A DNA stretch of 56,842 bases, from NCBI GenBank assembly GCA_030647435.1, contig JAUSJX010000064.1, positions 1-56,842 on the forward strand, read 5' to 3'. Shown one piece after another: positions 1-56,842 of this stretch. Below the pieces are notes generated by a model, which saw nothing but the letters and a program-made list of their open reading frames with translations, ran no database searches and was not told the origin of the DNA. Source of the DNA: Candidatus Rokuibacteriota bacterium. Its GTDB lineage: Bacteria > Methylomirabilota > Methylomirabilia > Rokubacteriales > CSP1-6. Every line of letters starts with the position of its first letter. The first letter of the stretch is position 1. The translations under genes and the position numbers were made by a program.

Positions 1-963
1 CGCCATGCGGAAGAAGCGCTTGCCCGTCGCCTTGAAGTAGCCGACCTGGATGATGACGGACACGGCCTCGACCACGTAGATCCCGCCGATGAGCGGCAGC
101 AGGAGCTCCGACTTCGTCAGCACGGCGAGCGTCCCGATCGCTCCGCCCAGCGCCAACGAGCCCACGTCTCCCATGAAGACCTGGGCCGGGTAGGTGTTGA
201 ACCAGAGGAAGCCCAGCGCCGCGCCCACCAGCGCCGCGCAGAAGATGGTCAGCTCGCCGATGCCCTTGACGTTCAGGATCCGCAGGTACTCCGCCAGCCT
301 GAAGTTGCCGGAGAGATACGCGATGATCGCGAAGGCGCCGCCCGCCATCACGATGGGCCCGATCGCCAAGCCGTCGAGGCCGTCCGTCAGGTTGACCGCG
401 TTCGAGGCGCCTACGATCACCAGCAGCGCGAAGGGCACCCAGAGCCAGCCGAGGGTCACCAGCCACCCCTTGAAGAAGGGGATGGAGAGCGCCGTGGAAA
501 AGCCGTCGGGCGGCCACAGATAGAGCCACGCCATGAGCGACCCGGCCAGCAGGATCTGCGCGCCGAACTTCTCCTTGGCGGAGATGCCCTTCCTGGTGCG
601 GAGCTTTCTCCAGTCGTCGAGGAAGCCGATGAGGGCGAAGCCCGATGTCGCCAGGATCAGCACCCAGACGTAGCGGTTGTGGAGATTGGTCCACAGGAGC
701 GTCGACATGAGCAGCGCCGCCAGGATGATGAAGCCGCCCATCGAGGGCGTCCCGGCCTTCTCGCGGTGGCGCTCCGGCGTGTCCTCGCGGATCGTCTCGC
801 CGCCGTCTTGCAGCGCCCGCAGCCGCCCGATCAGCCAGGGGCCCAGCACGAAGGAGATCACGATCGCCGTCACCGTCGCCATCGCGGCCCGGAACGTGAT
901 GTACCGGAAGACGTTGAAGACGATGCTGTCCCTGGCCAGCGGCACGAGGAGGTCGTAGAGCAT
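1..963 (-). CDS. mraY: MraY, phospho-MurNAc-pentapeptide transferase (partial, C-terminus cut by window edge)
   Basis: Integral membrane enzyme that moves phospho-MurNAc-pentapeptide from UDP onto undecaprenyl phosphate, giving lipid I. 321 codons are present; the family has about 360. The reading frame ends at the edge just before the expected HHH motif. Seen: a hydrophobic multi-pass protein, the family stretch TPSMGG near residue 72, the DD pair at 116-117 (GFLDDWRK), NLTDGLDGLA, and FMGDVGSLALGG. The ATG overlaps the murF stop by one base (TGATG), so it is translationally coupled at the end of the dcw operon. Confidence 0.97.
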   Translation of the reverse strand, partial: MLYDLLVPLARDSIVFNVFRYITFRAAMATVTAIVISFVLGPWLIGRLRALQDGGETIREDTPERHREKAGTPSMGGFIILAALLMSTLLWTNLHNRYVWVLILATSGFALIGFLDDWRKLRTRKGISAKEKFGAQILLAGSLMAWLYLWPPDGFSTALSIPFFKGWLVTLGWLWVPFALLVIVGASNAVNLTDGLDGLAIGPIVMAGGAFAIIAYLSGNFRLAEYLRILNVKGIGELTIFCAALVGAALGFLWFNTYPAQVFMGDVGSLALGGAIGTLAVLTKSELLLPLIGGIYVVEAVSVIIQVGYFKATGKRFFRMA

Positions 964-2354
964 CAGCCATCCTCCCCCCCGAAGCGGGCGATGAGCGCGT
1001 CCACGACGCGCTCCATGCGCATGCCGCGCGAACCCTTGACCAGCACGGCGTCCCCGGGGGCCAGGCGCTTGAGGAGATGCGCCACGGTGTCCTCGAAGGT
1101 CTCGGCGTGGTGGCTCTCGGCCAGCCCCGCCTCACGCGCCGCCTCGACGGCCAGCCTGGCGGCGCGGCCCAGCCCGACGAACTCCGCCGCTCCCGACGCG
1201 GCGACGGCGCGACCCATCGCCCTGTGCTCCGCCTCCGCGATGGGACCGAGCTCGAGCATGTCGCCCAGCACCACGACCCGGCGCGCGCCGCCGCCGGATG
1301 CCCCGAGGGTGTCGAGCGCGGCGCGCACCGACACCGGATTGGCGTTGTAGGTATCGTCGAGGATGCGCAGCGCGCCGCAGCGCCGCCACACGCAGCGCCC
1401 CTTGGCCGGGCGCGCCGCCTCGAGGCCCTGGGCGATCCGCTCGAGCGGCAGGCCGAGCGCGGCGCCCACGCCGGCCGCCGCGAGCGCGTTCGTGACGTTG
1501 TGCCGTCCGGCGAAACGCAGCCGCACGGCCCGGCGCCCCTCGGACGTCTCGAGGGTGAAGCCGACGCCGTCCGGGGTCTCGCTGATCTCCCCCGCCGCGC
1601 GGATGTCCGCCGCGTCCCGCGCGCTGAAGGTCCAGACCCGCGCCGGACTCACCGCGGCCATGGCAAGGACGCGGGGATCGTCGGCGTTCAGCACAACGGC
1701 GCCGTCGGCGGGAATGGCCCGGACCAGGGCGCTCTTCTCCCGCTGCACGTCGTCGAGGGATCCGAGGAACTCGGTGTGCGCGGACGACACCGTGGTGACG
1801 GCGGCGATGGTGGGCCGCGCGATCTCGGCGAGCGCGGCGATCTCGCCCGGCCGGTTCGTGCCGAGCTCGAGCGCGGCCGCGCGGTGCTCGGCAGTGAGCT
1901 TGACGAGCGTGAGCGGCAGTCCCCACTGGTTGTTGAAGCTCGACTCGGGCTTGAGCACGGGCCCGAGCGAGACCAGCACCGCCGCCATCATCTCCTTGGT
2001 CGTGGTCTTGCCGTTCGAGCCCGTCACCGCCGCGACCGGAATCGTGAACCGCTGGCGGTGCCATGCGCCCAGCCGCCCGAGGGCCTTCGTCGTCTCGTCC
2101 ACCAGCACGACGGGCACGCCCGGCGGCAGATCGTCGGGCACCGAGTGGATCACGAGGCAGGCGGCGCCACGCCCGACGGCGTCGCGCAGGAAGGCGTGGC
2201 CGTCCTGACGCTCGCCGCGGACGGCGAAGAACACCTCACCGACGCGCAGGCTCCGGCTGTCGATGGAGATGCCGGCCACGGCGATGCCGAGGTCGCCTCC
2301 GAGGAGGGCGCCGCGGGTGCCGCGGACGATGTCTTCGATGGTGAATGCCGGCAT
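963..2354 (-). CDS. murF: MurF, UDP-MurNAc-tripeptide--D-Ala-D-Ala ligase
   Basis: Cytoplasmic ATP-dependent ligase that adds D-Ala-D-Ala to UDP-MurNAc-tripeptide. The 463 residues fit the family. Seen: an N-terminal Mur domain with SIDSR and GEVFFAVRG near 30-47, the ATP loop TGSNGKTTTK at 111-120, ELGTNRPGEI in the central domain, and DDTYNANPVS in the C-terminal part. It begins 8 bp after the murE stop and overlaps mraY by one base, so it is an interior gene of the operon. Confidence 0.97.
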   Translation of the reverse strand: MPAFTIEDIVRGTRGALLGGDLGIAVAGISIDSRSLRVGEVFFAVRGERQDGHAFLRDAVGRGAACLVIHSVPDDLPPGVPVVLVDETTKALGRLGAWHRQRFTIPVAAVTGSNGKTTTKEMMAAVLVSLGPVLKPESSFNNQWGLPLTLVKLTAEHRAAALELGTNRPGEIAALAEIARPTIAAVTTVSSAHTEFLGSLDDVQREKSALVRAIPADGAVVLNADDPRVLAMAAVSPARVWTFSARDAADIRAAGEISETPDGVGFTLETSEGRRAVRLRFAGRHNVTNALAAAGVGAALGLPLERIAQGLEAARPAKGRCVWRRCGALRILDDTYNANPVSVRAALDTLGASGGGARRVVVLGDMLELGPIAEAEHRAMGRAVAASGAAEFVGLGRAARLAVEAAREAGLAESHHAETFEDTVAHLLKRLAPGDAVLVKGSRGMRMERVVDALIARFGGEDG

Positions 2355-2362
2355 GCGCGGTC

Positions 2363-3889
2363 CTATGTCGTTCTCCCCGCGAGGGCGGCCCGCGCCTGGG
2401 CGCGATCGTCGAAGGGGAGCACCTCGGAACCGACAACCTGGTAGATCTCGTGGCCCTTGCCAGCGATGACGACGACGTCGCCGGCGCGGGCCCAGGCAAG
2501 CGCGCTCTGGATGGCAGCCTTCCTGTCCGGAATTGTCTCATGCCGGTCGAGCGCCGCACCGCCGGAGCTCTTGGTGGAGCTCGTGGCAGGGATGCCCGCG
2601 ACGATGTCGGCGATGATCGCCTCGGGCCGCTCGCTCCGCGGGTTGTCGGAGGTGATCCAGACGCGGTCGGCGAGGCGCGAGGCGATGGCGCCCATGAGCG
2701 GTCGCTTGCCGCGGTCGCGATCGCCGCCGCAGCCGAAGACCACCGCGAGCCGCCCGCCGGGGCCGCGGAGCCTCTGGGCCGTCTCGAGCGTCCTCTCGAG
2801 GGCATCGGGCGTGTGGGCGTAGTCCACGATGACGAGGAAGGGCTGTCCCGCCTCGACGCGCTCGAAGCGGCCCGGAACGGACTCGACGGAGCCCAGCGCG
2901 CGGCCGATGGCGTCCGGCGCGATGCCGAGAGCCACGCCGACGCCGGCCGCCGCGAGCAGGTTCATCACGTTGTGCTCGCCCACGAGCGGCGAGGCGATAT
3001 CCAGGTGGCCGGCCGGCGTCCGCACGCTCATGCGGATGCCCTCGGCGCCGGAGGTCCAGCGCGCCGGGCGCACGTCGGCACGCCCGCGTATCCCGTAGGT
3101 GATCGTCGGGAGCGGGAGGCCGGCGACCATGCTGACCCCCGAGGGGTCGTCGGCGTTCACCACGGCGGTGCGTCCGGACTTGAGCCCGGCGGCCAGCAGG
3201 GCGAAGAGGCGCCGCTTGGCTTCCCGGTACGCGTCCATGGTCGCGTGGAAGTCGAGGTGGTCCTGCGTCAGGTTGGTGAAGACCGCGATGTCGAAGTCGA
3301 TGCCGTCCACGCGCGAGAGCGCGAGCGCATGGGAGGAGACTTCCATGGCGACGGCCGTGACTCCCGCGTTGACCATCCGGCGCAGCAGCGACTGAAGCTC
3401 GACGGCCTCCGGCGTCGTCAGGCCCGCCGAAATGACCTCCGCCCCGACCCGGTACTGGACGGTCCCGATGAGCCCGGTCCGCTGCCCGCGGGCGGTCAGG
3501 AGCGCATCGACGAGATAGGACGTGGTCGTCTTGCCATTGGTGCCCGTGATGCCGATCACGGTCAGCGCGCCCGAGGGATGGTCGAAGTAGGCGTCGGCCA
3601 GGCGGGCGAGCGCTTCGCGCGAGCAGGGTACCAGCACGCGACCGATCGCCCTGCCCTCGAGCAGGTCCGGCCCTTCGAGGACCACGGCGGCCGCGCCGCG
3701 CGCGAGCGCGTCCTCGACATAGCGTCGGCCGTTCTGCCTGAGGCCAGGGACGGCGACGAACAGCTCGCCGGGCTTCACCGTGCGCGAGTCGTACGCGACG
3801 CCGCTGACCGTGGCGGGGATCGGTCCCAGCACCGTCTTGTCAGCCAGGGCGTCGAGCAGGGTCGCGGCGGGCACAGGGTCTCCGCTCAT
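2363..3889 (-). CDS. murE: MurE, UDP-MurNAc-L-Ala-D-Glu--meso-DAP ligase
   Basis: Cytoplasmic ligase adding the third stem-peptide residue. 508 residues. Seen: SGVAYDSRTVKPGELFVA near the N-terminus, the ATP loop GITGTNGKTTTSYL, the substrate stretch TTPEAVELQ, and DNPR at 415-418, the motif typical of enzymes using meso-diaminopimelate rather than lysine. The ATG shares ATGA with the end of ftsI. The frame stays open far upstream because of high GC; the overlapping ATG is the best start. Confidence 0.96.
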   Translation of the reverse strand: MSGDPVPAATLLDALADKTVLGPIPATVSGVAYDSRTVKPGELFVAVPGLRQNGRRYVEDALARGAAAVVLEGPDLLEGRAIGRVLVPCSREALARLADAYFDHPSGALTVIGITGTNGKTTTSYLVDALLTARGQRTGLIGTVQYRVGAEVISAGLTTPEAVELQSLLRRMVNAGVTAVAMEVSSHALALSRVDGIDFDIAVFTNLTQDHLDFHATMDAYREAKRRLFALLAAGLKSGRTAVVNADDPSGVSMVAGLPLPTITYGIRGRADVRPARWTSGAEGIRMSVRTPAGHLDIASPLVGEHNVMNLLAAAGVGVALGIAPDAIGRALGSVESVPGRFERVEAGQPFLVIVDYAHTPDALERTLETAQRLRGPGGRLAVVFGCGGDRDRGKRPLMGAIASRLADRVWITSDNPRSERPEAIIADIVAGIPATSSTKSSGGAALDRHETIPDRKAAIQSALAWARAGDVVVIAGKGHEIYQVVGSEVLPFDDRAQARAALAGRTT

Positions 3890-5907
3890 CGACTCGCGGC
3901 CGGCGGCCCCGGCGGCCCCGCCGGCCCGGTCCCCGCCGGCCCGGTCAATGTCAGGCGGCACGTCATGCCGGCCGTCATCGGCGTCCCCGGCGCGGGAGAT
4001 TGGGCGACGACGACGCCGCGACCCTCGACCTCGAGCGCCACATCGTATGGGGCCAGCGCGGCCATGGCGCCGCGAAGCGAGCGGCCCTCTAGCGCGGGCA
4101 TAACACGAGCGGCGCCCGACCCGTCGTCGAGGCTCGCGAACCTGAGGGGTGCCGCCGCAGCCGTCGTTTCGCCGCCGCCCGCTACATCGCCGCGCATGAT
4201 CGGCACAGGGCTGGTGCCCCGCGGCGGGACGTTCATATGGCGTAGCGCCTGGAGGCCGATGGCGGCGAAGATTGGCGCCGCGGCCTCGCTGCCCCACTTC
4301 TCGTTCTTGGGCTCGTCGAGCAGCACGATCATGGCCAGGCGCGGGTCGTCGGCCGGGGCGAAGCCCACGAAGGACAGCACGCCCGGCGCGTGAGAGTAGC
4401 GGCGCGTCGCCGGGTCCATCTTCTGCGCCGTGCCGGTCTTGCCGGCGACCTCGTAGCCCGGGATGGCGGCGTTGTGTCCCGTGCCCTCGCGGACGGCGGC
4501 CGTCATGATGGTCGTGAGCTCGCGGGCGGTCTCGGGCGAGATCACCTGGCGGACGGCCTTCGGCTCGAAGCCCCGCACCTCGCGCCCCTGGCCGTCGAGC
4601 ACCGCGCGCACGATCTGCGGCTGCATGAGGCGCCCGCCGTTGGCGATGGCGGCGAAAGCCGCGACCATCTGCACCGCCGTCACCGAGATCTCCTGGCCGA
4701 TGGACATCGTCGCCAGCGACAGCGCCGACCACTGCGGGGGCGGGCGCAGCTGGCCGCGGCTCTCGCCGGGCAGCCCGAGGCCCGCGGGCTGGCCGAAGCC
4801 GAAGCCGGTGATGTACTTGTAGTAGCGCTCCTTGCCGAGCTGCATGCCCGCCTTGATCGAGCCCACGTTGGAGGAGTTCTGCAGGACCTCGGCGAAGGTG
4901 AGCCAGCCGAAGGGCTTCCAGTCGGAGATGACCGCGCTGGCGACCTTGATCTTGCCGTTCTCGCCGTAGAAGCGGTCGGTCGGGCGCACGACGCCTTCCT
5001 CGAGCGCGGCCGCGGCCATGATGACCTTGAAGGTCGAGCCCGGCTCGAACGGGTCGGTGAGGGCGCGGTTGCGCCGCTGCTCGTCCGTTGCCGCGCCGAA
5101 CGCGTTCGGATTGAACGTGGGCCGGATCGCGAGAGCCAGGATCTCGCCCGTGCGCGGATCCATCATGACGGCCATCGCCACCTTGGAGCGCGTGCGGCGC
5201 CAGGCGGCCTCGACCTCCTTCTCGGCCAGGTACTGGAGCGTGGCGTCGATGGTGAGCGCGATGCCCTGCCCCGGCACGGACGCCTTGAGGATGACGGGGG
5301 CGCCGCTGACGTCGCGGCCGAGGGCGTCGCGCTCGACGAGCGCACGGCCTTCGGCCCCTGCCAGGTGGGCGTCCCATGCCTGCTCGACACCGCCCAGGCC
5401 CTTGCCGTCGAGCCCCTCGAAGCCGATGACGTGGGCGCCCAGCTCGCGGCTCGGGTACAGGCGCAGGCTCTCTTGGAGGAATCCCAGCCCCGGCTCGTTC
5501 AGGTCGCGCACGGCCTGCGCCACGGGCGGAGACAGCTTGCGCTTGACCCAGACGAAGCGCTTGGCCGGATCGAGGCGGCGGGCGATGTCGGCCGCGGGAT
5601 CGCCCAGGATGGGCGAGAGCTCGCCTGCTAAGCGCTGAGCGTCGTCGATACGGTGGGGCAGCGCGAAGAGCGACTCGGCGTTGGAGGACTCCGCCAGCAC
5701 CTGGCCCCCGCGGTCGACGATCGGCCCGCGCTTGGGCCGGAGCGCAACCGTCTTGGCGTGCTGGCTCTCGGCCAGCCGGGAGTATTCGTCGTGCTTGACG
5801 ACCTGGAGATACGTCAGCCGGCCGAGGATCCCGAGGAAGGCGCAGGCGACGCACGCTGCGACGATCAGCGTCCGGCTCCTCAGACCCGGGTTCCGGGGGA
5901 CCGTCAT
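3886..5907 (-). CDS. ftsI: FtsI/PBP3-type septal transpeptidase with C-terminal PASTA domain
   Basis: Class B penicillin-binding protein that cross-links septal peptidoglycan. Seen: a single N-terminal membrane segment (about 13-35), the dimerisation-domain start RGPIVDRGGQVLA (60-72), and transpeptidase motifs SxxK at 291-294 (STFK), SSN at 345-347 and KTGT at 490-493. One PASTA-like domain lies at about 595-655, followed by a Gly/Pro-rich tail. A PASTA domain on FtsI is common in Gram-positives and some deep diderm lineages but absent in E. coli. The gene follows ftsL by about 30 bp and overlaps murE by 4 bp. Confidence 0.96.
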   Translation of the reverse strand: MTVPRNPGLRSRTLIVAACVACAFLGILGRLTYLQVVKHDEYSRLAESQHAKTVALRPKRGPIVDRGGQVLAESSNAESLFALPHRIDDAQRLAGELSPILGDPAADIARRLDPAKRFVWVKRKLSPPVAQAVRDLNEPGLGFLQESLRLYPSRELGAHVIGFEGLDGKGLGGVEQAWDAHLAGAEGRALVERDALGRDVSGAPVILKASVPGQGIALTIDATLQYLAEKEVEAAWRRTRSKVAMAVMMDPRTGEILALAIRPTFNPNAFGAATDEQRRNRALTDPFEPGSTFKVIMAAAALEEGVVRPTDRFYGENGKIKVASAVISDWKPFGWLTFAEVLQNSSNVGSIKAGMQLGKERYYKYITGFGFGQPAGLGLPGESRGQLRPPPQWSALSLATMSIGQEISVTAVQMVAAFAAIANGGRLMQPQIVRAVLDGQGREVRGFEPKAVRQVISPETARELTTIMTAAVREGTGHNAAIPGYEVAGKTGTAQKMDPATRRYSHAPGVLSFVGFAPADDPRLAMIVLLDEPKNEKWGSEAAAPIFAAIGLQALRHMNVPPRGTSPVPIMRGDVAGGGETTAAAAPLRFASLDDGSGAARVMPALEGRSLRGAMAALAPYDVALEVEGRGVVVAQSPAPGTPMTAGMTCRLTLTGPAGTGPAGPPGPPAASR

Positions 5908-5937
5908 GGGGGCGGAGCGGCCTCGCCTCGCTTCATG

Positions 5938-6396
5938 CTAGCGGACCCTCTCAGGCACCGGCACAGCGGCCGCCGCGGTGCGCTCTCCGAGCGCCGTCGA
6001 TGCCGTGCCGGCGCCCGCAAACTCGCGCGCCAATTGGACCTGCTGCCGGGTGGGAGCGACCATGCCGAGCCGTGAGCGCGCCTCGAGCTCGATGCGCGCC
6101 AGCGATTGGAGGCTCGCCTTCTCGACGCGCAGCCGGCGGTTCAACTCCTCGGCGCCGGCCTTGGTCGTGCGCAGGGTGTCGAGCCGGTAGGACAGGCGCA
6201 CCTGCTGCATGCGGAGCCCGACCAGCCCCAGCACCAGCGCCACAACGACGCCGGCGGCCGCGACGCCCGCCAGCATGGCGCGCAGGCGCCGGCGGTCGCT
6301 GTCGCGGTGGAAGTGCGCCACCTGCTGGTCGGCCGTAGACGCTCCCCTGAGCCCCAGCGACATCTGGATCGGCATCGCGTGGCCACCCGTGTTCAT
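5938..6396 (-). CDS. ftsL: FtsL-like septum protein
   Basis: Small bitopic protein of 152 residues with one membrane helix at about 43-64 and a following heptad-like region (about 65-115), the FtsL layout, lying between rsmH and ftsI as in most dcw clusters. FtsL normally pairs with FtsB/DivIC and recruits FtsW/FtsI. Sequence conservation in this family is low, so the call rests on topology and position. An alternative start (MPIQM) lies seven codons in. Its 5' end abuts a repeat-filled gap (6397-6551). Confidence 0.85.
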   Translation of the reverse strand: MNTGGHAMPIQMSLGLRGASTADQQVAHFHRDSDRRRLRAMLAGVAAAGVVVALVLGLVGLRMQQVRLSYRLDTLRTTKAGAEELNRRLRVEKASLQSLARIELEARSRLGMVAPTRQQVQLAREFAGAGTASTALGERTAAAAVPVPERVR

Positions 6397-6551
6397 CTCA
6401 GCCCTCGCCTCCCCGCTGACTCACCCAGCCCTCGCCTCACGGCTTCGCCCTTCGGCTCGAACCGCCACGCCTGCGGGATCAACCCAGCTCTCGCCTCGCG
6501 GCGGCCATGGCCACCGCTCAGCTCGAACTGCGGGCAGCGTCTCGGCTCGAA
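6397..6551. repeat. Cluster of hairpin repeat units between rsmH and ftsL
   Basis: The whole gap is made of related units built on CAGCCCTCGCCTC and GGCTCGAAC in alternating sense, at about 6399-6411, 6424-6462 and 6469-6528. The last unit (6472-6528) matches 30846-30902 with differences that largely keep a palindromic core. It lies inside the dcw operon, so it is transcribed and would fold as an RNA hairpin. Confidence 0.7.
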
Positions 6552-6553
6552 CA

Positions 6554-7459
6554 TCAGGCCGCCTCCAGCCTCTCGAGCACACGGAGCTTGGCGCTCCGGG
6601 CCCGCGGGTTGCCGCTGATCTCGTCGTCCGACGCGGTAACCGGCGACGGCTCGAGCTCGATGAAGCCCGCCTTTTCGAGCGCTCGGAAGGCGCGCTTGAC
6701 CGCGCGGTCCTCGCCCGAGTGGAACGAGATGACGCCCAGCCTGCCGCCCCGCTCGAGCAAAGCCGGCGCCTCGTCCAGCGCCTGGAGGAGCGCCTCGGGC
6801 TCCTCGTTCACGGCCATGCGGAGCGCCTGGAAGGTGCGGGTGGCGACATGCGTGCGGCGCGACCAGGCCGCGCGGGGCACTCCGGCCTTGACCGCCTCGA
6901 CCAGGTCCGCGGTGATCGTCAGCGGGGAGCGCCGCCGCCGCTCGACGATTCGTTTCGCGATGCGCCGCGCGTGGCGCTCCTCGCCGTACTCGAAGAGGAT
7001 GCGGGCCAACTCGACCTCCGTTGCGTCCGCCAGCAGGTCCGCCGCCGTGCGGCCGCGAGTGGGGTCGAAGCGCATGTCGAGCGGCTCGTCCTTCTGGAAG
7101 CTGAATCCCCGCCCCGAGGCGTCGAGTTGGTAGGAGGACAGGCCGAGGTCGAGCAGGATCGCCGCGGCCCGGCTGACGCCGGCCTTGCCCGCGTGCGCGC
7201 CCACGTCACGAAAGCTCCCGTGGCGGAGCCGCACCCGGTCGCCAAAGCGCGCGAGCCTGCGGCGCGCGCGCTCGAGCGCTTCGGGGTCGCGGTCGATCCC
7301 GAGCACCCGGGTGCTCTCTCCGCCGGCTTCCAACAACCGTTCAGCGTGTCCGCCCATGCCGATCGTCCCGTCCACCACCCAGCCCCCGCGTCGGGGGCGC
7401 AAGAGGAACGTCACTTCGTCCACCAGCACCGGGAGGTGCGCGGCCGCCTCCCGCTCCAT
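6554..7459 (-). CDS. rsmH: RsmH (MraW), 16S rRNA m4C1402 methyltransferase
   Basis: SAM-dependent N4-methyltransferase acting on C1402 of 16S rRNA. 301 residues from the ATG at 7459; the frame is open further upstream, but this start lies 2 bp after the mraZ stop and gives the family N-terminus HLPVLVDEV. Seen: SAM-binding VVDGTIGMGGHAE, ILLDLGLSSYQLD, GFSFQKDEPLDMRFD, and the C-terminal ISFHSGEDRAVK and NPRARSAKLRVLER. All are characteristic of RsmH. Confidence 0.97.
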   Translation of the reverse strand: MEREAAAHLPVLVDEVTFLLRPRRGGWVVDGTIGMGGHAERLLEAGGESTRVLGIDRDPEALERARRRLARFGDRVRLRHGSFRDVGAHAGKAGVSRAAAILLDLGLSSYQLDASGRGFSFQKDEPLDMRFDPTRGRTAADLLADATEVELARILFEYGEERHARRIAKRIVERRRRSPLTITADLVEAVKAGVPRAAWSRRTHVATRTFQALRMAVNEEPEALLQALDEAPALLERGGRLGVISFHSGEDRAVKRAFRALEKAGFIELEPSPVTASDDEISGNPRARSAKLRVLERLEAA

Positions 7460-7461
7460 CC

Positions 7462-7902
7462 CTAGACGCCCTTCGACGCCAGTCTCTCGCGGAGATCGTC
7501 GAGCGGCCCGGCGTTGTCGCGCTGGAAGTGCGCCCACCGCTCTTTGTCCCAGATCTCAAAGTACGTCATCATGCTGACGATCTCGACGTCCTTCACCAGG
7601 CCGGCCCGCTCGCGATAGTTCTGCGGGATCTGGATGCGCCCTTGCGGGTCGAGCATCACGGCCTTGCCGCCGGAGAGATAGAGGTACTGGAACTTGCGCC
7701 GGTCGGGATCGAGGAGCGGCAGCTCGCTGACCTTGCTCTCGAGCTCCTTCCACGTCCGTTCGGGGTAGACGTCGAGCGCATTGCCGTTCGGGGCAATCAT
7801 CAACTTGTCACCGAAGCCGTCGGCCAGCACTTCCCGGAAATCAGCCGGGATGCTGAGCCGCCCCTTCGGGTCTACCGTGTGACTGAACTGTCCCCGAAAC
7901 AC
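7462..7902 (-). CDS. mraZ: MraZ, transcriptional regulator of the dcw cluster
   Basis: AbrB-fold DNA-binding protein of 146 residues that represses its own operon in studied species. Two MraZ repeats are visible: HTVDPKGRLSIPADFRE near the N-terminus and VMLDPQGRIQIPQNYRE in the second half. The start is GTG, about 7 bases after an AGGGGAG ribosome-binding site. First gene of the operon; an operator-like repeat lies about 50-75 bp upstream. Confidence 0.97.
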   Translation of the reverse strand: MFRGQFSHTVDPKGRLSIPADFREVLADGFGDKLMIAPNGNALDVYPERTWKELESKVSELPLLDPDRRKFQYLYLSGGKAVMLDPQGRIQIPQNYRERAGLVKDVEIVSMMTYFEIWDKERWAHFQRDNAGPLDDLRERLASKGV

Positions 7903-7951
7903 CGTCTCCCCTCTCGTTGGGGAAAGAATCTCCCCGGGCCGAGCAGTGAAA

Positions 7952-7977
7952 CCACTTCATGGGATTTCATCCCACTT
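7952..7977 (-). promoter_or_regulatory. Putative MraZ operator
   Basis: On the minus strand two AAGTGG boxes are spaced exactly 20 bp apart (7977-7972 and 7957-7952), two helical turns. The centre is a perfect inverted repeat, TGGGAT-GAA-ATCCCA (7960-7974). MraZ proteins elsewhere bind short G-rich direct repeats with 10-bp phasing. The site lies at and just downstream of the predicted start site, where a repressor would act. Confidence 0.55.
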
Positions 7978-7985
7978 AGCGGCCT

Positions 7986-8014
7986 AATCTAAATCCTGGG
8001 CTTGGGGGTGTCAA
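7986..8014 (-). promoter_or_regulatory. Sigma70-type promoter of the dcw operon
   Basis: On the minus strand: TTGACA (8014-8009, perfect -35), a 17-bp spacer, and TAGATT (7991-7986, four of six matches to the -10). Predicted start near 7979, about 77 bp before the mraZ GTG. It lies in an AT-rich patch that stands out from the surrounding DNA. Confidence 0.7.
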
Positions 8015-8114
8015 GAAAAAACTCCGATTTCTTTGATATATCCGGGTCATCAGCGCAGGGCGACGGGTGGTGCCCGGCCCTGACGGGGCTACCGCATCTT
8101 GGAGAAGTGGGGCC

Positions 8115-8903
8115 TCAGCGGGGGTGGTAGTACTGCATGGCCTCCGGCATCCAGACCTCGATTTGCTGGATCCGTGTGGGCTCCGAGGGGTGGGTGGAGA
8201 GGAATTCAGGGGGCTTTCCGGACTTCGGGGAGGCCGCGGCCATGCGGACCCAGAGGTCCATGGCGGCGTGGGGGTCATAGCCGGCCTTGGCCATCAGGAT
8301 GAGTCCCAGGTGGTCGGCTTCCGACTCCTGGGCCCGGTTCCAGGGGAGAAGAACCCCGACTGTGGCCCCGGCACCGAGGAGGGAAGCCACGGCCTGGACG
8401 GTGGCGGGATTGCCCCGGGAGAGAGCCGCCATGGTCGTCTCGAGGCCGACGTTGACCAGCATCTGCCGGCTGACCCGCTCTCCGCCATGACGCGCGATGA
8501 CGTGGCCGATCTCGTGGCCCAGGACGGCTGCCAGGCCGTTCTCGTCGCGGGTGATGGGCAGGATACCGGTGTAGACGGCCACCTTGCCCCCGGGCAGGGC
8601 GAAGGCATTCACCTGCTTGTCGTCCTGGATGAGCCGATATTCCCACTTGTATTCAGGGTGGCCCGTGACCGCGGCGATGCGACTGCCGACCCGCGTTACC
8701 ATCTCGCTCGCCGCGGCGTCTGAGGACAGCTTCGTCTTGGCCAAGGTCTGCTGGTAGGCTTGGGCGCTCAACTCGCTCTCCTGCTGGGGCGACATGAACT
8801 GGAGCTGCGAGCGGCCCGTATAGGGCACGGTCTCGCAGGCCGTCACGACGCCCGCCGCCACGAGCGCCATCGCGAGCGCTGGGTGCCACCGGAAGCTCTG
8901 CAT
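8115..8903 (-). CDS. M48-family metalloprotease, lipoprotein (BepA/LoiP-like)
   Basis: Envelope zinc protease, probably for outer-membrane protein quality control. Seen: a signal sequence ending in lipobox VTAC (Cys23), HEIGH at 130-134 as the zinc and catalytic site, and the third zinc ligand in ESEADHLG (Glu195). 262 residues, without the TPR domain of E. coli BepA, so closer to the short LoiP/YcaL type. Ends about 100 bp before the dcw promoter and follows the pseudopilin by 9 bp. Confidence 0.92.
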   Translation of the reverse strand: MQSFRWHPALAMALVAAGVVTACETVPYTGRSQLQFMSPQQESELSAQAYQQTLAKTKLSSDAAASEMVTRVGSRIAAVTGHPEYKWEYRLIQDDKQVNAFALPGGKVAVYTGILPITRDENGLAAVLGHEIGHVIARHGGERVSRQMLVNVGLETTMAALSRGNPATVQAVASLLGAGATVGVLLPWNRAQESEADHLGLILMAKAGYDPHAAMDLWVRMAAASPKSGKPPEFLSTHPSEPTRIQQIEVWMPEAMQYYHPR

Positions 8904-8912
8904 GGGCGAACT

Positions 8913-9464
8913 CTACCAGATCGGCCCGTTTCTCAGGGTGACGAGCGTCGCCATGGTCGCCTCGGGCCCGGCACGCCCCGCCTCGATCTCTATCCCGACC
9001 GAAGCGATCCGCGCCGGATCAGCCGTGGGCGCGCCGTCCTTATCGAGGAAGGAGAGCGTGAAGCGCCGCACGCTCTCGGCCAGGGGCTGGGCGCCTCCTC
9101 CCGCGTCCCGCCGGAGCGTCGTTTCTCCCGAGCGCAGCAGGTAGGTGACGCGCTCGCGCGTGGGGTCGATCCGGCCGTTGCCGTTGAGGTCGCGCTGAAA
9201 CACGATCCGGGCGGGCTCGGCCACGAGGACGGCCTCGATCCCCGCACCGGTCGGGTCATAGCCCGCCTCGCGGAGCTCGTGAGCCATGCGCTCGAGGGCC
9301 GCGCGTATGGCCTGCTGCGCCTCGACCCTTCCTGCGCCCCAGCCCCAGGCGGCGAGGCCGGACTGGAGCATGCCCAGAGTGGCCGACATGACGAGACCCA
9401 TGATGGCCGTCGCGACCAGCACGTCGACCAGCGAATGCCCCGTCTGCGCGCGCCGCCCCCGCAT
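8913..9464 (-). CDS. Type IV pilin-like pseudopilin (PilW/GspJ-like)
   Basis: 183 residues. A short basic leader, then a prepilin peptidase site G|HSLVDVLVA followed by a hydrophobic helix (about 10-30), as in minor pilins and type II secretion pseudopilins. The usual Glu at +5 is replaced by Asp. A DLNGNGRID stretch near residue 92 is a segment often seen in PilW-like proteins. No other pilus gene lies nearby, so its partners are elsewhere or it acts alone. Confidence 0.75.
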   Translation of the reverse strand: MRGRRAQTGHSLVDVLVATAIMGLVMSATLGMLQSGLAAWGWGAGRVEAQQAIRAALERMAHELREAGYDPTGAGIEAVLVAEPARIVFQRDLNGNGRIDPTRERVTYLLRSGETTLRRDAGGGAQPLAESVRRFTLSFLDKDGAPTADPARIASVGIEIEAGRAGPEATMATLVTLRNGPIW

Positions 9465-9538
9465 GGCGCGCAGGCTGTCTCACACCCCGCAAGACGTCAA
9501 TGTCCAGGTTCGGGGACGTCTTCCGCGCGATACGCGTA

Positions 9539-10432
9539 TCAGTCCAGGATCGGCTTGGGCGGGTCCGTCGAGTAGTCGTAGAAGCCGCGCCCGGTCTTGC
9601 GCCCGAGGTCGCCGCGCTTGACGCGCTTCTCCAGCTCCTTGGGCGGCCGGTCGGCTTCATTCTTGGTCACAGCAAAGGTCTCGAGACGGGCGTTGTAGCC
9701 GATGTCGAGCCCCGAGAGGTCGCCGAGCTTGAAGGGCCCGAGCGGGTGGTTGAGACCGAGCTCTACCGCTCTGTCGATGTCGGCGTGGCTGGCCACCCCC
9801 TGCTCGAGGCAGTAGTAGGCCTCGCGCACCAGGGCGCGGAGAATGCGGTTGACGAGGAAGCCCGGCAGCTCTTTTCGCAGGATCACCGGCTCCCGGCCGC
9901 TCCGCCGGGTCACCTCGGCCGTGATCTCCACGGTCTCTTCGCTGGTCCACTGCCCCTTGACCACCTCGACGAGCTTCATGACCAGCGGCGGGTAGAAGTA
10001 GTGCATGTTAACGCACTTCTCGGGCCGCTTGGTCGAGGGCGCGATTTGGGAGTTCATGAGCGTGGACGAGTTGGTCGCGAGGATCGTGTGGGGCGGGCAG
10101 AGACGGTCGAGTTTGGCGAAGCAGTCCTTCTTGGGCTCGAGCCGCTCCACGATGGCCTCGATGGCGAAATCCGCGTCGCGGGCGGCCTTCTCGAGGTCAG
10201 GCTCGAGCGTGACGCGGGCGACGGCCTCTTCCATCTTGTCCTTGGTCATCTGCCCCTTCTGGACGCGGCGCTCGAGCTGCTTGCGGTTCCCGGCCATGCC
10301 CTTCTGCAGGAGCTCCATGTTGAGGTCGTTGAGCGTGATCTGGTAGCCGTGCAGCGCGGACTGCATCGCGATCTGGGCGCCCATCTGCCCGGCTCCCACC
10401 ACCAGGATGCGTTTGACGTCGTCAGCGGTCAT
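9539..10432 (-). CDS. 3-hydroxyacyl-CoA dehydrogenase (HAD family)
   Basis: NAD-dependent oxidation of 3-hydroxyacyl-CoA in fatty-acid or aromatic acid degradation. 297 residues. Seen: Rossmann motif VVGAGQMG (11-18), FAIEAIVERLEPKKDCF, NSSTLMNSQIA, and a C-terminal domain with LPGFLVNRILRALVREA. The catalytic His motif reads NMHYFYPP instead of the common GLHFFNP. GGGGGAG lies just upstream of the ATG. Substrate unknown. Confidence 0.9.
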   Translation of the reverse strand: MTADDVKRILVVGAGQMGAQIAMQSALHGYQITLNDLNMELLQKGMAGNRKQLERRVQKGQMTKDKMEEAVARVTLEPDLEKAARDADFAIEAIVERLEPKKDCFAKLDRLCPPHTILATNSSTLMNSQIAPSTKRPEKCVNMHYFYPPLVMKLVEVVKGQWTSEETVEITAEVTRRSGREPVILRKELPGFLVNRILRALVREAYYCLEQGVASHADIDRAVELGLNHPLGPFKLGDLSGLDIGYNARLETFAVTKNEADRPPKELEKRVKRGDLGRKTGRGFYDYSTDPPKPILD

Positions 10433-10460
10433 GTCGTCTCCCCCTCGGAGTCTCCTGATC

Positions 10461-10509
10461 TTCGGAGTCAGTCGGTCTTTGGAGTCAGTCGGTCTTTGGA
10501 GTCAGTCGA
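10461..10509. repeat. 17-bp tandem repeat overlapping the amidase stop codon
   Basis: Two complete copies of GGAGTCAGTCGGTCTTT (10464-10480, 10481-10497) and a third partial copy (10498-10509). The third copy contains the stop codon and last residues of the minus-strand amidase. Confidence 0.8.
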
Positions 10510-11917
10510 TTGGGGGTTTGAGATGGTGCCAGGGCTGCGCCTTTTCGAAGGCCGCCGCGGCTCGAAGGACGGTGGCGTCGTCGAAGCGACGGCCGACGAT
10601 CTGGAGTCCCACCGGGAGCTTGTCGGCGGTGAAGCCGGCGGGCACCGAGCACGCGGGCTGGCCGGTCATGTTGAAGGGATAGGTGAACGGAATCCACTCG
10701 TAGGGCTCCGCCGGACGCCCCGCGATCTCGCTTGGATTATCGAGGCCGATCTTGAAGGGGGGGCAGGCCACCGTGGGCGTGAGCATGATGTCGTAGGTCT
10801 CGAAGAGGCGGCGCGGGTGCTCCCACCACGCCATCCGGTCGAACCAGGCCTGGACGTAGGTCGTGGGGCCCCAGGAGAGGGTCTCGTCGATGAGCGCCGC
10901 CAGTCCCTGGTCGATGTCGGCGCGACGTTGAGGCAGGTAGGGCGCCAGGCGCGCGGCGACGCCGCCGCAGAAGATCGCCTTCCACGCGGGGAGCGGCGAC
11001 GGCCAGCGGGGGTCGACCTCCTCGACGCGGCAGCCCATCTCGCGGAAGCGCTTGGCCGCGCGCGCGCAGACGGCCGCTACTTCGGGATCCACCAGCTTTG
11101 CGTAGCCCGGGTCGGGCACCCACGCCACGCGGAGCCCCTTGATCCCGCCCTTGAGCGCCTTGACGTAGTCGACTGGCGCAGCGGGCAGCGAGAACTGGTC
11201 ACGCGGGTCGGGTCCCGCGCAGACGTTCATCATGAGCGCGGCATCCGTCACCGTGCGGGTCATCGGCCCGATGTGCGAGAGGCTCCAGCCCCCGCTGGCG
11301 GGATAGACGGGGATGCGGCCGAAGGAGGCCTTGTGGCCGAAGATGCCGGCGAACGACGCCGGAATGCGGATGGAGCCTCCACCGTCCGTGCCGATGGCGA
11401 GCGGCCCCATGCCGGCCGCGACGGCGGCGCTGGCGCCCCCGCTCGAGCCGCCCGGGGTGCGATCGAGGTTCCACGGGTTGCGCGTCGCGCCGAAGAGGAG
11501 ATTGTGCGTGGCGCCGATCCAGCCCATCGTGGGCGTGTTCGTCTTGCCGAGCTGGATCGCGCCTGCCGCCGCCAGCCGCTCCACCATCGGGGCCGTCTCG
11601 GTCGGCACGTTGTCGGCGTAGAGCCGCGTGCCGAAGGTCGTCCGGATACCCTTGGTGACGACAAGGTCCTTGGTGGAGAATGGGACACCATGCAGCGGCC
11701 CGAGCCTGGCGCCCCGCTTCGTGAGCGCGCGCTCGGCAGCGCGGGCGGCCCGCATCGCCTGCTCGGCTGTCAGCGTCACGAAGGCGTTGAGCGTCGGGTT
11801 CAGGCGCTCGATGCGCCCGAGCACGGCTTTCATCACCTCCACCGGCGAGACCTTCTTCCGCCGGATGGCGGCGGCCATCTCCGAGGCCGGCATCCAGCAC
11901 AGCTCATCCGAAGCCAT
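10502..11917 (-). CDS. Amidase-signature family hydrolase
   Basis: 471 residues of the AS family (GatA/aryl-acylamidase fold). The Ser-cisSer-Lys triad is visible: Lys83 in STKD, Ser158 in GGSSGG and Ser182 in GGGSIRIP. Because it sits directly before a peptide-type ABC importer on the same strand, hydrolysis of an imported amide is more likely than a role in Gln-tRNA formation; no gatB or gatC is near. Confidence 0.92.
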   Translation of the reverse strand: MASDELCWMPASEMAAAIRRKKVSPVEVMKAVLGRIERLNPTLNAFVTLTAEQAMRAARAAERALTKRGARLGPLHGVPFSTKDLVVTKGIRTTFGTRLYADNVPTETAPMVERLAAAGAIQLGKTNTPTMGWIGATHNLLFGATRNPWNLDRTPGGSSGGASAAVAAGMGPLAIGTDGGGSIRIPASFAGIFGHKASFGRIPVYPASGGWSLSHIGPMTRTVTDAALMMNVCAGPDPRDQFSLPAAPVDYVKALKGGIKGLRVAWVPDPGYAKLVDPEVAAVCARAAKRFREMGCRVEEVDPRWPSPLPAWKAIFCGGVAARLAPYLPQRRADIDQGLAALIDETLSWGPTTYVQAWFDRMAWWEHPRRLFETYDIMLTPTVACPPFKIGLDNPSEIAGRPAEPYEWIPFTYPFNMTGQPACSVPAGFTADKLPVGLQIVGRRFDDATVLRAAAAFEKAQPWHHLKPPID

Positions 11918-11944
11918 GTCTCCCTCCTTCAGCGAAGACGTGGG

Positions 11945-12847
11945 TCAGGCGCCGCGAAGGCGCGGGTCCAGGGTGTCGCGGAGGGCATCACCCAGGAGAT
12001 TCGCGCCGAACACCGCAAGGCTGATGGCGATGCCCGGGAACAGCACGAGGTGCGGCGCCTTCTGGGCGTACTCGGCGGCCGAGACGGAGAGCATCCGCCC
12101 CCACGAGGGGTACGGCTCGGGGACGCCGAGCCCCAGGAAGGACAGGGCCGCCTCGACCAGGATGGCGCTCCCGAGCTGGGCCGTGCCCAGCACGATGAAG
12201 GGCCCCACGGTGTTGGGCATGATGTGCCGGAAGGCGATGCGCAGATGGGTGAGGCCCAGCGCGCGCGCGGCTTCCACGTATTGGAACTCGCGGATCGAGA
12301 GCACGCTCGACCGGATGACGCGGGCGGCGCGCGGCATGATCGGGATCGAGATCGCGAGGATCACGTTCGGGATGGACGGCCCGAGCGCCGCAGCCATGAC
12401 GAGCGCCAGGACGAGGAGCGGCAGCCCCTGGAGGATGTCCATGACGCGCTGGACCACGAGGTCGGTCTTGCCGCCGACGTAGCCCGACAGGAGCCCGATG
12501 ACGCCGCCCAGCACCGAGGCGACGAGGGTCGAGCCCAGGCCCACCAAAAGAGACACGCGCGCCCCATGGAGGATGCGGGAGTAGATGTCACGGCCCAGGT
12601 GGTCGGTGCCGAGCCAGTGCGCCGCGCTCGGCGGCGCCAGCGTGACGGCGGCGTCGGTGGCGATGGGATCGTGGGTCTGCAGCACGTTGGCGAAGATCGC
12701 GGCGAACGCGATCAGCAGCATGATGACGCCGCCGGCCGCGCCGAGAGGCTTCTTGCGGCAGAAGCGCAGGAGCATCACCCACATCCCGTCGCGGGAGGGT
12801 CGCGCTGCGGGCGCGGCGACGGCCACGGCCGCCCCGCTAGCTGCCAT
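11945..12847 (-). CDS. ABC transporter permease, DppC/OppC type
   Basis: Inner-membrane permease, 300 residues, with the N-terminal LGTDHLGRDIYSR segment typical of DppC and the EAA loop EAARALGLTHLRIAFRHIMP that contacts the ATPase. Overlaps the preceding permease by 11 bp. No ATP-binding genes are in this set; it may use ATPases encoded elsewhere. Confidence 0.95.
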   Translation of the reverse strand: MAASGAAVAVAAPAARPSRDGMWVMLLRFCRKKPLGAAGGVIMLLIAFAAIFANVLQTHDPIATDAAVTLAPPSAAHWLGTDHLGRDIYSRILHGARVSLLVGLGSTLVASVLGGVIGLLSGYVGGKTDLVVQRVMDILQGLPLLVLALVMAAALGPSIPNVILAISIPIMPRAARVIRSSVLSIREFQYVEAARALGLTHLRIAFRHIMPNTVGPFIVLGTAQLGSAILVEAALSFLGLGVPEPYPSWGRMLSVSAAEYAQKAPHLVLFPGIAISLAVFGANLLGDALRDTLDPRLRGA

Positions 12848-13790
12848 AGCGCACCCGCGGGTCGAGCACGCCGTAGAGCATGTCCACGGCGAGGTTCGAG
12901 AAGATCACGACCATGGCGATGAACATGACGAGGGTCTGCACGATCGGGTAGTCGCGCCACAGGATGGCCTGCACGAGGAAGCGCGCGATGCCCGGCAGGT
13001 TGAAGACGGTCTCGGTGACCACGAGCCCGCCGATCAGGAACGCGAATTCGATGCCGATGATGGTCACGACGGGCAGGATCGCGTTCTTGAGCGCGTGGCT
13101 CCAGATCACAACCCGTTCCCCCTGCCCCTTGGCGCGCGCCGTCCTGATGTAATCTTCTCGCATCACTTCCAGCAGGGCCGAGCGCGTGATGCGCATGATG
13201 AGCGCCGACGAGCGGTAGCCGACCGCCATGGCGGGCAACGCGAACTGGATCGCGTGGAGCTTGAAGTTCTCGGTGGGGGGGACGTAGGTCATCGGCGGGA
13301 TCCACCCGATCCAGGCCACCAGCGTCAGGATGATGACCATGCCGAGCCAGAAGGACGGCATGCTGAGCCCCGCCAGGCTCACCACGCGCAGCACGTAGTC
13401 GAGCGTCGTGTCCTGGCGCACGGCGCTGATGACGCCCGTCGGGACACCGAGGAGCACCGCGACGATCATGGACAGCGTCGCCAGCTCGATCGTGACGGGG
13501 ATCAGCGGCCGGATGATCTCCCAGGCCGGCAGGTCGTAGCGGTAGGACTTGCCGAGGTCGCCGGTGGCCATGTGGCCGATCCACTCGAGGTATTGGGCCC
13601 AGACGGGCTTGTCGAGCCCGAGCTCCTTCTCGATGGCGGCACGCTCCGAAGGATTCACGTAGCCGCCGGTCGAGAAGAGGATGTCCACGATGTCCCCCGG
13701 CGCCAAGCGCAGGAGAACGAAGATCACCACCGACATCCCGAAGAGCGTCAGTCCCGCGATGCCCAGGCGCTGGAGGAGATAGTTCTTCAC
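12837..13790 (-). CDS. ABC transporter permease, DppB/OppB type
   Basis: 317-residue multi-pass permease. Seen: N-terminal LLQRLGIAGLTLFGMSVVIF, GDLGKSYRYD, the EAA-like loop ARAKGQGERVVIWSHALKNA, and C-terminal LDPRVRYGS, the usual DppB ending. Between the binding protein (stop 13801) and the DppC-type permease. Substrate probably a peptide or related amide (inference from the neighbouring amidase). Confidence 0.95.
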   Translation of the reverse strand: MKNYLLQRLGIAGLTLFGMSVVIFVLLRLAPGDIVDILFSTGGYVNPSERAAIEKELGLDKPVWAQYLEWIGHMATGDLGKSYRYDLPAWEIIRPLIPVTIELATLSMIVAVLLGVPTGVISAVRQDTTLDYVLRVVSLAGLSMPSFWLGMVIILTLVAWIGWIPPMTYVPPTENFKLHAIQFALPAMAVGYRSSALIMRITRSALLEVMREDYIRTARAKGQGERVVIWSHALKNAILPVVTIIGIEFAFLIGGLVVTETVFNLPGIARFLVQAILWRDYPIVQTLVMFIAMVVIFSNLAVDMLYGVLDPRVRYGS

Positions 13791-13800
13791 CCCAGGCGCG

Positions 13801-15411
13801 CTACTTGTCCCGCCACACGTCCTGCATACGGCCGAAGTTGTAGATGTCGTTGTGCGGGATCATGTTGTGCACGTACGGCCAGTGCGAGAAGTAGTCGAGC
13901 CGCCAGTCGAGGAGCGGCCGCGGCGCGTCCTCCTCGAGCTTCTTCTGCAGCGCCACGACCATCCCGAGCCGCTTCTGCGGGTTGACCTCCTGCGACTGCT
14001 GGTCGATCATCCTCCCCACCTGCTCGCTGCAGTAATGGCTGTAGTTGCGCGGCGAGCCGCAGGCGTAGTTCTCGTAGAAGTTGGCGTCGGGATCGTCGAT
14101 GCCGAGGCCCGTCAGGTTGGCGCCGATCTGGTAGTCGCCGCGCGTGGCCGTCGCGTGCCACTGCGCCGTCTCGATTTGCTTGAGCGTCGCGTCGATGCCG
14201 ATCTGCTTGAGCTCGTTGATGACGAAGGAGGCCATGTCCACGTAGATGGCGATGGCCCGCGTCGCCATCTCGACTTTGAGCGGCTTCTCGGGCGTGTAGC
14301 CGAGCTCGGCCATGATCTTCCTGGCCTTGACCTTCTCGTCGGCCGGCTTGCCGTAGCCCGGGAGCGCCAGCAATCCCTGCTCAGCGATGCCCCAGATGCC
14401 CCACGGCTTGGGCGGCAGCGACGCGCCCACGACGGCGCCGCCCTGGTGGACGGCCTGAATGAGGCCCCGGCGGTCGATCGCGTAGCTCACGGCCAGGCGC
14501 ACCTTGATGTTGTCGAAGGGCGGCTTCTTGACGTTCATGATGATGTTGTCGTTGACCGTCTGCCCCACGGTGGTGACGACCAACTGCGGCACGGCCTTCT
14601 TGACCTGCTCCGCGGAGGTCTTGGTCATCTCCCCGGGGAACGAGACGTCGAGCTTGCCGGCCTGGAGCGCGGAGACCCGCGTGCCGCGGTTCTCGATGAC
14701 GACGTAGCGCAGGCTGTCGAGGTACGGCCGGTCCTTGACGAAGTAGTCCGTGTTCTTGACGTAGTCGACGAACTCGCCCTTGCGCCACTCCTTGACCTTG
14801 AAGGGCCCGGTGCCGATGCAGCCCGTGCGGTAGCTCGCGGGCGGCACGTGGGCGGCGTAGATGGGCGTGTAGCCCGAGGCAAACATGATCAGGAGCGAGG
14901 GCTGGGGGCGCTTGAGGCGGAAGACCACCGTGTGAGGATCGGGCGCCTCGATGGCCTCGATGTTGGCGTACCAATCCTTGCGCGGGTTGATGCGGAGCTT
15001 GGCCTGCGCCTCCGGCGCCTCGCGCACCATGTCGAAGGTGAACTTGACGTCCTTCGAGGTGAAGGGCTTGCCGTCGTGCCACTTGACGTCCTTGCGGAGA
15101 AAGAACACGAGGTTTCTAAAGTTGTCCTGCCAGGACCACTTCTCGGCCAGCTCGCCCACGAGGGTGTCTACGCTTTCCGTGCGCTTGTGCTGGTCGAAGA
15201 AGACGAGGTTGCTGAAGCAGGGCAGCGACGGGAAGCTCACCGATATCGTCGACGTCTCGTGGACGGCGAAGCCCTGGGGCAGGTCCTCGCGCAGCATGAT
15301 GTTGAGATGCCCTCCGGGCCTTGGCGTCTGGGCCTGGGCGGGCGTGGAGGTCACGAGCGCGGCGGCCCCGAAGGCCAGCCACACGGCGGCGGCAACACGG
15401 AAACGGGTCAT
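13801..15411 (-). CDS. SBP5-family periplasmic solute-binding protein
   Basis: 536 residues, family of DppA/OppA/NikA. Signal peptide with cleavage after AQA near residue 27. Seen: WKW-type segment LVFFLRKDVKWHDGKPFTS, KFTFDMV, GTGPFKVKEW and YAIDRRGLIQAV, the standard landmarks. First gene of a binding protein-DppB-DppC-amidase operon. The ligand cannot be read from the sequence. Confidence 0.95.
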   Translation of the reverse strand: MTRFRVAAAVWLAFGAAALVTSTPAQAQTPRPGGHLNIMLREDLPQGFAVHETSTISVSFPSLPCFSNLVFFDQHKRTESVDTLVGELAEKWSWQDNFRNLVFFLRKDVKWHDGKPFTSKDVKFTFDMVREAPEAQAKLRINPRKDWYANIEAIEAPDPHTVVFRLKRPQPSLLIMFASGYTPIYAAHVPPASYRTGCIGTGPFKVKEWRKGEFVDYVKNTDYFVKDRPYLDSLRYVVIENRGTRVSALQAGKLDVSFPGEMTKTSAEQVKKAVPQLVVTTVGQTVNDNIIMNVKKPPFDNIKVRLAVSYAIDRRGLIQAVHQGGAVVGASLPPKPWGIWGIAEQGLLALPGYGKPADEKVKARKIMAELGYTPEKPLKVEMATRAIAIYVDMASFVINELKQIGIDATLKQIETAQWHATATRGDYQIGANLTGLGIDDPDANFYENYACGSPRNYSHYCSEQVGRMIDQQSQEVNPQKRLGMVVALQKKLEEDAPRPLLDWRLDYFSHWPYVHNMIPHNDIYNFGRMQDVWRDK

Positions 15412-15548
15412 TGTCTTCCTCCCCTTTACCCCGGTCGGCCGCGACCTGCCGGCTCATGTCCTTAGGGCGGGAATTCCTCGGTCTGTCGCGGGAAGACCCC
15501 GCGCCACACGCGAATATCCGCGAAGGGGCGCGCGCGCTCAACCCTTCT

Positions 15549-15577
15549 GCGCCTGCGTTACGCGATGCGTCAGGCGC
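15549..15577. other. Intergenic hairpin before the SBP5 operon
   Basis: Seven-base inverted arms GCGCCTG (15549-15555) and CAGGCGC (15571-15577). The gap 15412-15612 is otherwise GC-rich without a gene. Could be a weak bidirectional terminator; there is no T-tract. Confidence 0.3.
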
Positions 15578-15612
15578 GCGAGGGCACGGAGGGGCGACCG
15601 GGGGGGGCGCGG

Positions 15613-15954
15613 CTAGCACGCGCCGAGGCTTGGGGACGACGCCAGCCGCAGGACGCGGACTTTCGTCATGACCCACTCCTCTCCGTGTTTCTCCTGGATC
15701 GCCTCGACAATGTCCCCGACGTGGATGTCCCCCCGCGCGATGGGATAGCCGTCCACGCCGTAACAACGCGTCGCGGCGTCGGTCGTGAGCGGGCAGGTCA
15801 CGTCCTCCGAGTCGAGGACGAAGATGCCGCCCTGGCTGTCGGTCTCGACAATGAGACCGCGGACCGGCGCCGTGCCCGAGACCTCGGCGTGGCCCGCGTC
15901 AAGAGCCAGAAGTCCGGCGAAGGGCCACCCCGCGAGCAACACGCGGCCGTTCAT
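15613..15954 (-). CDS. Hypothetical protein, possibly exported
   Basis: 113 residues from the ATG at 15954; the frame is open upstream but that part reads as an arginine-rich shadow of the next gene. A short hydrophobic N-terminus (VLLAGWPFAGLLAL) could be a signal sequence. Two cysteines (CPLTTDAATRC) frame a loop, and the C-terminal half looks like a small beta-rich domain. Family not recognised. It overlaps the end of the MucR-like gene by 4 bp (ATGG/TGA region), so is probably co-expressed with it. Confidence 0.55.
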   Translation of the reverse strand: MNGRVLLAGWPFAGLLALDAGHAEVSGTAPVRGLIVETDSQGGIFVLDSEDVTCPLTTDAATRCYGVDGYPIARGDIHVGDIVEAIQEKHGEEWVMTKVRVLRLASSPSLGAC

Positions 15955-16385
15955 GGCCCGCCTCGCCCGGCCCCACGACGCGCGTCGCGGCGCGTGAGGA
16001 GCTCCTCGAGGGTCACGGGCCGCATGCCCCCACGCCGGCGCAGCTCGGGGTCGGCCACGATGGGCCGGCTGCGGATGCGCGACGCGAGGCCGCTCCGCAC
16101 GGCGCGCTCGGCGTACAGCCGGCAGAGCGCGCGGCACATGAGCGGCCGCCCGCGGTTGTAGCCGAAGCGCCCCTTGTATTCGAGCGCCGACAGCGCGTGT
16201 CCGCGCAGGTGCGTGTTGGTCAGCTGGCGGAAGCGCGCGCCGCAGATGAGGCACACGATCTGCTCCTCCTCCACCGCTCGGCGCGGGTCACGGCGGAGGA
16301 TGGCGAGCCAGTCGCCCGACCGGCTCCGCGGCGCGGCGGAAGGCTCGAACATGGCGGACACGGGGCTCCACTCGGCGCGGTCCAT
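15951..16385 (-). CDS. MucR/Ros-like zinc-finger regulator
   Basis: 144 residues from the ATG at 16385. Seen: CLICGARFRQLTNTHLRGH, a Cys2-His2 pattern with CxxC and HLRGH, followed by ALEYKGRFGYNRGRPLM, which matches the layout of Ros/MucR proteins (zinc finger, then a YR.KWGL-like segment). Such proteins bind AT-rich DNA and regulate surface polysaccharides and virulence in alphaproteobacteria. Its start overlaps the preceding stop by one base (TGATG). Confidence 0.7.
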   Translation of the reverse strand: MDRAEWSPVSAMFEPSAAPRSRSGDWLAILRRDPRRAVEEEQIVCLICGARFRQLTNTHLRGHALSALEYKGRFGYNRGRPLMCRALCRLYAERAVRSGLASRIRSRPIVADPELRRRGGMRPVTLEELLTRRDARRGAGRGGP

Positions 16386-16618
16386 CACCGCACCACCTTT
16401 GCCTGCGCGCCGTCGGCGGCAGGGGCTTCCGCACGCCGCTCGGCCGCCATGAGGAACCCGTGCCACTGCCGCACGGCGTCGTCGTACCGATGGAGCACGG
16501 CCGTCCGCTCCCGATCGAAGCCGATGCGCTCCGAGGCCATGCCGGCGCCGAAGCCCAGCGCGAGGAGGTAGAGCGACAGACCGCCCAGCACGACCATCCG
16601 GCCTCGAGTCATCATCAT
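16385..16618 (-). CDS. Small membrane-anchored hypothetical protein
   Basis: 77 residues beginning MMMTRGRM, then one membrane helix (about 9-27) and a polar tail. Not recognised. The single-base TGATG overlap with the MucR-like gene and the same strand as the gene upstream indicate one operon. A longer start at 16678 is possible but adds 20 residues with no membrane or signal character. Confidence 0.55.
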   Translation of the reverse strand: MMMTRGRMVVLGGLSLYLLALGFGAGMASERIGFDRERTAVLHRYDDAVRQWHGFLMAAERRAEAPAADGAQAKVVR

Positions 16619-16693
16619 GACGGTGTCCTTTCCGGTGTGGTGAGGGTTCACGGCTGCGCTCCAAGCGTGATGAGCCACGGGGCGAAGCGCATC

Positions 16694-17245
16694 TCAGAGC
16701 CCCTGCCTGCCGTCCCCGCCGGCCGCCGCGCTACGGGACGACGGATCCTCGACGAGGCGCACGCGCGCCTGCGCCTCCGGGTCCGAGCCTGCCAGGTCTC
16801 GCGCCATGCGGAGCCCCTTCTCCACCACGTCGCGGTCTCCGAGACGGGCGAATGCCTCCGTGGCGAGGAGAACGCCGTCGAGCGACTGCTGGCCGCGGGC
16901 GCGGAAGAGCGCGGAGAGATAGAGCCGGCGCGCCTCGGGCTCGGCGGTCCCGCGGTTCTGTGTCGCCTCGCCGAGACGGAGGATCGCATCGCCGGCGGCC
17001 AGAAATCCCTCCCACCTCCGGCTCGCGATCGCGGCCCGGTACGCCTCGTGCCGCGCCGTCTCGGCCGACGTGAGATCGCCCCGCTCGATGGCCTGGTCCA
17101 TGTTTTCTAGTGGCGCCAACCACGGCGTCTCCGGCTTCGGCGCCGGATCGCCTCCGCGTGCCGTTGTCACCTCCAGCGCGGCCGCGAGCGTCGCGGCTGC
17201 CAGAACGACGTAGATGAAGAGCCGCTGTGATCTTTTGGTACCCAT
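16694..17245 (-). CDS. Hypothetical exported helical-repeat protein
   Basis: 183 residues from the ATG at 17245, which has a strong AGGAGGAG site; a longer open frame to 17368 lacks one. Signal or anchor helix at about 9-26, a Pro-rich stretch, then amphipathic helices with TPR-like spacing (ARRLYLSALFRARGQQ and later). No enzyme motif. First gene of the four-gene group down to 15613. Confidence 0.6.
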   Translation of the reverse strand: MGTKRSQRLFIYVVLAAATLAAALEVTTARGGDPAPKPETPWLAPLENMDQAIERGDLTSAETARHEAYRAAIASRRWEGFLAAGDAILRLGEATQNRGTAEPEARRLYLSALFRARGQQSLDGVLLATEAFARLGDRDVVEKGLRMARDLAGSDPEAQARVRLVEDPSSRSAAAGGDGRQGL

Positions 17246-17494
17246 GGCGTTCTCCTCCTGGGACCTGAACGTCCCGCTCATGACCGATGCTGCCGGAGCT
17301 TGGCCGCTTCGCATGCCCCTACAGTTCGCAAGCGCGATGCCAGGGGGAGACGTCAAACAAATCAACATCTTGTGGTGATCGATCAGGCTGGTCAGTGGTA
17401 AGGAGTGGTAAAAACTTGATCAGTAGGTTGAGCAGCGGACGAGAGGGCAGACGGTGGGCCCGGCGCCGCGCCAGGTTGACCCGTCAGTCGGCCC

Positions 17495-17848
17495 GTGCCA
17501 CCAGCGTGCGCAAAGGAGAATGGAATTCGCTCACTGACCTCGCTGCTCGCCGCGCTCGGCTTCCTGCTTCCGGGCGCGGCGTGGGCCACGGACGACCCCT
17601 GCGCCAACCGCCGCACACTCGACCCGCTCTACCGTGATGCGGACGGGAATCTCACGGCCGACGCGCCCAACAACAAGTCGAAGTGGAAGAGCCTCGCTCT
17701 CGCTTTCCCGCTCGGCGTGCTCGCGGCGCGCAACATCGTCGCCAGCCCGCTCGTGCGCTATGGCGCCAAGCTCTGTCTCGTCGCCGTCTTCGCGGTCGTC
17801 CTCTTCGCCGAAGTCGCAGTCACCGCCATCCGCAAGCGCGTGCTCTAG
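17495..17848 (+). pseudogene. Collapsed phosphonate-transporter remnant (PhnD start fused to PhnE pieces)
   Basis: The N-terminal part has a signal-like helix, then CANRRTLDPLYRDADGNL, which parallels CAPRGKLDPIYCDDNGDG of the intact binding protein at 43978. It then jumps to LAFPLGVLAARNIV, which parallels [13 protein letters not shown] of the intact PhnE1, and ends like a PhnE C-terminus (AVTAIRKRVL). An AAAGGAG site at 17512 points to an ATG (17520) in another frame, suggesting an added frameshift. A deletion-fused relic is the simplest reading. Confidence 0.55.
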
Positions 17849-17869
17849 CTCCGGCCCCGCGGGGGCGGT

Positions 17870-17877
17870 GCTATACT
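17870..17877 (+). promoter_or_regulatory. Extended -10 just before the CPBP protease gene
   Basis: TGCTATACT ends 8 bases before the ATG at 17886. Transcription from it would start about 2 bases before the start codon, giving a nearly leaderless mRNA. No good -35 is seen. Confidence 0.35.
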
Positions 17878-17885
17878 GCCGCCGC

Positions 17886-19331
17886 ATGTCCGGCCCCGAA
17901 TTCGACGGCGCCCCGCCCGCTCCCGATCCTTCCGCGGCCCCGCCGCGGCCCTTCTTCCGCCCGTGGGCGACCTGGCTCTCGACGGCCCTCGTGACAGGAC
18001 TCATCGGCTATCTCTTCATGCTGACGCCCGGCGGGCCGCTCGATCGTCTCCACCGGCCGGAGGACTCGCTCGAGCGGCTGACGGAGCGCGAGATGGACGT
18101 GCGCGCGGCGCTCCGCCATGCAACCCCGTGGGAGCGCCGCCTCTACGCCCTGCTCTCCGGAGGGGACGAGGGCATCGACGACTGGATCCGCTGGCACGAG
18201 GAGCTGGCCGAGGTCTCGACGTCGCCCGACGTGGAGCTCTCCCGGTTGATCCTGCTCGGCGAGACGCGCCAGACGGAGGCCCTGCGGTCGGCCCTGGACG
18301 ACCGGGAGGACGACGACGCGGCGGCGACGCGCAGGAGGGACTGGATCGAGGCCGCCTACCTCGAACCGTCTCTCAGCCGCGCCACCGGGCGAGCGCTCAT
18401 CACCGAGGTGCGCGACGAGCTTCCCGCGGGCTGGTTCGCCGACGCGCTCGTCGCGCGCCTCGCGCGCCGCTCGGGCGACGCCATCGCGCGCCAGCAGGCC
18501 GAGTCCGCCATCGCGGCGCGCGGTTCGGTCCTGCTCCGCCGCTGGCGCGCGCTCGAGGCCGCGGGACTGCTGCTGGCCGTGGCGGGCCTCGCGACCGTGG
18601 CCGTCATGCTCCTGACCCATGCAGATCTGAAGGTGGCAGACGCCCGCGTGCCGGACGGCTTCTCGCTCGCGGAGGGCTACGCGCTGTTCATCCGGGGCGT
18701 GCTCGGCTTTCTCGTCCTGGGCGCCGGCTTGGGCCTGATGATTCCCGACGACAGCGCGCTCGACGCCCTCACGGGCCCGGCGTCCGTGGCGCCCGTCCTT
18801 CTCTACGCCGCCTGGTACCTGCGCTCACGCGGCCTGTCCTTCACCGCGGCCTTCGGGCTCTTGCCCGGCCGGGATCGTCTCGTCACCGTCGCCTGGGTCT
18901 CCCTCGCTCTCGTCGGGCTCCAGCTGGCAGGCGAGAGCCTGATCGGAACGGCGCTCGACGCCCTGCGCCTCAGCTCGCACTGGGCCGACGGGCTCCAGGA
19001 AAACCTCATATGGGGCTCGTGGGGGCTCGTAGCCCGCGAGACGATCGGCAGCGCGCTCTGGGCGCCGCTCGGCGAAGAGGTGGCCTTCCGCGGCGTCCTC
19101 TACCCTGCGCTCCGTAGGCACTTCGGCGTCGCGCCGGCAGCGGCGCTCTCTGCGGCCGTCTTCGCGGTCGCGCACGGCTACGGAGTGCTTGGCTTCGCCG
19201 CGGTCTTCTGGAGCGGCATCCTCTGGGCGCTGGCCTACGAGCGGACCGGGACCCTCTGGCCCTGCATCGTCGCGCACGCTGCCGGCAACCTGGCGGCGAC
19301 GGTCGGCGTCGTCACTCTCCTGAGGAGCTAG
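17886..19331 (+). CDS. CPBP-family intramembrane metalloprotease with long N-terminal domain
   Basis: 481 residues from ATG 17886; earlier in-frame sequence overlaps the remnant gene and is shadow-like. Residues about 30-50 form a first membrane helix, followed by about 160 soluble, charged residues. The C-terminal half is multi-pass and carries the CPBP (Abi) motifs: EEVAFRG, then FAVAHGYG, then IVAHAAGN, which supply the glutamates and histidines of the Rce1-like active site. Ends in a 4-bp convergent overlap with the next gene. Confidence 0.88.
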   Translation: MSGPEFDGAPPAPDPSAAPPRPFFRPWATWLSTALVTGLIGYLFMLTPGGPLDRLHRPEDSLERLTEREMDVRAALRHATPWERRLYALLSGGDEGIDDWIRWHEELAEVSTSPDVELSRLILLGETRQTEALRSALDDREDDDAAATRRRDWIEAAYLEPSLSRATGRALITEVRDELPAGWFADALVARLARRSGDAIARQQAESAIAARGSVLLRRWRALEAAGLLLAVAGLATVAVMLLTHADLKVADARVPDGFSLAEGYALFIRGVLGFLVLGAGLGLMIPDDSALDALTGPASVAPVLLYAAWYLRSRGLSFTAAFGLLPGRDRLVTVAWVSLALVGLQLAGESLIGTALDALRLSSHWADGLQENLIWGSWGLVARETIGSALWAPLGEEVAFRGVLYPALRRHFGVAPAAALSAAVFAVAHGYGVLGFAAVFWSGILWALAYERTGTLWPCIVAHAAGNLAATVGVVTLLRS

Positions 19332-19789
19332 CGCTTCAACGAACGCAGGAGGGCGGCGATGCCCGCCTCGCCGACCTGCGTGTCCTGCTCGCCGGTGCCG
19401 CCGCTCACGCCGATGCCGCCGACCACCTCGCCCTCCACCTCGATGGGGAAGCCGCCGACAAAAATCGCGAACTTGCCCGGGTGCATGGCGTGGATGCCGA
19501 AGGCCTCGTTGCCCGGCAGCGCGGGACCGCCGGGCGGCGCGTTGAATTTGTGGGTGGCGCGCCGGTGGCCGGCCGCGGTGAAGGCCTTGGCGATGGCGAT
19601 CTCGACCCCGGTGAGGCGCGCCCCCGTCATCCGATGGAGGGCGATGGGGTGCCCGCCGTCGTCGCAGACGCAAACGGTCTCGGCGACGCTGATCTCCTTG
19701 GCCTTGGCCTCGGCCGCCTCCAGGATGATGCGCGCGTCCTCCAGCGTGAGCCGCTTGACCGTGATCATCCGCGCTGCCCCCCGCGACAC
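19328..19789 (-). CDS. HbpS/GlcG-family protein (heme-binding-like fold)
   Basis: 153 residues. Seen: LTLEDARIILEAAEAKAKEI, VCVCDDGGHPIALHRM, KAFTAA and the C-terminal GGIGVSGG.GEQD, all landmarks of the GlcG/HbpS (DUF336) family. Members bind heme, cobalamin-like or small organic ligands, or accompany oxidases. Starts 4 bp after the Rieske gene stop; with it and the diiron gene it forms one operon. Confidence 0.88.
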   Translation of the reverse strand: MSRGAARMITVKRLTLEDARIILEAAEAKAKEISVAETVCVCDDGGHPIALHRMTGARLTGVEIAIAKAFTAAGHRRATHKFNAPPGGPALPGNEAFGIHAMHPGKFAIFVGGFPIEVEGEVVGGIGVSGGTGEQDTQVGEAGIAALLRSLKR

Positions 19790-19793
19790 CGGT

Positions 19794-20099
19794 TCACAGC
19801 ACCTCCACCCATATGTCCCCGCCCTCGATCCGCACGGCGTAGGTCGCGATCGCCGCGCCCCGGGTAGGCAGGAGACACTGCCCGGTCCGCACGTCGTAGA
19901 GCCACCCGTGCCAGGGACAGGTCAGCCTGGCCCCGGCGAGCTTGCCCTCGCTGAGCGGGCCGCCGCGGTGCGAGCACGTGTCGGCGCAGGCGTAGACGCG
20001 CTCCCCGACGCGGGCCGGCACCACGCGCGTCCCGTTGACCTCCGCCAGCTTGCAGCCGCCCGACGGGACCTCCTCGAGGGAGGCCACGCGGTACTCCAT
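19794..20099 (-). CDS. Rieske [2Fe-2S] ferredoxin
   Basis: 101 residues, essentially one Rieske domain. Cluster ligands: Cys42 and His44 (CSH), Cys61 and His64 (CPWH), spaced as in NirD and dioxygenase ferredoxins. No signal peptide, so a soluble electron carrier. About 40 bp after the diiron gene stop; the likely role is electron supply to that protein (inference from context). Confidence 0.93.
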   Translation of the reverse strand: MEYRVASLEEVPSGGCKLAEVNGTRVVPARVGERVYACADTCSHRGGPLSEGKLAGARLTCPWHGWLYDVRTGQCLLPTRGAAIATYAVRIEGGDIWVEVL

Positions 20100-20140
20100 G
20101 TTCGCTCAGCCCGCGTTCCGCTGCGCCTCTCCCCGCGCGG

Positions 20141-20827
20141 TCACATGTCTTCCTTCAGGACGAAGGCGCGGTGGAGGCCGGTCATGTACTGCCAGCGCAT
20201 CTCGGTCGCCTGCCGCACCTGCTCGGCGGCCTCGGCCTGCTTCTCGGGCGTGGTCGAGTGCCCCTCGACGATCTGGTATCCGCGCTCGCCGTGGACCTCG
20301 TCCGCCTCGATGTGGATGGCGAAGAACTCCACCTCGTGGTCGGTGAAGCCGTAGTGGGTCTTGAGCGGCGGCAGGCTGCGCTGGTAGATGCCTGGCACCT
20401 GCGACTCCAGGCCGACGAGGAGCCCCGCCGCGGCGATGTGGAAGGGGCGCTGGGAGGTCTCGTAGCACCACGCCGTGAGCGCCCGGGTCGTCGGAAGCTG
20501 CTGCGCGGTCTCGACTTCCCTGCGGCTGACTCCGCAGGCCTCGGCGAAGCGGATCAGCAGGTCGACGTGCTTGACGCCCGATTCTTCTTCGATGATGTTC
20601 TCGAGCAGGAAGTCCCGGGCGTCCGAGTCTGGGCACTCGGCGTACACGGCCGCGCACCAGCGGGCGAACTGGGACACGTACTGGTAGTGCTGCGACGCCC
20701 ACGAGCCGAACTGCGCCCGCGTCAGCTCCCCCTTGACCCACGTCTCCGTGAAGGGATTCATGCGGCTGTGCTTGGCCGCGACCGCAGCCTCGAGGCGCTG
20801 GCGGAACGGGCTCTTCGTCTCGCTCAT
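20141..20827 (-). CDS. Heme-oxygenase-like diiron protein (HDO/CADD, PqqC-TenA fold)
   Basis: 228 residues from ATG 20827; the open frame upstream is shadow. Recognisable start NPFTETWVKGELTRAQFGSW as in PqqC/CADD proteins. The complete set of HDO metal ligands can be placed: Glu80, His87, Glu141, His172, Asp176 and His179 (E-x6-H, then E, then H-x3-D-x2-H). CADD, UndA and SznF use this set to activate oxygen at a diiron site, while PqqC itself is cofactor-free. The reaction here is unknown. Operon with a Rieske ferredoxin and an HbpS-like protein. Confidence 0.85.
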   Translation of the reverse strand: MSETKSPFRQRLEAAVAAKHSRMNPFTETWVKGELTRAQFGSWASQHYQYVSQFARWCAAVYAECPDSDARDFLLENIIEEESGVKHVDLLIRFAEACGVSRREVETAQQLPTTRALTAWCYETSQRPFHIAAAGLLVGLESQVPGIYQRSLPPLKTHYGFTDHEVEFFAIHIEADEVHGERGYQIVEGHSTTPEKQAEAAEQVRQATEMRWQYMTGLHRAFVLKEDM

Positions 20828-20903
20828 CTCGTGCTCCTTGTCTGTGAGGGTTGTCGCGAGACGACCTATAGTAGGCACTCGGCCGGACGCCGTCGAGCCC
20901 CGC

Positions 20904-21862
<959 letters not shown>

Positions 21863-21866
<4 letters not shown>

Positions 21867-22858
21867 CCTTTAATACGGCGGGCGGGCGCCTCGGCAGCCA
21901 GCCAGCAGCGCGCCCGGTGCTGGGCGGCCACGCGGGTTTCGGGCGGCGCCTCGGTGCGGCAGCGCTCGATCACCAGCGGGCAGCGCGGGTGGAAGGCGCA
22001 GCCCGGCGGCAGCGCGGCCGGGTCGGGCGGCTGGCCCTCGATGGCCGTCAGCCGCGCGGCGGTGTCGCCGAAGCGCGGAATGGACTCGATGAGCGCCCGC
22101 GTGTAGGGATGGGCCGGGGCGTCGAAGATCGTCCGCACCGGACCCGCCTCGACCAAGCGCCCCGCGTACATGACTGCCACCTGGTCGCACATCCGCGCCA
22201 CGATGCCGAGGTTGTGGGTGATGAAGATCATGGCGAGCCCGTGCTCGCGCTGGATCTCGCGCAGCAGCTTGAGGTACTGCGCCTGGATCGTCACGTCCAG
22301 GCTCGTGGTCGGCTCGTCGGCGATGAGCAGCCGCGGCCCGCAGGCGATCGCGATGGCGCCGACCACCCGCTGGCGCATCCCGCCCGACAGCTCGTGGGGG
22401 TACTCGCTCACCCGCCGCTCCGGCGCCGCGATGTTCACAGCCGCCAGCAGCTCCCGGGCCCGCGTCCAGGCGCCCCGTCTCGTCATGCCCTCGTGCGCGC
22501 GCAGCGTCTCGGCGATCTGGTCGCCCACCGTGAAGAGCGGATTGAGCGAGGCCATCGGGTCCTGGAGGATCATGGCCATGCGCTTGCCGCGGATGGCGCG
22601 CATCTCGGCATCGGACTTGTCGAGGAGGTCCTCGCCCTCGAAGCGCATGGACCCGCTCGCGATCCGCGCCCCCGGCGGCAGGAGCCGCATGAGCGTCAGC
22701 GCCAGCGTCGTCTTGCCGGAACCGGACTCGCCGACGATCCCGAGGGTCTTCCCCGCTTCGAGCGTGAAGGAGACGTCGTCCACCGCGCGCGTCACGCGGG
22801 TTCCGCGCGCACCGACGTACTGGGTCGACAGCCCCGAGACTTCGAGGAGCGCGGTCAC
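21863..22858 (-). CDS. Oligopeptide ABC transporter ATP-binding protein (OppD/DppD)
   Basis: 331 residues starting at GTG 22858, which overlaps the permease stop as GTGA. Walker [10 protein letters not shown] (43-51), signature LSGGMRQR, Walker [14 protein letters not shown]-terminal GCAFHPRCP extension. Pairs with the OppF-type ATPase downstream. Confidence 0.96.
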
Positions 22859-23739
22859 AGCTCGCGGAGCTGCGGGTCGAGCTTGACGCGGAGCCAGTCG
22901 CCGAGGAGGTTGGCCGAGAGAACCATGAACATGATGCAGAGCCCCGGCAGCACGGTCAGCCACCAGTAGCCGGCCATGAGCCCCTTCTTCCCGTCGGCCA
23001 GCATGAGCCCCCAGGCGGGCTTGGGCGGCGGCACGCCGACGCCGAGGAAGGACAGCGCGGCTTCGGTGACGATGACGATGCCCAGCATGAGGGTGCCGAG
23101 CACGATGGCGGAGTTCAGCACGTTCGGCAGGATGTGGCGGCGCATGATCGTCTTCTTCGAGCAGCCCGCGACGATGGCCAGGCGCACGTAGTCGCGCTCG
23201 CGAAGCGAAAGGACCTCGCCCCGGATGACGCGGGCGTAGCGCGTCCAGTAGACGGCGGCCAGGATGATGACGATGTTCCACTGGCTGGGGCCCACCACGG
23301 CCGCAAGAAAGATCGCGAAGGTCAGCGCCGGCAGCGCCAGCCACGTGTCCGTGACGCGCATGATCACCTGGTCCACCCAGCCGCCGAGGTAGCCGGACAG
23401 GATGCCGAGCGTCGTGCCGAGGAGGCCGGCCACGATGACCGCGGTGAAGCCCACCACCATGGAGACGCGCGCGCCGAAGATGAGGCGCGACAGCACGTCG
23501 CGCCCGACGTGGTCGGTGCCGAGCAGGTAGGCCTCGCTGCCGCCGGCCTGCCACGCGGGCGGGCGGAAGCGGTCGCCGAGCACGCCGATCTCAGGGTTGT
23601 ACGGCGCCAGCACTTCGGCGAAGACGGCCACGAGCGCGATGATGGCGATGATGATCGCGGGGATCCAGGGAAAGCCCTCGATCCGGAGCCAGGCGAAGCG
23701 CCAGGCCACCGTGAGTGAGGCCGTTCGGCTGCCGTTCAT
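22855..23739 (-). CDS. ABC transporter permease, DppC/OppC type
   Basis: 294 residues; [21 protein letters not shown] and the EAA loop region [21 protein letters not shown] are visible, with six predicted membrane helices. Starts 6 bp after the DppB-type gene; overlaps oppD by 4 bp. Confidence 0.95.
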
Positions 23740-23745
23740 CGCCGC

Positions 23746-24666
23746 CTACCTCTCATAGCGGATGCGCGGGTCGATCACCGCGTACAGGACGTCCACGAAG
23801 AAGTTGACGATCACGATCATGGCCCCGCCGATGAGGACGGTGGCCTGGACCACCGGGAAGTCGCGGAAGGAGATGCCCTCGTAGAGCAGCCGGCCGACCC
23901 CGGGCCACGCGAAGACCGTTTCGACGACCACCGCGACATTGACCATGATGACCAGGTTGATGCCGGCCAGCGTCAGCACGGGGATGAGCGCGTTCTTGAA
24001 GGCGTGCTTGCCGATGACGAGCGCCTCGGGCAGCCCCTTGAGGCGCGCGAGCTTGACGTACTCCGAGCCCAGCACCTCCAGCATGGCAGAGCGCGTCAGC
24101 CTCATGTGGGCCGCCGCGAAGTACCAGCCGAGCGCGAACGCCGGCATGATGACGTGCAGCGCCGTGCCGGAACCGGAGGACGGCAGCCAGCCGAGGTACA
24201 CGGAGAAGAACAGGATCATGACCAGGCCGACCCAGAAGGAGGGGAGCGACAGCCCGAGCAGCGCGAAGATCTTCCCCGCGCTGTCCCACCATTGGTTCAC
24301 GCGGACGGCGGCGAGGATGCCGCTCGGGATGCCGACGAGGAGCGAGAATGCCATGGCCGCCACGGCGAGCATAAGGGAGTGCGGCAGCCGGGAGAGGTAC
24401 AACTCCAGCACCGGCGTGCGGTAGTAGAAGGAGTGGCCGAGGTCCCCTCGGGCGAGGCTCGACATGAACTGGCCGTACTGGACCCAGAGCGGCCGGTCGA
24501 GGCCGAGCTGGAGGCGGACGGCGGCCAGGTCATCCTTGCTCGCCCCCGGCTCCACCAGCAGCACCGAGGGGTCGCCCGTCAGGCGCACCAGCAGGAAGAT
24601 GGTGAGAGAGAGCAGGAGCAAAGAGAGCACGGCGTAGCCCAGCCGCTTGACGATGAAGCGTTTCAT
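23746..24666 (-). CDS. ABC transporter permease, DppB/OppB type
   Basis: 306 residues from ATG 24666, which overlaps the binding-protein stop (ATGA). Seen: VKRLGYAVLSLLLLSLTIF, GDLGHSFYYRTPV, the EAA-like ARLKGLPEALVIGKHAFKNA, and the terminal IDPRIRYER. Confidence 0.95.
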   Translation of the reverse strand: MKRFIVKRLGYAVLSLLLLSLTIFLLVRLTGDPSVLLVEPGASKDDLAAVRLQLGLDRPLWVQYGQFMSSLARGDLGHSFYYRTPVLELYLSRLPHSLMLAVAAMAFSLLVGIPSGILAAVRVNQWWDSAGKIFALLGLSLPSFWVGLVMILFFSVYLGWLPSSGSGTALHVIMPAFALGWYFAAAHMRLTRSAMLEVLGSEYVKLARLKGLPEALVIGKHAFKNALIPVLTLAGINLVIMVNVAVVVETVFAWPGVGRLLYEGISFRDFPVVQATVLIGGAMIVIVNFFVDVLYAVIDPRIRYER

Positions 24667-26201
24667 GGCTGCCTCTTGAGCCTCAGGTCCTCGTACGGCC
24701 CCGAGTACGCAAAGCCCTTGATCTGGTCCACGCCGGCCTCCTCCACGCGGGGCCCCAAGCCCCAGAGGAAGGCCAGCTCGTAGATCGGGATCTGCATCAC
24801 CCGATCGTGGAGGATCTGCTGGATCTGGCGGACCATGGTCTCCCGCTTCGCGCGGTCCAGCTCGCGGGCCTGACGCTGGAAGAGGTCCTCCACCTCCGGG
24901 AGCACGCCGGTAGTGTAGATGCCCCCCTTGCTCACGTAGGCCTCGAGCCGCGTCGCCGCATTGCCCGACGCGCCGGTGATGCCCACGATCAGCCCCTTGA
25001 GCTTGCGCTCGCGCCACGCGGTGAGGAACGACGCGCGCTCCATGGTCCGGATTCTCGTCCGGATGCCCACGGCCTGGAAATAGCCGGCCAGGGCCTCACC
25101 CATGGAATCGTAGGGCGGGAACGGGTAGAAGTCGCCGGCGTCGAAGCCGTTCGGATACCCGGCCTCGGCCAGGAGCTTCTTCGCCTTACCGGGGTCATAG
25201 GCCGGGGGCTCGAAGGCCAGGGCGAACTCGAAGCTCCGGGGGATGATGCTGCCCGTCGGCAGCGAGAAGCCGAGCGTCTCGGCCTGGTTGATGGCGTTCC
25301 GGTCGATGGCGTGGCGGGCCGCCTGGCGCACGCGCTGGTCATGCCAGGGCGACTTCGGGTCCCACTGGTCAGGCAGGTCGATCCAGAACACGCCGGGGGG
25401 CTTGGCGCCCACGAGCTTGAGCCCCGGCGTCTTCCGGACGTCGTCGGCCACGGGCCCGGTCAGGAGATAGGCGATGTCCACATCGCCCTTTTTGAGCGCG
25501 GCGGCCCGCGTCGTCTCCTCGGGCATGCTGCGGAAGACGAGCCGCTTGACCGACGGCGTCTTCCGCCAGTAGCCGTCGAAGGCCTCCATGACCAGCTCGA
25601 CGCCCGGGGTGAAGCTCACCACCTTGTACGGGCCGGCGCCGATCGGGGCCTTCTTGAAACCGTCGTCGCCCACCCTTTCCACGTACTTCTTCGGCACGAT
25701 CCACGCCGCGCCGGTGGCCGAGGTGCCGTAGAAGGTCATGAAATCCGGCCACGGCTCTTTGAGATGAAAGCGGAGACGGGTTCCGTCGACGATCTGGACT
25801 TCGCGCACCCGGTCCTTGAGCAGCTTGGCGGCCACGCCTTTGTAGCGGTCGAAGGAGAACTTCACGTCCTCCGCCGTGACGGGATCGCCGTTGTGGAACT
25901 TGACGCCCTTGCGGAGGACGAACTCGTAGATGAGCCCGTCCTTGGACGCGGTCCACGACTCGGCGAGGCTCGGCGTATTGGCCCCTGCCGGCATGGGCTT
26001 CACCAGCGCGTCGTGAATGGCGTAGTACACCATGAACGGGGTGATCAGGCCCTCGGCCTCAGCCGGATCCAGCCAGCGGGACACCAAGGTCACGTGGATA
26101 CCATAGGTCAATGTCCCCTCGGGCGCGGCGCCGGCGGGCGCCGCGATCGCGCACATCAGCAGAGCGGACCCAAGCAGTCCGAACAGTCGCGTTCTCAACA
26201 T
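24663..26201 (-). CDS. SBP5-family periplasmic solute-binding protein (copy 2 of a tandem pair)
   Basis: 512 residues with signal peptide cleaved near AGA|A (about residue 25). Landmarks: FVLRKGVKFHNGDPVTAED, KFSFDRYKG, GAGPYKVVSFTPG, HAIDRNAINQA. It closely parallels the protein at 26211-27764 along its whole length, for example WPDFMTFY followed by TGAAWIVPKKYVE in both. The pair feeds one permease/ATPase set directly downstream. Ligand unknown. Confidence 0.95.
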   Translation of the reverse strand: MLRTRLFGLLGSALLMCAIAAPAGAAPEGTLTYGIHVTLVSRWLDPAEAEGLITPFMVYYAIHDALVKPMPAGANTPSLAESWTASKDGLIYEFVLRKGVKFHNGDPVTAEDVKFSFDRYKGVAAKLLKDRVREVQIVDGTRLRFHLKEPWPDFMTFYGTSATGAAWIVPKKYVERVGDDGFKKAPIGAGPYKVVSFTPGVELVMEAFDGYWRKTPSVKRLVFRSMPEETTRAAALKKGDVDIAYLLTGPVADDVRKTPGLKLVGAKPPGVFWIDLPDQWDPKSPWHDQRVRQAARHAIDRNAINQAETLGFSLPTGSIIPRSFEFALAFEPPAYDPGKAKKLLAEAGYPNGFDAGDFYPFPPYDSMGEALAGYFQAVGIRTRIRTMERASFLTAWRERKLKGLIVGITGASGNAATRLEAYVSKGGIYTTGVLPEVEDLFQRQARELDRAKRETMVRQIQQILHDRVMQIPIYELAFLWGLGPRVEEAGVDQIKGFAYSGPYEDLRLKRQP

Positions 26202-26210
26202 TCGCCCCTC

Positions 26211-27764
26211 CTATTTCCCTTTGAGCTTGAGATCTTCGTAGGGCGCCGAGTAGGCATGGCTGGTGATGGCGTTGAGCCCGTGCGCCTCGACCCGCGGCCC
26301 CACGCCGTTGAGGAAGGCGGGCTCCAGCACGGGTGCGAACATGACGCGCTCGTGGATCAGCTGCTGGAGCTTGTCGAGGATCTGCCGCCGCGCGCGGGCA
26401 TTGGTCTCGTTGGCCTGCTCGGAGTACAGGCCGTCCACCTCAGGATAGGAGCCGTAGACGTACTGGCCGCCCGTCACCGCGTAGGCCTCGAGCCGCGTGG
26501 CCGCGTTGCCGGGGGCGGCGCTGCCGCTCTGGATGACGTACTTGAGCTTCTTCTCGCCGTACTGCTTGAAGAACGCCGCGCGCTCGAGCGGGCGGAGCTG
26601 CAGGCGGATGCCGACGGCCGTGAGGTAATTGACCACGGGCTCGCCGATGGCCGTGCCGTAGATTTGGTCGCCGGAAAGCTCGCCCGCGTCGAAGCCGTTG
26701 GGGTAGCCCGCCTCGGCGAGCAGCTGCTTCGCCTTCTTGGGGTCATAGGGATAGGCCGGCGGCTGCCAGGCGTAGTCCATGGCGTGCGGGATGAAGGAGA
26801 CGGCGGGCCTGGCATAGCCCAGGTACACGGCCTGGTTGATGGCCTGACGGTCGATGGCGTAGTTGGCGGCCATGCGCACCCGCTTGTCCGCCCACGGCGA
26901 CTTGGCGTCCCACTGCTCGGTGAAGAGCAGCCACACCGTGAAGAGGATATAGGTCGGCTTGAGCGTCAGCCCGGGCGTGCGCTTGACCTCCTCGGCGAGC
27001 GGCCCGGTGATGCTGTAGGCGATGTCCACCTCGCCGCGCTTGAGGGCCGCCAGGCGCGTGGACTCGTCGGGGATGACGCGGAGCACGAGGGTCTTGACGG
27101 CGGGCGTCTTGCGCCAGTACTGCTCGTGGGCCTCCAGCGTGAGCTCCACGCCGGGCTTGAAGGAGACGAATTTGTACGGGCCCGCGCCCACCGGCGCTTT
27201 CTTGAAGCCCTCCTCCCCCACCTGCTCCACGTACTTCTTCGGCACGATCCACGCGGCCCCGGTCGCGGGCGTGGCGTAGAAAGTCATGAAGTCGGGCCAG
27301 GGCTGCTTGAGGACGAAGCGTACGCGGTGTGGATCCACCACTTCGACGCGCGCCACTCTCGCCTTCATCTGCTTGGAGGACGCGCCGCGGTAGCGCTCGA
27401 AGGAGAACTTGACGTCCTCCGCCGTCATGACGTCGCCGTTGTGGAACTTGACCCCCTTGCGAAGCGCGAACTCGTAGGTGAGCCCGTCCTTGGACATCGT
27501 CCAGGACTCCGCCAGCGAGGGCGCCATGGCATTGCCGGGCATGGGCTTCACGAGCGCGTCGTGCAGCGCGTACAGCACCATGAAGGGCGTGATGATGCCC
27601 GAGGTCTCGGCCGGGTCGAACCAGGTGGGCGCGAGCGAAACGTGGACGGCCCAGGTCATCTGGCCGTTTGGGCCTGCGGCGCTGACCGGTCCTGCCGCGC
27701 CGGCCGGCGAAGACATGGCCAAGGCGGCAACGAGGGAAACGGCGCACGCTCGGGAGCGGGTCAT
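26211..27764 (-). CDS. SBP5-family periplasmic solute-binding protein (copy 1 of a tandem pair)
   Basis: 517 residues from ATG 27764, chosen because GGAGG lies 7 bases upstream; an ATG nine codons earlier lacks a site. Signal peptide (SLVAALAMSSPAGAAG). Same landmarks as the neighbour: FALRKGVKFHNGDVMTAED, KFSFERYRG, YAIDRQAINQA, and C-terminal SAPYEDLKLKGK against SGPYEDLRLKRQP. First gene of the operon 27764-20904. Confidence 0.95.
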   Translation of the reverse strand: MTRSRACAVSLVAALAMSSPAGAAGPVSAAGPNGQMTWAVHVSLAPTWFDPAETSGIITPFMVLYALHDALVKPMPGNAMAPSLAESWTMSKDGLTYEFALRKGVKFHNGDVMTAEDVKFSFERYRGASSKQMKARVARVEVVDPHRVRFVLKQPWPDFMTFYATPATGAAWIVPKKYVEQVGEEGFKKAPVGAGPYKFVSFKPGVELTLEAHEQYWRKTPAVKTLVLRVIPDESTRLAALKRGEVDIAYSITGPLAEEVKRTPGLTLKPTYILFTVWLLFTEQWDAKSPWADKRVRMAANYAIDRQAINQAVYLGYARPAVSFIPHAMDYAWQPPAYPYDPKKAKQLLAEAGYPNGFDAGELSGDQIYGTAIGEPVVNYLTAVGIRLQLRPLERAAFFKQYGEKKLKYVIQSGSAAPGNAATRLEAYAVTGGQYVYGSYPEVDGLYSEQANETNARARRQILDKLQQLIHERVMFAPVLEPAFLNGVGPRVEAHGLNAITSHAYSAPYEDLKLKGK

Positions 27765-27947
27765 GGTCTGTCCTCCGCTGCACTGCGACAAGGACCGGAA
27801 ACGCTCGCGGGCTGCGAGGTTGCCCGATTATGCCCAAATCCCCTGCCCTGTCAATAGGAGCCGCGGGCGCTGGAGGCGCCGCGGGTGCTGGAGGGGCCGG
27901 GGTCCGCGATTGCCGCCTGCTGCGCCCTGTGCTACCGTCCGCCGGAC

Positions 27948-29258
27948 ATGGGCGACATCCTCGACCTGGCCGAGCGGTTCTGGCAGGGACAGATCCCGCC
28001 GCGCGACCTGTGGCGGCCGACACACAAGAGCGAGGAGCTGGCGCCGGGTGTCGTCTTCTTCCACACCTGGGCGAATGTCACCGCCATCCGAACCGAGGCG
28101 GGGCTCGTCCTCGTGGACACGGGCAACTACGCCGCGCGCGCCAAGACCTTTGCCGCCGTGCGCGCGGTGGACGGTGATCCCCTCCACGCCGCCGTCTACA
28201 CCCACGGCCACGCGGACCACGCCTGCGGACTGCCGCCCTTCCTTGAGGAAGCGCGTGAGAAGGGTCGCCCCGCGCCGTTGATCGTCGGGCACCGGAACGT
28301 CGCCGCCCGCTTCGACCGGTACCGGATGACCGCGCCCTGGAACGGCCTCATCAACTCGCGCCAGTTCTCGGTGAACACCACGTGGCCGACGGACTACGAC
28401 TACCCGACCGTCGTCTACGACGCGGCGTACGCTCTCGAGGCGGGCGGCGCGCGTCTCGAGCTGACGCACGCGCGCGGCGAGACCGACGACCACACGTGGC
28501 TCTGGTGGCCCGAGCGGCGCATCCTCTTCACCGGCGACCTCTTCTTCTGGGTCGCCCCCAACGCCGGCAACCCGCAGAAGGTCCAGCGCTACGCCGCCGA
28601 GTGGGCGCGGGCCCTGCGCGCGATGGCGGAGCGCGGCGCCGAGCTCCTGATCCCGGGCCACGGTGTCCCGATCGTGGGCGCGGCGCGCGCGCGCCAGGCG
28701 CTCAGCGACACGGCGGAGTGGCTCGAGACCCTCGAGCACGAGACCGTGGCGCGCATGAACGCCGGGCTCGGCCTCGACCAGATCCTCGCCGAGGTACGCC
28801 CGCCCGCGCATCTCGCCGAGCGCCCGTACCTCCAGGCCGTCTACGACGAGCCGGAGTACGTCGTGCGCAATATCTGGCGGCTCTACGGCGGCTGGTGGGA
28901 CGGCCAGCCGGCGCATCTCAAGCCCGCCCGCGAATCGGAGATTGGACGGGAGGTCGCGGCGCTGGCGGGCGGCGCCGAGGCGCTCGCCGACCGCGCCCGG
29001 GCCCTGGCCGAGAGCGGCAGCTTTGCTCTCGCATGCCACCTGGCCGACTGGGCTGCGGCCGCGGCGCCCGACAACGCGCGGGTCCACGCCGCGCGCGCCG
29101 ACATCTACGAAGCGCGCGCCCAAGCTTCAAACGCCCTCATGACGCGTGGTATCTTCTCCGCTACGGCACGCGAGTCGGCGACGAAGGCCGGCCGCGGTCC
29201 CGAACAGGGTGCCAGGCCGGCGCCGACCCCCAAGACGCCCCCAATCCAACGAGGGTAG
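27948..29258 (+). CDS. Metallo-beta-lactamase-fold hydrolase, alkylsulfatase-like
   Basis: 436 residues from ATG 27948. The zinc motif THGHADHACG places His86, His88, Asp90 and His91; LTHARGETDDHTWLW and FTGDLFFW supply further ligands, and IPGHGVPIVG the last His. The C-terminal part (about 270-400) fits the SdsA-type alkylsulfatase dimerisation region (NIWRLYGGWWDGQPAHLKP). No signal peptide is seen, so probably cytoplasmic. Substrate not determined; sulfate-ester or lactone hydrolysis are both possible. Ends with a Pro/Lys-rich tail 3 bp before the next gene. Confidence 0.88.
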   Translation: MGDILDLAERFWQGQIPPRDLWRPTHKSEELAPGVVFFHTWANVTAIRTEAGLVLVDTGNYAARAKTFAAVRAVDGDPLHAAVYTHGHADHACGLPPFLEEAREKGRPAPLIVGHRNVAARFDRYRMTAPWNGLINSRQFSVNTTWPTDYDYPTVVYDAAYALEAGGARLELTHARGETDDHTWLWWPERRILFTGDLFFWVAPNAGNPQKVQRYAAEWARALRAMAERGAELLIPGHGVPIVGAARARQALSDTAEWLETLEHETVARMNAGLGLDQILAEVRPPAHLAERPYLQAVYDEPEYVVRNIWRLYGGWWDGQPAHLKPARESEIGREVAALAGGAEALADRARALAESGSFALACHLADWAAAAAPDNARVHAARADIYEARAQASNALMTRGIFSATARESATKAGRGPEQGARPAPTPKTPPIQRG

Positions 29259-29261
29259 AGC

Positions 29262-30728
29262 ATGGCGGATCTCCGACGGATGCGCACCGTGACCGGGGCG
29301 GCGCTCTGGGCGCTGGGCGTGATCCTGTGTGCCCCGCCCCCGCTCCACGCCCAGCAGACGCAGCCTGACCGCGAGCTCGCCCAGGCCCGCGAGAACGCCA
29401 AGTGGGAGCAGGCCAACGCCGCAAAACGGCTCGAAACCTTCCTCAAGGCCGAGCCCAAGCCGCATCCATGCCAGATCTTCGTCGAGTGGAGCCCGCGACT
29501 CTACGCCATCGCCGCCGGCACCAACGCCGAGCAGAACGGCGTGCGCCGCGGCGACCGTCTCAAGAGCATCAACGCCGAGGCCGTCGCCACGCTCGACGAC
29601 GTCACCCGCATCCTGACCGGCGTCCCGGCCGGCACGACGGCGGTCAACATCGTGGTCGAGCGCAGCCTCTCGACCTTCGCCCGCGAGGGGCGGGACGTGC
29701 CGCTCCGCGTCCAGTGCCGGAGCGACAAGGCGCGATGGGAGGCCAAGAAGAAGGCGCTCGAGGCAATGAAGGACGGCCGCTGGAACGACTGCTTCCTCGG
29801 GATGCGCGAGGTGATCCAGGAGTGGGGAGTGGGACGGACCGGCGACGTTGAGGTGCGCGGCCTGTGCTCCTACTACGACGCCCGGCTCAAGGGGCGGCCG
29901 ATCGGCCCCGACGACGCGCAGAGCCTGTACGACTGGCGCCACGCCCAGATCCTCGAGGCGCGGTACGACCCCGGCGCCCTCGACCGGGTGCGGGGCGACA
30001 TGCTCTCGAGCGCCAACGTCCTCCGCGGGTGGAACGCGAAGAACCTCGCCGAGGACCTCGAGCTCCAGCTCAAGGAAGCGACCCTGCGGAGCAAGGTCGA
30101 CCCCGACGAGGACTCGGGCCACGTCCAGGGCACGGGCGTACTCGCGCGGCCGGACGGCACGCTCCTCACGGCCGCCCACGTCGTGGACAAGGGCAAGTAC
30201 ATCGTGGTCCACTGCCCGGGGCGGAAGGAGGCGGTGGCGAAAACCGAGTCAATTGCGCGCAACCTCGACCTGGCGGTGATCAAGACCGCACTGACCAACA
30301 CGGCCTACCTGTCGCTGGCGCCCGCTCGGAGCGCGCGAATGGGCGAGCTGCTCTTCACCATCGGCTTCCCCATCAGCACCTTCCTGGGCACCGAGGCCAA
30401 GCTGACCGAGGGTACGGTGAGCGCCATGTCGGGACCGGGCGGAGAGATTTCATTCATCCAGATCACGGCGCCGGTCCAGCCGGGCAACTCGGAAGGCCCG
30501 GTGGTCAACGGTCAGGGGCAGATCATCGGCATCGTGTCGTCCACGATCGCCTCCCTGCCCTTCCTGATGGCGACGGGCGTCGCGCCCCAGAACGTCAATT
30601 GGGCGGTCAAGGCCGACTACGCGCGGCCGCTCTTCGAGCAGCCCACCGCGCGGCCGGCCGCCGGCAGCCGCACCGAGGCGCTCGAGCGGGCGAGGGGCGC
30701 GACGTGCCGCATTGAAGTCGACCGCTAA
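29262..30728 (+). CDS. Secreted PDZ plus trypsin-like (S1C, HtrA-like) serine protease
   Basis: 488 residues. Signal peptide (cleavage near PLHA|Q, residue 30), a PDZ-like domain at about 72-152 (GTNAEQNGVRRGDRLKSI), a helical linker, and a protease domain with His306 (LTAAHVV), Asp336 (NLDLAVIK) and Ser410 (PGNSEGP). The order PDZ then protease is the reverse of DegP. GNSEGP replaces the common GNSGGP. Starts 3 bp after the hydrolase stop. Confidence 0.88.
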   Translation: MADLRRMRTVTGAALWALGVILCAPPPLHAQQTQPDRELAQARENAKWEQANAAKRLETFLKAEPKPHPCQIFVEWSPRLYAIAAGTNAEQNGVRRGDRLKSINAEAVATLDDVTRILTGVPAGTTAVNIVVERSLSTFAREGRDVPLRVQCRSDKARWEAKKKALEAMKDGRWNDCFLGMREVIQEWGVGRTGDVEVRGLCSYYDARLKGRPIGPDDAQSLYDWRHAQILEARYDPGALDRVRGDMLSSANVLRGWNAKNLAEDLELQLKEATLRSKVDPDEDSGHVQGTGVLARPDGTLLTAAHVVDKGKYIVVHCPGRKEAVAKTESIARNLDLAVIKTALTNTAYLSLAPARSARMGELLFTIGFPISTFLGTEAKLTEGTVSAMSGPGGEISFIQITAPVQPGNSEGPVVNGQGQIIGIVSSTIASLPFLMATGVAPQNVNWAVKADYARPLFEQPTARPAAGSRTEALERARGATCRIEVDR

Positions 30729-30945
30729 GCAGGCGGCTGAAAAGGGCCCATCTGCTTCGTTGGCGCCCTCGGCCGCACGCTCGTGGCCGTTCGAGCTGAG
30801 GGGCGGAGCCCGGAGGCGAGGGCTGAGACAATCGTACGCCTCGCGTGCGGAATCAACCCAGCCCTCGTCTCGCGACGGCCCGGGCCGTCGCTCAACTCGA
30901 ATAGCGGGGCGCCGCCTCGCATCTGGACCCTTTTGAGCCGCCTGC
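30729..30945. repeat. MITE-like element with 21-bp terminal inverted repeats
   Basis: Left end GCAGGCGGCTGAAAAGGGCC (from 30729) is the inverse of the right end (to 30945) with 19 of 21 positions matching. Inside is a second inverted repeat, 30789-30827 against 30860-30901. Total 217 bp, no coding capacity. It begins directly after the TAA of the protease gene. No clear target duplication is seen. It could also act as a bidirectional terminator between convergent genes. Confidence 0.6.
30789..30901. repeat. Inner hairpin repeat, same family as 6397-6551
   Basis: Contains TTCGAGCTGAG near the left and its near-inverse CTCAACTCGAA at the right, with the perfect palindrome CGACGGCCCGGGCCGTCG at 30873-30890. 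The right arm aligns over 57 bases with 6472-6528. Confidence 0.7.
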
Positions 30946-30966
30946 GAGTTTTCAGGCGCCGGCTCG

Positions 30967-31713
30967 CTACTCGTATTTGATGGGGCCGTAGCCGAGATAC
31001 CTGAAGCCGATCCCCTTGCCCTTGATGACCCCGTTCTTCGTGACGGCGCCCTCCGGCAGCATGCCGACGGCGTTGTCGCCGCCCAGGTAGAGCATGACGT
31101 TGCCGCCATCGAAGAATAGGAGATCGCCCGGCTGCGGCTCACCCTCCGTGCCGACCTTGAGCTGGCCCTGGAGGCTCTTCGCCGTCACCGCCTCGGGCTT
31201 GTCGATCACGCCCGCCTGAGCCAGGATGAGGGCGGCGAAGGCGGCGGAGTCGAGCCCGTCTTCCTTCTTCTTGCCGGCCCACTTGAAGGGCACCTTCTCC
31301 TGCTTGAGCGCGAAGGCCGCCGTGAGCGCGTCGCGCCGCTTCCCGGTGATCGACGCCGGCAGCGCCGGGTCCTTGATGTCCTTGCCCGTGTTCGGGTTCT
31401 GCCGGAGGGCGACCACGAGGAGCGCGAGCTCGCCGCGCTCGACTCGGGCGGCGGCGAGCGACTGCTCGGCCTTCGCCGCGTTGGCCGCCGCCGCGGCGCT
31501 CGTCGCCGTCAGCCGCTGGCTGTCGCGCTGCGCGGCGTCGCGGGCCTGCGTGAGCGTGGCGATCTGCTTCTGGGCGTAGAAGATCGCGCCGATCGCCAGG
31601 AGCGCGCAGACCACGAGGCCGATCAGCAGGGCCAGCGTCAGCCCCCTACCGCCACTGCGCGGTGTCTCCGTCAGGTCCGCCATGGGCTGCAGGTCGTCGT
31701 CGAATGCGTTCAT
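30967..31713 (-). CDS. Membrane-anchored NlpC/P60-like protein lacking catalytic residues
   Basis: 248 residues. Cytoplasmic N-terminus, one membrane helix (about 25-47), an Ala-rich coiled coil (about 50-105), then a domain that follows the NlpC/P60 layout: VPFKWAG, DSAAFAALI where the enzyme has D-C-S-G (Ser156 in the Cys position), QPGDLLFF, and GNVMLYLGG where the catalytic His would be (Asn205). It should therefore bind rather than cut peptidoglycan or another ligand. Alone on its strand between the MITE-like repeat and the oxidoreductase. Confidence 0.65.
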   Translation of the reverse strand: MNAFDDDLQPMADLTETPRSGGRGLTLALLIGLVVCALLAIGAIFYAQKQIATLTQARDAAQRDSQRLTATSAAAAANAAKAEQSLAAARVERGELALLVVALRQNPNTGKDIKDPALPASITGKRRDALTAAFALKQEKVPFKWAGKKKEDGLDSAAFAALILAQAGVIDKPEAVTAKSLQGQLKVGTEGEPQPGDLLFFDGGNVMLYLGGDNAVGMLPEGAVTKNGVIKGKGIGFRYLGYGPIKYE

Positions 31714-31803
31714 CGATCGGTCACCTCTCCGTTGAGTCGACTCGTTGCGGGTGATGAAATCCCTCTCTCTTAAGGGTTGGCTCGGCTCGCCTTCGGCTGC
31801 GCC

Positions 31804-34800
31804 TCACACTGCGTCGAGCCTGGCTGCGAGCTCCGCCGCGCGGGCGCGGAAGTGTCTCACGTTGTCGAGCTTGATGTCCTCGTAGCCGCGGATCATGTCG
31901 GGCAGGTCGCCGAGCGCCACCGCCGTGTCGTGGGTGGCGGGCGAGAGTGACGCGAGCGCCCGCTCGACCAGCGCGCGGTACTCGCCGATCAGCGCCCGCT
32001 CCTCGCGCCGCACGCGGGCGTAGCCGAAGACGTCGAGCGACGTGCCGCGCAGCCCCTTCATCGCGTGGAGCGCCGAGAAGGCGGGCTTGAACCAGGAGCC
32101 GAACCGGATCTTCTTCTTGAGCCCGAGCGCCCGCAGGAGCGGCGGGTGCAGGTGCCAGTAGTAGCGGATCTCGGAGCCGAAGCGCGCGTGGAGCTCCGCC
32201 TCGAGCGCGGCCGAGAGATGCAGGCGCGCCACCTCGTACTCGTCCTTGTACGCCATGAGCTTGAAGAGGTGGCGCGCGACGGCTTCGGACAGCCCCGTGC
32301 GGCCGGGCGTCTTCCGCGACTCCTCGCCGGCCACACGCGTGACGAACTCGACGTACCGCCGCGCATAGGCCGCGTCCTGGTAATCGATCAGCTCGGGCAC
32401 GCGGATCTCGAGCAGCCTGCGGAGCTCGCCCGTCGAGCCCGCGGCGTCCACCAGTGCCCGCGCCTCGGCCGAGAGGGCGCGCGAGGTCTCGGCCTTGCCC
32501 TGGGCCTGGACGACCGCGGCCTCCACGCGCTTGGCGTCCACCACGGCCATGCGCCCCCAGCGGAAGGCCAACAGGTTCATGTCCACGCTGACGCCGTTGA
32601 GCCGGATGGCGGCCTCGAGAGAAGCGGTGCTGATCGGGAGCGCGCCGCACTGGTAGGCGGCGCCCACCATGATGAAGTTGGTCGCCATGTGGTCGTTGAA
32701 GAGCGCCTCGGCCATGGCCTGGGCGTCCACGTAGACGTTGGCGTCCTTGCGCGTCACCCGGTCGATGCTCATCAGCGTGCTGCCGAGTTCGGGGAACTGG
32801 AGCGTGGTGTCCACGACCATCCGGCCGGTGGGGATCTGGCTCGTCGAGACGGCGGCGATGGTGCGGCCCGACTCGGCCTTGTCGAGGTTGACCGGGTCCG
32901 TGGCGACGAGAAGGTCGAAGCCGAGGTAGAGGTCGGCGCCGCCGGCCGAGACCTTGTTGGAGCCCTCGATGGGCTGGGAGTCGATCCTGAGGTCCGAGAC
33001 CACAGGGCCCCCCTTCTGCGAAAGCCCCGTCTGATCGAGGCCGCGCACGTGGCGGCCGTCGAGCATGGCGGCCGTGCCCAGGATCTGGTTCACCGTCACG
33101 ACGCCGGTGCCGCCGATGCCCATCATGTGCAGCGCGAAGCCGTCGCGGGGCACGCGCAGCGCGGGCTCGGGCAGGTCGGCGTCCAGCGGCGTCAGGCGCC
33201 GCTCGCGCGTGCGCGGCTCGCCGACCGGCTCGATGGTCAGGAATGACGGGCAGTCGCCGAGGAGGCACGAGTAGTCCTTGTTGCACGAGGACTGGTGGAT
33301 CTGGGTCTTCCTGCCGAACTCGGTCTGGACAGGTTGGACGGAGAGACAGTTCGACTTCCGGCCGCAGTCGCCGCACCCCTCGCACACGGCCTCGTTGATG
33401 AAGATCCGCGTCTGGGGATCGGCCTGCTTGCCGCGCTTCCTGAGCCGCCGCTTCTCGGCTGCGCACTGCTGGTCGTGGATGAGCGCCGTCACGCCCAGGA
33501 CGGCCGCCAGCACCGACTGGGCCTCGAGGAGGCGGTCGCGGTGCCAGACCTCCGTGATGCCCGCGAGGGAGACGCCCTTGTAGATCTCCGGGTGGTCCGT
33601 CGTGATGATGATGCGCTTGACGCCGTCGGCTTCGAGTCGCCTCGTCAACGCGGGGATGGGCAGCGCCCCCGCGGCGTCCTGGCCGCCCGTCATCGCGACG
33701 GCCGAGTTGTAGAGGATCTTGTACGTGATGTTGACGCCCGCAGCGATGGCGTAGTTGATCGCGAGGCTGCCCGAGTGGAAGAGCGTGCCGTCGCCGATGT
33801 TCTGAAAGAGGTGCGGCGTCTCGGTGAAGGGCGAGATCCCGACCCACTGCGCGCCTTCGGCGCCCATGTGCGTGACGCCGATGATGCCGCGGTCCATGCC
33901 CATGGCCATGCCGTGGCAACCGATGCCCGCCGCGGCGACGCTGCCTTCCGGCACGACGGTGGACCGGTTGTGGGGGCAGCCCGAGCAGAAGTAGGCCGTG
34001 CGCGCGAGCGACAGCGGCTTGGGCCGCTGCTTGAGCTCGTCGATGTGGCGGATGCGCGCCTCGACGGAATCGATCCTGAGCTTCCGGGCGATCCGCCTGG
34101 CGATGGCGCGGGCGATGACATCCGGGTCGAGTTCGCCCACGACCTCGACGAGCAGCCGGTTTTCCTCGTCGCGCTTGCCGACGATCCGCGGCCTGTCGGC
34201 CTGGCCGTAGAGAATGTCCTTGCAGAACATCTCGAGGAAGGCCCGCTTCTCCTCGACGACCAGGATCTCCTCGAGCCCCCGCGCGAACTCGCGGACTATC
34301 CGAGGCTCCATCGGAAAGAGCATGCCCATCTTCAGCAGGCGGATGCCGTGGCGGCGGAGCCCCTCGTCATCGAGACCGAGCTCCAGGAGCGCCTGGCGAA
34401 CGTCGTAGTACGTCTTGCCCGCGCTCATGATCCCGAGCCATGCGTCCGGCGTCGGCACGGTGATGCGGTTGAGCTTGTTCTCGTACGCGTAGAGCCGCGC
34501 CAGCTCGAGGCGTGCGTGGTGGAGCGTGCGCTCCATGTCGAGCCCGTAGGGCGGGATCAGGTTGACGTTGATCGCGTGCTCGAAGCGCCGGCCGTCCAGC
34601 TCGATCGTGGGAATGATGGGGCTGACGCGCTCGGGCGACACCTCGGCCGTGCCCGCCTCGTCGGCGACGTTCGTGACGATCTTGACGCCGACCCAGAGCC
34701 CGGAAGTTCGGGAGAGCATGAAGCCGTGCAGGCCCAGGTCGAGGATGTCCTGGACATTGCCGGGAAAGATGGTCGGCATGAGCGCGTCGTAGAGCGCGAC

Positions 34801-35286
34801 TTCCGAGTGGCTCGGCAGCGTCGAGGACTTGGACACCGGGTCGTCTCCCGCCAGGGCCAGCACACCGCCGTTCTTGCCGACGCCGGCGTAGTTGGCGTGC
34901 TTGAAGGCGTCGCCCGACCGGTCCACGCCCGGCGCCTTGCCGTACCACATGCCGAGGACGCCGTCGTACCTGGGGCGCGGGAAGAGGCCGACCATCTGGC
35001 TGCCGAAGATCGCCGTGGCTCCCAGATCTTCGTTCAGGCCGGACGAGAAGACCACCTGATGCGCTTCGAGCAGCTTCTTCTCACGGTCGAGGGTCTGGTC
35101 GAGGCCGCCCAGCGGCGAGCCGCGGTAGCCGGAAACAAAGGTCGCCGTGTTGAGCCCCCGCCGCTTGTCGGCGCGATGCTGATCCAGCGGGAGCCTGACG
35201 AGCGCCTGGATGCCGGAGAGGTAGATGCGCCCCGACTCCTGCGTGTACTTCGCGTCCAGCGAGAACTGGTCGGCCTTGCTGGTCAT
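31804..35286 (-). CDS. Indolepyruvate ferredoxin oxidoreductase, fused alpha-gamma (IorAB-like)
   Basis: 1160 residues, the length of the fused aerobic-bacterial form. It decarboxylates aryl-pyruvates to aryl-acetyl-CoA with TPP and Fe-S clusters. Seen in order: pyrimidine-binding domain (FVSGYRGSPLGGLD, about 50-63), TPP domain with CSGCPHN (434-440) and NIGDGTLFHSGSLA (496-509), a cysteine cluster CEGCGDC...C (635-647) and further cysteines near 668-679, then the gamma domain GIGGTGVVTVNQIL near 725. Probable role: catabolism of aromatic amino acids. A large open frame at 31721-33919 in another frame is shadow. Confidence 0.94.
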   Translation of the reverse strand: MTSKADQFSLDAKYTQESGRIYLSGIQALVRLPLDQHRADKRRGLNTATFVSGYRGSPLGGLDQTLDREKKLLEAHQVVFSSGLNEDLGATAIFGSQMVGLFPRPRYDGVLGMWYGKAPGVDRSGDAFKHANYAGVGKNGGVLALAGDDPVSKSSTLPSHSEVALYDALMPTIFPGNVQDILDLGLHGFMLSRTSGLWVGVKIVTNVADEAGTAEVSPERVSPIIPTIELDGRRFEHAINVNLIPPYGLDMERTLHHARLELARLYAYENKLNRITVPTPDAWLGIMSAGKTYYDVRQALLELGLDDEGLRRHGIRLLKMGMLFPMEPRIVREFARGLEEILVVEEKRAFLEMFCKDILYGQADRPRIVGKRDEENRLLVEVVGELDPDVIARAIARRIARKLRIDSVEARIRHIDELKQRPKPLSLARTAYFCSGCPHNRSTVVPEGSVAAAGIGCHGMAMGMDRGIIGVTHMGAEGAQWVGISPFTETPHLFQNIGDGTLFHSGSLAINYAIAAGVNITYKILYNSAVAMTGGQDAAGALPIPALTRRLEADGVKRIIITTDHPEIYKGVSLAGITEVWHRDRLLEAQSVLAAVLGVTALIHDQQCAAEKRRLRKRGKQADPQTRIFINEAVCEGCGDCGRKSNCLSVQPVQTEFGRKTQIHQSSCNKDYSCLLGDCPSFLTIEPVGEPRTRERRLTPLDADLPEPALRVPRDGFALHMMGIGGTGVVTVNQILGTAAMLDGRHVRGLDQTGLSQKGGPVVSDLRIDSQPIEGSNKVSAGGADLYLGFDLLVATDPVNLDKAESGRTIAAVSTSQIPTGRMVVDTTLQFPELGSTLMSIDRVTRKDANVYVDAQAMAEALFNDHMATNFIMVGAAYQCGALPISTASLEAAIRLNGVSVDMNLLAFRWGRMAVVDAKRVEAAVVQAQGKAETSRALSAEARALVDAAGSTGELRRLLEIRVPELIDYQDAAYARRYVEFVTRVAGEESRKTPGRTGLSEAVARHLFKLMAYKDEYEVARLHLSAALEAELHARFGSEIRYYWHLHPPLLRALGLKKKIRFGSWFKPAFSALHAMKGLRGTSLDVFGYARVRREERALIGEYRALVERALASLSPATHDTAVALGDLPDMIRGYEDIKLDNVRHFRARAAELAARLDAV

Positions 35287-35466
35287 GAGCCCCCCTCAGG
35301 GGATGGCGGTGTCGGATTGGACAACGGCCCTCATGGTAGTCGGGAACTCCGCTTGAGGCAACTGTCTGCGGCCCGCTCGCGTCAGGGGCGGCCCGGCCGG
35401 GAGCGGGATCTCGAAGGCCCACAAGTCCCTTGGAAGTTCCCCGGTTTCTGCGGGCGCCGAAGGCGC

Positions 35467-35495
35467 TTTACGGGGGGCCGGGCGGGGGCTAGAAT
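35467..35495 (+). promoter_or_regulatory. Putative promoter of the TRAP operon
   Basis: TTTACG (35467-35472), a 17-bp spacer, then TAGAAT (35490-35495, five of six to the -10). Start site near 35502, about 42 bases before the dctP ATG, with AGGAG in the leader. Confidence 0.5.
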
Positions 35496-35543
35496 ACGCC
35501 CGGCTTGCGACCTTCCACTTCAACGAGGAACAGGAGACACACC

Positions 35544-36710
35544 ATGAACGATCCTCAGACCAACACCGACACCCCGCGACGGAAATTCCTGAAGGGTGCG
35601 GCCGTAGCGGCGGCGGGCGCGGCGGCGCTCGGCTTCCCGACGGTCGTCAAGGCGCAGGGGCCCATCACGATGCGCTGGCAGAGCACCTGGCCGGCCAAGG
35701 ACATCTTCCACGAGTACGCGCTCGACTTCGCGAAGAAGGTCAACGACATGACCGGCGGCGACCTCAAGATCGACGTGCTGCCCGCCGGCGCGGTGGTCCC
35801 GGCCTTCGGCCTGCTCGACGCCGTGTCCAAGGGGACGCTCGACGGTGGCCACGGCGTGCTCGTGTACCACTACGGCAAGCAGACGGCGCTGGCGCTGTGG
35901 GGGTCCAGTCCCGCCTACGGCATGGACGCCAACATGCTGCTGTCCTGGCACAAGTACGGCGGGGGCAAGGATCTGCTCAACAAGCTCTACGCCTCCATCG
36001 GCGCCAACGTCGTGTCGTTCCCCTACGGCCCGATGGCGACGCAGCCGCTGGGCTGGTTCAAGAAGCCGATCACCAAGCCCGACGACTTCAAGGGCCTCAA
36101 GTTCCGCACGGTGGGCATCTCGATCGACCTGTTCACGGGGCTGGGGGCGGCGGTGAACGCGCTGCCCGGCGGCGAGATCGTGCCGGCCATGGACCGCGGG
36201 CTGCTCGATGCCGCCGAGTTCAACAACGCGTCCTCCGACCGGCTCCTCGGCTTCGCCGACGTGTCCAAGGTCTGCATGCTGCAGAGCTACCACCAGAACG
36301 CCGAGCAGTTCGAGATCACGTTCAACAAGACCAAGTTCGACGCGCTGCCGGCCAAGATGAAGGCCATCATCGAGAACGCGGTGGAGGCCGCCTCGTCCGA
36401 CATGTCGTGGAAGGCGATCGACCGCTACTCGAAGGACTACATCGAGCTGCAGACCAAGGACAAGGTCAGGTTCTACAAGACCCCGGACGCGGTCCTCCAA
36501 AAGCAGCTCCAGATCTTCGACGAGGTCTTGGTGAAGAGGTCGGCAGACAACCCGATGTTCAAGGAGATCTCCGACTCGCAGCGCGCCTTCGCCGAACGGG
36601 CGGTGAAGTGGGACCTCGACACCAACGTCAGCCGGCGCATGGCCTACAACCACTACTTCGCCAAGCCGGCCGCCAAGCCGGCTGCCAAGCCCGCTGACAA
36701 GAAGAGCTAG
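35544..36710 (+). CDS. TRAP transporter solute-binding protein, DctP family, Tat-exported
   Basis: 388 residues from ATG 35544, with CAGGAG upstream. Twin-arginine signal PRRKFLKG at 11-18, cleavage near VKA|Q. Body typical of DctP: WQSTWP, FAKKVNDMTGGDLKIDVLPAGAVVP, LKFRTVGI and the substrate-carboxylate Arg region. The long-form WKKP.TKPDDFKGLK variant is common in mannitol/chloroaromatic-type TRAP proteins. It ends in a low-complexity AKPAAKPAAKPADKK tail. Ligand probably an organic acid (family inference). Confidence 0.94.
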   Translation: MNDPQTNTDTPRRKFLKGAAVAAAGAAALGFPTVVKAQGPITMRWQSTWPAKDIFHEYALDFAKKVNDMTGGDLKIDVLPAGAVVPAFGLLDAVSKGTLDGGHGVLVYHYGKQTALALWGSSPAYGMDANMLLSWHKYGGGKDLLNKLYASIGANVVSFPYGPMATQPLGWFKKPITKPDDFKGLKFRTVGISIDLFTGLGAAVNALPGGEIVPAMDRGLLDAAEFNNASSDRLLGFADVSKVCMLQSYHQNAEQFEITFNKTKFDALPAKMKAIIENAVEAASSDMSWKAIDRYSKDYIELQTKDKVRFYKTPDAVLQKQLQIFDEVLVKRSADNPMFKEISDSQRAFAERAVKWDLDTNVSRRMAYNHYFAKPAAKPAAKPADKKS

Positions 36711-36733
36711 CTCTCCGTGACGCCCGCACGGCA

Positions 36734-36767
36734 GGCCAGCCATCCGGCGCGCGCCGGATGGCTGGCC
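36734..36767 (+). terminator. Perfect 17+17 palindrome between dctP and dctQ
   Basis: Arms 36734-36750 and 36751-36767 are exact inverses, then GGTTTTC follows. As RNA this is a very stable stem with a short U-run, so it should act as a partial terminator or 3' stabiliser, giving more binding protein than permease. The dctQ ATG lies 14 bases after it. Confidence 0.7.
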
Positions 36768-36781
36768 GGTTTTCTCCGCCG

Positions 36782-37459
36782 ATGAACGCCCTTCGCGTGA
36801 TCCGAGCCATCGACCAGGCCAGCTACTGGTCGGGCAAGGCGTTCGCGTGGCTGATCGTGGCTCTGACCTTCGTGGTCTCCATCGAAGTCTTCAAGCGGTA
36901 CATCCTGAATGCGCCGACGGCCTGGATCTTCGATTTCAACAGTATGCTCTACGGCACGCTCTTCATGATGTGCGGGGCCTACACGCTGGCGCTGGCCGGA
37001 CACGTACGCGCCGACTTCGTGTACATCTATCTGAGTCCGCGCGCCCAGGCGGCGCTCGACCTCGCCCTGTATCTCCTGTTCTTCATCCCGGGCATCCTGG
37101 GGCTCATGTACGCCGGTTACGGGTACGCCGGCGACTCCTGGCGCATCGGGGAGCACTCCACCGTGACCGCAGAGGGCCCCCCCATCTACCACTTCAAGTC
37201 GGTCATCCCGATCGCGGGCGCGCTGGTGATGCTCCAGGGGCTGGCCGAGATCATCCGCTGCGTCGTCTGCATCCGGACCGGCGCCTGGCCCGCGCGGCTC
37301 GAGGACGTCGAAGAGATCGACGTGATCGACACCCAGTTGTCCCACAGCGAGTACGTGGACGAAGAGTCACGCCGCGTCGCCATGGAGGGGGCGCACGCGA
37401 TCGACGAGGCCGCGCGCCACCGGACCGTGGTGGACGAGAGCGAGCGGAAGGACCCGTGA
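36782..37459 (+). CDS. TRAP transporter small permease, DctQ family
   Basis: 225 residues from ATG 36782 (an ATG at 36758 lies inside the palindrome). Four membrane helices with the DctQ landmark VVSIEVFKRYILNAP.AW and FDFNSMLYGTLFMMCGAYTLALAGHVRADF. A charged cytoplasmic tail of about 55 residues (EEIDVIDTQLSHSEY...) is longer than usual. Stop overlaps dctM start (GTGA). Confidence 0.93.
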   Translation: MNALRVIRAIDQASYWSGKAFAWLIVALTFVVSIEVFKRYILNAPTAWIFDFNSMLYGTLFMMCGAYTLALAGHVRADFVYIYLSPRAQAALDLALYLLFFIPGILGLMYAGYGYAGDSWRIGEHSTVTAEGPPIYHFKSVIPIAGALVMLQGLAEIIRCVVCIRTGAWPARLEDVEEIDVIDTQLSHSEYVDEESRRVAMEGAHAIDEAARHRTVVDESERKDP

Positions 37460-39498
37460 GCGACCCGAGTCTCGGCCTGGTGATGCTGGGCCTCATCGTG
37501 ATCGCGATCATGATGGGCTTCCCGACCGCATTCACGCTGATGGGGCTGGGGATGATGTTCGGCTACATCGCGTTCTGGATTCCGGGTCATCACTGGTGGG
37601 ACAACCGGGCCTTCGACCTGATCGTGCAGCGGACGTACGGCGTCATGACCAACGACACCCTGCTGTCGGTGCCTCTGTTCGTCTTCATGGGATACGTCAT
37701 GGAGCGGGCGGCGCTCGTGGACCGGATGTTCCACAGCGTGCAGCTCGCCTTCCGCCGCGTCCCCGCCTCGCTCGCCGTCACGACCCTTCTCGTATGCGCG
37801 TTCTGGGGCATCGCCTCCGGCATCGTCGGCGCCGTCGTCGTCCTCATGGGCGTGATCGCGCTGCGGCCGATGCTCAATGCCGGCTACGACGTGAGGCTCG
37901 CCGCGGGGGCGATCACGGCGGGCGGTACGCTCGGCATCCTGATCCCCCCGTCGGTCATGCTCATCGTCTACGCTGCGGTGGCCGGTCAGTCCATCGTCAA
38001 GCTCTACGCGGCGGCCATGCTCCCGGGCTTCTTCCTCACGTTCCTGTATCTCGTCTACATCCTCGGCTGGGCGATCATCAACCCGAAGATCGCGCCCAAG
38101 CTGCCGCCGGACCAGTACCGCGTGCCGGTGCCGGAGTGGCTCCAGCGGCTCGAGCGTGGCCGCTCGCGGAGCGTCGTGCTCGGTGTGCTCGCGGCCGCCG
38201 TGCGCCCGGGCTTCGTGCGCCACGCCACGAGACCGGACGGGGGGCCGCTGGGCTATCGCCCGATCCTCAACAGCGTGGTAACGATACTGGTGCCGGTCGC
38301 GCTGACGGTCGGCACCCTCGCCGCGACCTGGTGGTACGTGGCCGTCTACAACGCGCCGGCGGCCGCGGTGGTCGCGACCGCTCCGACCCCGCAGGCCACG
38401 CCACCCGACGCGCCGAAGGCGGCGACCCGACCCCCCGCGGAGCCGGAGAAGCCCCAGGAGCTGGGATCGGCGGCGCAGGAGCCGGATGCAACGCAGACCC
38501 CGAAGAAGGCCGACAGCCCGCCCGAGGAGATGACGTCGCTCGCGGCGCCTGCGGACACGACGGCGGGGAAGATCCCCGAGCACTTCTACGCGTGGTTCTG
38601 GGGATTCGCCGCAGGCTCCCTCCTCCTGCTCCTGGTCTACTTCTGGCGCATGGACGGCGAGCAGCTCGAGATCCTGAAGGAGCTGTGCATCTCGGTGGTG
38701 CCGCTCGGCGTGCTCACCGTGGTGGTGCTCGCGGTGATCCTGTTCGGGATCTGCACCGCGACCGAGTCCGCGGCGATCGGCGCCCTCGGCGCGCTGTATC
38801 TCGCCGTGTTGACCAAGTTCCCGCGTCAGGTCGGCTGGTGGAGCCTCGCCGGCGCCATCGTCGGTGTCGCGCTCGGGTGGTGGAACGGCGAAGACTTCGC
38901 GTCGCTGCTCGTATCGGCCTCGATCGGGGGGACGTTCATGGGGACGGTTGCACCCGGGCTTCTGAACCTCAGAAGCTCACCGGAGCTCCGGCAGACCTTG
39001 AAGGAATCGACCTTCCTCACCGCGAAGACCACCGCCATGGTGTGCTGGCTCTTCGTCGGGTCCGCGCTCTTCTCCGCCGTCTTCGCGCTGCACGGGGGCC
39101 AGGGGCTGATCGAGCGGTGGGTGCTCGGCATGAACCTCTCGCCGCTCGGATTCCTGTTCCTGTCGCAGGTCATCATCTTCGTGCTGGGCTGGCCGCTCGA
39201 GTGGACGGAAATCATCGTGATCTTCTGCCCGATCTTCATCCCGCTCCTGACCCACTTTCAGGTCGACCCGATCCTCTTCGGCACGATGGTGGCGGTCAAT
39301 CTCCAGGCGGCGTTCCTCTCGCCGCCGGTGGCGATGTCGGCGTTCTATCTCAAGGGCGTGGCGCCGAAACACGTCACGCTCAACCAGATCTTCGCGGGGA
39401 TGATGCCGTACATGATCATCGTCTGCATCTGCCTCGGGTTCATGTACATCTGGCCCGGTATGACGCTCTGGCTGCCGGAGTTCCTCTACGGCAAGTAA
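37456..39498 (+). CDS. TRAP transporter large permease, DctM family, with large central insert
   Basis: 680 residues from GTG 37456; typical DctM has about 430. The N-terminal half (1-215: GFPTAFTLMGLG, LLSVPLFVFMGYVMERA, GGTLGILIPPSVMLIVYA) and the C-terminal half (410-680: TATESAAIGALGALYL, LEWTEIIVIFCPIFIPLL, LSPPVAMSAFYLKG) are normal. Between them are two extra membrane helices (about 275-298 and 378-397) around a Pro/Ala/Glu-rich linker (300-375), and a second insert at 455-515 with short hydrophobic stretches. Confidence 0.92.
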   Translation: MSDPSLGLVMLGLIVIAIMMGFPTAFTLMGLGMMFGYIAFWIPGHHWWDNRAFDLIVQRTYGVMTNDTLLSVPLFVFMGYVMERAALVDRMFHSVQLAFRRVPASLAVTTLLVCAFWGIASGIVGAVVVLMGVIALRPMLNAGYDVRLAAGAITAGGTLGILIPPSVMLIVYAAVAGQSIVKLYAAAMLPGFFLTFLYLVYILGWAIINPKIAPKLPPDQYRVPVPEWLQRLERGRSRSVVLGVLAAAVRPGFVRHATRPDGGPLGYRPILNSVVTILVPVALTVGTLAATWWYVAVYNAPAAAVVATAPTPQATPPDAPKAATRPPAEPEKPQELGSAAQEPDATQTPKKADSPPEEMTSLAAPADTTAGKIPEHFYAWFWGFAAGSLLLLLVYFWRMDGEQLEILKELCISVVPLGVLTVVVLAVILFGICTATESAAIGALGALYLAVLTKFPRQVGWWSLAGAIVGVALGWWNGEDFASLLVSASIGGTFMGTVAPGLLNLRSSPELRQTLKESTFLTAKTTAMVCWLFVGSALFSAVFALHGGQGLIERWVLGMNLSPLGFLFLSQVIIFVLGWPLEWTEIIVIFCPIFIPLLTHFQVDPILFGTMVAVNLQAAFLSPPVAMSAFYLKGVAPKHVTLNQIFAGMMPYMIIVCICLGFMYIWPGMTLWLPEFLYGK

Positions 39499-39531
39499 GC
39501 GGCGGTGCGGCCGGACGGACGGGCACGTGTG

Positions 39532-40872
39532 ATGGATCTGAAGGGCCTTCACCAGCTCTCGGCCTCGGAGGCGGCGCGCCTGATTCGCGAGGGCGCCATC
39601 AGCTCGGAGCAGCTGGTCGAGGCGTGCCTGGCGCGTGTGCGCGAGAGGGACGCGCAGGTCCAGGCCTGGTCGTTTCTCGATCCTGACCACGCGCTCGACC
39701 AGGCTCGCCGCGCCGACCAATGGCGGCTCTCCGGGCAGCCCATCGGGCCGCTGCATGGCGTGCCGATCGGCGTCAAGGACATCTTCGATACGGCCGACAT
39801 GCCGACCGAGAACGGGTGCGTCCTGCACGCCGGTCGCACGCCCTCCCTTGACGCGGCCGCCGTCGCGGCGCTGCGCGGGGCGGGCGCGGTGATCATGGGC
39901 AAGACCGTGACGACCGAGCTGGCCGCGTACACCGCCGGCAAGACGCGCAACCCGCACGACAGCGAGCACACCCCGGGCGGCTCGTCCAGCGGGTCGGCCG
40001 CGTCGGTCGCCGCCGGCATGGTGCCGCTCGCGATCGGCAGCCAGACCAACGGCTCGGTCATCCGCCCGGCGTCGTTCTGCGGCGTGTACGGTTTCAAGCC
40101 CACCCACGGACTGATCCCGCGCGCTGGAGCGCTCGCGCTGTCCCGCGCGCTCGACCACGTCGGCGTCTTCGCCCGCACCATCGAGGATGTGGCGCTCCTC
40201 ACCGAGCAGCTCGTGGGCTACGACGAGCGCGACCCCGACACGCGGCCCCGCGCGCGCATGCCGCTCGTTGAGGTCGCGGCCGAGGAGCCGCCGATCTCGC
40301 CGATGTTCGCGTTCGTGAAGACACCGCGCTGGGACCGCGTCGACGGCGACGCGAGGGAGGCCCTCGCCGAGCTGACCGATCACCTCGGCGACCGCGTGGA
40401 GGAGCTCGAGCTGTCCGCTGCGTCCGAGGAGGCGTTCGAGTGGCACCGGGTCATCATGGAAGCCGACATGGCCGCGAGCTTCCGCAGGGAGTGGGAGGAG
40501 GGGCGCAGCCGGCTATCCCCATCGCTCTACGCGCAGCTTGAGCGAGGGCGAGAGGTGCGCGCGGTCGACTACCTGCGCGCGCTGGCCAGCATCCCGGCGC
40601 TCAATGACAGCTTCGCGGAGCTGTTCGCCCAGCGCTATGACGCCATCCTGACTCCGGCCGCGGCCGGCACCGCGCCACGCGGCCTCGGCTCGACCGGAGA
40701 TCCGGCCTTCTGCACGTTGTGGACGCTGTGCGGCATGCCCGCGTTGAGCGTGCCGCTGATGCAGGGCGCGAACGGCCTGCCGCTCGGCGTACAGCTGGTC
40801 GGTCCGCGGCACGGCGACGCGCGGCTGCTGCGCACCGCGCGGTGGCTCGTGGCCCGGGCCGGGGCCGCCTGA
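39532..40872 (+). CDS. Amidase-signature family hydrolase
   Basis: 446 residues from ATG 39532 (an ATG nine codons earlier is possible). Lys of the triad in IGVKDIFDT, cis-Ser in GGSSSGSAASVAAG. The nucleophile stretch reads GSQTNGSVIRPASFCG, the form seen in allophanate hydrolase/AtzF-like amidases rather than GSDTGGSIR. Directly after dctM on the same strand, 34 bp away, so likely acts on the compound imported by the TRAP system (inference). Confidence 0.9.
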   Translation: MDLKGLHQLSASEAARLIREGAISSEQLVEACLARVRERDAQVQAWSFLDPDHALDQARRADQWRLSGQPIGPLHGVPIGVKDIFDTADMPTENGCVLHAGRTPSLDAAAVAALRGAGAVIMGKTVTTELAAYTAGKTRNPHDSEHTPGGSSSGSAASVAAGMVPLAIGSQTNGSVIRPASFCGVYGFKPTHGLIPRAGALALSRALDHVGVFARTIEDVALLTEQLVGYDERDPDTRPRARMPLVEVAAEEPPISPMFAFVKTPRWDRVDGDAREALAELTDHLGDRVEELELSAASEEAFEWHRVIMEADMAASFRREWEEGRSRLSPSLYAQLERGREVRAVDYLRALASIPALNDSFAELFAQRYDAILTPAAAGTAPRGLGSTGDPAFCTLWTLCGMPALSVPLMQGANGLPLGVQLVGPRHGDARLLRTARWLVARAGAA

Positions 40873-40895
40873 ACTCCAGGAGGACCGAGCCGCGC

Positions 40896-41318
40896 TCAGC
40901 TGAGCTGGGGCGAGTACGTGCCTCGGCCGACGGCGACGAGGGCCCGCTGCTCGTCGTAGACGTCCACGTCCACGAGGGCCACGGTGCGCCCGGCCCGGCG
41001 AACCCGCGCGGTGCCCGTCAGGACGCCGCCGACCGCCTGCCGCAGGTAATCGATCCGGAGGTTGATCGTGGGCACCCCTCCGCCCACCGCCATGCCGATC
41101 GCGAAGTCGCCGACTGCGTCGATGAAGGCTGCGATCGGTCCTCCGTGGAACTGCCCGGTTCCCAGCCGCCGCTCAAACTCAGGCCTCATCGGCATGCTCA
41201 CCGTCAGCGTGGCCGCGTCGTGGTCGAGCGCGACGACCCGGAGGCGCAGGAAGCCGAGAAAGGGCGAGGCGTCGAAGATGGCCTGGATCTGCTCGACGGA
41301 GAGCCCGGCGTCGCTCAC
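40896..41318 (-). CDS. PaaI-like hotdog thioesterase
   Basis: 140 residues from GTG 41318, which overlaps the MDR stop (GTGA). Hotdog motif GTGQFHGGPIAAFIDAVGDFA with the HGG..A..D pattern of PaaI/YbgC-type acyl-CoA thioesterases, then INLRIDYLRQA. Last gene of the ligase-reductase-thioesterase operon; probably hydrolyses an acyl-CoA made in it. Confidence 0.88.
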   Translation of the reverse strand: MSDAGLSVEQIQAIFDASPFLGFLRLRVVALDHDAATLTVSMPMRPEFERRLGTGQFHGGPIAAFIDAVGDFAIGMAVGGGVPTINLRIDYLRQAVGGVLTGTARVRRAGRTVALVDVDVYDEQRALVAVGRGTYSPQLS

Positions 41319-42325
41319 GGGCGCACGACGACCTTGCCGAAGATTTCGCGGTCTTCCAGGAGCCGGAACGCCTCGTTCACCTCCGCGAGCGGCAGCTCGC
41401 AGTCGATGACCGGCTTCAGCCGCCCCTCCTGGATCAGCGCGAGGAGCGTGGACAGATCCTCCCGCGTCCAGCCGTTCGACCCCAGGATCTTGAGCTCGAA
41501 CGTCCAGATGAAGCGAAGGTCCTCCTTGGGATCGAAGCCCGCCGTGGCTCCGCACGTGAGCACCTTGCCCCCGCGGTGCAGGACTTTCAACGACGGCACC
41601 CACGTCTCGCCGCCGGTGAAGTTGACCACCACGTCCACGCCGCCGCTGAACTTCCGCCGGTGCGGCTTGCCGAAGGTCTCGTAGACCCACTTCACGAAGT
41701 CGTGCTTCGTGTAGTCGAGGGCATGCGCGGCGCCCAGGTCCTTCAGACGCGCGAGCTTGCTGTCACTGCTGGCGCAGGCGATCACTTCCGCGCCGCGGAG
41801 CCTCGCCAGCTGGACGCAGCAGGTGCCGACGCCGCCCGAGGCGCCGAGGATGAGGACCTTGTCCCCCTGCTTCACCTCGCCGATGGTGTGCATCATGCGC
41901 ACGGCCGTGCCGTAGGCCACGGGCAGGCACGCGGCGGCTTCGTACGATACGTCCTCCGGGAGCGCGACCAGGTGGTGCGCCGGCACGCGGCAGTACTCGG
42001 CGAGCCCGCCGTGCCACATCTCACCCATGAGGCCGCCGGGCCCGACCCTGTCCACCGGATCGACCATGACCCGGTCGCCGGCCTTCCACCCCGTCACGGC
42101 GCCGCCGGTCTCGACGATCTCGCCGGCGAAGTCGACGCCCATGATGCAGGGCATGGGCACCTTGATGCCCTGCATGCCACGGCGCGTGAAGATGTCGTGG
42201 TAATTGAGCGTGGTGGCGCGCACCTTAATGACGACGTCCTCGGGCCCCGGGAGCGGATCGGGAAAAGCCGGCTCGATCCTGATGGACCCGGGCCCGCCGT
42301 GCTCGTAGATGACCGCGGCTCTCAT
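41315..42325 (-). CDS. MDR-superfamily zinc-type alcohol dehydrogenase/quinone oxidoreductase
   Basis: 336 residues. GroES-like domain at 1-130 with TLNYHDIFTRRG and GVDFAGEIVETG; NADPH-binding LILGASGGVGTCCVQLA near 165. The structural-zinc cysteines of classical ADHs are absent and the usual catalytic Cys is not evident, so a quinone-reductase or enoyl-reductase-like activity is more likely than a zinc alcohol dehydrogenase. ATG overlaps the ligase stop (ATGA). Confidence 0.88.
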   Translation of the reverse strand: MRAAVIYEHGGPGSIRIEPAFPDPLPGPEDVVIKVRATTLNYHDIFTRRGMQGIKVPMPCIMGVDFAGEIVETGGAVTGWKAGDRVMVDPVDRVGPGGLMGEMWHGGLAEYCRVPAHHLVALPEDVSYEAAACLPVAYGTAVRMMHTIGEVKQGDKVLILGASGGVGTCCVQLARLRGAEVIACASSDSKLARLKDLGAAHALDYTKHDFVKWVYETFGKPHRRKFSGGVDVVVNFTGGETWVPSLKVLHRGGKVLTCGATAGFDPKEDLRFIWTFELKILGSNGWTREDLSTLLALIQEGRLKPVIDCELPLAEVNEAFRLLEDREIFGKVVVRP

Positions 42326-43845
42326 GCTTTCGTCTCCACCTGGCGGTGCTCGAGCGCCAGCCGGCGGAGCGCCACGCGATCCACCTTGCCGGTGCTGGCG
42401 AGCGGCAGCGCCGGCATGAAGACCACGTGCCGCGGGTGCTGGTAGGCCGGCGCATGCGCGAGGGCGTACTGCTTGACGTCGTCATCGTGGAGGCGGCTGC
42501 CGTCCCGGGTCACGACGAAGGCGAACGGCTTCTCGTACTTGATCTCGTCGGGGATCGGCACGACGCAAGCCTGGAGGATGTCGGGGTGGCGCTCGAGCAT
42601 GGCCTCGACCTCGCCCGGATAGATGTTCTCACCGCCGCAGATGAACATGTCGTCGGCGCGTCCGACGAAGTAGTACGCGCCTGTCGGGTCGCGCCTCAAG
42701 ACGTCGCCGGAGAGGTACCAGCCGTCCGGCGTGAGGACTTCCTTCGTCTTGTCGGGAAGGTTGAGATAGCCCGTCATGTTGGCGGGCGTCCGGATCCAGA
42801 GCATGCCCTCGTCGGCATCGCGGCCATCCGGGCCCACGAGGCGGACTTCCACGTCCAGCCGCGGCCAGCCCAGCGCCAGGTCGGGCTGGTGTCGGCCATC
42901 CGGATCCGCGCCGAACATGACCGGGCCGGCTTCCGTGGTGCCGTAGATGTAGGAGACCGCCGCGCCGGGGAAGGCCTTCTTGACCGCGTCGATGAGCTGC
43001 TGCGTCGTGGGCGCCGAGCCCATTCTCACCACGCGCACCGAGGATAGATCCGTGCGCGAGAGGGTGTCGGTTTCGCGGAGGATCAGCGCCAGCATCGTCG
43101 GCACGGAGGTGAGGAACGTGACGCCGAAGCGGCCGATCGCCTCGACGTACCGGCGGGCGTCGAACTGCGGGAGCAAAACGATGCCGCCGTGCGCGGCGAA
43201 CACGACCTTGCTCGTGCCAAGCGCGTTCATGTGGAAGAGCGGCGCCGCCACGATGAAGCGCTCCCGGTCGAGGCCCGTGCCCGCGGCGACACGCGACCGC
43301 ACCGCCCAGAGGTGGCCGTCGTGGGAGAGCGGCACACCCTTGGGCCGGCCGGTCGAGCCTGAGGTGTACAGCACCATCGCCGTCTCACGGGCCGCGGGGC
43401 GCACGGCGGCGAAGTCCCCGTGGTCCAGGAGCGCCTCGAAGCCGTCGCCCGCCGTCGAATCGAAGTCGACCAGCGGGATCCCGGCAGGAACCTGCGCGCG
43501 GCGCTCGCCGTCGCAGAACGCGAGCTTCACGGCCGCATCCCGCATCACGAAGTCGATCGTCTCACGCGGGAACTTGTGGTTCACCGGGACCGAAACCAGT
43601 CCCGCGCGCATCGTCCCGAAGTAGGCGACGAGGAACTCGGCGCGGTTCCCGGCCAGGATCGCCACCGCGTCCCCCCGCGTGAGGCCGCGCGCGCGCAGGC
43701 CCCGCGCGCAGGCATCGGCCAAGCGGTGGATCTCGCCGTGGGAGTATTCGCGAGGCCGCTCCCAGTCGAGGCAGTCGATCAGCGCCGTAGCGCCGGCCGG
43801 TCGAGACCGGTCGAGCAAGTCGCCCAGGTTGACGGGTTGGGTCAT
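42322..43845 (-). CDS. AMP-forming acyl-CoA ligase (class I adenylate-forming)
   Basis: 507 residues from ATG 43845; the frame stays open to 45630 but that part is the shadow of the phn genes. P-loop YTSGSTGRPKG (160-170), YIYGTTEAGP, GWYLSGDVLRRD, the hinge FVGRADDMFICGGENIYP, and a C-terminal ASTGKVDR with the catalytic Lys. Activates a carboxylic acid, possibly aromatic or fatty. First gene of a three-gene operon and divergent from phnD. Confidence 0.93.
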   Translation of the reverse strand: MTQPVNLGDLLDRSRPAGATALIDCLDWERPREYSHGEIHRLADACARGLRARGLTRGDAVAILAGNRAEFLVAYFGTMRAGLVSVPVNHKFPRETIDFVMRDAAVKLAFCDGERRAQVPAGIPLVDFDSTAGDGFEALLDHGDFAAVRPAARETAMVLYTSGSTGRPKGVPLSHDGHLWAVRSRVAAGTGLDRERFIVAAPLFHMNALGTSKVVFAAHGGIVLLPQFDARRYVEAIGRFGVTFLTSVPTMLALILRETDTLSRTDLSSVRVVRMGSAPTTQQLIDAVKKAFPGAAVSYIYGTTEAGPVMFGADPDGRHQPDLALGWPRLDVEVRLVGPDGRDADEGMLWIRTPANMTGYLNLPDKTKEVLTPDGWYLSGDVLRRDPTGAYYFVGRADDMFICGGENIYPGEVEAMLERHPDILQACVVPIPDEIKYEKPFAFVVTRDGSRLHDDDVKQYALAHAPAYQHPRHVVFMPALPLASTGKVDRVALRRLALEHRQVETKA

Positions 43846-43915
43846 CTGGACTGCTGAATATACACCACTTGGCTGGGGCCGCTCCGAGGGCCGCCGCGCC
43901 CGGACGGAGCGGGCG

Positions 43916-43924
43916 TGGTAGTAT
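43916..43924 (+). promoter_or_regulatory. Putative extended -10 of the phn operon
   Basis: TGGTAGTAT, a TGnTAnnaT-type extended -10, about 55 bases before the phnD ATG. No clear -35. Lies in the divergent gap between the ligase and phnD. Confidence 0.35.
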
Positions 43925-43977
43925 CCGACCCCGGAAGCCCTCGAGATGCCCAGATGCGATCCAAACAGGGAGGAGCC

Positions 43978-45003
43978 ATGAGAGTGAGGCGGCGATTGAC
44001 CGCCCTGGCCGCGCTCATCGTGCTGATCGCCGGCTTTGCGGCGCTCGCGGCGGCGGCCGAGGGCTGCGCCCCCCGCGGCAAGCTTGACCCGATCTACTGC
44101 GACGACAACGGCGATGGCATCGCCGACCCGCCCAAGGACCCCGCCAAGCTCCTCAATCCCGACCCGCTCGTCTTCGCCTACGTCCCGGTCGAGGACCCGG
44201 CCGTCTACGGCCCCGTCTTCGCCGACCTGCTGCGCCACATCGAGAAGGTCACCGGCAAGAAGGTCCAGTACTTCGGCCCCCAGAACTACGCGGCCCAGCT
44301 CGAGGCCATGCGCTCGGGCCGGCTGCACGTCACGGGCTACTCCACCGGCAGCGTGGTCTGGGCCGTGAACGTGGCCGGCGCGGTGCCCTTCGCCCAGATG
44401 GCCACGGACAAGGGACCGCGCGGCTACCACATGGTCGTCATCGCCCGCGGCAACGACGCCAGGATCAACTCGGTGGCCGACCTCAAGGGCAAGCGCGTGG
44501 CCCACGTCTCCCAGACCTCGAGCTCCGGCCACCAGGCGCCCGTCTTCTTCTTCACCAGGCTCGGGGTGGTGCCGGGCAAGGATTACGAGATCGTCTTCTC
44601 GAGCAAGCACGACAACTCCATCCTCGGCGTGGTGAACGGCGACTACGACGCCGCCCCGGTGGCCGACACGGTGCTCGAGCGCATGGTGAACCGCGGCGTG
44701 GTCAAGCGCGGGGACTACAAGGTCGTCTACACCTCGCCCGTGTTCCCCACGGCGGGCTTCTCCTACTACTACGCCCTTGATCCGAAGCTGGCCGCCAAGA
44801 TCAAGGAGGCCTTCTACACCTTCAAGATCCAGGGCACGAGCCTGGGCCAGGACTTCCGCGACGCCACCCACTTCGTCCCCATCGACTACAGGAAGGACTG
44901 GGAGGCCGTCGCGGGCATGCTCGACGCCAACGGCGTCGTCTTCTCCCGCGAGTCGGCCGAGTACAAGAAATTCTCCGCGCCGCCGAGAAAAGGCGGGGAG
45001 TAG
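43978..45003 (+). CDS. phnD: PhnD-family phosphonate/phosphite-type binding protein
   Basis: 341 residues from ATG 43978, with AGGGAGGAG upstream. Signal peptide to about residue 27. A short N-terminal extension CAPRGKLDPIYCDDNGDGIAD has two cysteines and a DxNxDGxxD loop like calcium-binding loops. PhnD body follows: YVPVEDPAVYGPVFADLLRHIE, TGYSTGSVVWAVN, VSQTSSSGHQAPVFFF, HDNSILGVVNGDYDAAPVAD. No C-P lyase or phosphite dehydrogenase gene is nearby, so the ligand remains open. Confidence 0.92.
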   Translation: MRVRRRLTALAALIVLIAGFAALAAAAEGCAPRGKLDPIYCDDNGDGIADPPKDPAKLLNPDPLVFAYVPVEDPAVYGPVFADLLRHIEKVTGKKVQYFGPQNYAAQLEAMRSGRLHVTGYSTGSVVWAVNVAGAVPFAQMATDKGPRGYHMVVIARGNDARINSVADLKGKRVAHVSQTSSSGHQAPVFFFTRLGVVPGKDYEIVFSSKHDNSILGVVNGDYDAAPVADTVLERMVNRGVVKRGDYKVVYTSPVFPTAGFSYYYALDPKLAAKIKEAFYTFKIQGTSLGQDFRDATHFVPIDYRKDWEAVAGMLDANGVVFSRESAEYKKFSAPPRKGGE

Positions 45004-45018
45004 GGACCCGCCCGGCAG

Positions 45019-45783
45019 GTGCTCGAAGTCTCCGGGCTCACGAAGCGCTATCCCGCCGGAGACGAGGCCCTTCGCGGGGTTTCGCTCGCCGTCGGCGCCC
45101 ACGAGGTGGTTTTCGTCATCGGGCCCTCGGGCGCCGGCAAGAGCACCCTCATCCGCTGCGTCAACCGGCTGGTCGAGCCCGACTCGGGCTCGGTCACGCT
45201 CGACGGCCTCGAGTTGACGACGCTCGCGCCGGCCGGGCTCAGGCTCGCGCGGCGGCAGATGGGCATGATCTTCCAGGAGTTCAACCTCGTCGAGCGCCTC
45301 ACCGTGATGGAGAACGTGCTCACCGGGCGGCTGGGCTACGTCCCGCTCTGGCAGGCCTGGCGGCGCCGCTTCCCCGCCGGGGACGTGGCGCTGGCGTTCG
45401 ATACGCTCCGGCGCGTCGGGCTCGAGGGCATGGAGAACAAGCGGGCCGACGCGCTGTCGGGAGGCCAGCGCCAGCGGGTCGGCATCGCGCGGGCCCTGGT
45501 CCAGCGGCCCAAGATCCTGCTCGTGGACGAGCCGACCTCCAGCCTCGATCCCAAGACGGCCGAGGCCGTGATGGCGCTCATCACCCAGCTCGCCACCGAG
45601 GACCGCATCCCGGCCCTGGTGAACATCCACGACGTGCCGCTCGCGCGGCGGTTCGCCCAGCGGATCGTCGGCCTCAACGCGGGACGCGTGGTCTTCGAGG
45701 GCCGACCGGGCGATCTCGACGGCGCCGCACTCGACCGCATCTACGGCGGCGCCCCCGGCGAACTGGCTCGGGCGCTCTCGTGA
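45019..45783 (+). CDS. phnC: PhnC-type ABC ATPase
   Basis: 254 residues, GTG start at 45019. Walker [10 protein letters not shown] (35-43), Q-loop [19 protein letters not shown], signature [15 protein letters not shown], Walker [13 protein letters not shown], and [18 protein letters not shown], the PhnC form of the H-loop. 15 bp after phnD; stop overlaps phnE1. Confidence 0.95.
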
Positions 45784-46571
45784 GCCGGCTCCAGGCGTGG
45801 CGGCCGCCCTCGGCCTTCCCCAGCCGGTGGATGGGCCCGGCCTGCTGGCTCGCGCTCTGCGCCTTTCTCGTCTGGAACGCGGCGAGCCTCGAGCTGGACC
45901 CGGCGCGGATCCAGCGCGGCTTGGCCCGCGCAGGGACGGTGTTCGGCAGGGCCTTCCCGCCCGACTTCCACCGCTGGCGGCTCCTGCTGGACGGCATCGT
46001 GGAGAGCATCCAGATGGCCACGCTCTCCACCGCGCTCGGCACGGCGCTCGGCATCCCGGTGGCGGTGCTGGCCGCGCGCAACGTGGTGCCGCTGCCGGTG
46101 TACGCGGCGGGTCGCGGCATCGTCTCCCTCGGGCGCACCTTCCACGAGATCATCGTGGCCATCATCATGGTCAAGGCCGTGGGCTTCGGCCCGCTCGCCG
46201 GCACGCTCACGCTCACGGTCAACTCGCTGGGCTTCTTCAGCAAGCTGCTGGCGGAGCAGATCGAGCAGATCGACCGCGGCCAGGTGGAGGCCGTGCGCGC
46301 GACCGGCGCGGGCCGCGGGGCCGTGCTGCTGTTCGGAGTGCTGCCCCAGGTGCTGCCGCGCGTCATCGGGCTCACCGTGTACCAGTGGGACATCCACCTC
46401 CGCCAGTCCACGATCATCGGGATCGTCGGGGCGGGCGGCATCGGCACGACGCTGTACAACTCCTTCTCCCGCTACGACTACGACTTCAGCCTGGCTATCC
46501 TGCTGGTCATCATCGCGATCGTCGCGGCGGGCGAGTGGGTGAGCGCCTGGGCCCGCAGGAAGATCCAGTGA
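45780..46571 (+). CDS. phnE: PhnE-type permease 1
   Basis: 263 residues, GTG start in GTGA overlap with phnC. Multi-pass; EAA loop [32 protein letters not shown] and the family ending [22 protein letters not shown] are visible. Forms the membrane part with PhnE2. Confidence 0.94.
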
Positions 46572-47380
46572 TGACGCATCCGGCGGCGCCGCCGGTTCCG
46601 CCCGTCTGGACCCGCCGGAGCCGCGGCCAGCACGTCGCGCGGCTCGCGGCGCGCCTGGGCGTCGCGCTGGTGCTCGTGTGGGCGGCCCGCGGCATGGGGG
46701 TCCGCTGGGAGTGGATCGCCGACTCCCCGGCCCAGCTCGCCGATCTCTTCGTCCGGATGGTCCCGCCCGACTGGGCCTTCGCCGGCGCGCTCATCAACCC
46801 GCTCCTGCAAACGGTGAACATCGCGACCCTCGGCACGGCCGTGGCCGTCCTCCTGGCCCTGCCCGTCGCCTTTCTCGCGGCGCTCAACACCACATTCAAT
46901 CGGGGCACCTATCTGCTCGCCCGCCTGCTCATCGTGGTCAGCCGCTCGGTGGACTCGCTCATCTGGGCGCTGATCTTCATCATCATCGTGGGACCGGGCT
47001 CTCTGGCCGGGGCGCTCGCCGTGGGCGTGCGCTCCCTGGGTTTCGTCGCCAAGCTCTTCGCGGAAGGCATCGAGGAGATCGACCGCGGCCAGGTCGAGGC
47101 GGTCACGGCCACCGGGGCCGGCCGCTTCCACGTGCTCCTCTACGGCATCGTGCCCCAGATCCGGCCGGTGTTCGCCGGCGTCTGCGTGTTCCGCTGGGAT
47201 ATCAATATCCGCGAGTCGACGGTGCTCGGCATCGTGGGGGCGGGCGGCATCGGCTTCGTGCTGAACGAAGCCATCCTGGGGCTCGAGTGGGCGCGCGTCA
47301 GCCTGATCTTATTGGTGATCCTGGGCATCGTCGCCCTGTCCGAGGTGGCCTCGGCCTGGATCCGGCGCCGTCTCGCATGA
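46571..47380 (+). CDS. phnE: PhnE-type permease 2
   Basis: 269 residues; ATG overlaps the phnE1 stop by one base (TGATG). EAA loop [32 protein letters not shown], then [22 protein letters not shown]. Complete to its TGA at 47378-47380, but its last 275 bp are duplicated at 54609-54883, and the sequence beyond it changes abruptly in base composition. Last gene of the operon. Confidence 0.94.
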   Translation: MTHPAAPPVPPVWTRRSRGQHVARLAARLGVALVLVWAARGMGVRWEWIADSPAQLADLFVRMVPPDWAFAGALINPLLQTVNIATLGTAVAVLLALPVAFLAALNTTFNRGTYLLARLLIVVSRSVDSLIWALIFIIIVGPGSLAGALAVGVRSLGFVAKLFAEGIEEIDRGQVEAVTATGAGRFHVLLYGIVPQIRPVFAGVCVFRWDINIRESTVLGIVGAGGIGFVLNEAILGLEWARVSLILLVILGIVALSEVASAWIRRRLA

Positions 47381-47394
47381 GCCCCACGCGCCGC
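47106..47394. repeat. Left copy of 289-bp direct repeat (3' end of phnE2)
   Basis: Matches 54609-54897 with a constant offset of 7503 bp and six mismatches (about 98%). It includes the phnE2 stop and 14 bases beyond. The other copy is the right flank of the acquired block. Confidence 0.97.
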
Positions 47395-48042
47395 AGGTTG
47401 CGGGCTCTTGTTGCCCAGGCGGTCATAGATTCACTTCGAGATCTCACCACTAGCGAGCGGCGGTACTATGTCGATATGTTTGAGTCTGTTCATTCGGAAA
47501 TCAGACACCAGGAACAGCCCGAAGTAATCGTGCGCCTCGCTTCGAAGGCCGCCCAGCGGGTGGCGCCACCCGCTTCTTTGCCCCCAGAGGGCACGGGTGG
47601 TGGTGAAGAAGCTCAAATAGGCTCAGATGAACCGTGGAAAGGTCTTCAGAAACTCTTCATTGCGGGCCTTGAAGGGCTCTCTGCGGAGCTTGAAGGTGTG
47701 GCTGGCAAGTTCCTCAAGACCTTCTCGGAACAAGTTGCAGAGAGACTCTTTGATGCCGGTGTCCGGCCACCCATGCTGACGAGTGTCGACCGGTTTGTCG
47801 CATGGTCGCTCAAGCCGATCAGATCAGCGCTGCAACTCGACGGTGTTGGAACCTCTCAAGACGTTAGGGATACGAAATCAGAGCTTAAGAGCGCACGAGG
47901 GCGCGTCAGATCGGAGCGGACCGAGGTGGCGGAAGAAAGGGCTATGAAGGCGAGCGAACGAGAGAATGAATCTCGGGGAAGGGCGGGGGCCTTAGAACGG
48001 GGCGCGGAGCGCCCGTCGGTGAGGCGAGGCCCAGTGCGCTGA
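47377..48042 (+). CDS. Hypothetical protein of unknown family, atypical composition
   Basis: 221 residues if it starts at the ATG that overlaps the phnE2 stop (ATGA). That ATG and the first six codons lie inside the duplicated repeat, so the native start may be internal. Visible: SLRDLTTSERRYYVDMFESVHSEI, a Glu/Gly linker near 70-80, a helical middle (GLEGLSAELEGVAGKFLKTFSEQVAERLF), and an Arg/Glu-rich tail likely to be coiled or disordered. GC is visibly lower than in phnE2. Family not recognised. Confidence 0.5.
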   Translation: MSPTRRRLRALVAQAVIDSLRDLTTSERRYYVDMFESVHSEIRHQEQPEVIVRLASKAAQRVAPPASLPPEGTGGGEEAQIGSDEPWKGLQKLFIAGLEGLSAELEGVAGKFLKTFSEQVAERLFDAGVRPPMLTSVDRFVAWSLKPIRSALQLDGVGTSQDVRDTKSELKSARGRVRSERTEVAEERAMKASERENESRGRAGALERGAERPSVRRGPVR

Positions 48043-48130
48043 TCAAGTGGAAATCTGCAGGGTGAGGTATTCGAGTCCTAAATCACTGACAAGGCAGGTC
48101 CCGAGGGAGGACGCTCGGGCGAGGCGGGCC

Positions 48131-48208
48131 ATGACTGAGAACGGGTTTTATGTTATCTACGCTCCCCGGTCTGATAATGGCCTTTATGTCGCCAACGCGC
48201 ACTCGTAG
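48131..48208 (+). pseudogene. 5' fragment of a split gene (first half)
   Basis: ATG at 48131 reads MTENGFYVIYAPRSDNGLYV.. and stops 25 codons later. Its last 36 bases before divergence (48165-48200) are repeated exactly at 50817-50852, where the same frame runs on with PKRFEAAFGEFIKARQ. Best read as the front of one interrupted gene. Protein family not recognised. Confidence 0.45.
48165..48200. repeat. 36-bp exact direct repeat, left copy
   Basis: Identical to 50817-50852. Begins CCCGGTCTGATAATGG. Flanks a 2.6-kb segment holding an SDR fragment, an Rhs fragment, a secreted protein and a glycosyltransferase. Confidence 0.95.
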
Positions 48209-48366
48209 CCTTTCTTCTTGAGCTTCTCGGCGACTTCCTGTGCGGCGTCCGCATCCAACTCGGCGACCGCCACTGCGGCGCCCTCTTCCGCCAGGCCTTC
48301 GCAGTACGCGGCGCCAATGCCGTGACCGCCTCCCGTGACGATCGCTACCTTCCCTTTAAGTCGCAT
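48184..48366 (-). pseudogene. Short-chain dehydrogenase N-terminal fragment
   Basis: 60 residues: MRLKGKVAIVTGGGHGIGAA is the SDR NAD(P)-binding start (TGxxxGIG), with its own GGGAGGA site. SDRs have about 250 residues; homology stops where the 36-bp repeat begins (48200), so the rest has been lost. Confidence 0.85.
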
Positions 48367-48381
48367 ATCTTCCTCCCTCGC

Positions 48382-48540
48382 TCACCAGCTGGTCCGTCGG
48401 TCGTAGGTGTAGGTCGTCGCGCTGCCCCAAGTATCGGTCACGCTGAGGAGATTACCGTTGGGATCGTATCCGAATTGGGTGAGGCCGTTCAAGGGATCGA
48501 TGGCCCGAGCAAAGACGTCAATACTCAAGCCCGACCCCAG
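48382..48540 (-). pseudogene. Rhs/YD-repeat protein fragment
   Basis: Minus-strand translation contains DPLNGLTQFGYDPNGNLLSV and then TTYTYDRRTSW before a TGA at 48384-48382. GYDxxGNLxxVTD and TYTYD are the core of Rhs/YD repeats. Only about 1.5 repeats remain, and the upstream part has no start codon. Remnant of a polymorphic toxin or large surface protein. Confidence 0.75.
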
Positions 48541-48652
48541 TTTTTCAATTTCACGCCCTCGCGACCTGACGTCCGGCTCTCCCGGCAGCCACCCCCGACA
48601 CCCGGCTCGGGATCGCGAGTGGTTACGGGGCCAGTTGCGGCTCCGAAAACGA

Positions 48653-49291
48653 CTAGGGCGCGCCGACTAGGCCGCACATGGTGAACTCGTCCGGCGCCGG
48701 ATCCGGCCCCACCGTGGACGGGTTCGGGTCGTGCAGATCGATATTCCCGCCTCCCGGCCCGCCCCCGCCCAGCAGGCGCGTGGCGACGTGGTACGCATTG
48801 GAGAGCCGGATGCCAAACCCGTCATTGGTGCCAGGCTCGCCATTGTCAATGAGTCGCACACGGAACCGAACGGGGGGTTCGCTCACGTTGGTCGTGGCCA
48901 CGCCGCAGATATCGCGGGTGTTCGATGGAGGGGACGGGTCCACGTATCCCGTGATCTGGATGCTGTCCACGTGATAGCCGGTGCCGTGATCGACATAGTT
49001 CACGTGGCCCCAGAAGTTGCCCTTCTTACATCCCCCGTGGACACCGAAGTTCGCCATCACGTTGGAGTCTGTAACGACGAAGCCACCGCTGGTGACGAAG
49101 TCGCAGGGCGACGGCACGGCGGGAGGGCAGCCGCCGCAGCACCTGTCCTGAGCCACCGCCGGGCTCACGGCCACCGCGCCTAATGGCACCAGCGCCGCGG
49201 CGAGCGCCGCCGCCCGAACATGCTTGAGCGCCCCCTGCAACAACTGCTGCGTCTTCTCCCGCAACTCTGCGTGACGGACGTCCTGAGACAT
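48653..49291 (-). CDS. Secreted protein with post-COAP-1-like domain
   Basis: 212 residues from ATG 49291, with AAAGGAGG upstream. Signal peptide (about 20-48: ALAAALVPLGAVAVSPAVAQ), a Cys-rich patch (CCGGCPPAVPSPC), then a beta-rich domain with FVTSGGFVVTDSN..ANFGVHGGCKKG.FWGHVNYVDHG and VRLIDNGEPGTNDGFGIRLSN, resembling domains named post-COAP-1. Function of such domains is unknown to me. Ends in Gly-rich GGGGPGGGN and DPAPDEF. Confidence 0.7.
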   Translation of the reverse strand: MSQDVRHAELREKTQQLLQGALKHVRAAALAAALVPLGAVAVSPAVAQDRCCGGCPPAVPSPCDFVTSGGFVVTDSNVMANFGVHGGCKKGNFWGHVNYVDHGTGYHVDSIQITGYVDPSPPSNTRDICGVATTNVSEPPVRFRVRLIDNGEPGTNDGFGIRLSNAYHVATRLLGGGGPGGGNIDLHDPNPSTVGPDPAPDEFTMCGLVGAP

Positions 49292-49394
49292 CTTCGTCCT
49301 CCTTTCAGGAACTCCTCGTTCAACGTTGTTGGATGGGACCCCCACGGAAAAAGGAGCCCGGTTTTTGAGGTTGACGCGTCATTCCCCGGTCCGT

Positions 49395-50666
49395 ATGTTC
49401 ACTACCGTGCGGCTTCTCCTGGCCAATAACCATTGCATCAGCGACCCGACCGCCGGCCTGACGCACAGCCTCCGCACGATCATGCGCTGGCTGGCGGGGG
49501 CCGGCCATGCCTGCCACGTTCTCACCACGGCCCGCTTCGAGAGCCCCGTCACCTTCACGATCGAGGAGCACTTGAGCCAGCTTGGCGTCCCGGTGGCGCG
49601 CGTCCCCGCGAAGCGCGGGATGGCGAAACAGGCCAACAAAAGACAGCGCCGCGCGGCCGGCCGGCCCATCGTTCACTACACAGTCGACGGGGTCCCTGTC
49701 ACCTTGCTTCTGACCCGCCACAACGACGAATCGCGGCCCGACCGTGCGGAGGCCACGCAGTACCAGGAACTGCTCGAACAGCTCCTGGACGAGTTTGCCC
49801 CGGACCAGTTGATCGCCTGCAACGGGCACCCGATGATCCAGCAGGCTTTGGCGATGGCCCGGAAACGTGGCGTGACAACCGTCTTTACCGTCCGGGGCTT
49901 CGGCTATTACGAGCGGCGATACTTCGAGCACGCGGATCACGTCTTTACGTGCAGCCAATACCTGACCGATCTCTACCGCGAGAAGGTGGGGCTGATCAGC
50001 ACACCCATCGAGCCGCCGATCGAGTGGTCGAACGTGATCGCGCCCACGGAGTCGCGTGCCTTCGTAACCTTCGTCCACCCGGCGCCTCACAAGGGGTTGC
50101 TGCTGTTCGCACGCCTGGCCGACATGCTGGGATCGAGGCGACCGGACATCCCCATCCTGGTCATCCAATCCGGCCAAAGCGGCGGCTCGCTGAACGCCAT
50201 TCCCGGCATCGACTTCAGCAAGTACCCGCAGATCATGGCCGCGCCGCCCGTTCCTACCCCGGCCGACTTCTTCGCGTTGACCCGCATCCTCCTGGTGCCC
50301 TCGGTGTGGGAGGAGCCGTTCGGTCGGGTGGCGGCGGAAGCGATGATCAACGCGATTCCCGCGATTGTCAGCAACCGCGGGTCCTTGCCCCAGGTTATCG
50401 GCGGGGATTTCTCCGCTGGTGGGGGCGGACGGGTATTGCCCATCCCCGACTGGCTGACGTTCAAGACCTTTCGGCTCCCCAGCGAAGAGGAGGTCCAGCC
50501 GTGGTTCGACGCCGTCTGTGCGCTGTGGGACGATCCCACTCTGTATCAGCGCGTGGCTACCCGAGCGCGTCAGATCGCCGAAGAGCGCTACAGTGAACAA
50601 GTGTCGCGTAAACAGCACGTCGACTACTTTACTTCATTGAGGCCGGGAGGCCGCCTGTTTATGTAG
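49395..50666 (+). CDS. GT4-family glycosyltransferase
   Basis: 423 residues from ATG 49395; longer starts add an unconserved N-terminus. GT-B fold landmarks: N-terminal NHCISDPTAGLTHSLRTIM acceptor region, then VHPAPHKGLLLF, and the donor-binding PSVWEEPFGRVAAEAM.NAIPAIVSNRGSLPQVIGG with the E-x7-E motif. Acceptor unknown. It diverges from the secreted-protein gene and lies within the mosaic block, without other polysaccharide genes. Confidence 0.85.
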   Translation: MFTTVRLLLANNHCISDPTAGLTHSLRTIMRWLAGAGHACHVLTTARFESPVTFTIEEHLSQLGVPVARVPAKRGMAKQANKRQRRAAGRPIVHYTVDGVPVTLLLTRHNDESRPDRAEATQYQELLEQLLDEFAPDQLIACNGHPMIQQALAMARKRGVTTVFTVRGFGYYERRYFEHADHVFTCSQYLTDLYREKVGLISTPIEPPIEWSNVIAPTESRAFVTFVHPAPHKGLLLFARLADMLGSRRPDIPILVIQSGQSGGSLNAIPGIDFSKYPQIMAAPPVPTPADFFALTRILLVPSVWEEPFGRVAAEAMINAIPAIVSNRGSLPQVIGGDFSAGGGGRVLPIPDWLTFKTFRLPSEEEVQPWFDAVCALWDDPTLYQRVATRARQIAEERYSEQVSRKQHVDYFTSLRPGGRLFM

Positions 50667-50816
50667 CCATTGTGCCCCTGTCAGAACCTGTCGGCAGACA
50701 CGACCTGCCCGTCGGCAGGCGGGCCTGCCCGGTCCCGCCACGCTCCCGTCTGCCGGACGCCAGGAGACGGATAGGTACGGCTCACCCACCCCGCCGTCGG
50801 CGCCCGCCGGCCCCGG

Positions 50817-50852
50817 CCCGGTCTGATAATGGCCTTTATGTCGCCAACGCGC
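50817..50852. repeat. 36-bp exact direct repeat, right copy
   Basis: Identical to 48165-48200; see that entry. It lies in the same reading frame as the left copy. Confidence 0.95.
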
Positions 50853-51001
50853 CTAAGCGCTTCGAGGCCGCTTTCGGCGAATTCATCAAGGCGCGGCAGG
50901 CGAGCCCCGCGTCGCTCGAAGCGTGCGAGGGCGTTCGGCGGGTCGGCGCCCGTCTCGGTGAGGTACCGCCCGCTATCGGGGAGTGCGCCGGAAGGTGCTA
51001 G
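50817..51001 (+). pseudogene. 3' fragment of a split gene (second half)
   Basis: The frame SDNGLYVANAPKRFEAAFGE.. continues to a TAG at 50999-51001 without its own start. It joins in frame to the fragment at 48131 through the shared 36 bp, giving a reconstructed protein of roughly 80 residues. The preceding stretch 50667-50816 is GC-rich with inverted repeats and no gene. Confidence 0.45.
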
Positions 51002-51035
51002 CCGTCCCGCGCCAGGACGTAGGATAGCGAAGACC

Positions 51036-51419
51036 ATGATCAAGAAACTGCTCATTGTCCTCGGCACGCTCGCAGTGGGAGCCATGGCGGTTCTCACCTT
51101 CGCACAGCACACTGTCGTGGACCTCGACCTGTGGGGCTTAATTGCCATGGGGCGGGAGACGCTGCTCCGGGGGTGGCCACCCACTCAGGACCCCTTCGCC
51201 TATGTCCCGACCCTCGATCCAGTCGTGTATCACGAGTGGCTGTCCGGTGTTATCTTCTACCTCCTGTTGCAGCAGTTCGGCAGCGCCGCGCTCAAGCTGC
51301 TCCTGATCCTCCTGGGCATCCTGACACTCTGCTTCGCGGCCCTTGCCGGCCGGCGTCGTGGAGCGTCCTACTTCTCGCTCCTCGTGAACGAGCCTGGTGG
51401 CCATGTGCTAGACCGTTGA
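51036..51419 (+). pseudogene. Truncated multi-pass membrane protein (N-terminal part)
   Basis: 127 residues: MIKKLLIVLGTLAVGAMAV helix, then DLDLWGLIAMGRETLLRGWP and PFAYVPTLDPVVYHEWLSGV, a start typical of large (about 500-residue) glycosyltransferase-like membrane proteins, and a second helix pair. It stops 12 bp before an attC-like site (51431). The rest of the family length is missing, so the integron array probably cut it. Confidence 0.6.
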
Positions 51420-51430
51420 GTCTTCGCGCT

Positions 51431-51487
51431 GTCTAACGCCAGTATCAGCCGCGGCCGAAGGCCGTCGGCTGCATGCCGGGCTTATGC
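51431..51487 (-). repeat. attC-like site 3 (57 bp), end of cassette array
   Basis: Read on the minus strand: R'' GCATAAG (degenerate), an inverted L''/L' region with CAGCCGACGGCC-TTC-GGCCG core, and R' GTTAGAC, which fits GTTRRRY. The stop TAA of the cassette gene lies inside R''. Confidence 0.7.
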
Positions 51488-51751
51488 GGACTGCAGGCGA
51501 GCCGGCCGACCAAGAAGTGAGGCTCTGACCCGACGCGGAACCTCTACGGCCGCGAACCATTCCGCCGGGTACAGATAGTCCTCGCCGCTCTCGTCAACGA
51601 CGCGAAGGTCGCCCTCCCGCGCCGCGTCTTGATCGGGGAGGACGCGGTAGATCTTGTGTAGTTCCAATGACGCGGGGTACCCCGAGTTCTCGACGCAGAC
51701 CACGAACGTAACCGCCTGACGACGACGTGCCTTCCGTGGTCTAGTCGACAT
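51482..51751 (-). CDS. Cassette 3 second gene: small conserved hypothetical protein
   Basis: 89 residues from ATG 51751, overlapping the preceding gene by 11 bp. Basic N-terminus, then FVVCVENSGYPASLELHKIY and DLRVVDESGEDYLYPAEWF, a pattern I recognise as a widespread small-protein family without assigned function (an SH3-like beta fold is plausible). Translationally coupled to its partner; stop codon inside the attC R'' box. Confidence 0.75.
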   Translation of the reverse strand: MSTRPRKARRRQAVTFVVCVENSGYPASLELHKIYRVLPDQDAAREGDLRVVDESGEDYLYPAEWFAAVEVPRRVRASLLGRPARLQSA

Positions 51752-51974
51752 ATCGTTTCCGCTTGACTTCCTTCCTGCCGAAACCATGCGCCTCATACCA
51801 GTGCACCTCCGCGCGGCGTACCGTTCCGCTTCGCAATCGGACCAGGGCCACCCCCTTGAGTTTCCGCCACCGACCCGTGCCATAGAGCCTGCGCAGCCTC
51901 GGGAGGTCCCGGATGCGTCTCCCTACCGCGATCGTCTCGATCTGTGAAATGTCGCGAACGATCTCGAAGGGCAT
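51741..51974 (-). CDS. Cassette 3 first gene: small basic hypothetical protein
   Basis: 77 residues: MPFEIVRDISQIETIAVG, then RLRRLYGTGRWRKLKGVALV and HWYEAHGFGRKEVKRKRYVD. Strongly basic, with no membrane segment. Overlaps the next gene by 11 bp, the arrangement typical of toxin-antitoxin pairs in integron cassettes, but no known toxin motif is seen, so this is only a possibility. Confidence 0.7.
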   Translation of the reverse strand: MPFEIVRDISQIETIAVGRRIRDLPRLRRLYGTGRWRKLKGVALVRLRSGTVRRAEVHWYEAHGFGRKEVKRKRYVD

Positions 51975-52059
51975 CGGCCTCCATTATGGCTGGTCCGTCA
52001 GCCATGCGCCACCCTTGAGCTTTTCTTGAGTCCGCGTCTTTCCCGGCAACACCGCTGTC

Positions 52060-52131
52060 GCGTAACGCGCACGTTGACCGGCCGCGGCGAGCAAATGCGA
52101 GCCAGCGGTCCGGTCGAACGTGAGGTTAGCT
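52060..52131 (-). repeat. attC-like site 2 (72 bp)
   Basis: Minus strand: R'' AGCTAAC (52131-52125), arms ACGTTCGACCGG and CCGGTCAACGT around a longer variable stem-loop, R' GTTACGC (52066-52060). The TAA stop of the cyclase gene is inside R'' (AGC-TAA-C). Confidence 0.75.
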
Positions 52132-52770
52132 GGCACGCGCGCGCCCCGATGTCGAGGCAGGAAGCTTGTAAACGCTCACGGCCGTGGTGAACCCCTTTGG
52201 TCGAACGGGCCAGGGGCCTACGAGACGGGTAATTTCGGTGAAGTCGTCTTGGTTGCCGACGTTGCCATAGTCTGCCTGAATCTGGTGAGCGAACGGCGCG
52301 TTGATGACTACCTCACCCTCCTCCGCAATCGCGACCAGCCTCGCTGCAAGGTCGATGTCACGTCCGTAGACGTCGCGCGCGTTCGGTAGGAAAGAGATAT
52401 CGTAGGACTCCTCGCAATAGCAGGCGCCGATCCTCACCGGCAGGATCGGTTCTCCAGTTCCCTCGGCGGCGATACTCGCGAGGCGAGCAAAGAGACCGAG
52501 TGGCGTCATTCCACGATTCCGAAAGTCATCTCGCTCCGCGAAGAACATCAAAGAGTCTCCGAGTCCTTTCAGCGGTGCGCCGATCTCCGCCAGCCACCCC
52601 TGAACGGTTGCGAAAGCGTTGTAAATCAAGCGAACCCAATCCGACAGACCACGCTCTTTCAATGAAGTGGAGCCGACGATGTCCCCGAAGACGCAATAAC
52701 CTGGGGACGGCCGAAGCTCGCGCAAGAGGTCGCGAAAGTCGCCAGCGCCCGGCACGATCAGAAACGACAC
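52126..52770 (-). CDS. Cassette 2: class III adenylate/guanylate cyclase-like protein
   Basis: 214 residues, GTG start. Single cyclase homology domain: FGDIVGSTSL with metal Asp30, KGLGDSLMFF with metal Asp72, and GRDIDLAARL, where the transition-state Asn is replaced by Asp but the Arg is kept. No sensor or membrane domain. Product cAMP or cGMP cannot be decided. If active, it would be a signalling enzyme carried by an integron cassette. It starts 32 bases after the R' of attC site 1. Confidence 0.8.
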   Translation of the reverse strand: MSFLIVPGAGDFRDLLRELRPSPGYCVFGDIVGSTSLKERGLSDWVRLIYNAFATVQGWLAEIGAPLKGLGDSLMFFAERDDFRNRGMTPLGLFARLASIAAEGTGEPILPVRIGACYCEESYDISFLPNARDVYGRDIDLAARLVAIAEEGEVVINAPFAHQIQADYGNVGNQDDFTEITRLVGPWPVRPKGFTTAVSVYKLPASTSGRARAS

Positions 52771-52801
52771 CTCAGTGGCTCCTCAACATGCCCATTCTGC
52801 C

Positions 52802-52859
52802 AGCTAACGCCATGGCTGAGCGGCGGGCTTCGCCCGCCCGCTCCAGCCAAAAGTTAGCT
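52802..52859 (-). repeat. attC-like site 1 (58 bp, canonical)
   Basis: Minus strand: R'' AGCTAAC (52859-52853), stem GGCT-G-GAGCG-G-GCGGGC, loop GAA, return GCCCGC-CGCTC-AGCC, R' GTTAGCT (52808-52802). The two unpaired G bases on one arm match the extrahelical bases that orient attC recombination. Length is that of a classical 59-base element. Confidence 0.88.
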
Positions 52860-53660
52860 TCATTTTGACCGCTTCCTGTCCAAGAGCCGACGCATGCTGT
52901 CACTAAAGCTCTTCGACGCAGCTTGGCTCGCCGCCACTTGGTTGACTAGGAATACTAGAACCTCCCTGACCACGCCGGCGTGTTCTAGACAGGTCTCGTC
53001 CGACTCAGCGTGCAAACCCTCACTCAGTGCAGTGTGCAGTACGGACAGCGGATTCATGCCATCCGGTCGGAGGATTAGAGGCAATAAATCCTTGACCAGT
53101 TCAATCTTTTCTTGCGTGACGATCGTCTTCTTGGTCTTCTCTAGGGCTACACTGAACTGCTTGAGATCGTCACCACTCATCAACCCCGAGATCTCGCCGA
53201 GAAGCCCGTCGATTACCTCCTCGACGATTCTGCGGTAGTAGCCGAACGCGCCAATGCCATATCCCTGAGACTCGCACACCAAGCCCTTGCGGAAATATTC
53301 GGCATGTTCCCCTAACAGCTTCTCTAGGTTAGGTTCTCCCTCGGCCTCCCACGATGGGAACTGGCCGACCTTCATGAACCACTGTTTCTTCTCGTCCACC
53401 TTGACGTAGAAAACGCGCTGGAAGTCCTGGCAGTGAGTGAACACGTAAACCGCGCGGAACGTGATACCTGCGACGGGGAAATTCGTGTACTGAAGCAGTT
53501 CATGGCTCTCGTTGGTCATCAGGAACGTCTGGTGGGAAGCGCATTTTGGACAGGCCATGTTGATCGCCGGCTTCGGCAGATCGTCGGCGTTGTTCGGCAT
53601 CCTTTCTACGCGGAACCTCCGGTATAGCGGATACTGCTCGAGGAATGTTTTGTCGGGCAC
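52860..53660 (-). CDS. Cassette 1: zinc-ribbon/DUF4145-like hypothetical protein
   Basis: 266 residues, GTG start 18 bases after the attI-like site. N-terminal MACPKCASHQTF holds one CxxC pair; the mid-section is beta-rich; the C-terminal part is helical (YYRRIVEEVIDGLLGEISG and VLHTALSEGLHAESDE), as in DUF4145-type proteins found near defence genes. No catalytic motif. The stop TGA abuts attC site 1. GC is near 50%, well below the host genes. Confidence 0.72.
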   Translation of the reverse strand: MPDKTFLEQYPLYRRFRVERMPNNADDLPKPAINMACPKCASHQTFLMTNESHELLQYTNFPVAGITFRAVYVFTHCQDFQRVFYVKVDEKKQWFMKVGQFPSWEAEGEPNLEKLLGEHAEYFRKGLVCESQGYGIGAFGYYRRIVEEVIDGLLGEISGLMSGDDLKQFSVALEKTKKTIVTQEKIELVKDLLPLILRPDGMNPLSVLHTALSEGLHAESDETCLEHAGVVREVLVFLVNQVAASQAASKSFSDSMRRLLDRKRSK

Positions 53661-53677
53661 TCGTGCGCTCCCTTTGA

Positions 53678-53710
53678 AGCTAACGCGAAGTCGCCTGAAC
53701 AGCGTTACCT
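53678..53710 (-). repeat. attI-like (or reduced attC) site
   Basis: Minus strand: AGGTAAC (53710-53704), 19 bases, GTTAGCT (53684-53678), with GTAACGC/GCGTTAG as inverted arms. It lies between the integrase stop and the first cassette, where attI is expected in the reverse layout. The gap 53711-53875 has inverted repeats (for example GCAAGGGG with CCCCTTGC) but no gene. Confidence 0.55.
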
Positions 53711-53875
53711 GACTGCGTAGTTCTGTATATCACGGCCGATGAGCCCGACGCGGCAAGGGGACGCGTGAATTCCCGCCCCCTTGCGTAGGCCCCCCGCCCC
53801 GCGTCCCCTGATAGACCGCGAGGCGCTGCAGGATATCCCGCTCGGATATCTGATATCGCTGCTGAAGAGCGAGGC

Positions 53876-54487
53876 TCAGCACAGGAACATCCGGTCGGCG
53901 GGGCTCTGGACCCCGGCCGGGCCCCGGTTGAGGACGTGGGTGTAGATCATCGTCGTGCTCACGTCCTGGTGGCCAAGAAGCTCCTGGACGGTGCGGATGT
54001 CGTGGCTCTCCTCCAGCAGGTGGGTGGCAAACGAGTGACGGAAGGTGTGGCACGTCGCCGGCTTGGCGATCCTGGCGGCACGGACCGCATCCTTCACCGC
54101 CCGCTGGAGCACGGATTCGTGGAGGTGGTGGCGGCGCCGCTGGCCGGTCACGGGCTCTACGTAGAGACGCCTGGCCGGGAAGACCCATTGCCAGCCCCAT
54201 TCGCGGCCGGCGTTCGGGTACTTGCGCAGGAGCGCGCCGGGCAGTTCGACCCAGCCGGCGCCGGGGCGGAGGTCGGCCTGGTGTTGCTCGCGAGCGCCTT
54301 CCAGGTGGGTGGTCAGGGCGGCCTTGACCGCGGCCGGCAGCATCGTCACCCGGTCCTTGTGGCCCGTGAAGTTACCCCGGTTCGGCGGACGGTGGACGGC
54401 GAGGGCCCCCGCGAGAGCACCTGCCGACAAGACGGGGTAGGACCACCCGCTGCTCGACCGAAGGGCGACCGTGCTCATACCCGCCAC
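53876..54487 (-). pseudogene. intI: IntI-type integron integrase, 5'-truncated
   Basis: The 203-residue open frame has integrase homology only from about residue 43 (KDRVTMLP, base 54360). It carries the IntI-specific insert [20 protein letters not shown] with VFP and [15 protein letters not shown], then the catalytic boxes: His147 and Arg150 in HTFRHSF, His173 in [11 protein letters not shown], and nucleophile Tyr182 in IYTHV. The N-terminal SAM-like domain and first catalytic Arg are missing, so it should not be active alone. It points toward the cassettes, the reverse-integron orientation. Confidence 0.85.
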
Positions 54488-54608
54488 TCCTTCTTATTCG
54501 TGGGCTTCGAAGATAGTCGACCGCCGGGGAGCGTACAAGAGAAATCCAGCCACCATCGTGCGGACGGGAGGATTGCGCGCAATCAGATACATCGCGCCCG
54601 GCGGGGCT
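54488..54608. other. Gap without recognisable gene
   Basis: About 120 bp of mixed-composition DNA between the broken 5' end of the integrase and the repeated phnE2 fragment. No reading frame or site is recognised; it includes the palindrome TTGCGCGCAA near 54576. Confidence 0.5.
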
Positions 54609-54883
54609 CGGCCACCGGGGCCGGCCGCTTCCACGTGCTCCTCTACGGCATCGTGCCCCAGATCCGGCCGGTGTTCGCCGGCGTCTGCGTGTTCCGCTGG
54701 GACATCAATATCCGCGAGTCGACGGTGCTCGGCATTGTGGGGGCGGGCGGCATCGGCTTCGTGCTGAACGAAGCCATCCTGGGGCTCGAGTGGGCGCGGG
54801 TCAGCCTTATCTTATTGGTGATCCTGGGCGTCGTCGCCCTGTCCGAGGTGGCCTCGGCCTGGATCCGGCGCCGTCTCGCATGA
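54609..54883 (+). pseudogene. phnE2 3' fragment (right copy)
   Basis: Encodes the last about 91 residues of PhnE2 with one substitution (Ile to Val); four of the five differences within the coding part are silent. No start or upstream half. It forms the right flank of the acquired block. Confidence 0.95.
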
Positions 54884-54897
54884 GCCCCACCCGCCGC
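54609..54897. repeat. Right copy of 289-bp direct repeat
   Basis: Pairs with 47106-47394 (about 98% identity). Sequences diverge at once outside both ends. Confidence 0.97.
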
Positions 54898-54908
54898 GGG
54901 ATCCTCCC

Positions 54909-55175
54909 CTACCGCGTGAGCATGGGTTTGAGGTGGGGCCAGAGGTGGTCCACGACGATGCGGTAGCCTTCCGCCGTCGGGTGGATACCGTCAGGCTGGT
55001 TGAGCCGAGGGTTGCCGGCGACCTCGTCGAGGAGAAAGGGCATGAACGCTGCCTTGTGCGTGCGCGCGACGCCGGCGTAGAGGCGGCGGAAATCCGCCGC
55101 GTATCGCGCGCCGTAGTTGGGCGGCACGTCCATCTCCGCCACCGGTACACCGCGCGCCTGGACTTGGGCGGCGCT
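54909..55175 (-). pseudogene. SGNH/GDSL esterase C-terminal half (TesA-like)
   Basis: Minus-strand frame shows ARGVPVAEMDVPPNYGARYA, PFLLDEVAGNPRLNQPDGIHP with the catalytic Asp and His (DGIH), then VVDHLWPHLKPML, all as in the second half of TesA. The GDS-containing first half is absent; upstream of about 55175 the frame is unrelated. Its stop lies 12 bp beyond the repeat, convergent with the phnE2 fragment. Confidence 0.75.
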
Positions 55176-55538
55176 GATGCGCGCGTGCCCGACCTCGCCG
55201 TCCGGGCCTGCCCCGACCCGCGGGGCGGCCCCAACTTCGCGCTTGACTCTGTCTGCATCCGCGGTGTATTCGGATCGGCAATGAAGCCCACGGGCGCACT
55301 TTCGACAGGGGCGCATGCCGCCGCGCAGCTCACAGCGCGCGCGAAGGGTCTCTATTCCTGATGCTTTGGAATACCTCTAAGAAGCTCAGCGCCCACCATC
55401 AGCAGAGGCTCAAGCAAGCCGGCATGCGCAGGAATGAGCGGAAGCAAGTTGTCCTACCCCATCCTTTCCACCAGTCTCGGACAGCGGCCGGCGCCCCTGG
55501 CGGCGCGGCGTCCTGCCGAGGGTAAGAGGAGGCAATCC
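55176..55538. other. Region without a recognised gene
   Basis: Short open frames occur on both strands but none shows a family motif, signal or ribosome-binding site. It probably holds the deletion joint of the esterase gene and the 5' region of the next gene. Confidence 0.45.
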
Positions 55539-56729
55539 ATGACCAAGCGGGGGTTCGTGGCAGGCATCACAGCACTGCTCGTGGCAGTCGTGGTGGTCAG
55601 CGGGGTCGCGGCGGCCGGACCACCTCCTGCCTACTTCGTGGACCAGTCGAAGCTGCCGTTCGACGCGCTCCCGAACACCACCACTGCGCGCTACTGGGGT
55701 GTGCACGGCGGCGCCGGCTACCGCATCGAGGTCCCGGCCAACTGGAACGGCGAACTCGTGCTGTACGGGCACGGCTTCCGGGGGACCGGGCTCGAGCTCA
55801 CCATCGACAACCCCCGCATTCGCCAGTGGCTGGTGACGCACGGCTATGCGTGGGCGGCGTCGAGCTACAGCAAGAACGGCTACGACGTCAAGCAGGGCGT
55901 GAAGGACACGCACGCGCTCGGTGAGCTCTTCAACGGCCTGGTCGGCAACCCCGCGCGGGCGTACATCACCGGGCACTCGATGGGCGGGCATATCACAGGG
56001 GTCGCCATCGAGCAGTACCCCCACGCCTACGTCGGAGCGCTCCCGATGTGCGGCGTGATGGGGGACAATGAGCTGTTCGACTATTTCCTCGACTTCAACC
56101 TCGTCGCCGAGGCGCTGGCGGGCGTGCAGGCGCAGTTCCCGTTCCCCACCAACTATCAGACGGCGGTAGTTCCGGTCGTCAAGACCGCGCTCGGCTCCCC
56201 GTACCCCTTCGTGCTCAACCTCCAGGGCCAGAAGCTGCGCGGGGTGACGCAGAACATCTCCGGCGGCCCCCGGCCCGCGTTCGCGACCTCGTTCGCCGCG
56301 TGGGGCAACTTCCTCTTCACGGTCGGTGTCACGGGAGGGAACATCGGGGTCGCACCCGGCAACGTCCAGGACAACAGCACGGCGGTCTATCAGATCGACT
56401 CGGATCCCGCGCTGTCGACGGACGAGATCGTGCTCAATGCGACGGTGCTCCGGGTGACGCAGGACCCGCAGGGTCGCCACCCGAACGGGCTGGCCAACAT
56501 CTCACCGATCCTCGCGAACTTCCGCATCCCGGTGCTCAGCATCCACACCATCGGCGACCTGTTCGTGCCATTGTCGATGGAGCAGATCTACGCGCAGCGC
56601 GCGGCAACGCAGGGCACGTCCAGTCTCCTCGTGCAGCGGGCCATCCGCGACCACAATCACTGCGGGTTCGCCGTCCCAGAAGAGGAGGCGGCCTTCGCCG
56701 CCCTAGCCTGGATTATTCACGAAAGATGA
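55539..56729 (+). CDS. Secreted alpha/beta hydrolase
   Basis: 396 residues from ATG 55539, with AGAGGAGG upstream. Signal peptide (about 8-26). Oxyanion-side LVLYGHGFRGTG, nucleophile elbow TGHSMGGH, and a late DHNHCGF that supplies the catalytic His; the acid is probably in HTIGDLFVP. Resembles esterases and polyhydroxyalkanoate- or tannase-like hydrolases of soil bacteria, but the substrate cannot be named. Composition again matches the host genes. Confidence 0.85.
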   Translation: MTKRGFVAGITALLVAVVVVSGVAAAGPPPAYFVDQSKLPFDALPNTTTARYWGVHGGAGYRIEVPANWNGELVLYGHGFRGTGLELTIDNPRIRQWLVTHGYAWAASSYSKNGYDVKQGVKDTHALGELFNGLVGNPARAYITGHSMGGHITGVAIEQYPHAYVGALPMCGVMGDNELFDYFLDFNLVAEALAGVQAQFPFPTNYQTAVVPVVKTALGSPYPFVLNLQGQKLRGVTQNISGGPRPAFATSFAAWGNFLFTVGVTGGNIGVAPGNVQDNSTAVYQIDSDPALSTDEIVLNATVLRVTQDPQGRHPNGLANISPILANFRIPVLSIHTIGDLFVPLSMEQIYAQRAATQGTSSLLVQRAIRDHNHCGFAVPEEEAAFAALAWIIHER

Positions 56730-56758
56730 GACAAAAGAGCCACCGAGTCTCGCGAGCG

Positions 56759-56767
56759 TGCTATAGA
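56759..56767 (+). promoter_or_regulatory. Putative extended -10 before the last gene
   Basis: TGCTATAGA about 45 bases before the ATG at 56811. No -35 recognised. Confidence 0.35.
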
Positions 56768-56810
56768 AGCGGTGACTGGACGCTTCGACGCACAAATGAG
56801 AGGAGACTCG

Positions 56811-56842
56811 ATGGCTACAGACTGTATAGCGCAGACGACCTT
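56811..56842 (+). CDS. Start of a further gene (partial)
   Basis: ATG at 56811 preceded by GAGAGGAG; only about ten codons (MATDCIAQTT) lie in the window. No family can be given. Confidence 0.5.
   Translation, partial: MATDCIAQTT

Follow-up and report, generated by a model that had tools for sequence, protein, structure and literature searches.

A conserved operon in Rokubacteria places a predicted heme-oxygenase-like oxidase beside a Rieske ferredoxin and an HbpS-family protein

We use a combination of neighbourhood surveys, profile searches and structure prediction to study a three-gene operon in Candidatus Rokuibacteriota bacterium. The whole stretch of DNA analysed, 56,842 nucleotides, is here called the window, and the closest relatives of its 5.79 Mb source genome lie in the Rokubacteria group (Methylomirabilota). 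The operon encodes, in direct succession on the minus strand, an HDO-family protein (the HDO, below), a Rieske-type ferredoxin and an HbpS-family protein; it is real, conserved within a family of soil bacteria that have not been cultured and, in a modified version, in Cupriavidus and Caballeronia, and not described in the literature that we searched. We put at roughly 60% the probability that the three genes form a conserved functional unit in which the HDO would act as an oxidase, the ferredoxin as its dedicated redox partner and the HbpS protein on its reactive product. A preliminary description of the window, made from its letters alone, had proposed this trio, and each of the genes does stand on the minus strand where it was placed, down to position 19328. 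The genes of the operon, and the importer genes upstream of it, are the following:

20141..20827, minus strand: HDO-family protein, 228 aa (Pfam, ligand alignment, AlphaFold2, Foldseek)
19794..20099, minus strand: Rieske-type [2Fe-2S] ferredoxin, 101 aa, with C42-x-H44 ... C61-x2-H64 (Pfam Rieske, 6.9e-18)
19328..19768, minus strand: HbpS/GlcG (DUF336) protein, 146 aa, subtype A (Pfam HbpS-like, 5.9e-37)
20904..21866, minus strand: Opp/Dpp-type ABC ATPase, DppF-like (NF008453, 412.3 bits, cut-off 408)
21863..22858, minus strand: second Opp/Dpp-type ABC ATPase, optional neighbour (gene call; paralog cluster, cl 8, shared with the first ATPase)
22855..23739, minus strand: ABC permease, OppC-like, optional neighbour (Pfam BPD_transp_1, 3.1e-33)
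23746..24666, minus strand: ABC permease resembling OppB in position and sequence, optional neighbour (gene call; PermB homolog, 85%, in L003)
24663..26201, minus strand: SBP_bac_5 solute-binding protein, optional neighbour (Pfam, 2.6e-79)
26211..27659, minus strand: second SBP_bac_5 solute-binding protein, optional neighbour (Pfam, 5.1e-88)

The HDO starts at the ATG at 20827, which is preceded by a purine-rich ribosome site of the GGAG type. For HbpS the homologs begin at the ATG at 19768, and the upstream GTG at 19789 is thus an unlikely start. The gene 3' of HbpS is convergent and CAAX-protease-like, so the operon ends at HbpS; scanning for promoters and terminators turned up none. At the other end, an Opp/Dpp-type importer (two ATPases, two permeases and two SBP_bac_5 proteins) lies upstream on the same strand, with its DppF-like ATPase 76 bp from the HDO. 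This ATPase possibly belongs to the same operon as an optional, lineage-specific member, and an ABC gene is also found immediately upstream of the HDO at four other loci (L068, L069, L083 and L107). Elsewhere in the window we note an alkyl sulfatase-like metallo-beta-lactamase gene (Alkyl_sulf_dimr, 27885-29258) divergent from the importer that precedes the HDO, an indolepyruvate:ferredoxin oxidoreductase-like protein of 1160 aa with a POR domain and DUF6537 (31804-35286), and an ordinary cell-wall cluster on the minus strand (963-7459) with a Mur ligase, a penicillin-binding transpeptidase and the MraW methylase.

The case for a functional unit begins with how often the three genes are found together. 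In a scan of 95 Methylomirabilota genomes, with an ortholog defined as an HDO of at least 77% identity, we find orthologs at 42 places in 40 genomes. The DNA around 40 ortholog loci, including the window, was passed through a codon-usage gene caller and its genes were clustered; 37 of these loci have more than 1 kb of sequence downstream and can be tested for the partners. HbpS comes after the HDO in 37/37 of them and a Rieske gene lies between the two in 32/37, counts that do not represent independent events, the surveyed genomes being related and most of them from one order. The neighbourhood survey proposed in the preliminary description therefore supports the module, and the rare co-occurrence with the Rieske gene that would have counted against it did not appear. 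Because the 5.79 Mb source genome holds only 3 HbpS, 9 Rieske and 2 Haem_oxygenas_2 genes and the full trio is nevertheless found at 32 of 37 loci, the linkage is not chance. The genes mostly overlap or stand short gaps apart, frequently with a start/stop overlap of 4 bases. As a control we took 17 paralogous HDO-family loci (~27-37% identity), and at none of them does a Rieske or HbpS cluster adjoin the paralog. At five Rokubacterial loci (L081, L083, L104, L107 and L118) the adjacent Rieske gene is absent and HbpS is still there, so an adjacent copy is not strictly required in cis.

The surroundings of the unit are more variable than the unit itself: 15 different gene clusters adjoin its upstream side and 12 its downstream side. 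The commonest run 3' of the trio comprises a CoA-transferase III, an amidohydrolase, an acyl-CoA ligase, a nitronate monooxygenase and a luciferase-like monooxygenase. We found no NAD(P)H:ferredoxin reductase within the trio. In many Rokubacteria two or three tandem GAF-GGDEF genes stand immediately upstream of the HDO operon (L071:5491-8692 and similar loci).

Is the ferredoxin specific to this HDO? The protein matches PF00355 above the cut-off, its length is the ~100 aa expected of a Rieske-type ferredoxin, and the four ligands (CxH...CxxH) are invariant in 34/34 sequences. Its nearest solved relatives include dioxygenase ferredoxins and the ferredoxin of toluene-4-monooxygenase (T4MO), T4moC. 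With the window protein as the query against the 95 genomes, all 36 matches of at least 55% identity adjoin this HDO: 35 lie within 200 bp of it, and one (in genome G058) sits at a contig end next to HDO-like C-terminal residues. The best match below that group is only 47% identical (95 Methylomirabilota genomes). Since the linkage to the HDO is exclusive, we infer that electrons probably pass from the Rieske protein to its neighbour.

The HbpS protein (127 bits against PF03928, cut-off 25) shows the same attachment with an added twist. Used as a query against the 95 genomes, it gives 7/7 matches of at least 82% identity at this operon, the G058 copy again at a contig end; genome G018 has a 55% relative, yet no ortholog of this HDO. 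In a first tblastn pass HbpS seemed rare beside the HDO, a reading we rejected as an artefact of the query, which is of subtype A, after clustering had shown subtype B in most loci. Subtype A, found in the window's genus and at L073 and L082, is 82-93% identical to the window protein and 57-62% identical to HbpS of Burkholderiaceae; the remaining Rokubacterial loci carry subtype B, ~30% identical to subtype A, in the same slot. The HDO orthologs of subtype A and B loci are alike 79-93% identical to the window HDO, and the HDO tree intermingles the two kinds of loci, with weak branch support. The pattern suggests that HbpS may have been replaced repeatedly within the operon. A swap of one DUF336 protein for another in a kept operon would point to a need of the HDO for a protein of this kind, and the two subtypes may bind different ligands. 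Judged by gene content, HbpS is the constant partner of the HDO; the Rieske gene is replaced in Burkholderiaceae and absent at the five Rokubacterial loci.

As for the ligand of HbpS, its nearest solved proteins are OrfY, PduOC, EfgA and NahX, among which EfgA is a DUF336 formaldehyde sensor with Lys, Ser and Asp residues implicated in formaldehyde binding (PMC8153426). The counterparts of these pocket residues in the window HbpS, K61, S122 and D129, are conserved. Because such residues are widespread across DUF336, they cannot single out an aldehyde as the ligand, and the match is a faint hint of one.

A counterpart of the operon occurs in another phylum. Run separately against 72,556 plasmid records (E <= 1e-15), the HDO query and the HbpS query return the same six Burkholderiales replicons, 4 from Cupriavidus and 2 from Caballeronia; the next HbpS matches, at 43-46% identity, are mostly from Rhizobiales and Rhodobacterales, and no relative was found among viral contigs. 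In three of the Burkholderiaceae clusters (L065-L067) an aldehyde dehydrogenase (ALDH), HbpS (59%) and a BenC-like Fer2-FAD-NAD reductase come after the HDO (48%), with two Fer2 ferredoxins, flanking a protein of 101-116 aa, encoded divergently; these clusters also contain a permease-like protein and a reductase of the OCD family. The Fer2 ferredoxins and the reductase thus stand in place of the Rieske protein. The ALDH is nearest to alpha-ketoglutaric-semialdehyde dehydrogenases, yet falls below their cut-offs. From these comparisons, the constant elements across phyla are an HDO, an HbpS protein and a 2Fe-2S electron source, with the Rieske ferredoxin as the Rokubacterial solution. The protein of 101-116 aa (L065:9063-9413, L066:6373-6693, L067:6318-6623), of which the L065 and L066 copies have no Pfam match, is possibly a further component of the HDO system. 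The permease-like protein of ~500 aa (cluster 44; L066:7088-8626, L065:3932-5545) likewise lacks a Pfam match and is kept with the Burkholderiaceae HDO cluster. Our in-depth search covered the genomes of a single phylum and the collection of plasmids, and one contig scan used patterns suited to close relatives; other lineages may carry the module.

We now turn to the HDO itself. It matches Haem_oxygenas_2 far above the cut-off (Pfam, 1.4e-34), and its AlphaFold2 model (built on 27 sequences, with three plasmid-record rows left out) has a mean pLDDT of 94.7. Foldseek places CtCADD first among PDB structures (8va9; TM 0.87/0.92, 1.7 A, 26% identity), ahead of PqqC, UndA, BesC and HrmI, and the model has the heme-oxygenase-like fold of seven helices. 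The metal ligands of CtCADD, which we take to be E81, H88, E142, H174, D178 and H181, are present as residues in our alignment and have as counterparts E80/E81, H87, E141, H172, D176 and H179 in the window protein. This set of three His and three carboxylates shows no exception, at any covered column, among up to 39 orthologs, 3 Burkholderiaceae homologs and 12 paralogs (two groups, of 8 and 4 proteins), so that the six ordered ligands of the preliminary description stand up to the alignment except for the first, which it had given as E80 alone. The CtCADD alignment sets E81, not E80, against the first ligand of that enzyme. The Glu-to-His spacing is one residue shorter in the window protein than in CADD, with E80 to H87 running from i to i+7. 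With no variation at E80, E81 or E82 and a loop to H87 that is shorter by that residue, either E80 or E81 may be the first Glu ligand. From the conserved residues and the predicted fold we infer that the HDO is likely to bind a di-metal cluster and to activate O2. A second HDO clade of Rokubacteria (paralogs L088-L094 and L123; 32-37% identity) has kept neighbours of its own (clusters 25, 29, 30 and 36), and its members have Trp at the position of the CADD substrate Tyr27.

What reaction might such a protein carry out? The solved proteins closest to it by sequence, as by fold, are annotated 4-aminobenzoate synthases, and the preliminary description had raised a CADD-like role in making p-aminobenzoate, to be checked by a search for absent pab genes. 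CADD and NePabS cleave a tyrosine of their own (Y27/Y25), with a lysine (K152/K159) as the amine donor, and a second tyrosine of NePabS, Y41, is likewise essential (PMC11965152). The window HDO and its relatives lack this equipment: the position of the sacrificial Tyr27 is Thr in 37/37 covered orthologs and Ser in Burkholderiaceae, the essential Tyr43 position is Trp in the window HDO, CADD Lys152 aligns with position 151 (Ser in the window, mostly Asn in orthologs), and the radical-path residues Tyr141/Tyr170 are Leu/Phe. The TIGR04305 model does match, but at 136.4 bits and thus below its cut-off of 200. As for the gene search, in the source genome TrpE is the sole chorismate-binding enzyme (TIGR00564, 555 bits vs 518), with no separate PabB, but most of 57 family genomes have a single chorismate-binding gene with or without this HDO, and G040, G067, G070, G073, G088 and G090 are examples with no second such enzyme though the HDO is absent. 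Because most family genomes are alike in this respect whether or not they carry the HDO, the absence of PabB does not implicate it. A self-sacrificing enzyme has, moreover, no obvious need of a ferredoxin or of HbpS. We regard a p-aminobenzoate synthase of the CADD/NePabS type as hardly conceivable here, and that part of the preliminary description falls away. Most metagenome-assembled genomes of the family, with one chorismate-binding enzyme and no separate PabB, thus show no evident source of p-aminobenzoate for folate. Nearly as improbable is a metal-independent enzyme like PqqC or TenA, which would use the same fold without a di-metal site. The HDO does share its fold, and weaker sequence similarity, with these proteins, but the full 3H/3C set is invariant; together with the ligand set, a TIGR02111 score of 71.5 against a cut-off of 240 led us to reject an identity as PqqC. 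No need for a ferredoxin partner is known for PqqC.

We therefore return to the reading of an oxidase with a dedicated redox partner and HbpS, for which a plausible course of events can be written down. The HDO would bind a di-iron (or Fe/Mn) cluster through its three His and three carboxylates and use O2 to oxidise a small compound, either imported or from a catabolic pathway. In a cycle proposed from established HDO chemistry (PMC13108848), the diferrous cluster and O2 would give a peroxo-diferric oxidant that attacks the bound small molecule and leaves a diferric cluster. The dedicated Rieske ferredoxin would bring the cluster back to the diferrous state between turnovers, a job that would fall to the 2Fe-2S ferredoxins and BenC-like reductase in Burkholderiaceae and that MboB does in mangotoxin synthesis. 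Much as EfgA binds formaldehyde, HbpS would take up the reactive intermediate or product, in all likelihood a carbonyl compound, and would pass it to, or buffer it for, the next enzyme: the ALDH in Cupriavidus and Caballeronia, and in most Rokubacteria the CoA-transferase, amidohydrolase or acyl-CoA ligase. An aldehyde product would agree with the ALDH gene next to the HDO in Burkholderiaceae. A bolder version, possible in our view but doubtful, is that these operons define a class of three-component di-iron oxygenases on the heme-oxygenase fold, with the HDO as terminal oxidase, the Rieske protein (or ferredoxin and reductase) as donor and HbpS as an obligatory, carbonyl-capturing third component; if true, this would be the catabolic counterpart of the ferritin-fold multicomponent monooxygenases.

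Other accounts of the same genes differ from this reading in how they see the partners or the substrate. The module could be the same redox system put to biosynthetic use: it would tailor an amino-acid-like metabolite, and HbpS would serve as scaffold or activator rather than carry an aldehyde. Characterised HDOs are indeed nearly all biosynthetic, with amino-acid- or fatty-acid-like substrates (PMC13108848), and a gene of the OCD/mu-crystallin type, like imine reductases, adjoins the Burkholderiaceae HDO. Against this, the neighbours examined include no peptide synthetase or assembly-line gene and consist of importers, ALDH, CoA-transferase III, acyl-CoA ligase, amidohydrolase, and luciferase-like and nitronate monooxygenases, and we consider a biosynthetic module rather unlikely, though worth keeping in mind. 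The family names alone would suggest heme catabolism and iron release, by a heme-oxygenase fold, a 'haem-degrading' HbpS and a Rieske donor, and some HbpS proteins do bind heme (PMC4923194). But the HDO, with its six conserved metal ligands, is nearest CADD, PqqC and UndA rather than heme oxygenases; EfgA, of the HbpS family, came through purification with neither metal nor cofactor (PMC8153426); and the genes nearby serve solute import and catabolism instead of heme uptake. All of this makes heme handling very improbable. Finally, the three genes could be passengers that are neighbours through common descent and are not coupled in function, as one might suspect when most surveyed genomes come from one order. 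We give this next to no credence: the unit stays while its flanks change, close relatives of the partners are found only there, HDO and HbpS recur with a 2Fe-2S chain in another phylum, and the HDO paralogs lack Rieske and HbpS partners.

How new is the oxidase and its partners? HDOs with a known function number only about a dozen, nearly all of them in natural-product synthesis (PMC13108848), and our literature search for HDOs with a Rieske protein, with HbpS or in catabolism gave nothing besides MboAB and reviews. The statement in the preliminary description that no named pathway has this trio thus holds for the literature searched, but a dedicated HDO redox partner has a precedent in MboAB (PMC13185094). 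By present evidence an HDO with such a partner is already known in kind and is not a new kind of enzyme; the trio as a whole suggests a self-contained oxidation system of a kind not yet described. A widespread, compact and naturally paired HDO and Rieske protein makes electron delivery to HDOs directly testable, and the relative cluster in the cultivable Cupriavidus metallidurans CH34, whose HDO lies at L066:9974-10690, opens the system to experiment. The constant HbpS partner, in turn, offers a concrete setting in which to learn the role of a common and poorly understood family beside oxidative enzymes.

Among the closest known systems is MboAB, published in 2026, which its discoverers regard as possibly the first dedicated pair of HDO and redox partner to be characterised; its MboB, a flavin/Fe2S2 reductase encoded in a toxin (mangotoxin) operon, re-reduces MboA (PMC13185094). 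As there, a 3H/3C HDO is encoded beside a dedicated iron-sulfur redox partner, and the Burkholderiaceae version even has a Fer2-FAD-NAD (BenC-like) reductase; the window pair shares the tightly linked, specific redox gene, judged by genetic linkage and exclusivity. Here, however, the partner is a stand-alone Rieske protein, HbpS is always present and no biosynthetic cluster is seen. CtCADD and NePabS are closest in fold and sequence (~26% identity, TM 0.87/0.92) and have the same six ligands, but in the window HDO the sacrificial Tyr, the Lys and the radical-path Tyr residues are replaced, redox and HbpS partner genes are added, and its presence is not tied to the loss of PabB. UndA, BesC and HrmI resemble it in fold and ligand chemistry (as Foldseek matches), although they are only 16-17% identical and the HDO review reports no dedicated redox partner for them. 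T4moC, a small Rieske ferredoxin, reduces the di-iron protein T4moH of toluene-4-monooxygenase, and the likeness extends to the sequence, T4moC being among the solved relatives of the window Rieske; T4moH, in contrast, is a multisubunit hydroxylase of the ferritin fold that works with an effector protein, and the fold predicted here is that of heme oxygenase. EfgA, PduOC, GlcG, OrfY and NahX belong to the same DUF336/HbpS family, with the Lys, Ser and Asp of the EfgA formaldehyde pocket conserved here, but they represent other subfamilies, OrfY and PduOC being nearest the window HbpS by sequence; and whereas efgA has no conserved context, the window HbpS is fixed in the HDO operon.

Follow-up and report, generated by a model that had tools for sequence, protein, structure and literature searches.

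The analysed window, that is, the whole stretch of 56,842 nucleotides from Candidatus Rokuibacteriota, contains a chromosomal integron at 51431–54487. A remnant of the integrase gene intI (53876–54487), an attI site and three cassettes follow one another on the minus strand, beside phnE2. The latter, a chromosomal phosphonate-transporter gene (46571–47380, plus strand), flanks the insertion at the distal end of the array, and a copy of its 3' end (54604–54900, plus strand, 97% identical to 47101–47397) is found on the integrase side. A 297-bp direct repeat flanks the locus; its right copy is missing in the sister species G024. The window contains no tRNA or tmRNA genes, and its scan at the Rfam gathering thresholds matched nothing.

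Three attC-ended units are present, as originally predicted, except that the third carries two short open reading frames instead of one gene. The cassette 1 gene (52860–53660, minus strand) encodes 266 aa without a family match; its PDB matches to repeat proteins, the best at E 9e-4, had no stretch passing alone and were disregarded. The product of the cassette 2 gene (52126–52770, minus strand; 214 aa) is a distant relative of class III nucleotidyl cyclases (4wp3, E 6e-4). Cassette 3 contains ORFs at 51741–51974 (77 aa) and 51482–51748 (within a longer ORF of 133 aa; 88 aa when counted from the ATG at 51748), both on the minus strand. None of the four cassette ORFs belongs to a Pfam or NCBIfam family (a single NCBIfam line with E 0.068 was disregarded) or to a defence family in PADLOC. 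Alignment-free structure predictions were unusable, with mean pLDDT of 39.0 for cassette 1 and 35.6 for cassette 2.

A simple pattern-and-fold attC finder yielded many implausible pairs, and covariance models were used instead. Both were built from attC sites of the same genome: R1 from nine seeds and R2 from twenty, none of the latter taken from the window. On the minus strand, R2 applied to 382 kb matched the sites of cassette 1 (52802–52859; 53.5 bits, E 6.7e-12), cassette 2 (52060–52131, the match covering 52060–52130; 52.3 bits, E 1.5e-11) and cassette 3 (51431–51487; 44.0 bits, E 3.5e-9), where attC sites had been proposed. The only other match in the window up to E 1 scored 15.5 bits. 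With the filters off, in the interval 47.0–54.7 kb, the opposite strand of the 52802–52859 site scored 19.8 bits and the next separate place 11.2 bits, and no attC was seen beyond 51.4 kb. R1 recognised the 51431–51487 site weakly (22.6 bits, E 0.0039), two unrelated places in the window scoring 16.8 and 16.4 bits. The genes end at 52860, 52126 and 51482, hence each site abuts or overlaps a stop codon, as had also been stated. The z-scores of folding on the two strands are −6.5 and −5.0 for 52802–52859 and −4.1 and −4.4 for 52060–52131, but only −2.2 and −2.3 for 51431–51487, where equally good folds arose in 4 and 8 of 200 shuffles. The R''/L''/L'/R' architecture is present at the cassette ends, one arm carrying single-base bulges. 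Of the 23 base pairs compared across the attC sites, 14 vary on both sides, a number reached in none of 500 shuffles.

The gene at the head of the array is of the integron type, as judged by its match to the TIGR02249 profile (E 5e-70). The score of 236 bits is below the cut-off of 265 bits, because the gene is truncated: only profile positions 157–315 are covered, and the first half of the profile is missing, a feature absent from the original description. In the alignment to IntI, a leader corresponding to about residues 3–27 of P0001 (54394–54468) is followed directly by residues 195–356, so that approximately 160 residues (about 28–194) have been deleted, including the first catalytic Arg. 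A 16-residue stretch, which we take to be IntI-specific, is retained and aligns with IntI4. By its sequence, the window intI is an internally deleted pseudogene; given the extent of the deletion and the loss of the catalytic Arg, its product should be inactive, and no functional IntI was found encoded at the locus. Between intI and the first cassette lies the candidate attI (53682–53740, minus strand, the outer limit at 53740 being approximate), with a core at 53709–53729 conserved at seven places in the genome and the crossover GTT at 53684–53682.

The reverse layout noted initially is seen here as well: intI is codirectional with the array, and attI is situated at its 3' end. In the IntI tree of 88 rows, which leaves out the Treponema and Rhodopirellula integrases, the layout (40 inverted rows, 17 classical) changes once, with support 100/98, and the same is observed in 100% of 200 bootstrap trees. 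The window IntI falls inside the inverted clade, and thus with the inverted-integron integrases rather than with Xer. The inverted side of the tree contains rows from Rokubacteria, Planctomycetota, Myxococcota, Acidobacteriota, Binatota and Gemmatimonadota. Since 36 of 51 named relatives with a callable layout are inverted, all on one side of a single branch, the locus belongs to the known inverted-integrase type. One locus, on contig C60, shows the opposite arrangement, a 43.8-bit attC just upstream of the gene for a 338-aa tyrosine recombinase and on the other strand. It was excluded from the count because the recombinase scores 93.7 bits, under the TIGR02249 cut-off, and its neighbour resembles, on reading of the ORF, an IS91-type transposase. 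The initial interpretation is supported with two corrections: the integrase is a pseudogene, and other loci have this layout too. What is newer than the layout is the host phylum and a dispersed set of platforms.

A search of the organism's own genome with the attI motif produced seven sites (none in the reversed control), all with attC downstream on the same strand. A full-length integrase adjoins only one of these platforms, on contig C156; the other six keep attI and have lost intI to a varying extent. The platforms have in common about 200 bp of near-identical DNA, and the identity between them extends to a few bases from the GTT crossover or ends some 10 bases before it. The C156 integrase (357 aa) matches TIGR02249 end to end with 472 bits, is 88% identical to the window IntI over the shared part, and has the same inverted layout. 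The C156 flank is 91% identical to G024, hence this integrase belongs to this organism. A second IntI, on C79, lacks the N-terminal third and retains the first catalytic box. Relatives contain eight further attI-like sites, and overall 14 of 15 head an attC array; the exception is G024:C170, with no attC match within the 1.5 kb examined. In the family, attC matches occur in 54 of 56 genomes examined.

G024 has two platforms in common with this genome, with matching intI loss and different cassettes. The window platform and its G024 counterpart (C141), at the same site and in the same inverted layout, have the same inner deletion end (C156 position 13008) and 97% identity of the flanks, whereas a 45-base stretch lying in attC sites is all that their arrays have in common. 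In the second pair, C6 and G024:C114, both without intI, the identity is 94% over 1556 bp up to the GTT, with unrelated DNA beyond it. Further, one cassette present in both species (97.4% over 193 bp) is situated behind attI in G024:C141 and behind attC in G000:C134, the match beginning at most two bases from the crossover GTT.

With a probability of about three in four, we interpret the locus as an inverted-integrase integron, a type already known, in a host that appears to be undescribed, and as one of several dispersed attI-headed arrays served in trans. The attC and attI sites, the IntI identity, the layout and the internal deletion removing the first catalytic residue are the part of this reading that is based on sequence. 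Before the deletion, the window integrase would have recombined single-stranded attC with attI at this site, the mechanism of other integrons; since then, only an integrase working in trans could change the array site-specifically, the full-length one on C156 being the most likely. The genome would thus hold a dispersed set of attI-headed arrays in which attI is retained while the adjacent intI decays, and one intact integrase probably supplies several of these platforms with new genes. Against this reading stand the truncated second IntI on C79, the attI-like site of G024:C170 and the integrase that G024 has of its own (C123, about 75% identical over residues 12–355), which weakens the choice of C156; also, the contigs of a metagenome-assembled genome may be misjoined.

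The less probable alternative, which we consider unlikely, is a mere remnant with a dead integrase and a frozen array, the differences between the sisters coming from different cassette losses or from homologous replacement of whole arrays. The deleted integrase, the presence of just three cassettes and the lack of attC beyond them agree with it, as does the statement in PMC3108266 that inactivated integrases are common. Moreover, the near-identical platform DNA could be used for swapping arrays by ordinary recombination, and the common deletion end of the window and C141 could in principle be a coincidence, and G024 lacks 97 more bases there. However, at two orthologous platforms with corresponding losses of intI the cassettes are unrelated, exact attI–cassette joints are kept in both species, and ordinary recombination leaves unexplained how the same cassette can adjoin attI in one array and attC in another. 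A Xer-like recombinase beside terminators or palindromic repeats is very improbable: the XerC, XerD and XerA models do match the window recombinase at about 1e-24, and attC sites are imperfect palindromes, some matched weakly on the wrong strand, but this reading is contradicted by the far stronger IntI match with its retained stretch, by the attC model matches and by the split of layouts on the tree; besides, the attC strand fits one consistent layout at all 51 called loci, and nearly all attI-like sites head attC arrays. Still less credible is a classical integron whose layout was altered by misassembly or rearrangement, an explanation that the assembly type and the incompletely conserved flanking repeat might suggest, since the same layout recurs beside the full-length integrase of C156, at the same site in G024 and in the 36 inverted relatives.

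A more tentative extension of the trans reading, to which we give somewhat less than even odds, is a distributed integron, where one or a few intact integrases would serve at least seven attI platforms, each a 3' piece, of varying length, of the ancestral intI–attI unit. The intI leader or DNA just upstream of it is retained in the window, C29, G024:C141 and G024:C147. In the inverted layout, deletion of the intI body with either of these kept would bring the presumed intI promoter directly before the cassettes; hence the erosion could be selected rather than reflect mere decay.

These observations extend inverted integrons to Rokubacteria, uncultured bacteria of soil and groundwater, and since almost every genome examined in the family has attC matches, these bacteria may represent a large reservoir of cassettes. 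Should the trans reading be correct, gene capture in this genome would be naturally divided, with one integrase serving many landing sites, and the question of why attI–attC arrays persist after integrase loss would become testable. Full-text literature searches found no integron paper on Rokubacteria, and the names Methylomirabilota and Rokubacteria did not occur among the matches listed for reverse integrons.

In PMC4909258 reverse integrons are defined by intI codirectional with the cassettes, and PMC10500605 names an 'inverted integrase group' of intI; PMC2426708 and PMC3108266, consulted for the layout, yielded nothing on orientation. The window intI, codirectional with its cassettes, resembles those of inverted-integrase integrons such as that of Treponema denticola, whereas the rokubacterial host, the deletion of the local integrase and the many attI platforms per genome are different. 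Classical integrons are represented by class 1 and the Vibrio superintegron. The similarity to them is in the G^TT crossover, in the IntI sequence, whose catalytic boxes correspond to those of IntI4 (2a3v, E 6e-91 for P0001), and in attC sites having single-base bulges in one of the arms; unlike here, their intI is divergent from the array, and IntI1, 54% identical to P0001, lies across the layout change on the tree. Finally, as in the CALIN and In0 classes of IntegronFinder, attC arrays occur here without a working integrase; the difference is that attI can still be recognised in them, along with a 3' part, differing between arrays, of intI or of the DNA behind intI.

The original prediction placed three attC sites on the minus strand, at 52802-52859, 52060-52131 and 51431-51487, and the covariance model R2 matches each of them on that strand with 53.5, 52.3 and 44.0 bits, respectively (whole-genome E-values 1e-10, 2.2e-10 and 5.3e-8, approximate because of a short calibration). 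The only other match in the window with E up to 1 scores 15.5 bits. R2 was built from 20 seeds and an earlier model, R1, from nine, all elsewhere in the same genome, with no R2 seed inside the window. In the 20-site alignment 90% of the cells pair and both sides change in 14 of 23 pairs; all 500 shuffles stay below it on each of the five measures, with slid versions scoring far lower than the alignment, the covariation measures being favoured by the alignment having been fitted to the structure. The site at 51431-51487 is marginal under R1 (22.6 bits) and folds barely better than shuffled sequence, and the one at 52802-52859 still gives 19.8 bits with R2 on the wrong strand. As an outside control, R2 also picks up, though weakly, a site belonging to a class 1 integron (18.2 bits, E 0.0067), and does so in the expected orientation. 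The genome (5.79 Mb, 176 contigs, completeness 98.5%, contamination 2.1%) contains at least 39 attC matches above 31 bits, a lower bound from 150 scored first-look candidates; several sit on contigs with no detected intI piece.

The adjacent recombinase had been read as IntI and not XerC/D, and this reading stands: the ORF at 53876-54487 (minus strand) matches positions 157-315 of TIGR02249 (5e-70), whereas the Xer models are poorer, about 1e-24. It is a remnant. The full-length integrase P0001 (357 aa) of contig C156 matches TIGR02249 end to end with 472 bits; relative to it, the window copy retains the leader with SYPVLSAG, and the next matched residue is 195. When P0001 is aligned with 2a3v, a solved structure of IntI4, the part absent from the window copy corresponds to the N-terminal domain together with the GLR box, which carries the first catalytic arginine. 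The HxxR and Tyr boxes, further downstream, are still present. The protein should be inactive, judging by these losses. A dead intI is by itself not unusual, since PMC3108266 describes integrases as commonly inactivated.

The attI core, TATACAGAACTACGCAGTCAG, is at 53709-53729 (minus strand), between intI and cassette 1. It occurs in this genome seven times with at most three mismatches (the reversed pattern, never), and at all seven sites, on the window contig C64 and on C156, C134, C6, C27, C107 and C29, attC follows downstream on the same strand. Identity between these platforms, attI plus the neighbouring 3' piece of the intI unit, and C156 extends to a few bases from the GTT crossover (C156 13702-13704); in C29, C107 and two relatives identity stops about 10 bases before it. 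In the C156 coordinates, the homology comprises 12434-12508 plus 13008 onward in C64 and 12300-12491 plus 13534 onward in C29, the two platforms retaining the leader, and starts at 13219 in C134, 13459 in C27, 13504 in C6 and 13634 in C107. Such varying starts indicate that attI was retained while intI was lost to differing extents. The relatives have eight further attI-like sites in four of six genomes searched. Seven of these have a same-strand attC on the side where it is expected, and the one without such a match is on C170 of the sister-species genome G024. In both species there is an attI platform without intI (position 64833 of C6 and G024 contig C114); here, as well as in G024 contig C46, platform homology begins directly behind the intI stop codon.

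Pieces of intI with same-strand attC on the 3' side are seen on C64, C156, C79, C134, C96, C48, C152, C60 and C168 (two places). The C79 piece is above the family cut-off (286 bits), yet limited to TIGR02249 positions 108-315; those on C152, C48 and C96 are very short (21, 42 and 44 residues), and those on C60 and C168 are diverged.

G024, of the same genus, shares this locus: on its contig C141, phnE2 is followed by an array of four attC sites, by attI and by an integrase remnant. The flanks are 97% identical to those of the window and the integrase homology begins at the identical base (13008), the leader being shorter by 97 more bases and the right-hand phnE2 copy absent; the only stretch common to the two arrays is 45 bases (82%) inside an attC of each. 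G024 contig C85 opens with the final 141 bases of C141 and continues to a GDSL gene. The second orthologous pair, C6 and G024 contig C114, is 94% identical across 1556 bp ending at the GTT; the platform starts differ by 2 bases, neither has intI, and behind the GTT no similarity was found (best E 0.18). At both of these shared sites, sequence comparison shows that the two species carry different cassettes. Further, the first C141 cassette matches the one behind an attC in C134 with 97.4% identity over 193 bp, a length set by the end of a contig, and this match starts no more than 2 bases from the GTT of the crossover. The differing arrays together with this common cassette indicate that cassettes moved between arrays and, by parsimony, that the exchange would have taken place at platforms which had already lost their own intI.

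The left flank of the C156 integrase is 91% identical to G024 contig C180 up to 12299, which places the full-length gene in the window organism. As no platform-length match was found within the 6.6 kb of C180 read, this site appears empty in G024. A C156-type IntI probably acts in trans on the platforms; deletion of the resident intI would have preceded cassette exchange, and the intI promoter may have been retained. In G053, from another genus, phnE2 is directly followed by an ORF read as a HAD-type phosphatase gene, and no attC was found in the 7 kb read there; hence the insertion beside phnE2 is probably specific to the lineage of the window.

The cassette 2 product shows similarity to nucleotidyl cyclases of class III (Ma1120, E 6e-4); profile and defence-family searches assigned no family or function to cassettes 1 and 3. 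Two direct copies of the phnE2 3' end, 297 nt each and 97% identical (47101-47397 and 54604-54900), enclose the whole 7.5-kb insertion. Between the array end and phnE2 (47397-51430) no attC was found; this region is formed by mixed pieces, including a post-COAP-1 protein (48653-49345) and a glycosyltransferase (49326-50666), and an ORF within 50829-51419 stops 11 bases short of the last attC. An identical 36-nt repeat lies at 48165-48200 and 50817-50852. Its 24-nt core has 16 occurrences in the genome (at most three mismatches; reversed control, none), with three same-strand pairs spaced by 1.28-1.44 kb on C6, C114 and C155.

The nearest named relatives of the integrase come mostly from soil and groundwater MAGs of Candidatus Rokuibacteriota, and at family level the C156 integrase is matched at E 1e-60 or better in 27 of 57 genomes searched. 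An inverted integron whose integrase is 84% identical, with seven attC matches, lies on an Acidobacteria-labelled MAG contig (L090, QHWF01000814.1), which reflects either transfer or misbinning.

The predicted reverse orientation of intI agrees with the minus-strand attC matches and with the IntI tree, where the window row, though spanning just 49% of the columns, groups with C156 and the Rokubacteria. In the survey of the best 80 of 233 named loci, R2 matches allowed the layout to be called in 51, of which 36 are inverted and 15 classical; the other 29 gave no call, and no locus combines both patterns; L105 has two additional attC sites upstream on the same strand. Among further family loci, on contigs partly shared with the named set, 19 of 29 have attC, all inverted. 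Gemmatirosa has the inverted layout, and Kovacikia, the classical one. A single switch of layout is seen on the 88-row tree (support 100/98) and in all 200 bootstrap trees, counting 40 inverted and 17 classical labels and leaving aside 31 rows without a label. As the root is set by two long-branched Xer-like rows, the tree shows one side of a branch and not the older state. By the single change and the survey, the inverted layout is a feature shared across a broad IntI group, not a peculiarity of this locus. C60 (L023 1177-2271, about 50.1-51.2 kb) was considered as an opposite-layout integron and left out, its recombinase being below the IntI cut-off. This 338-aa tyrosine recombinase adjoins an ORF read as an IS91-like transposase; roughly 20 bases separate the 5' end of the recombinase from a 43.8-bit attC on the other strand.

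In the literature searched, no dedicated report of Rokubacteria integrons was found, and accounts in other papers are possible; an attC survey modelling 11 taxa (PMC8352920) does not mention Rokubacteria in its main text. The window integron is of the known inverted type, as in PMC4909258 and PMC10500605.
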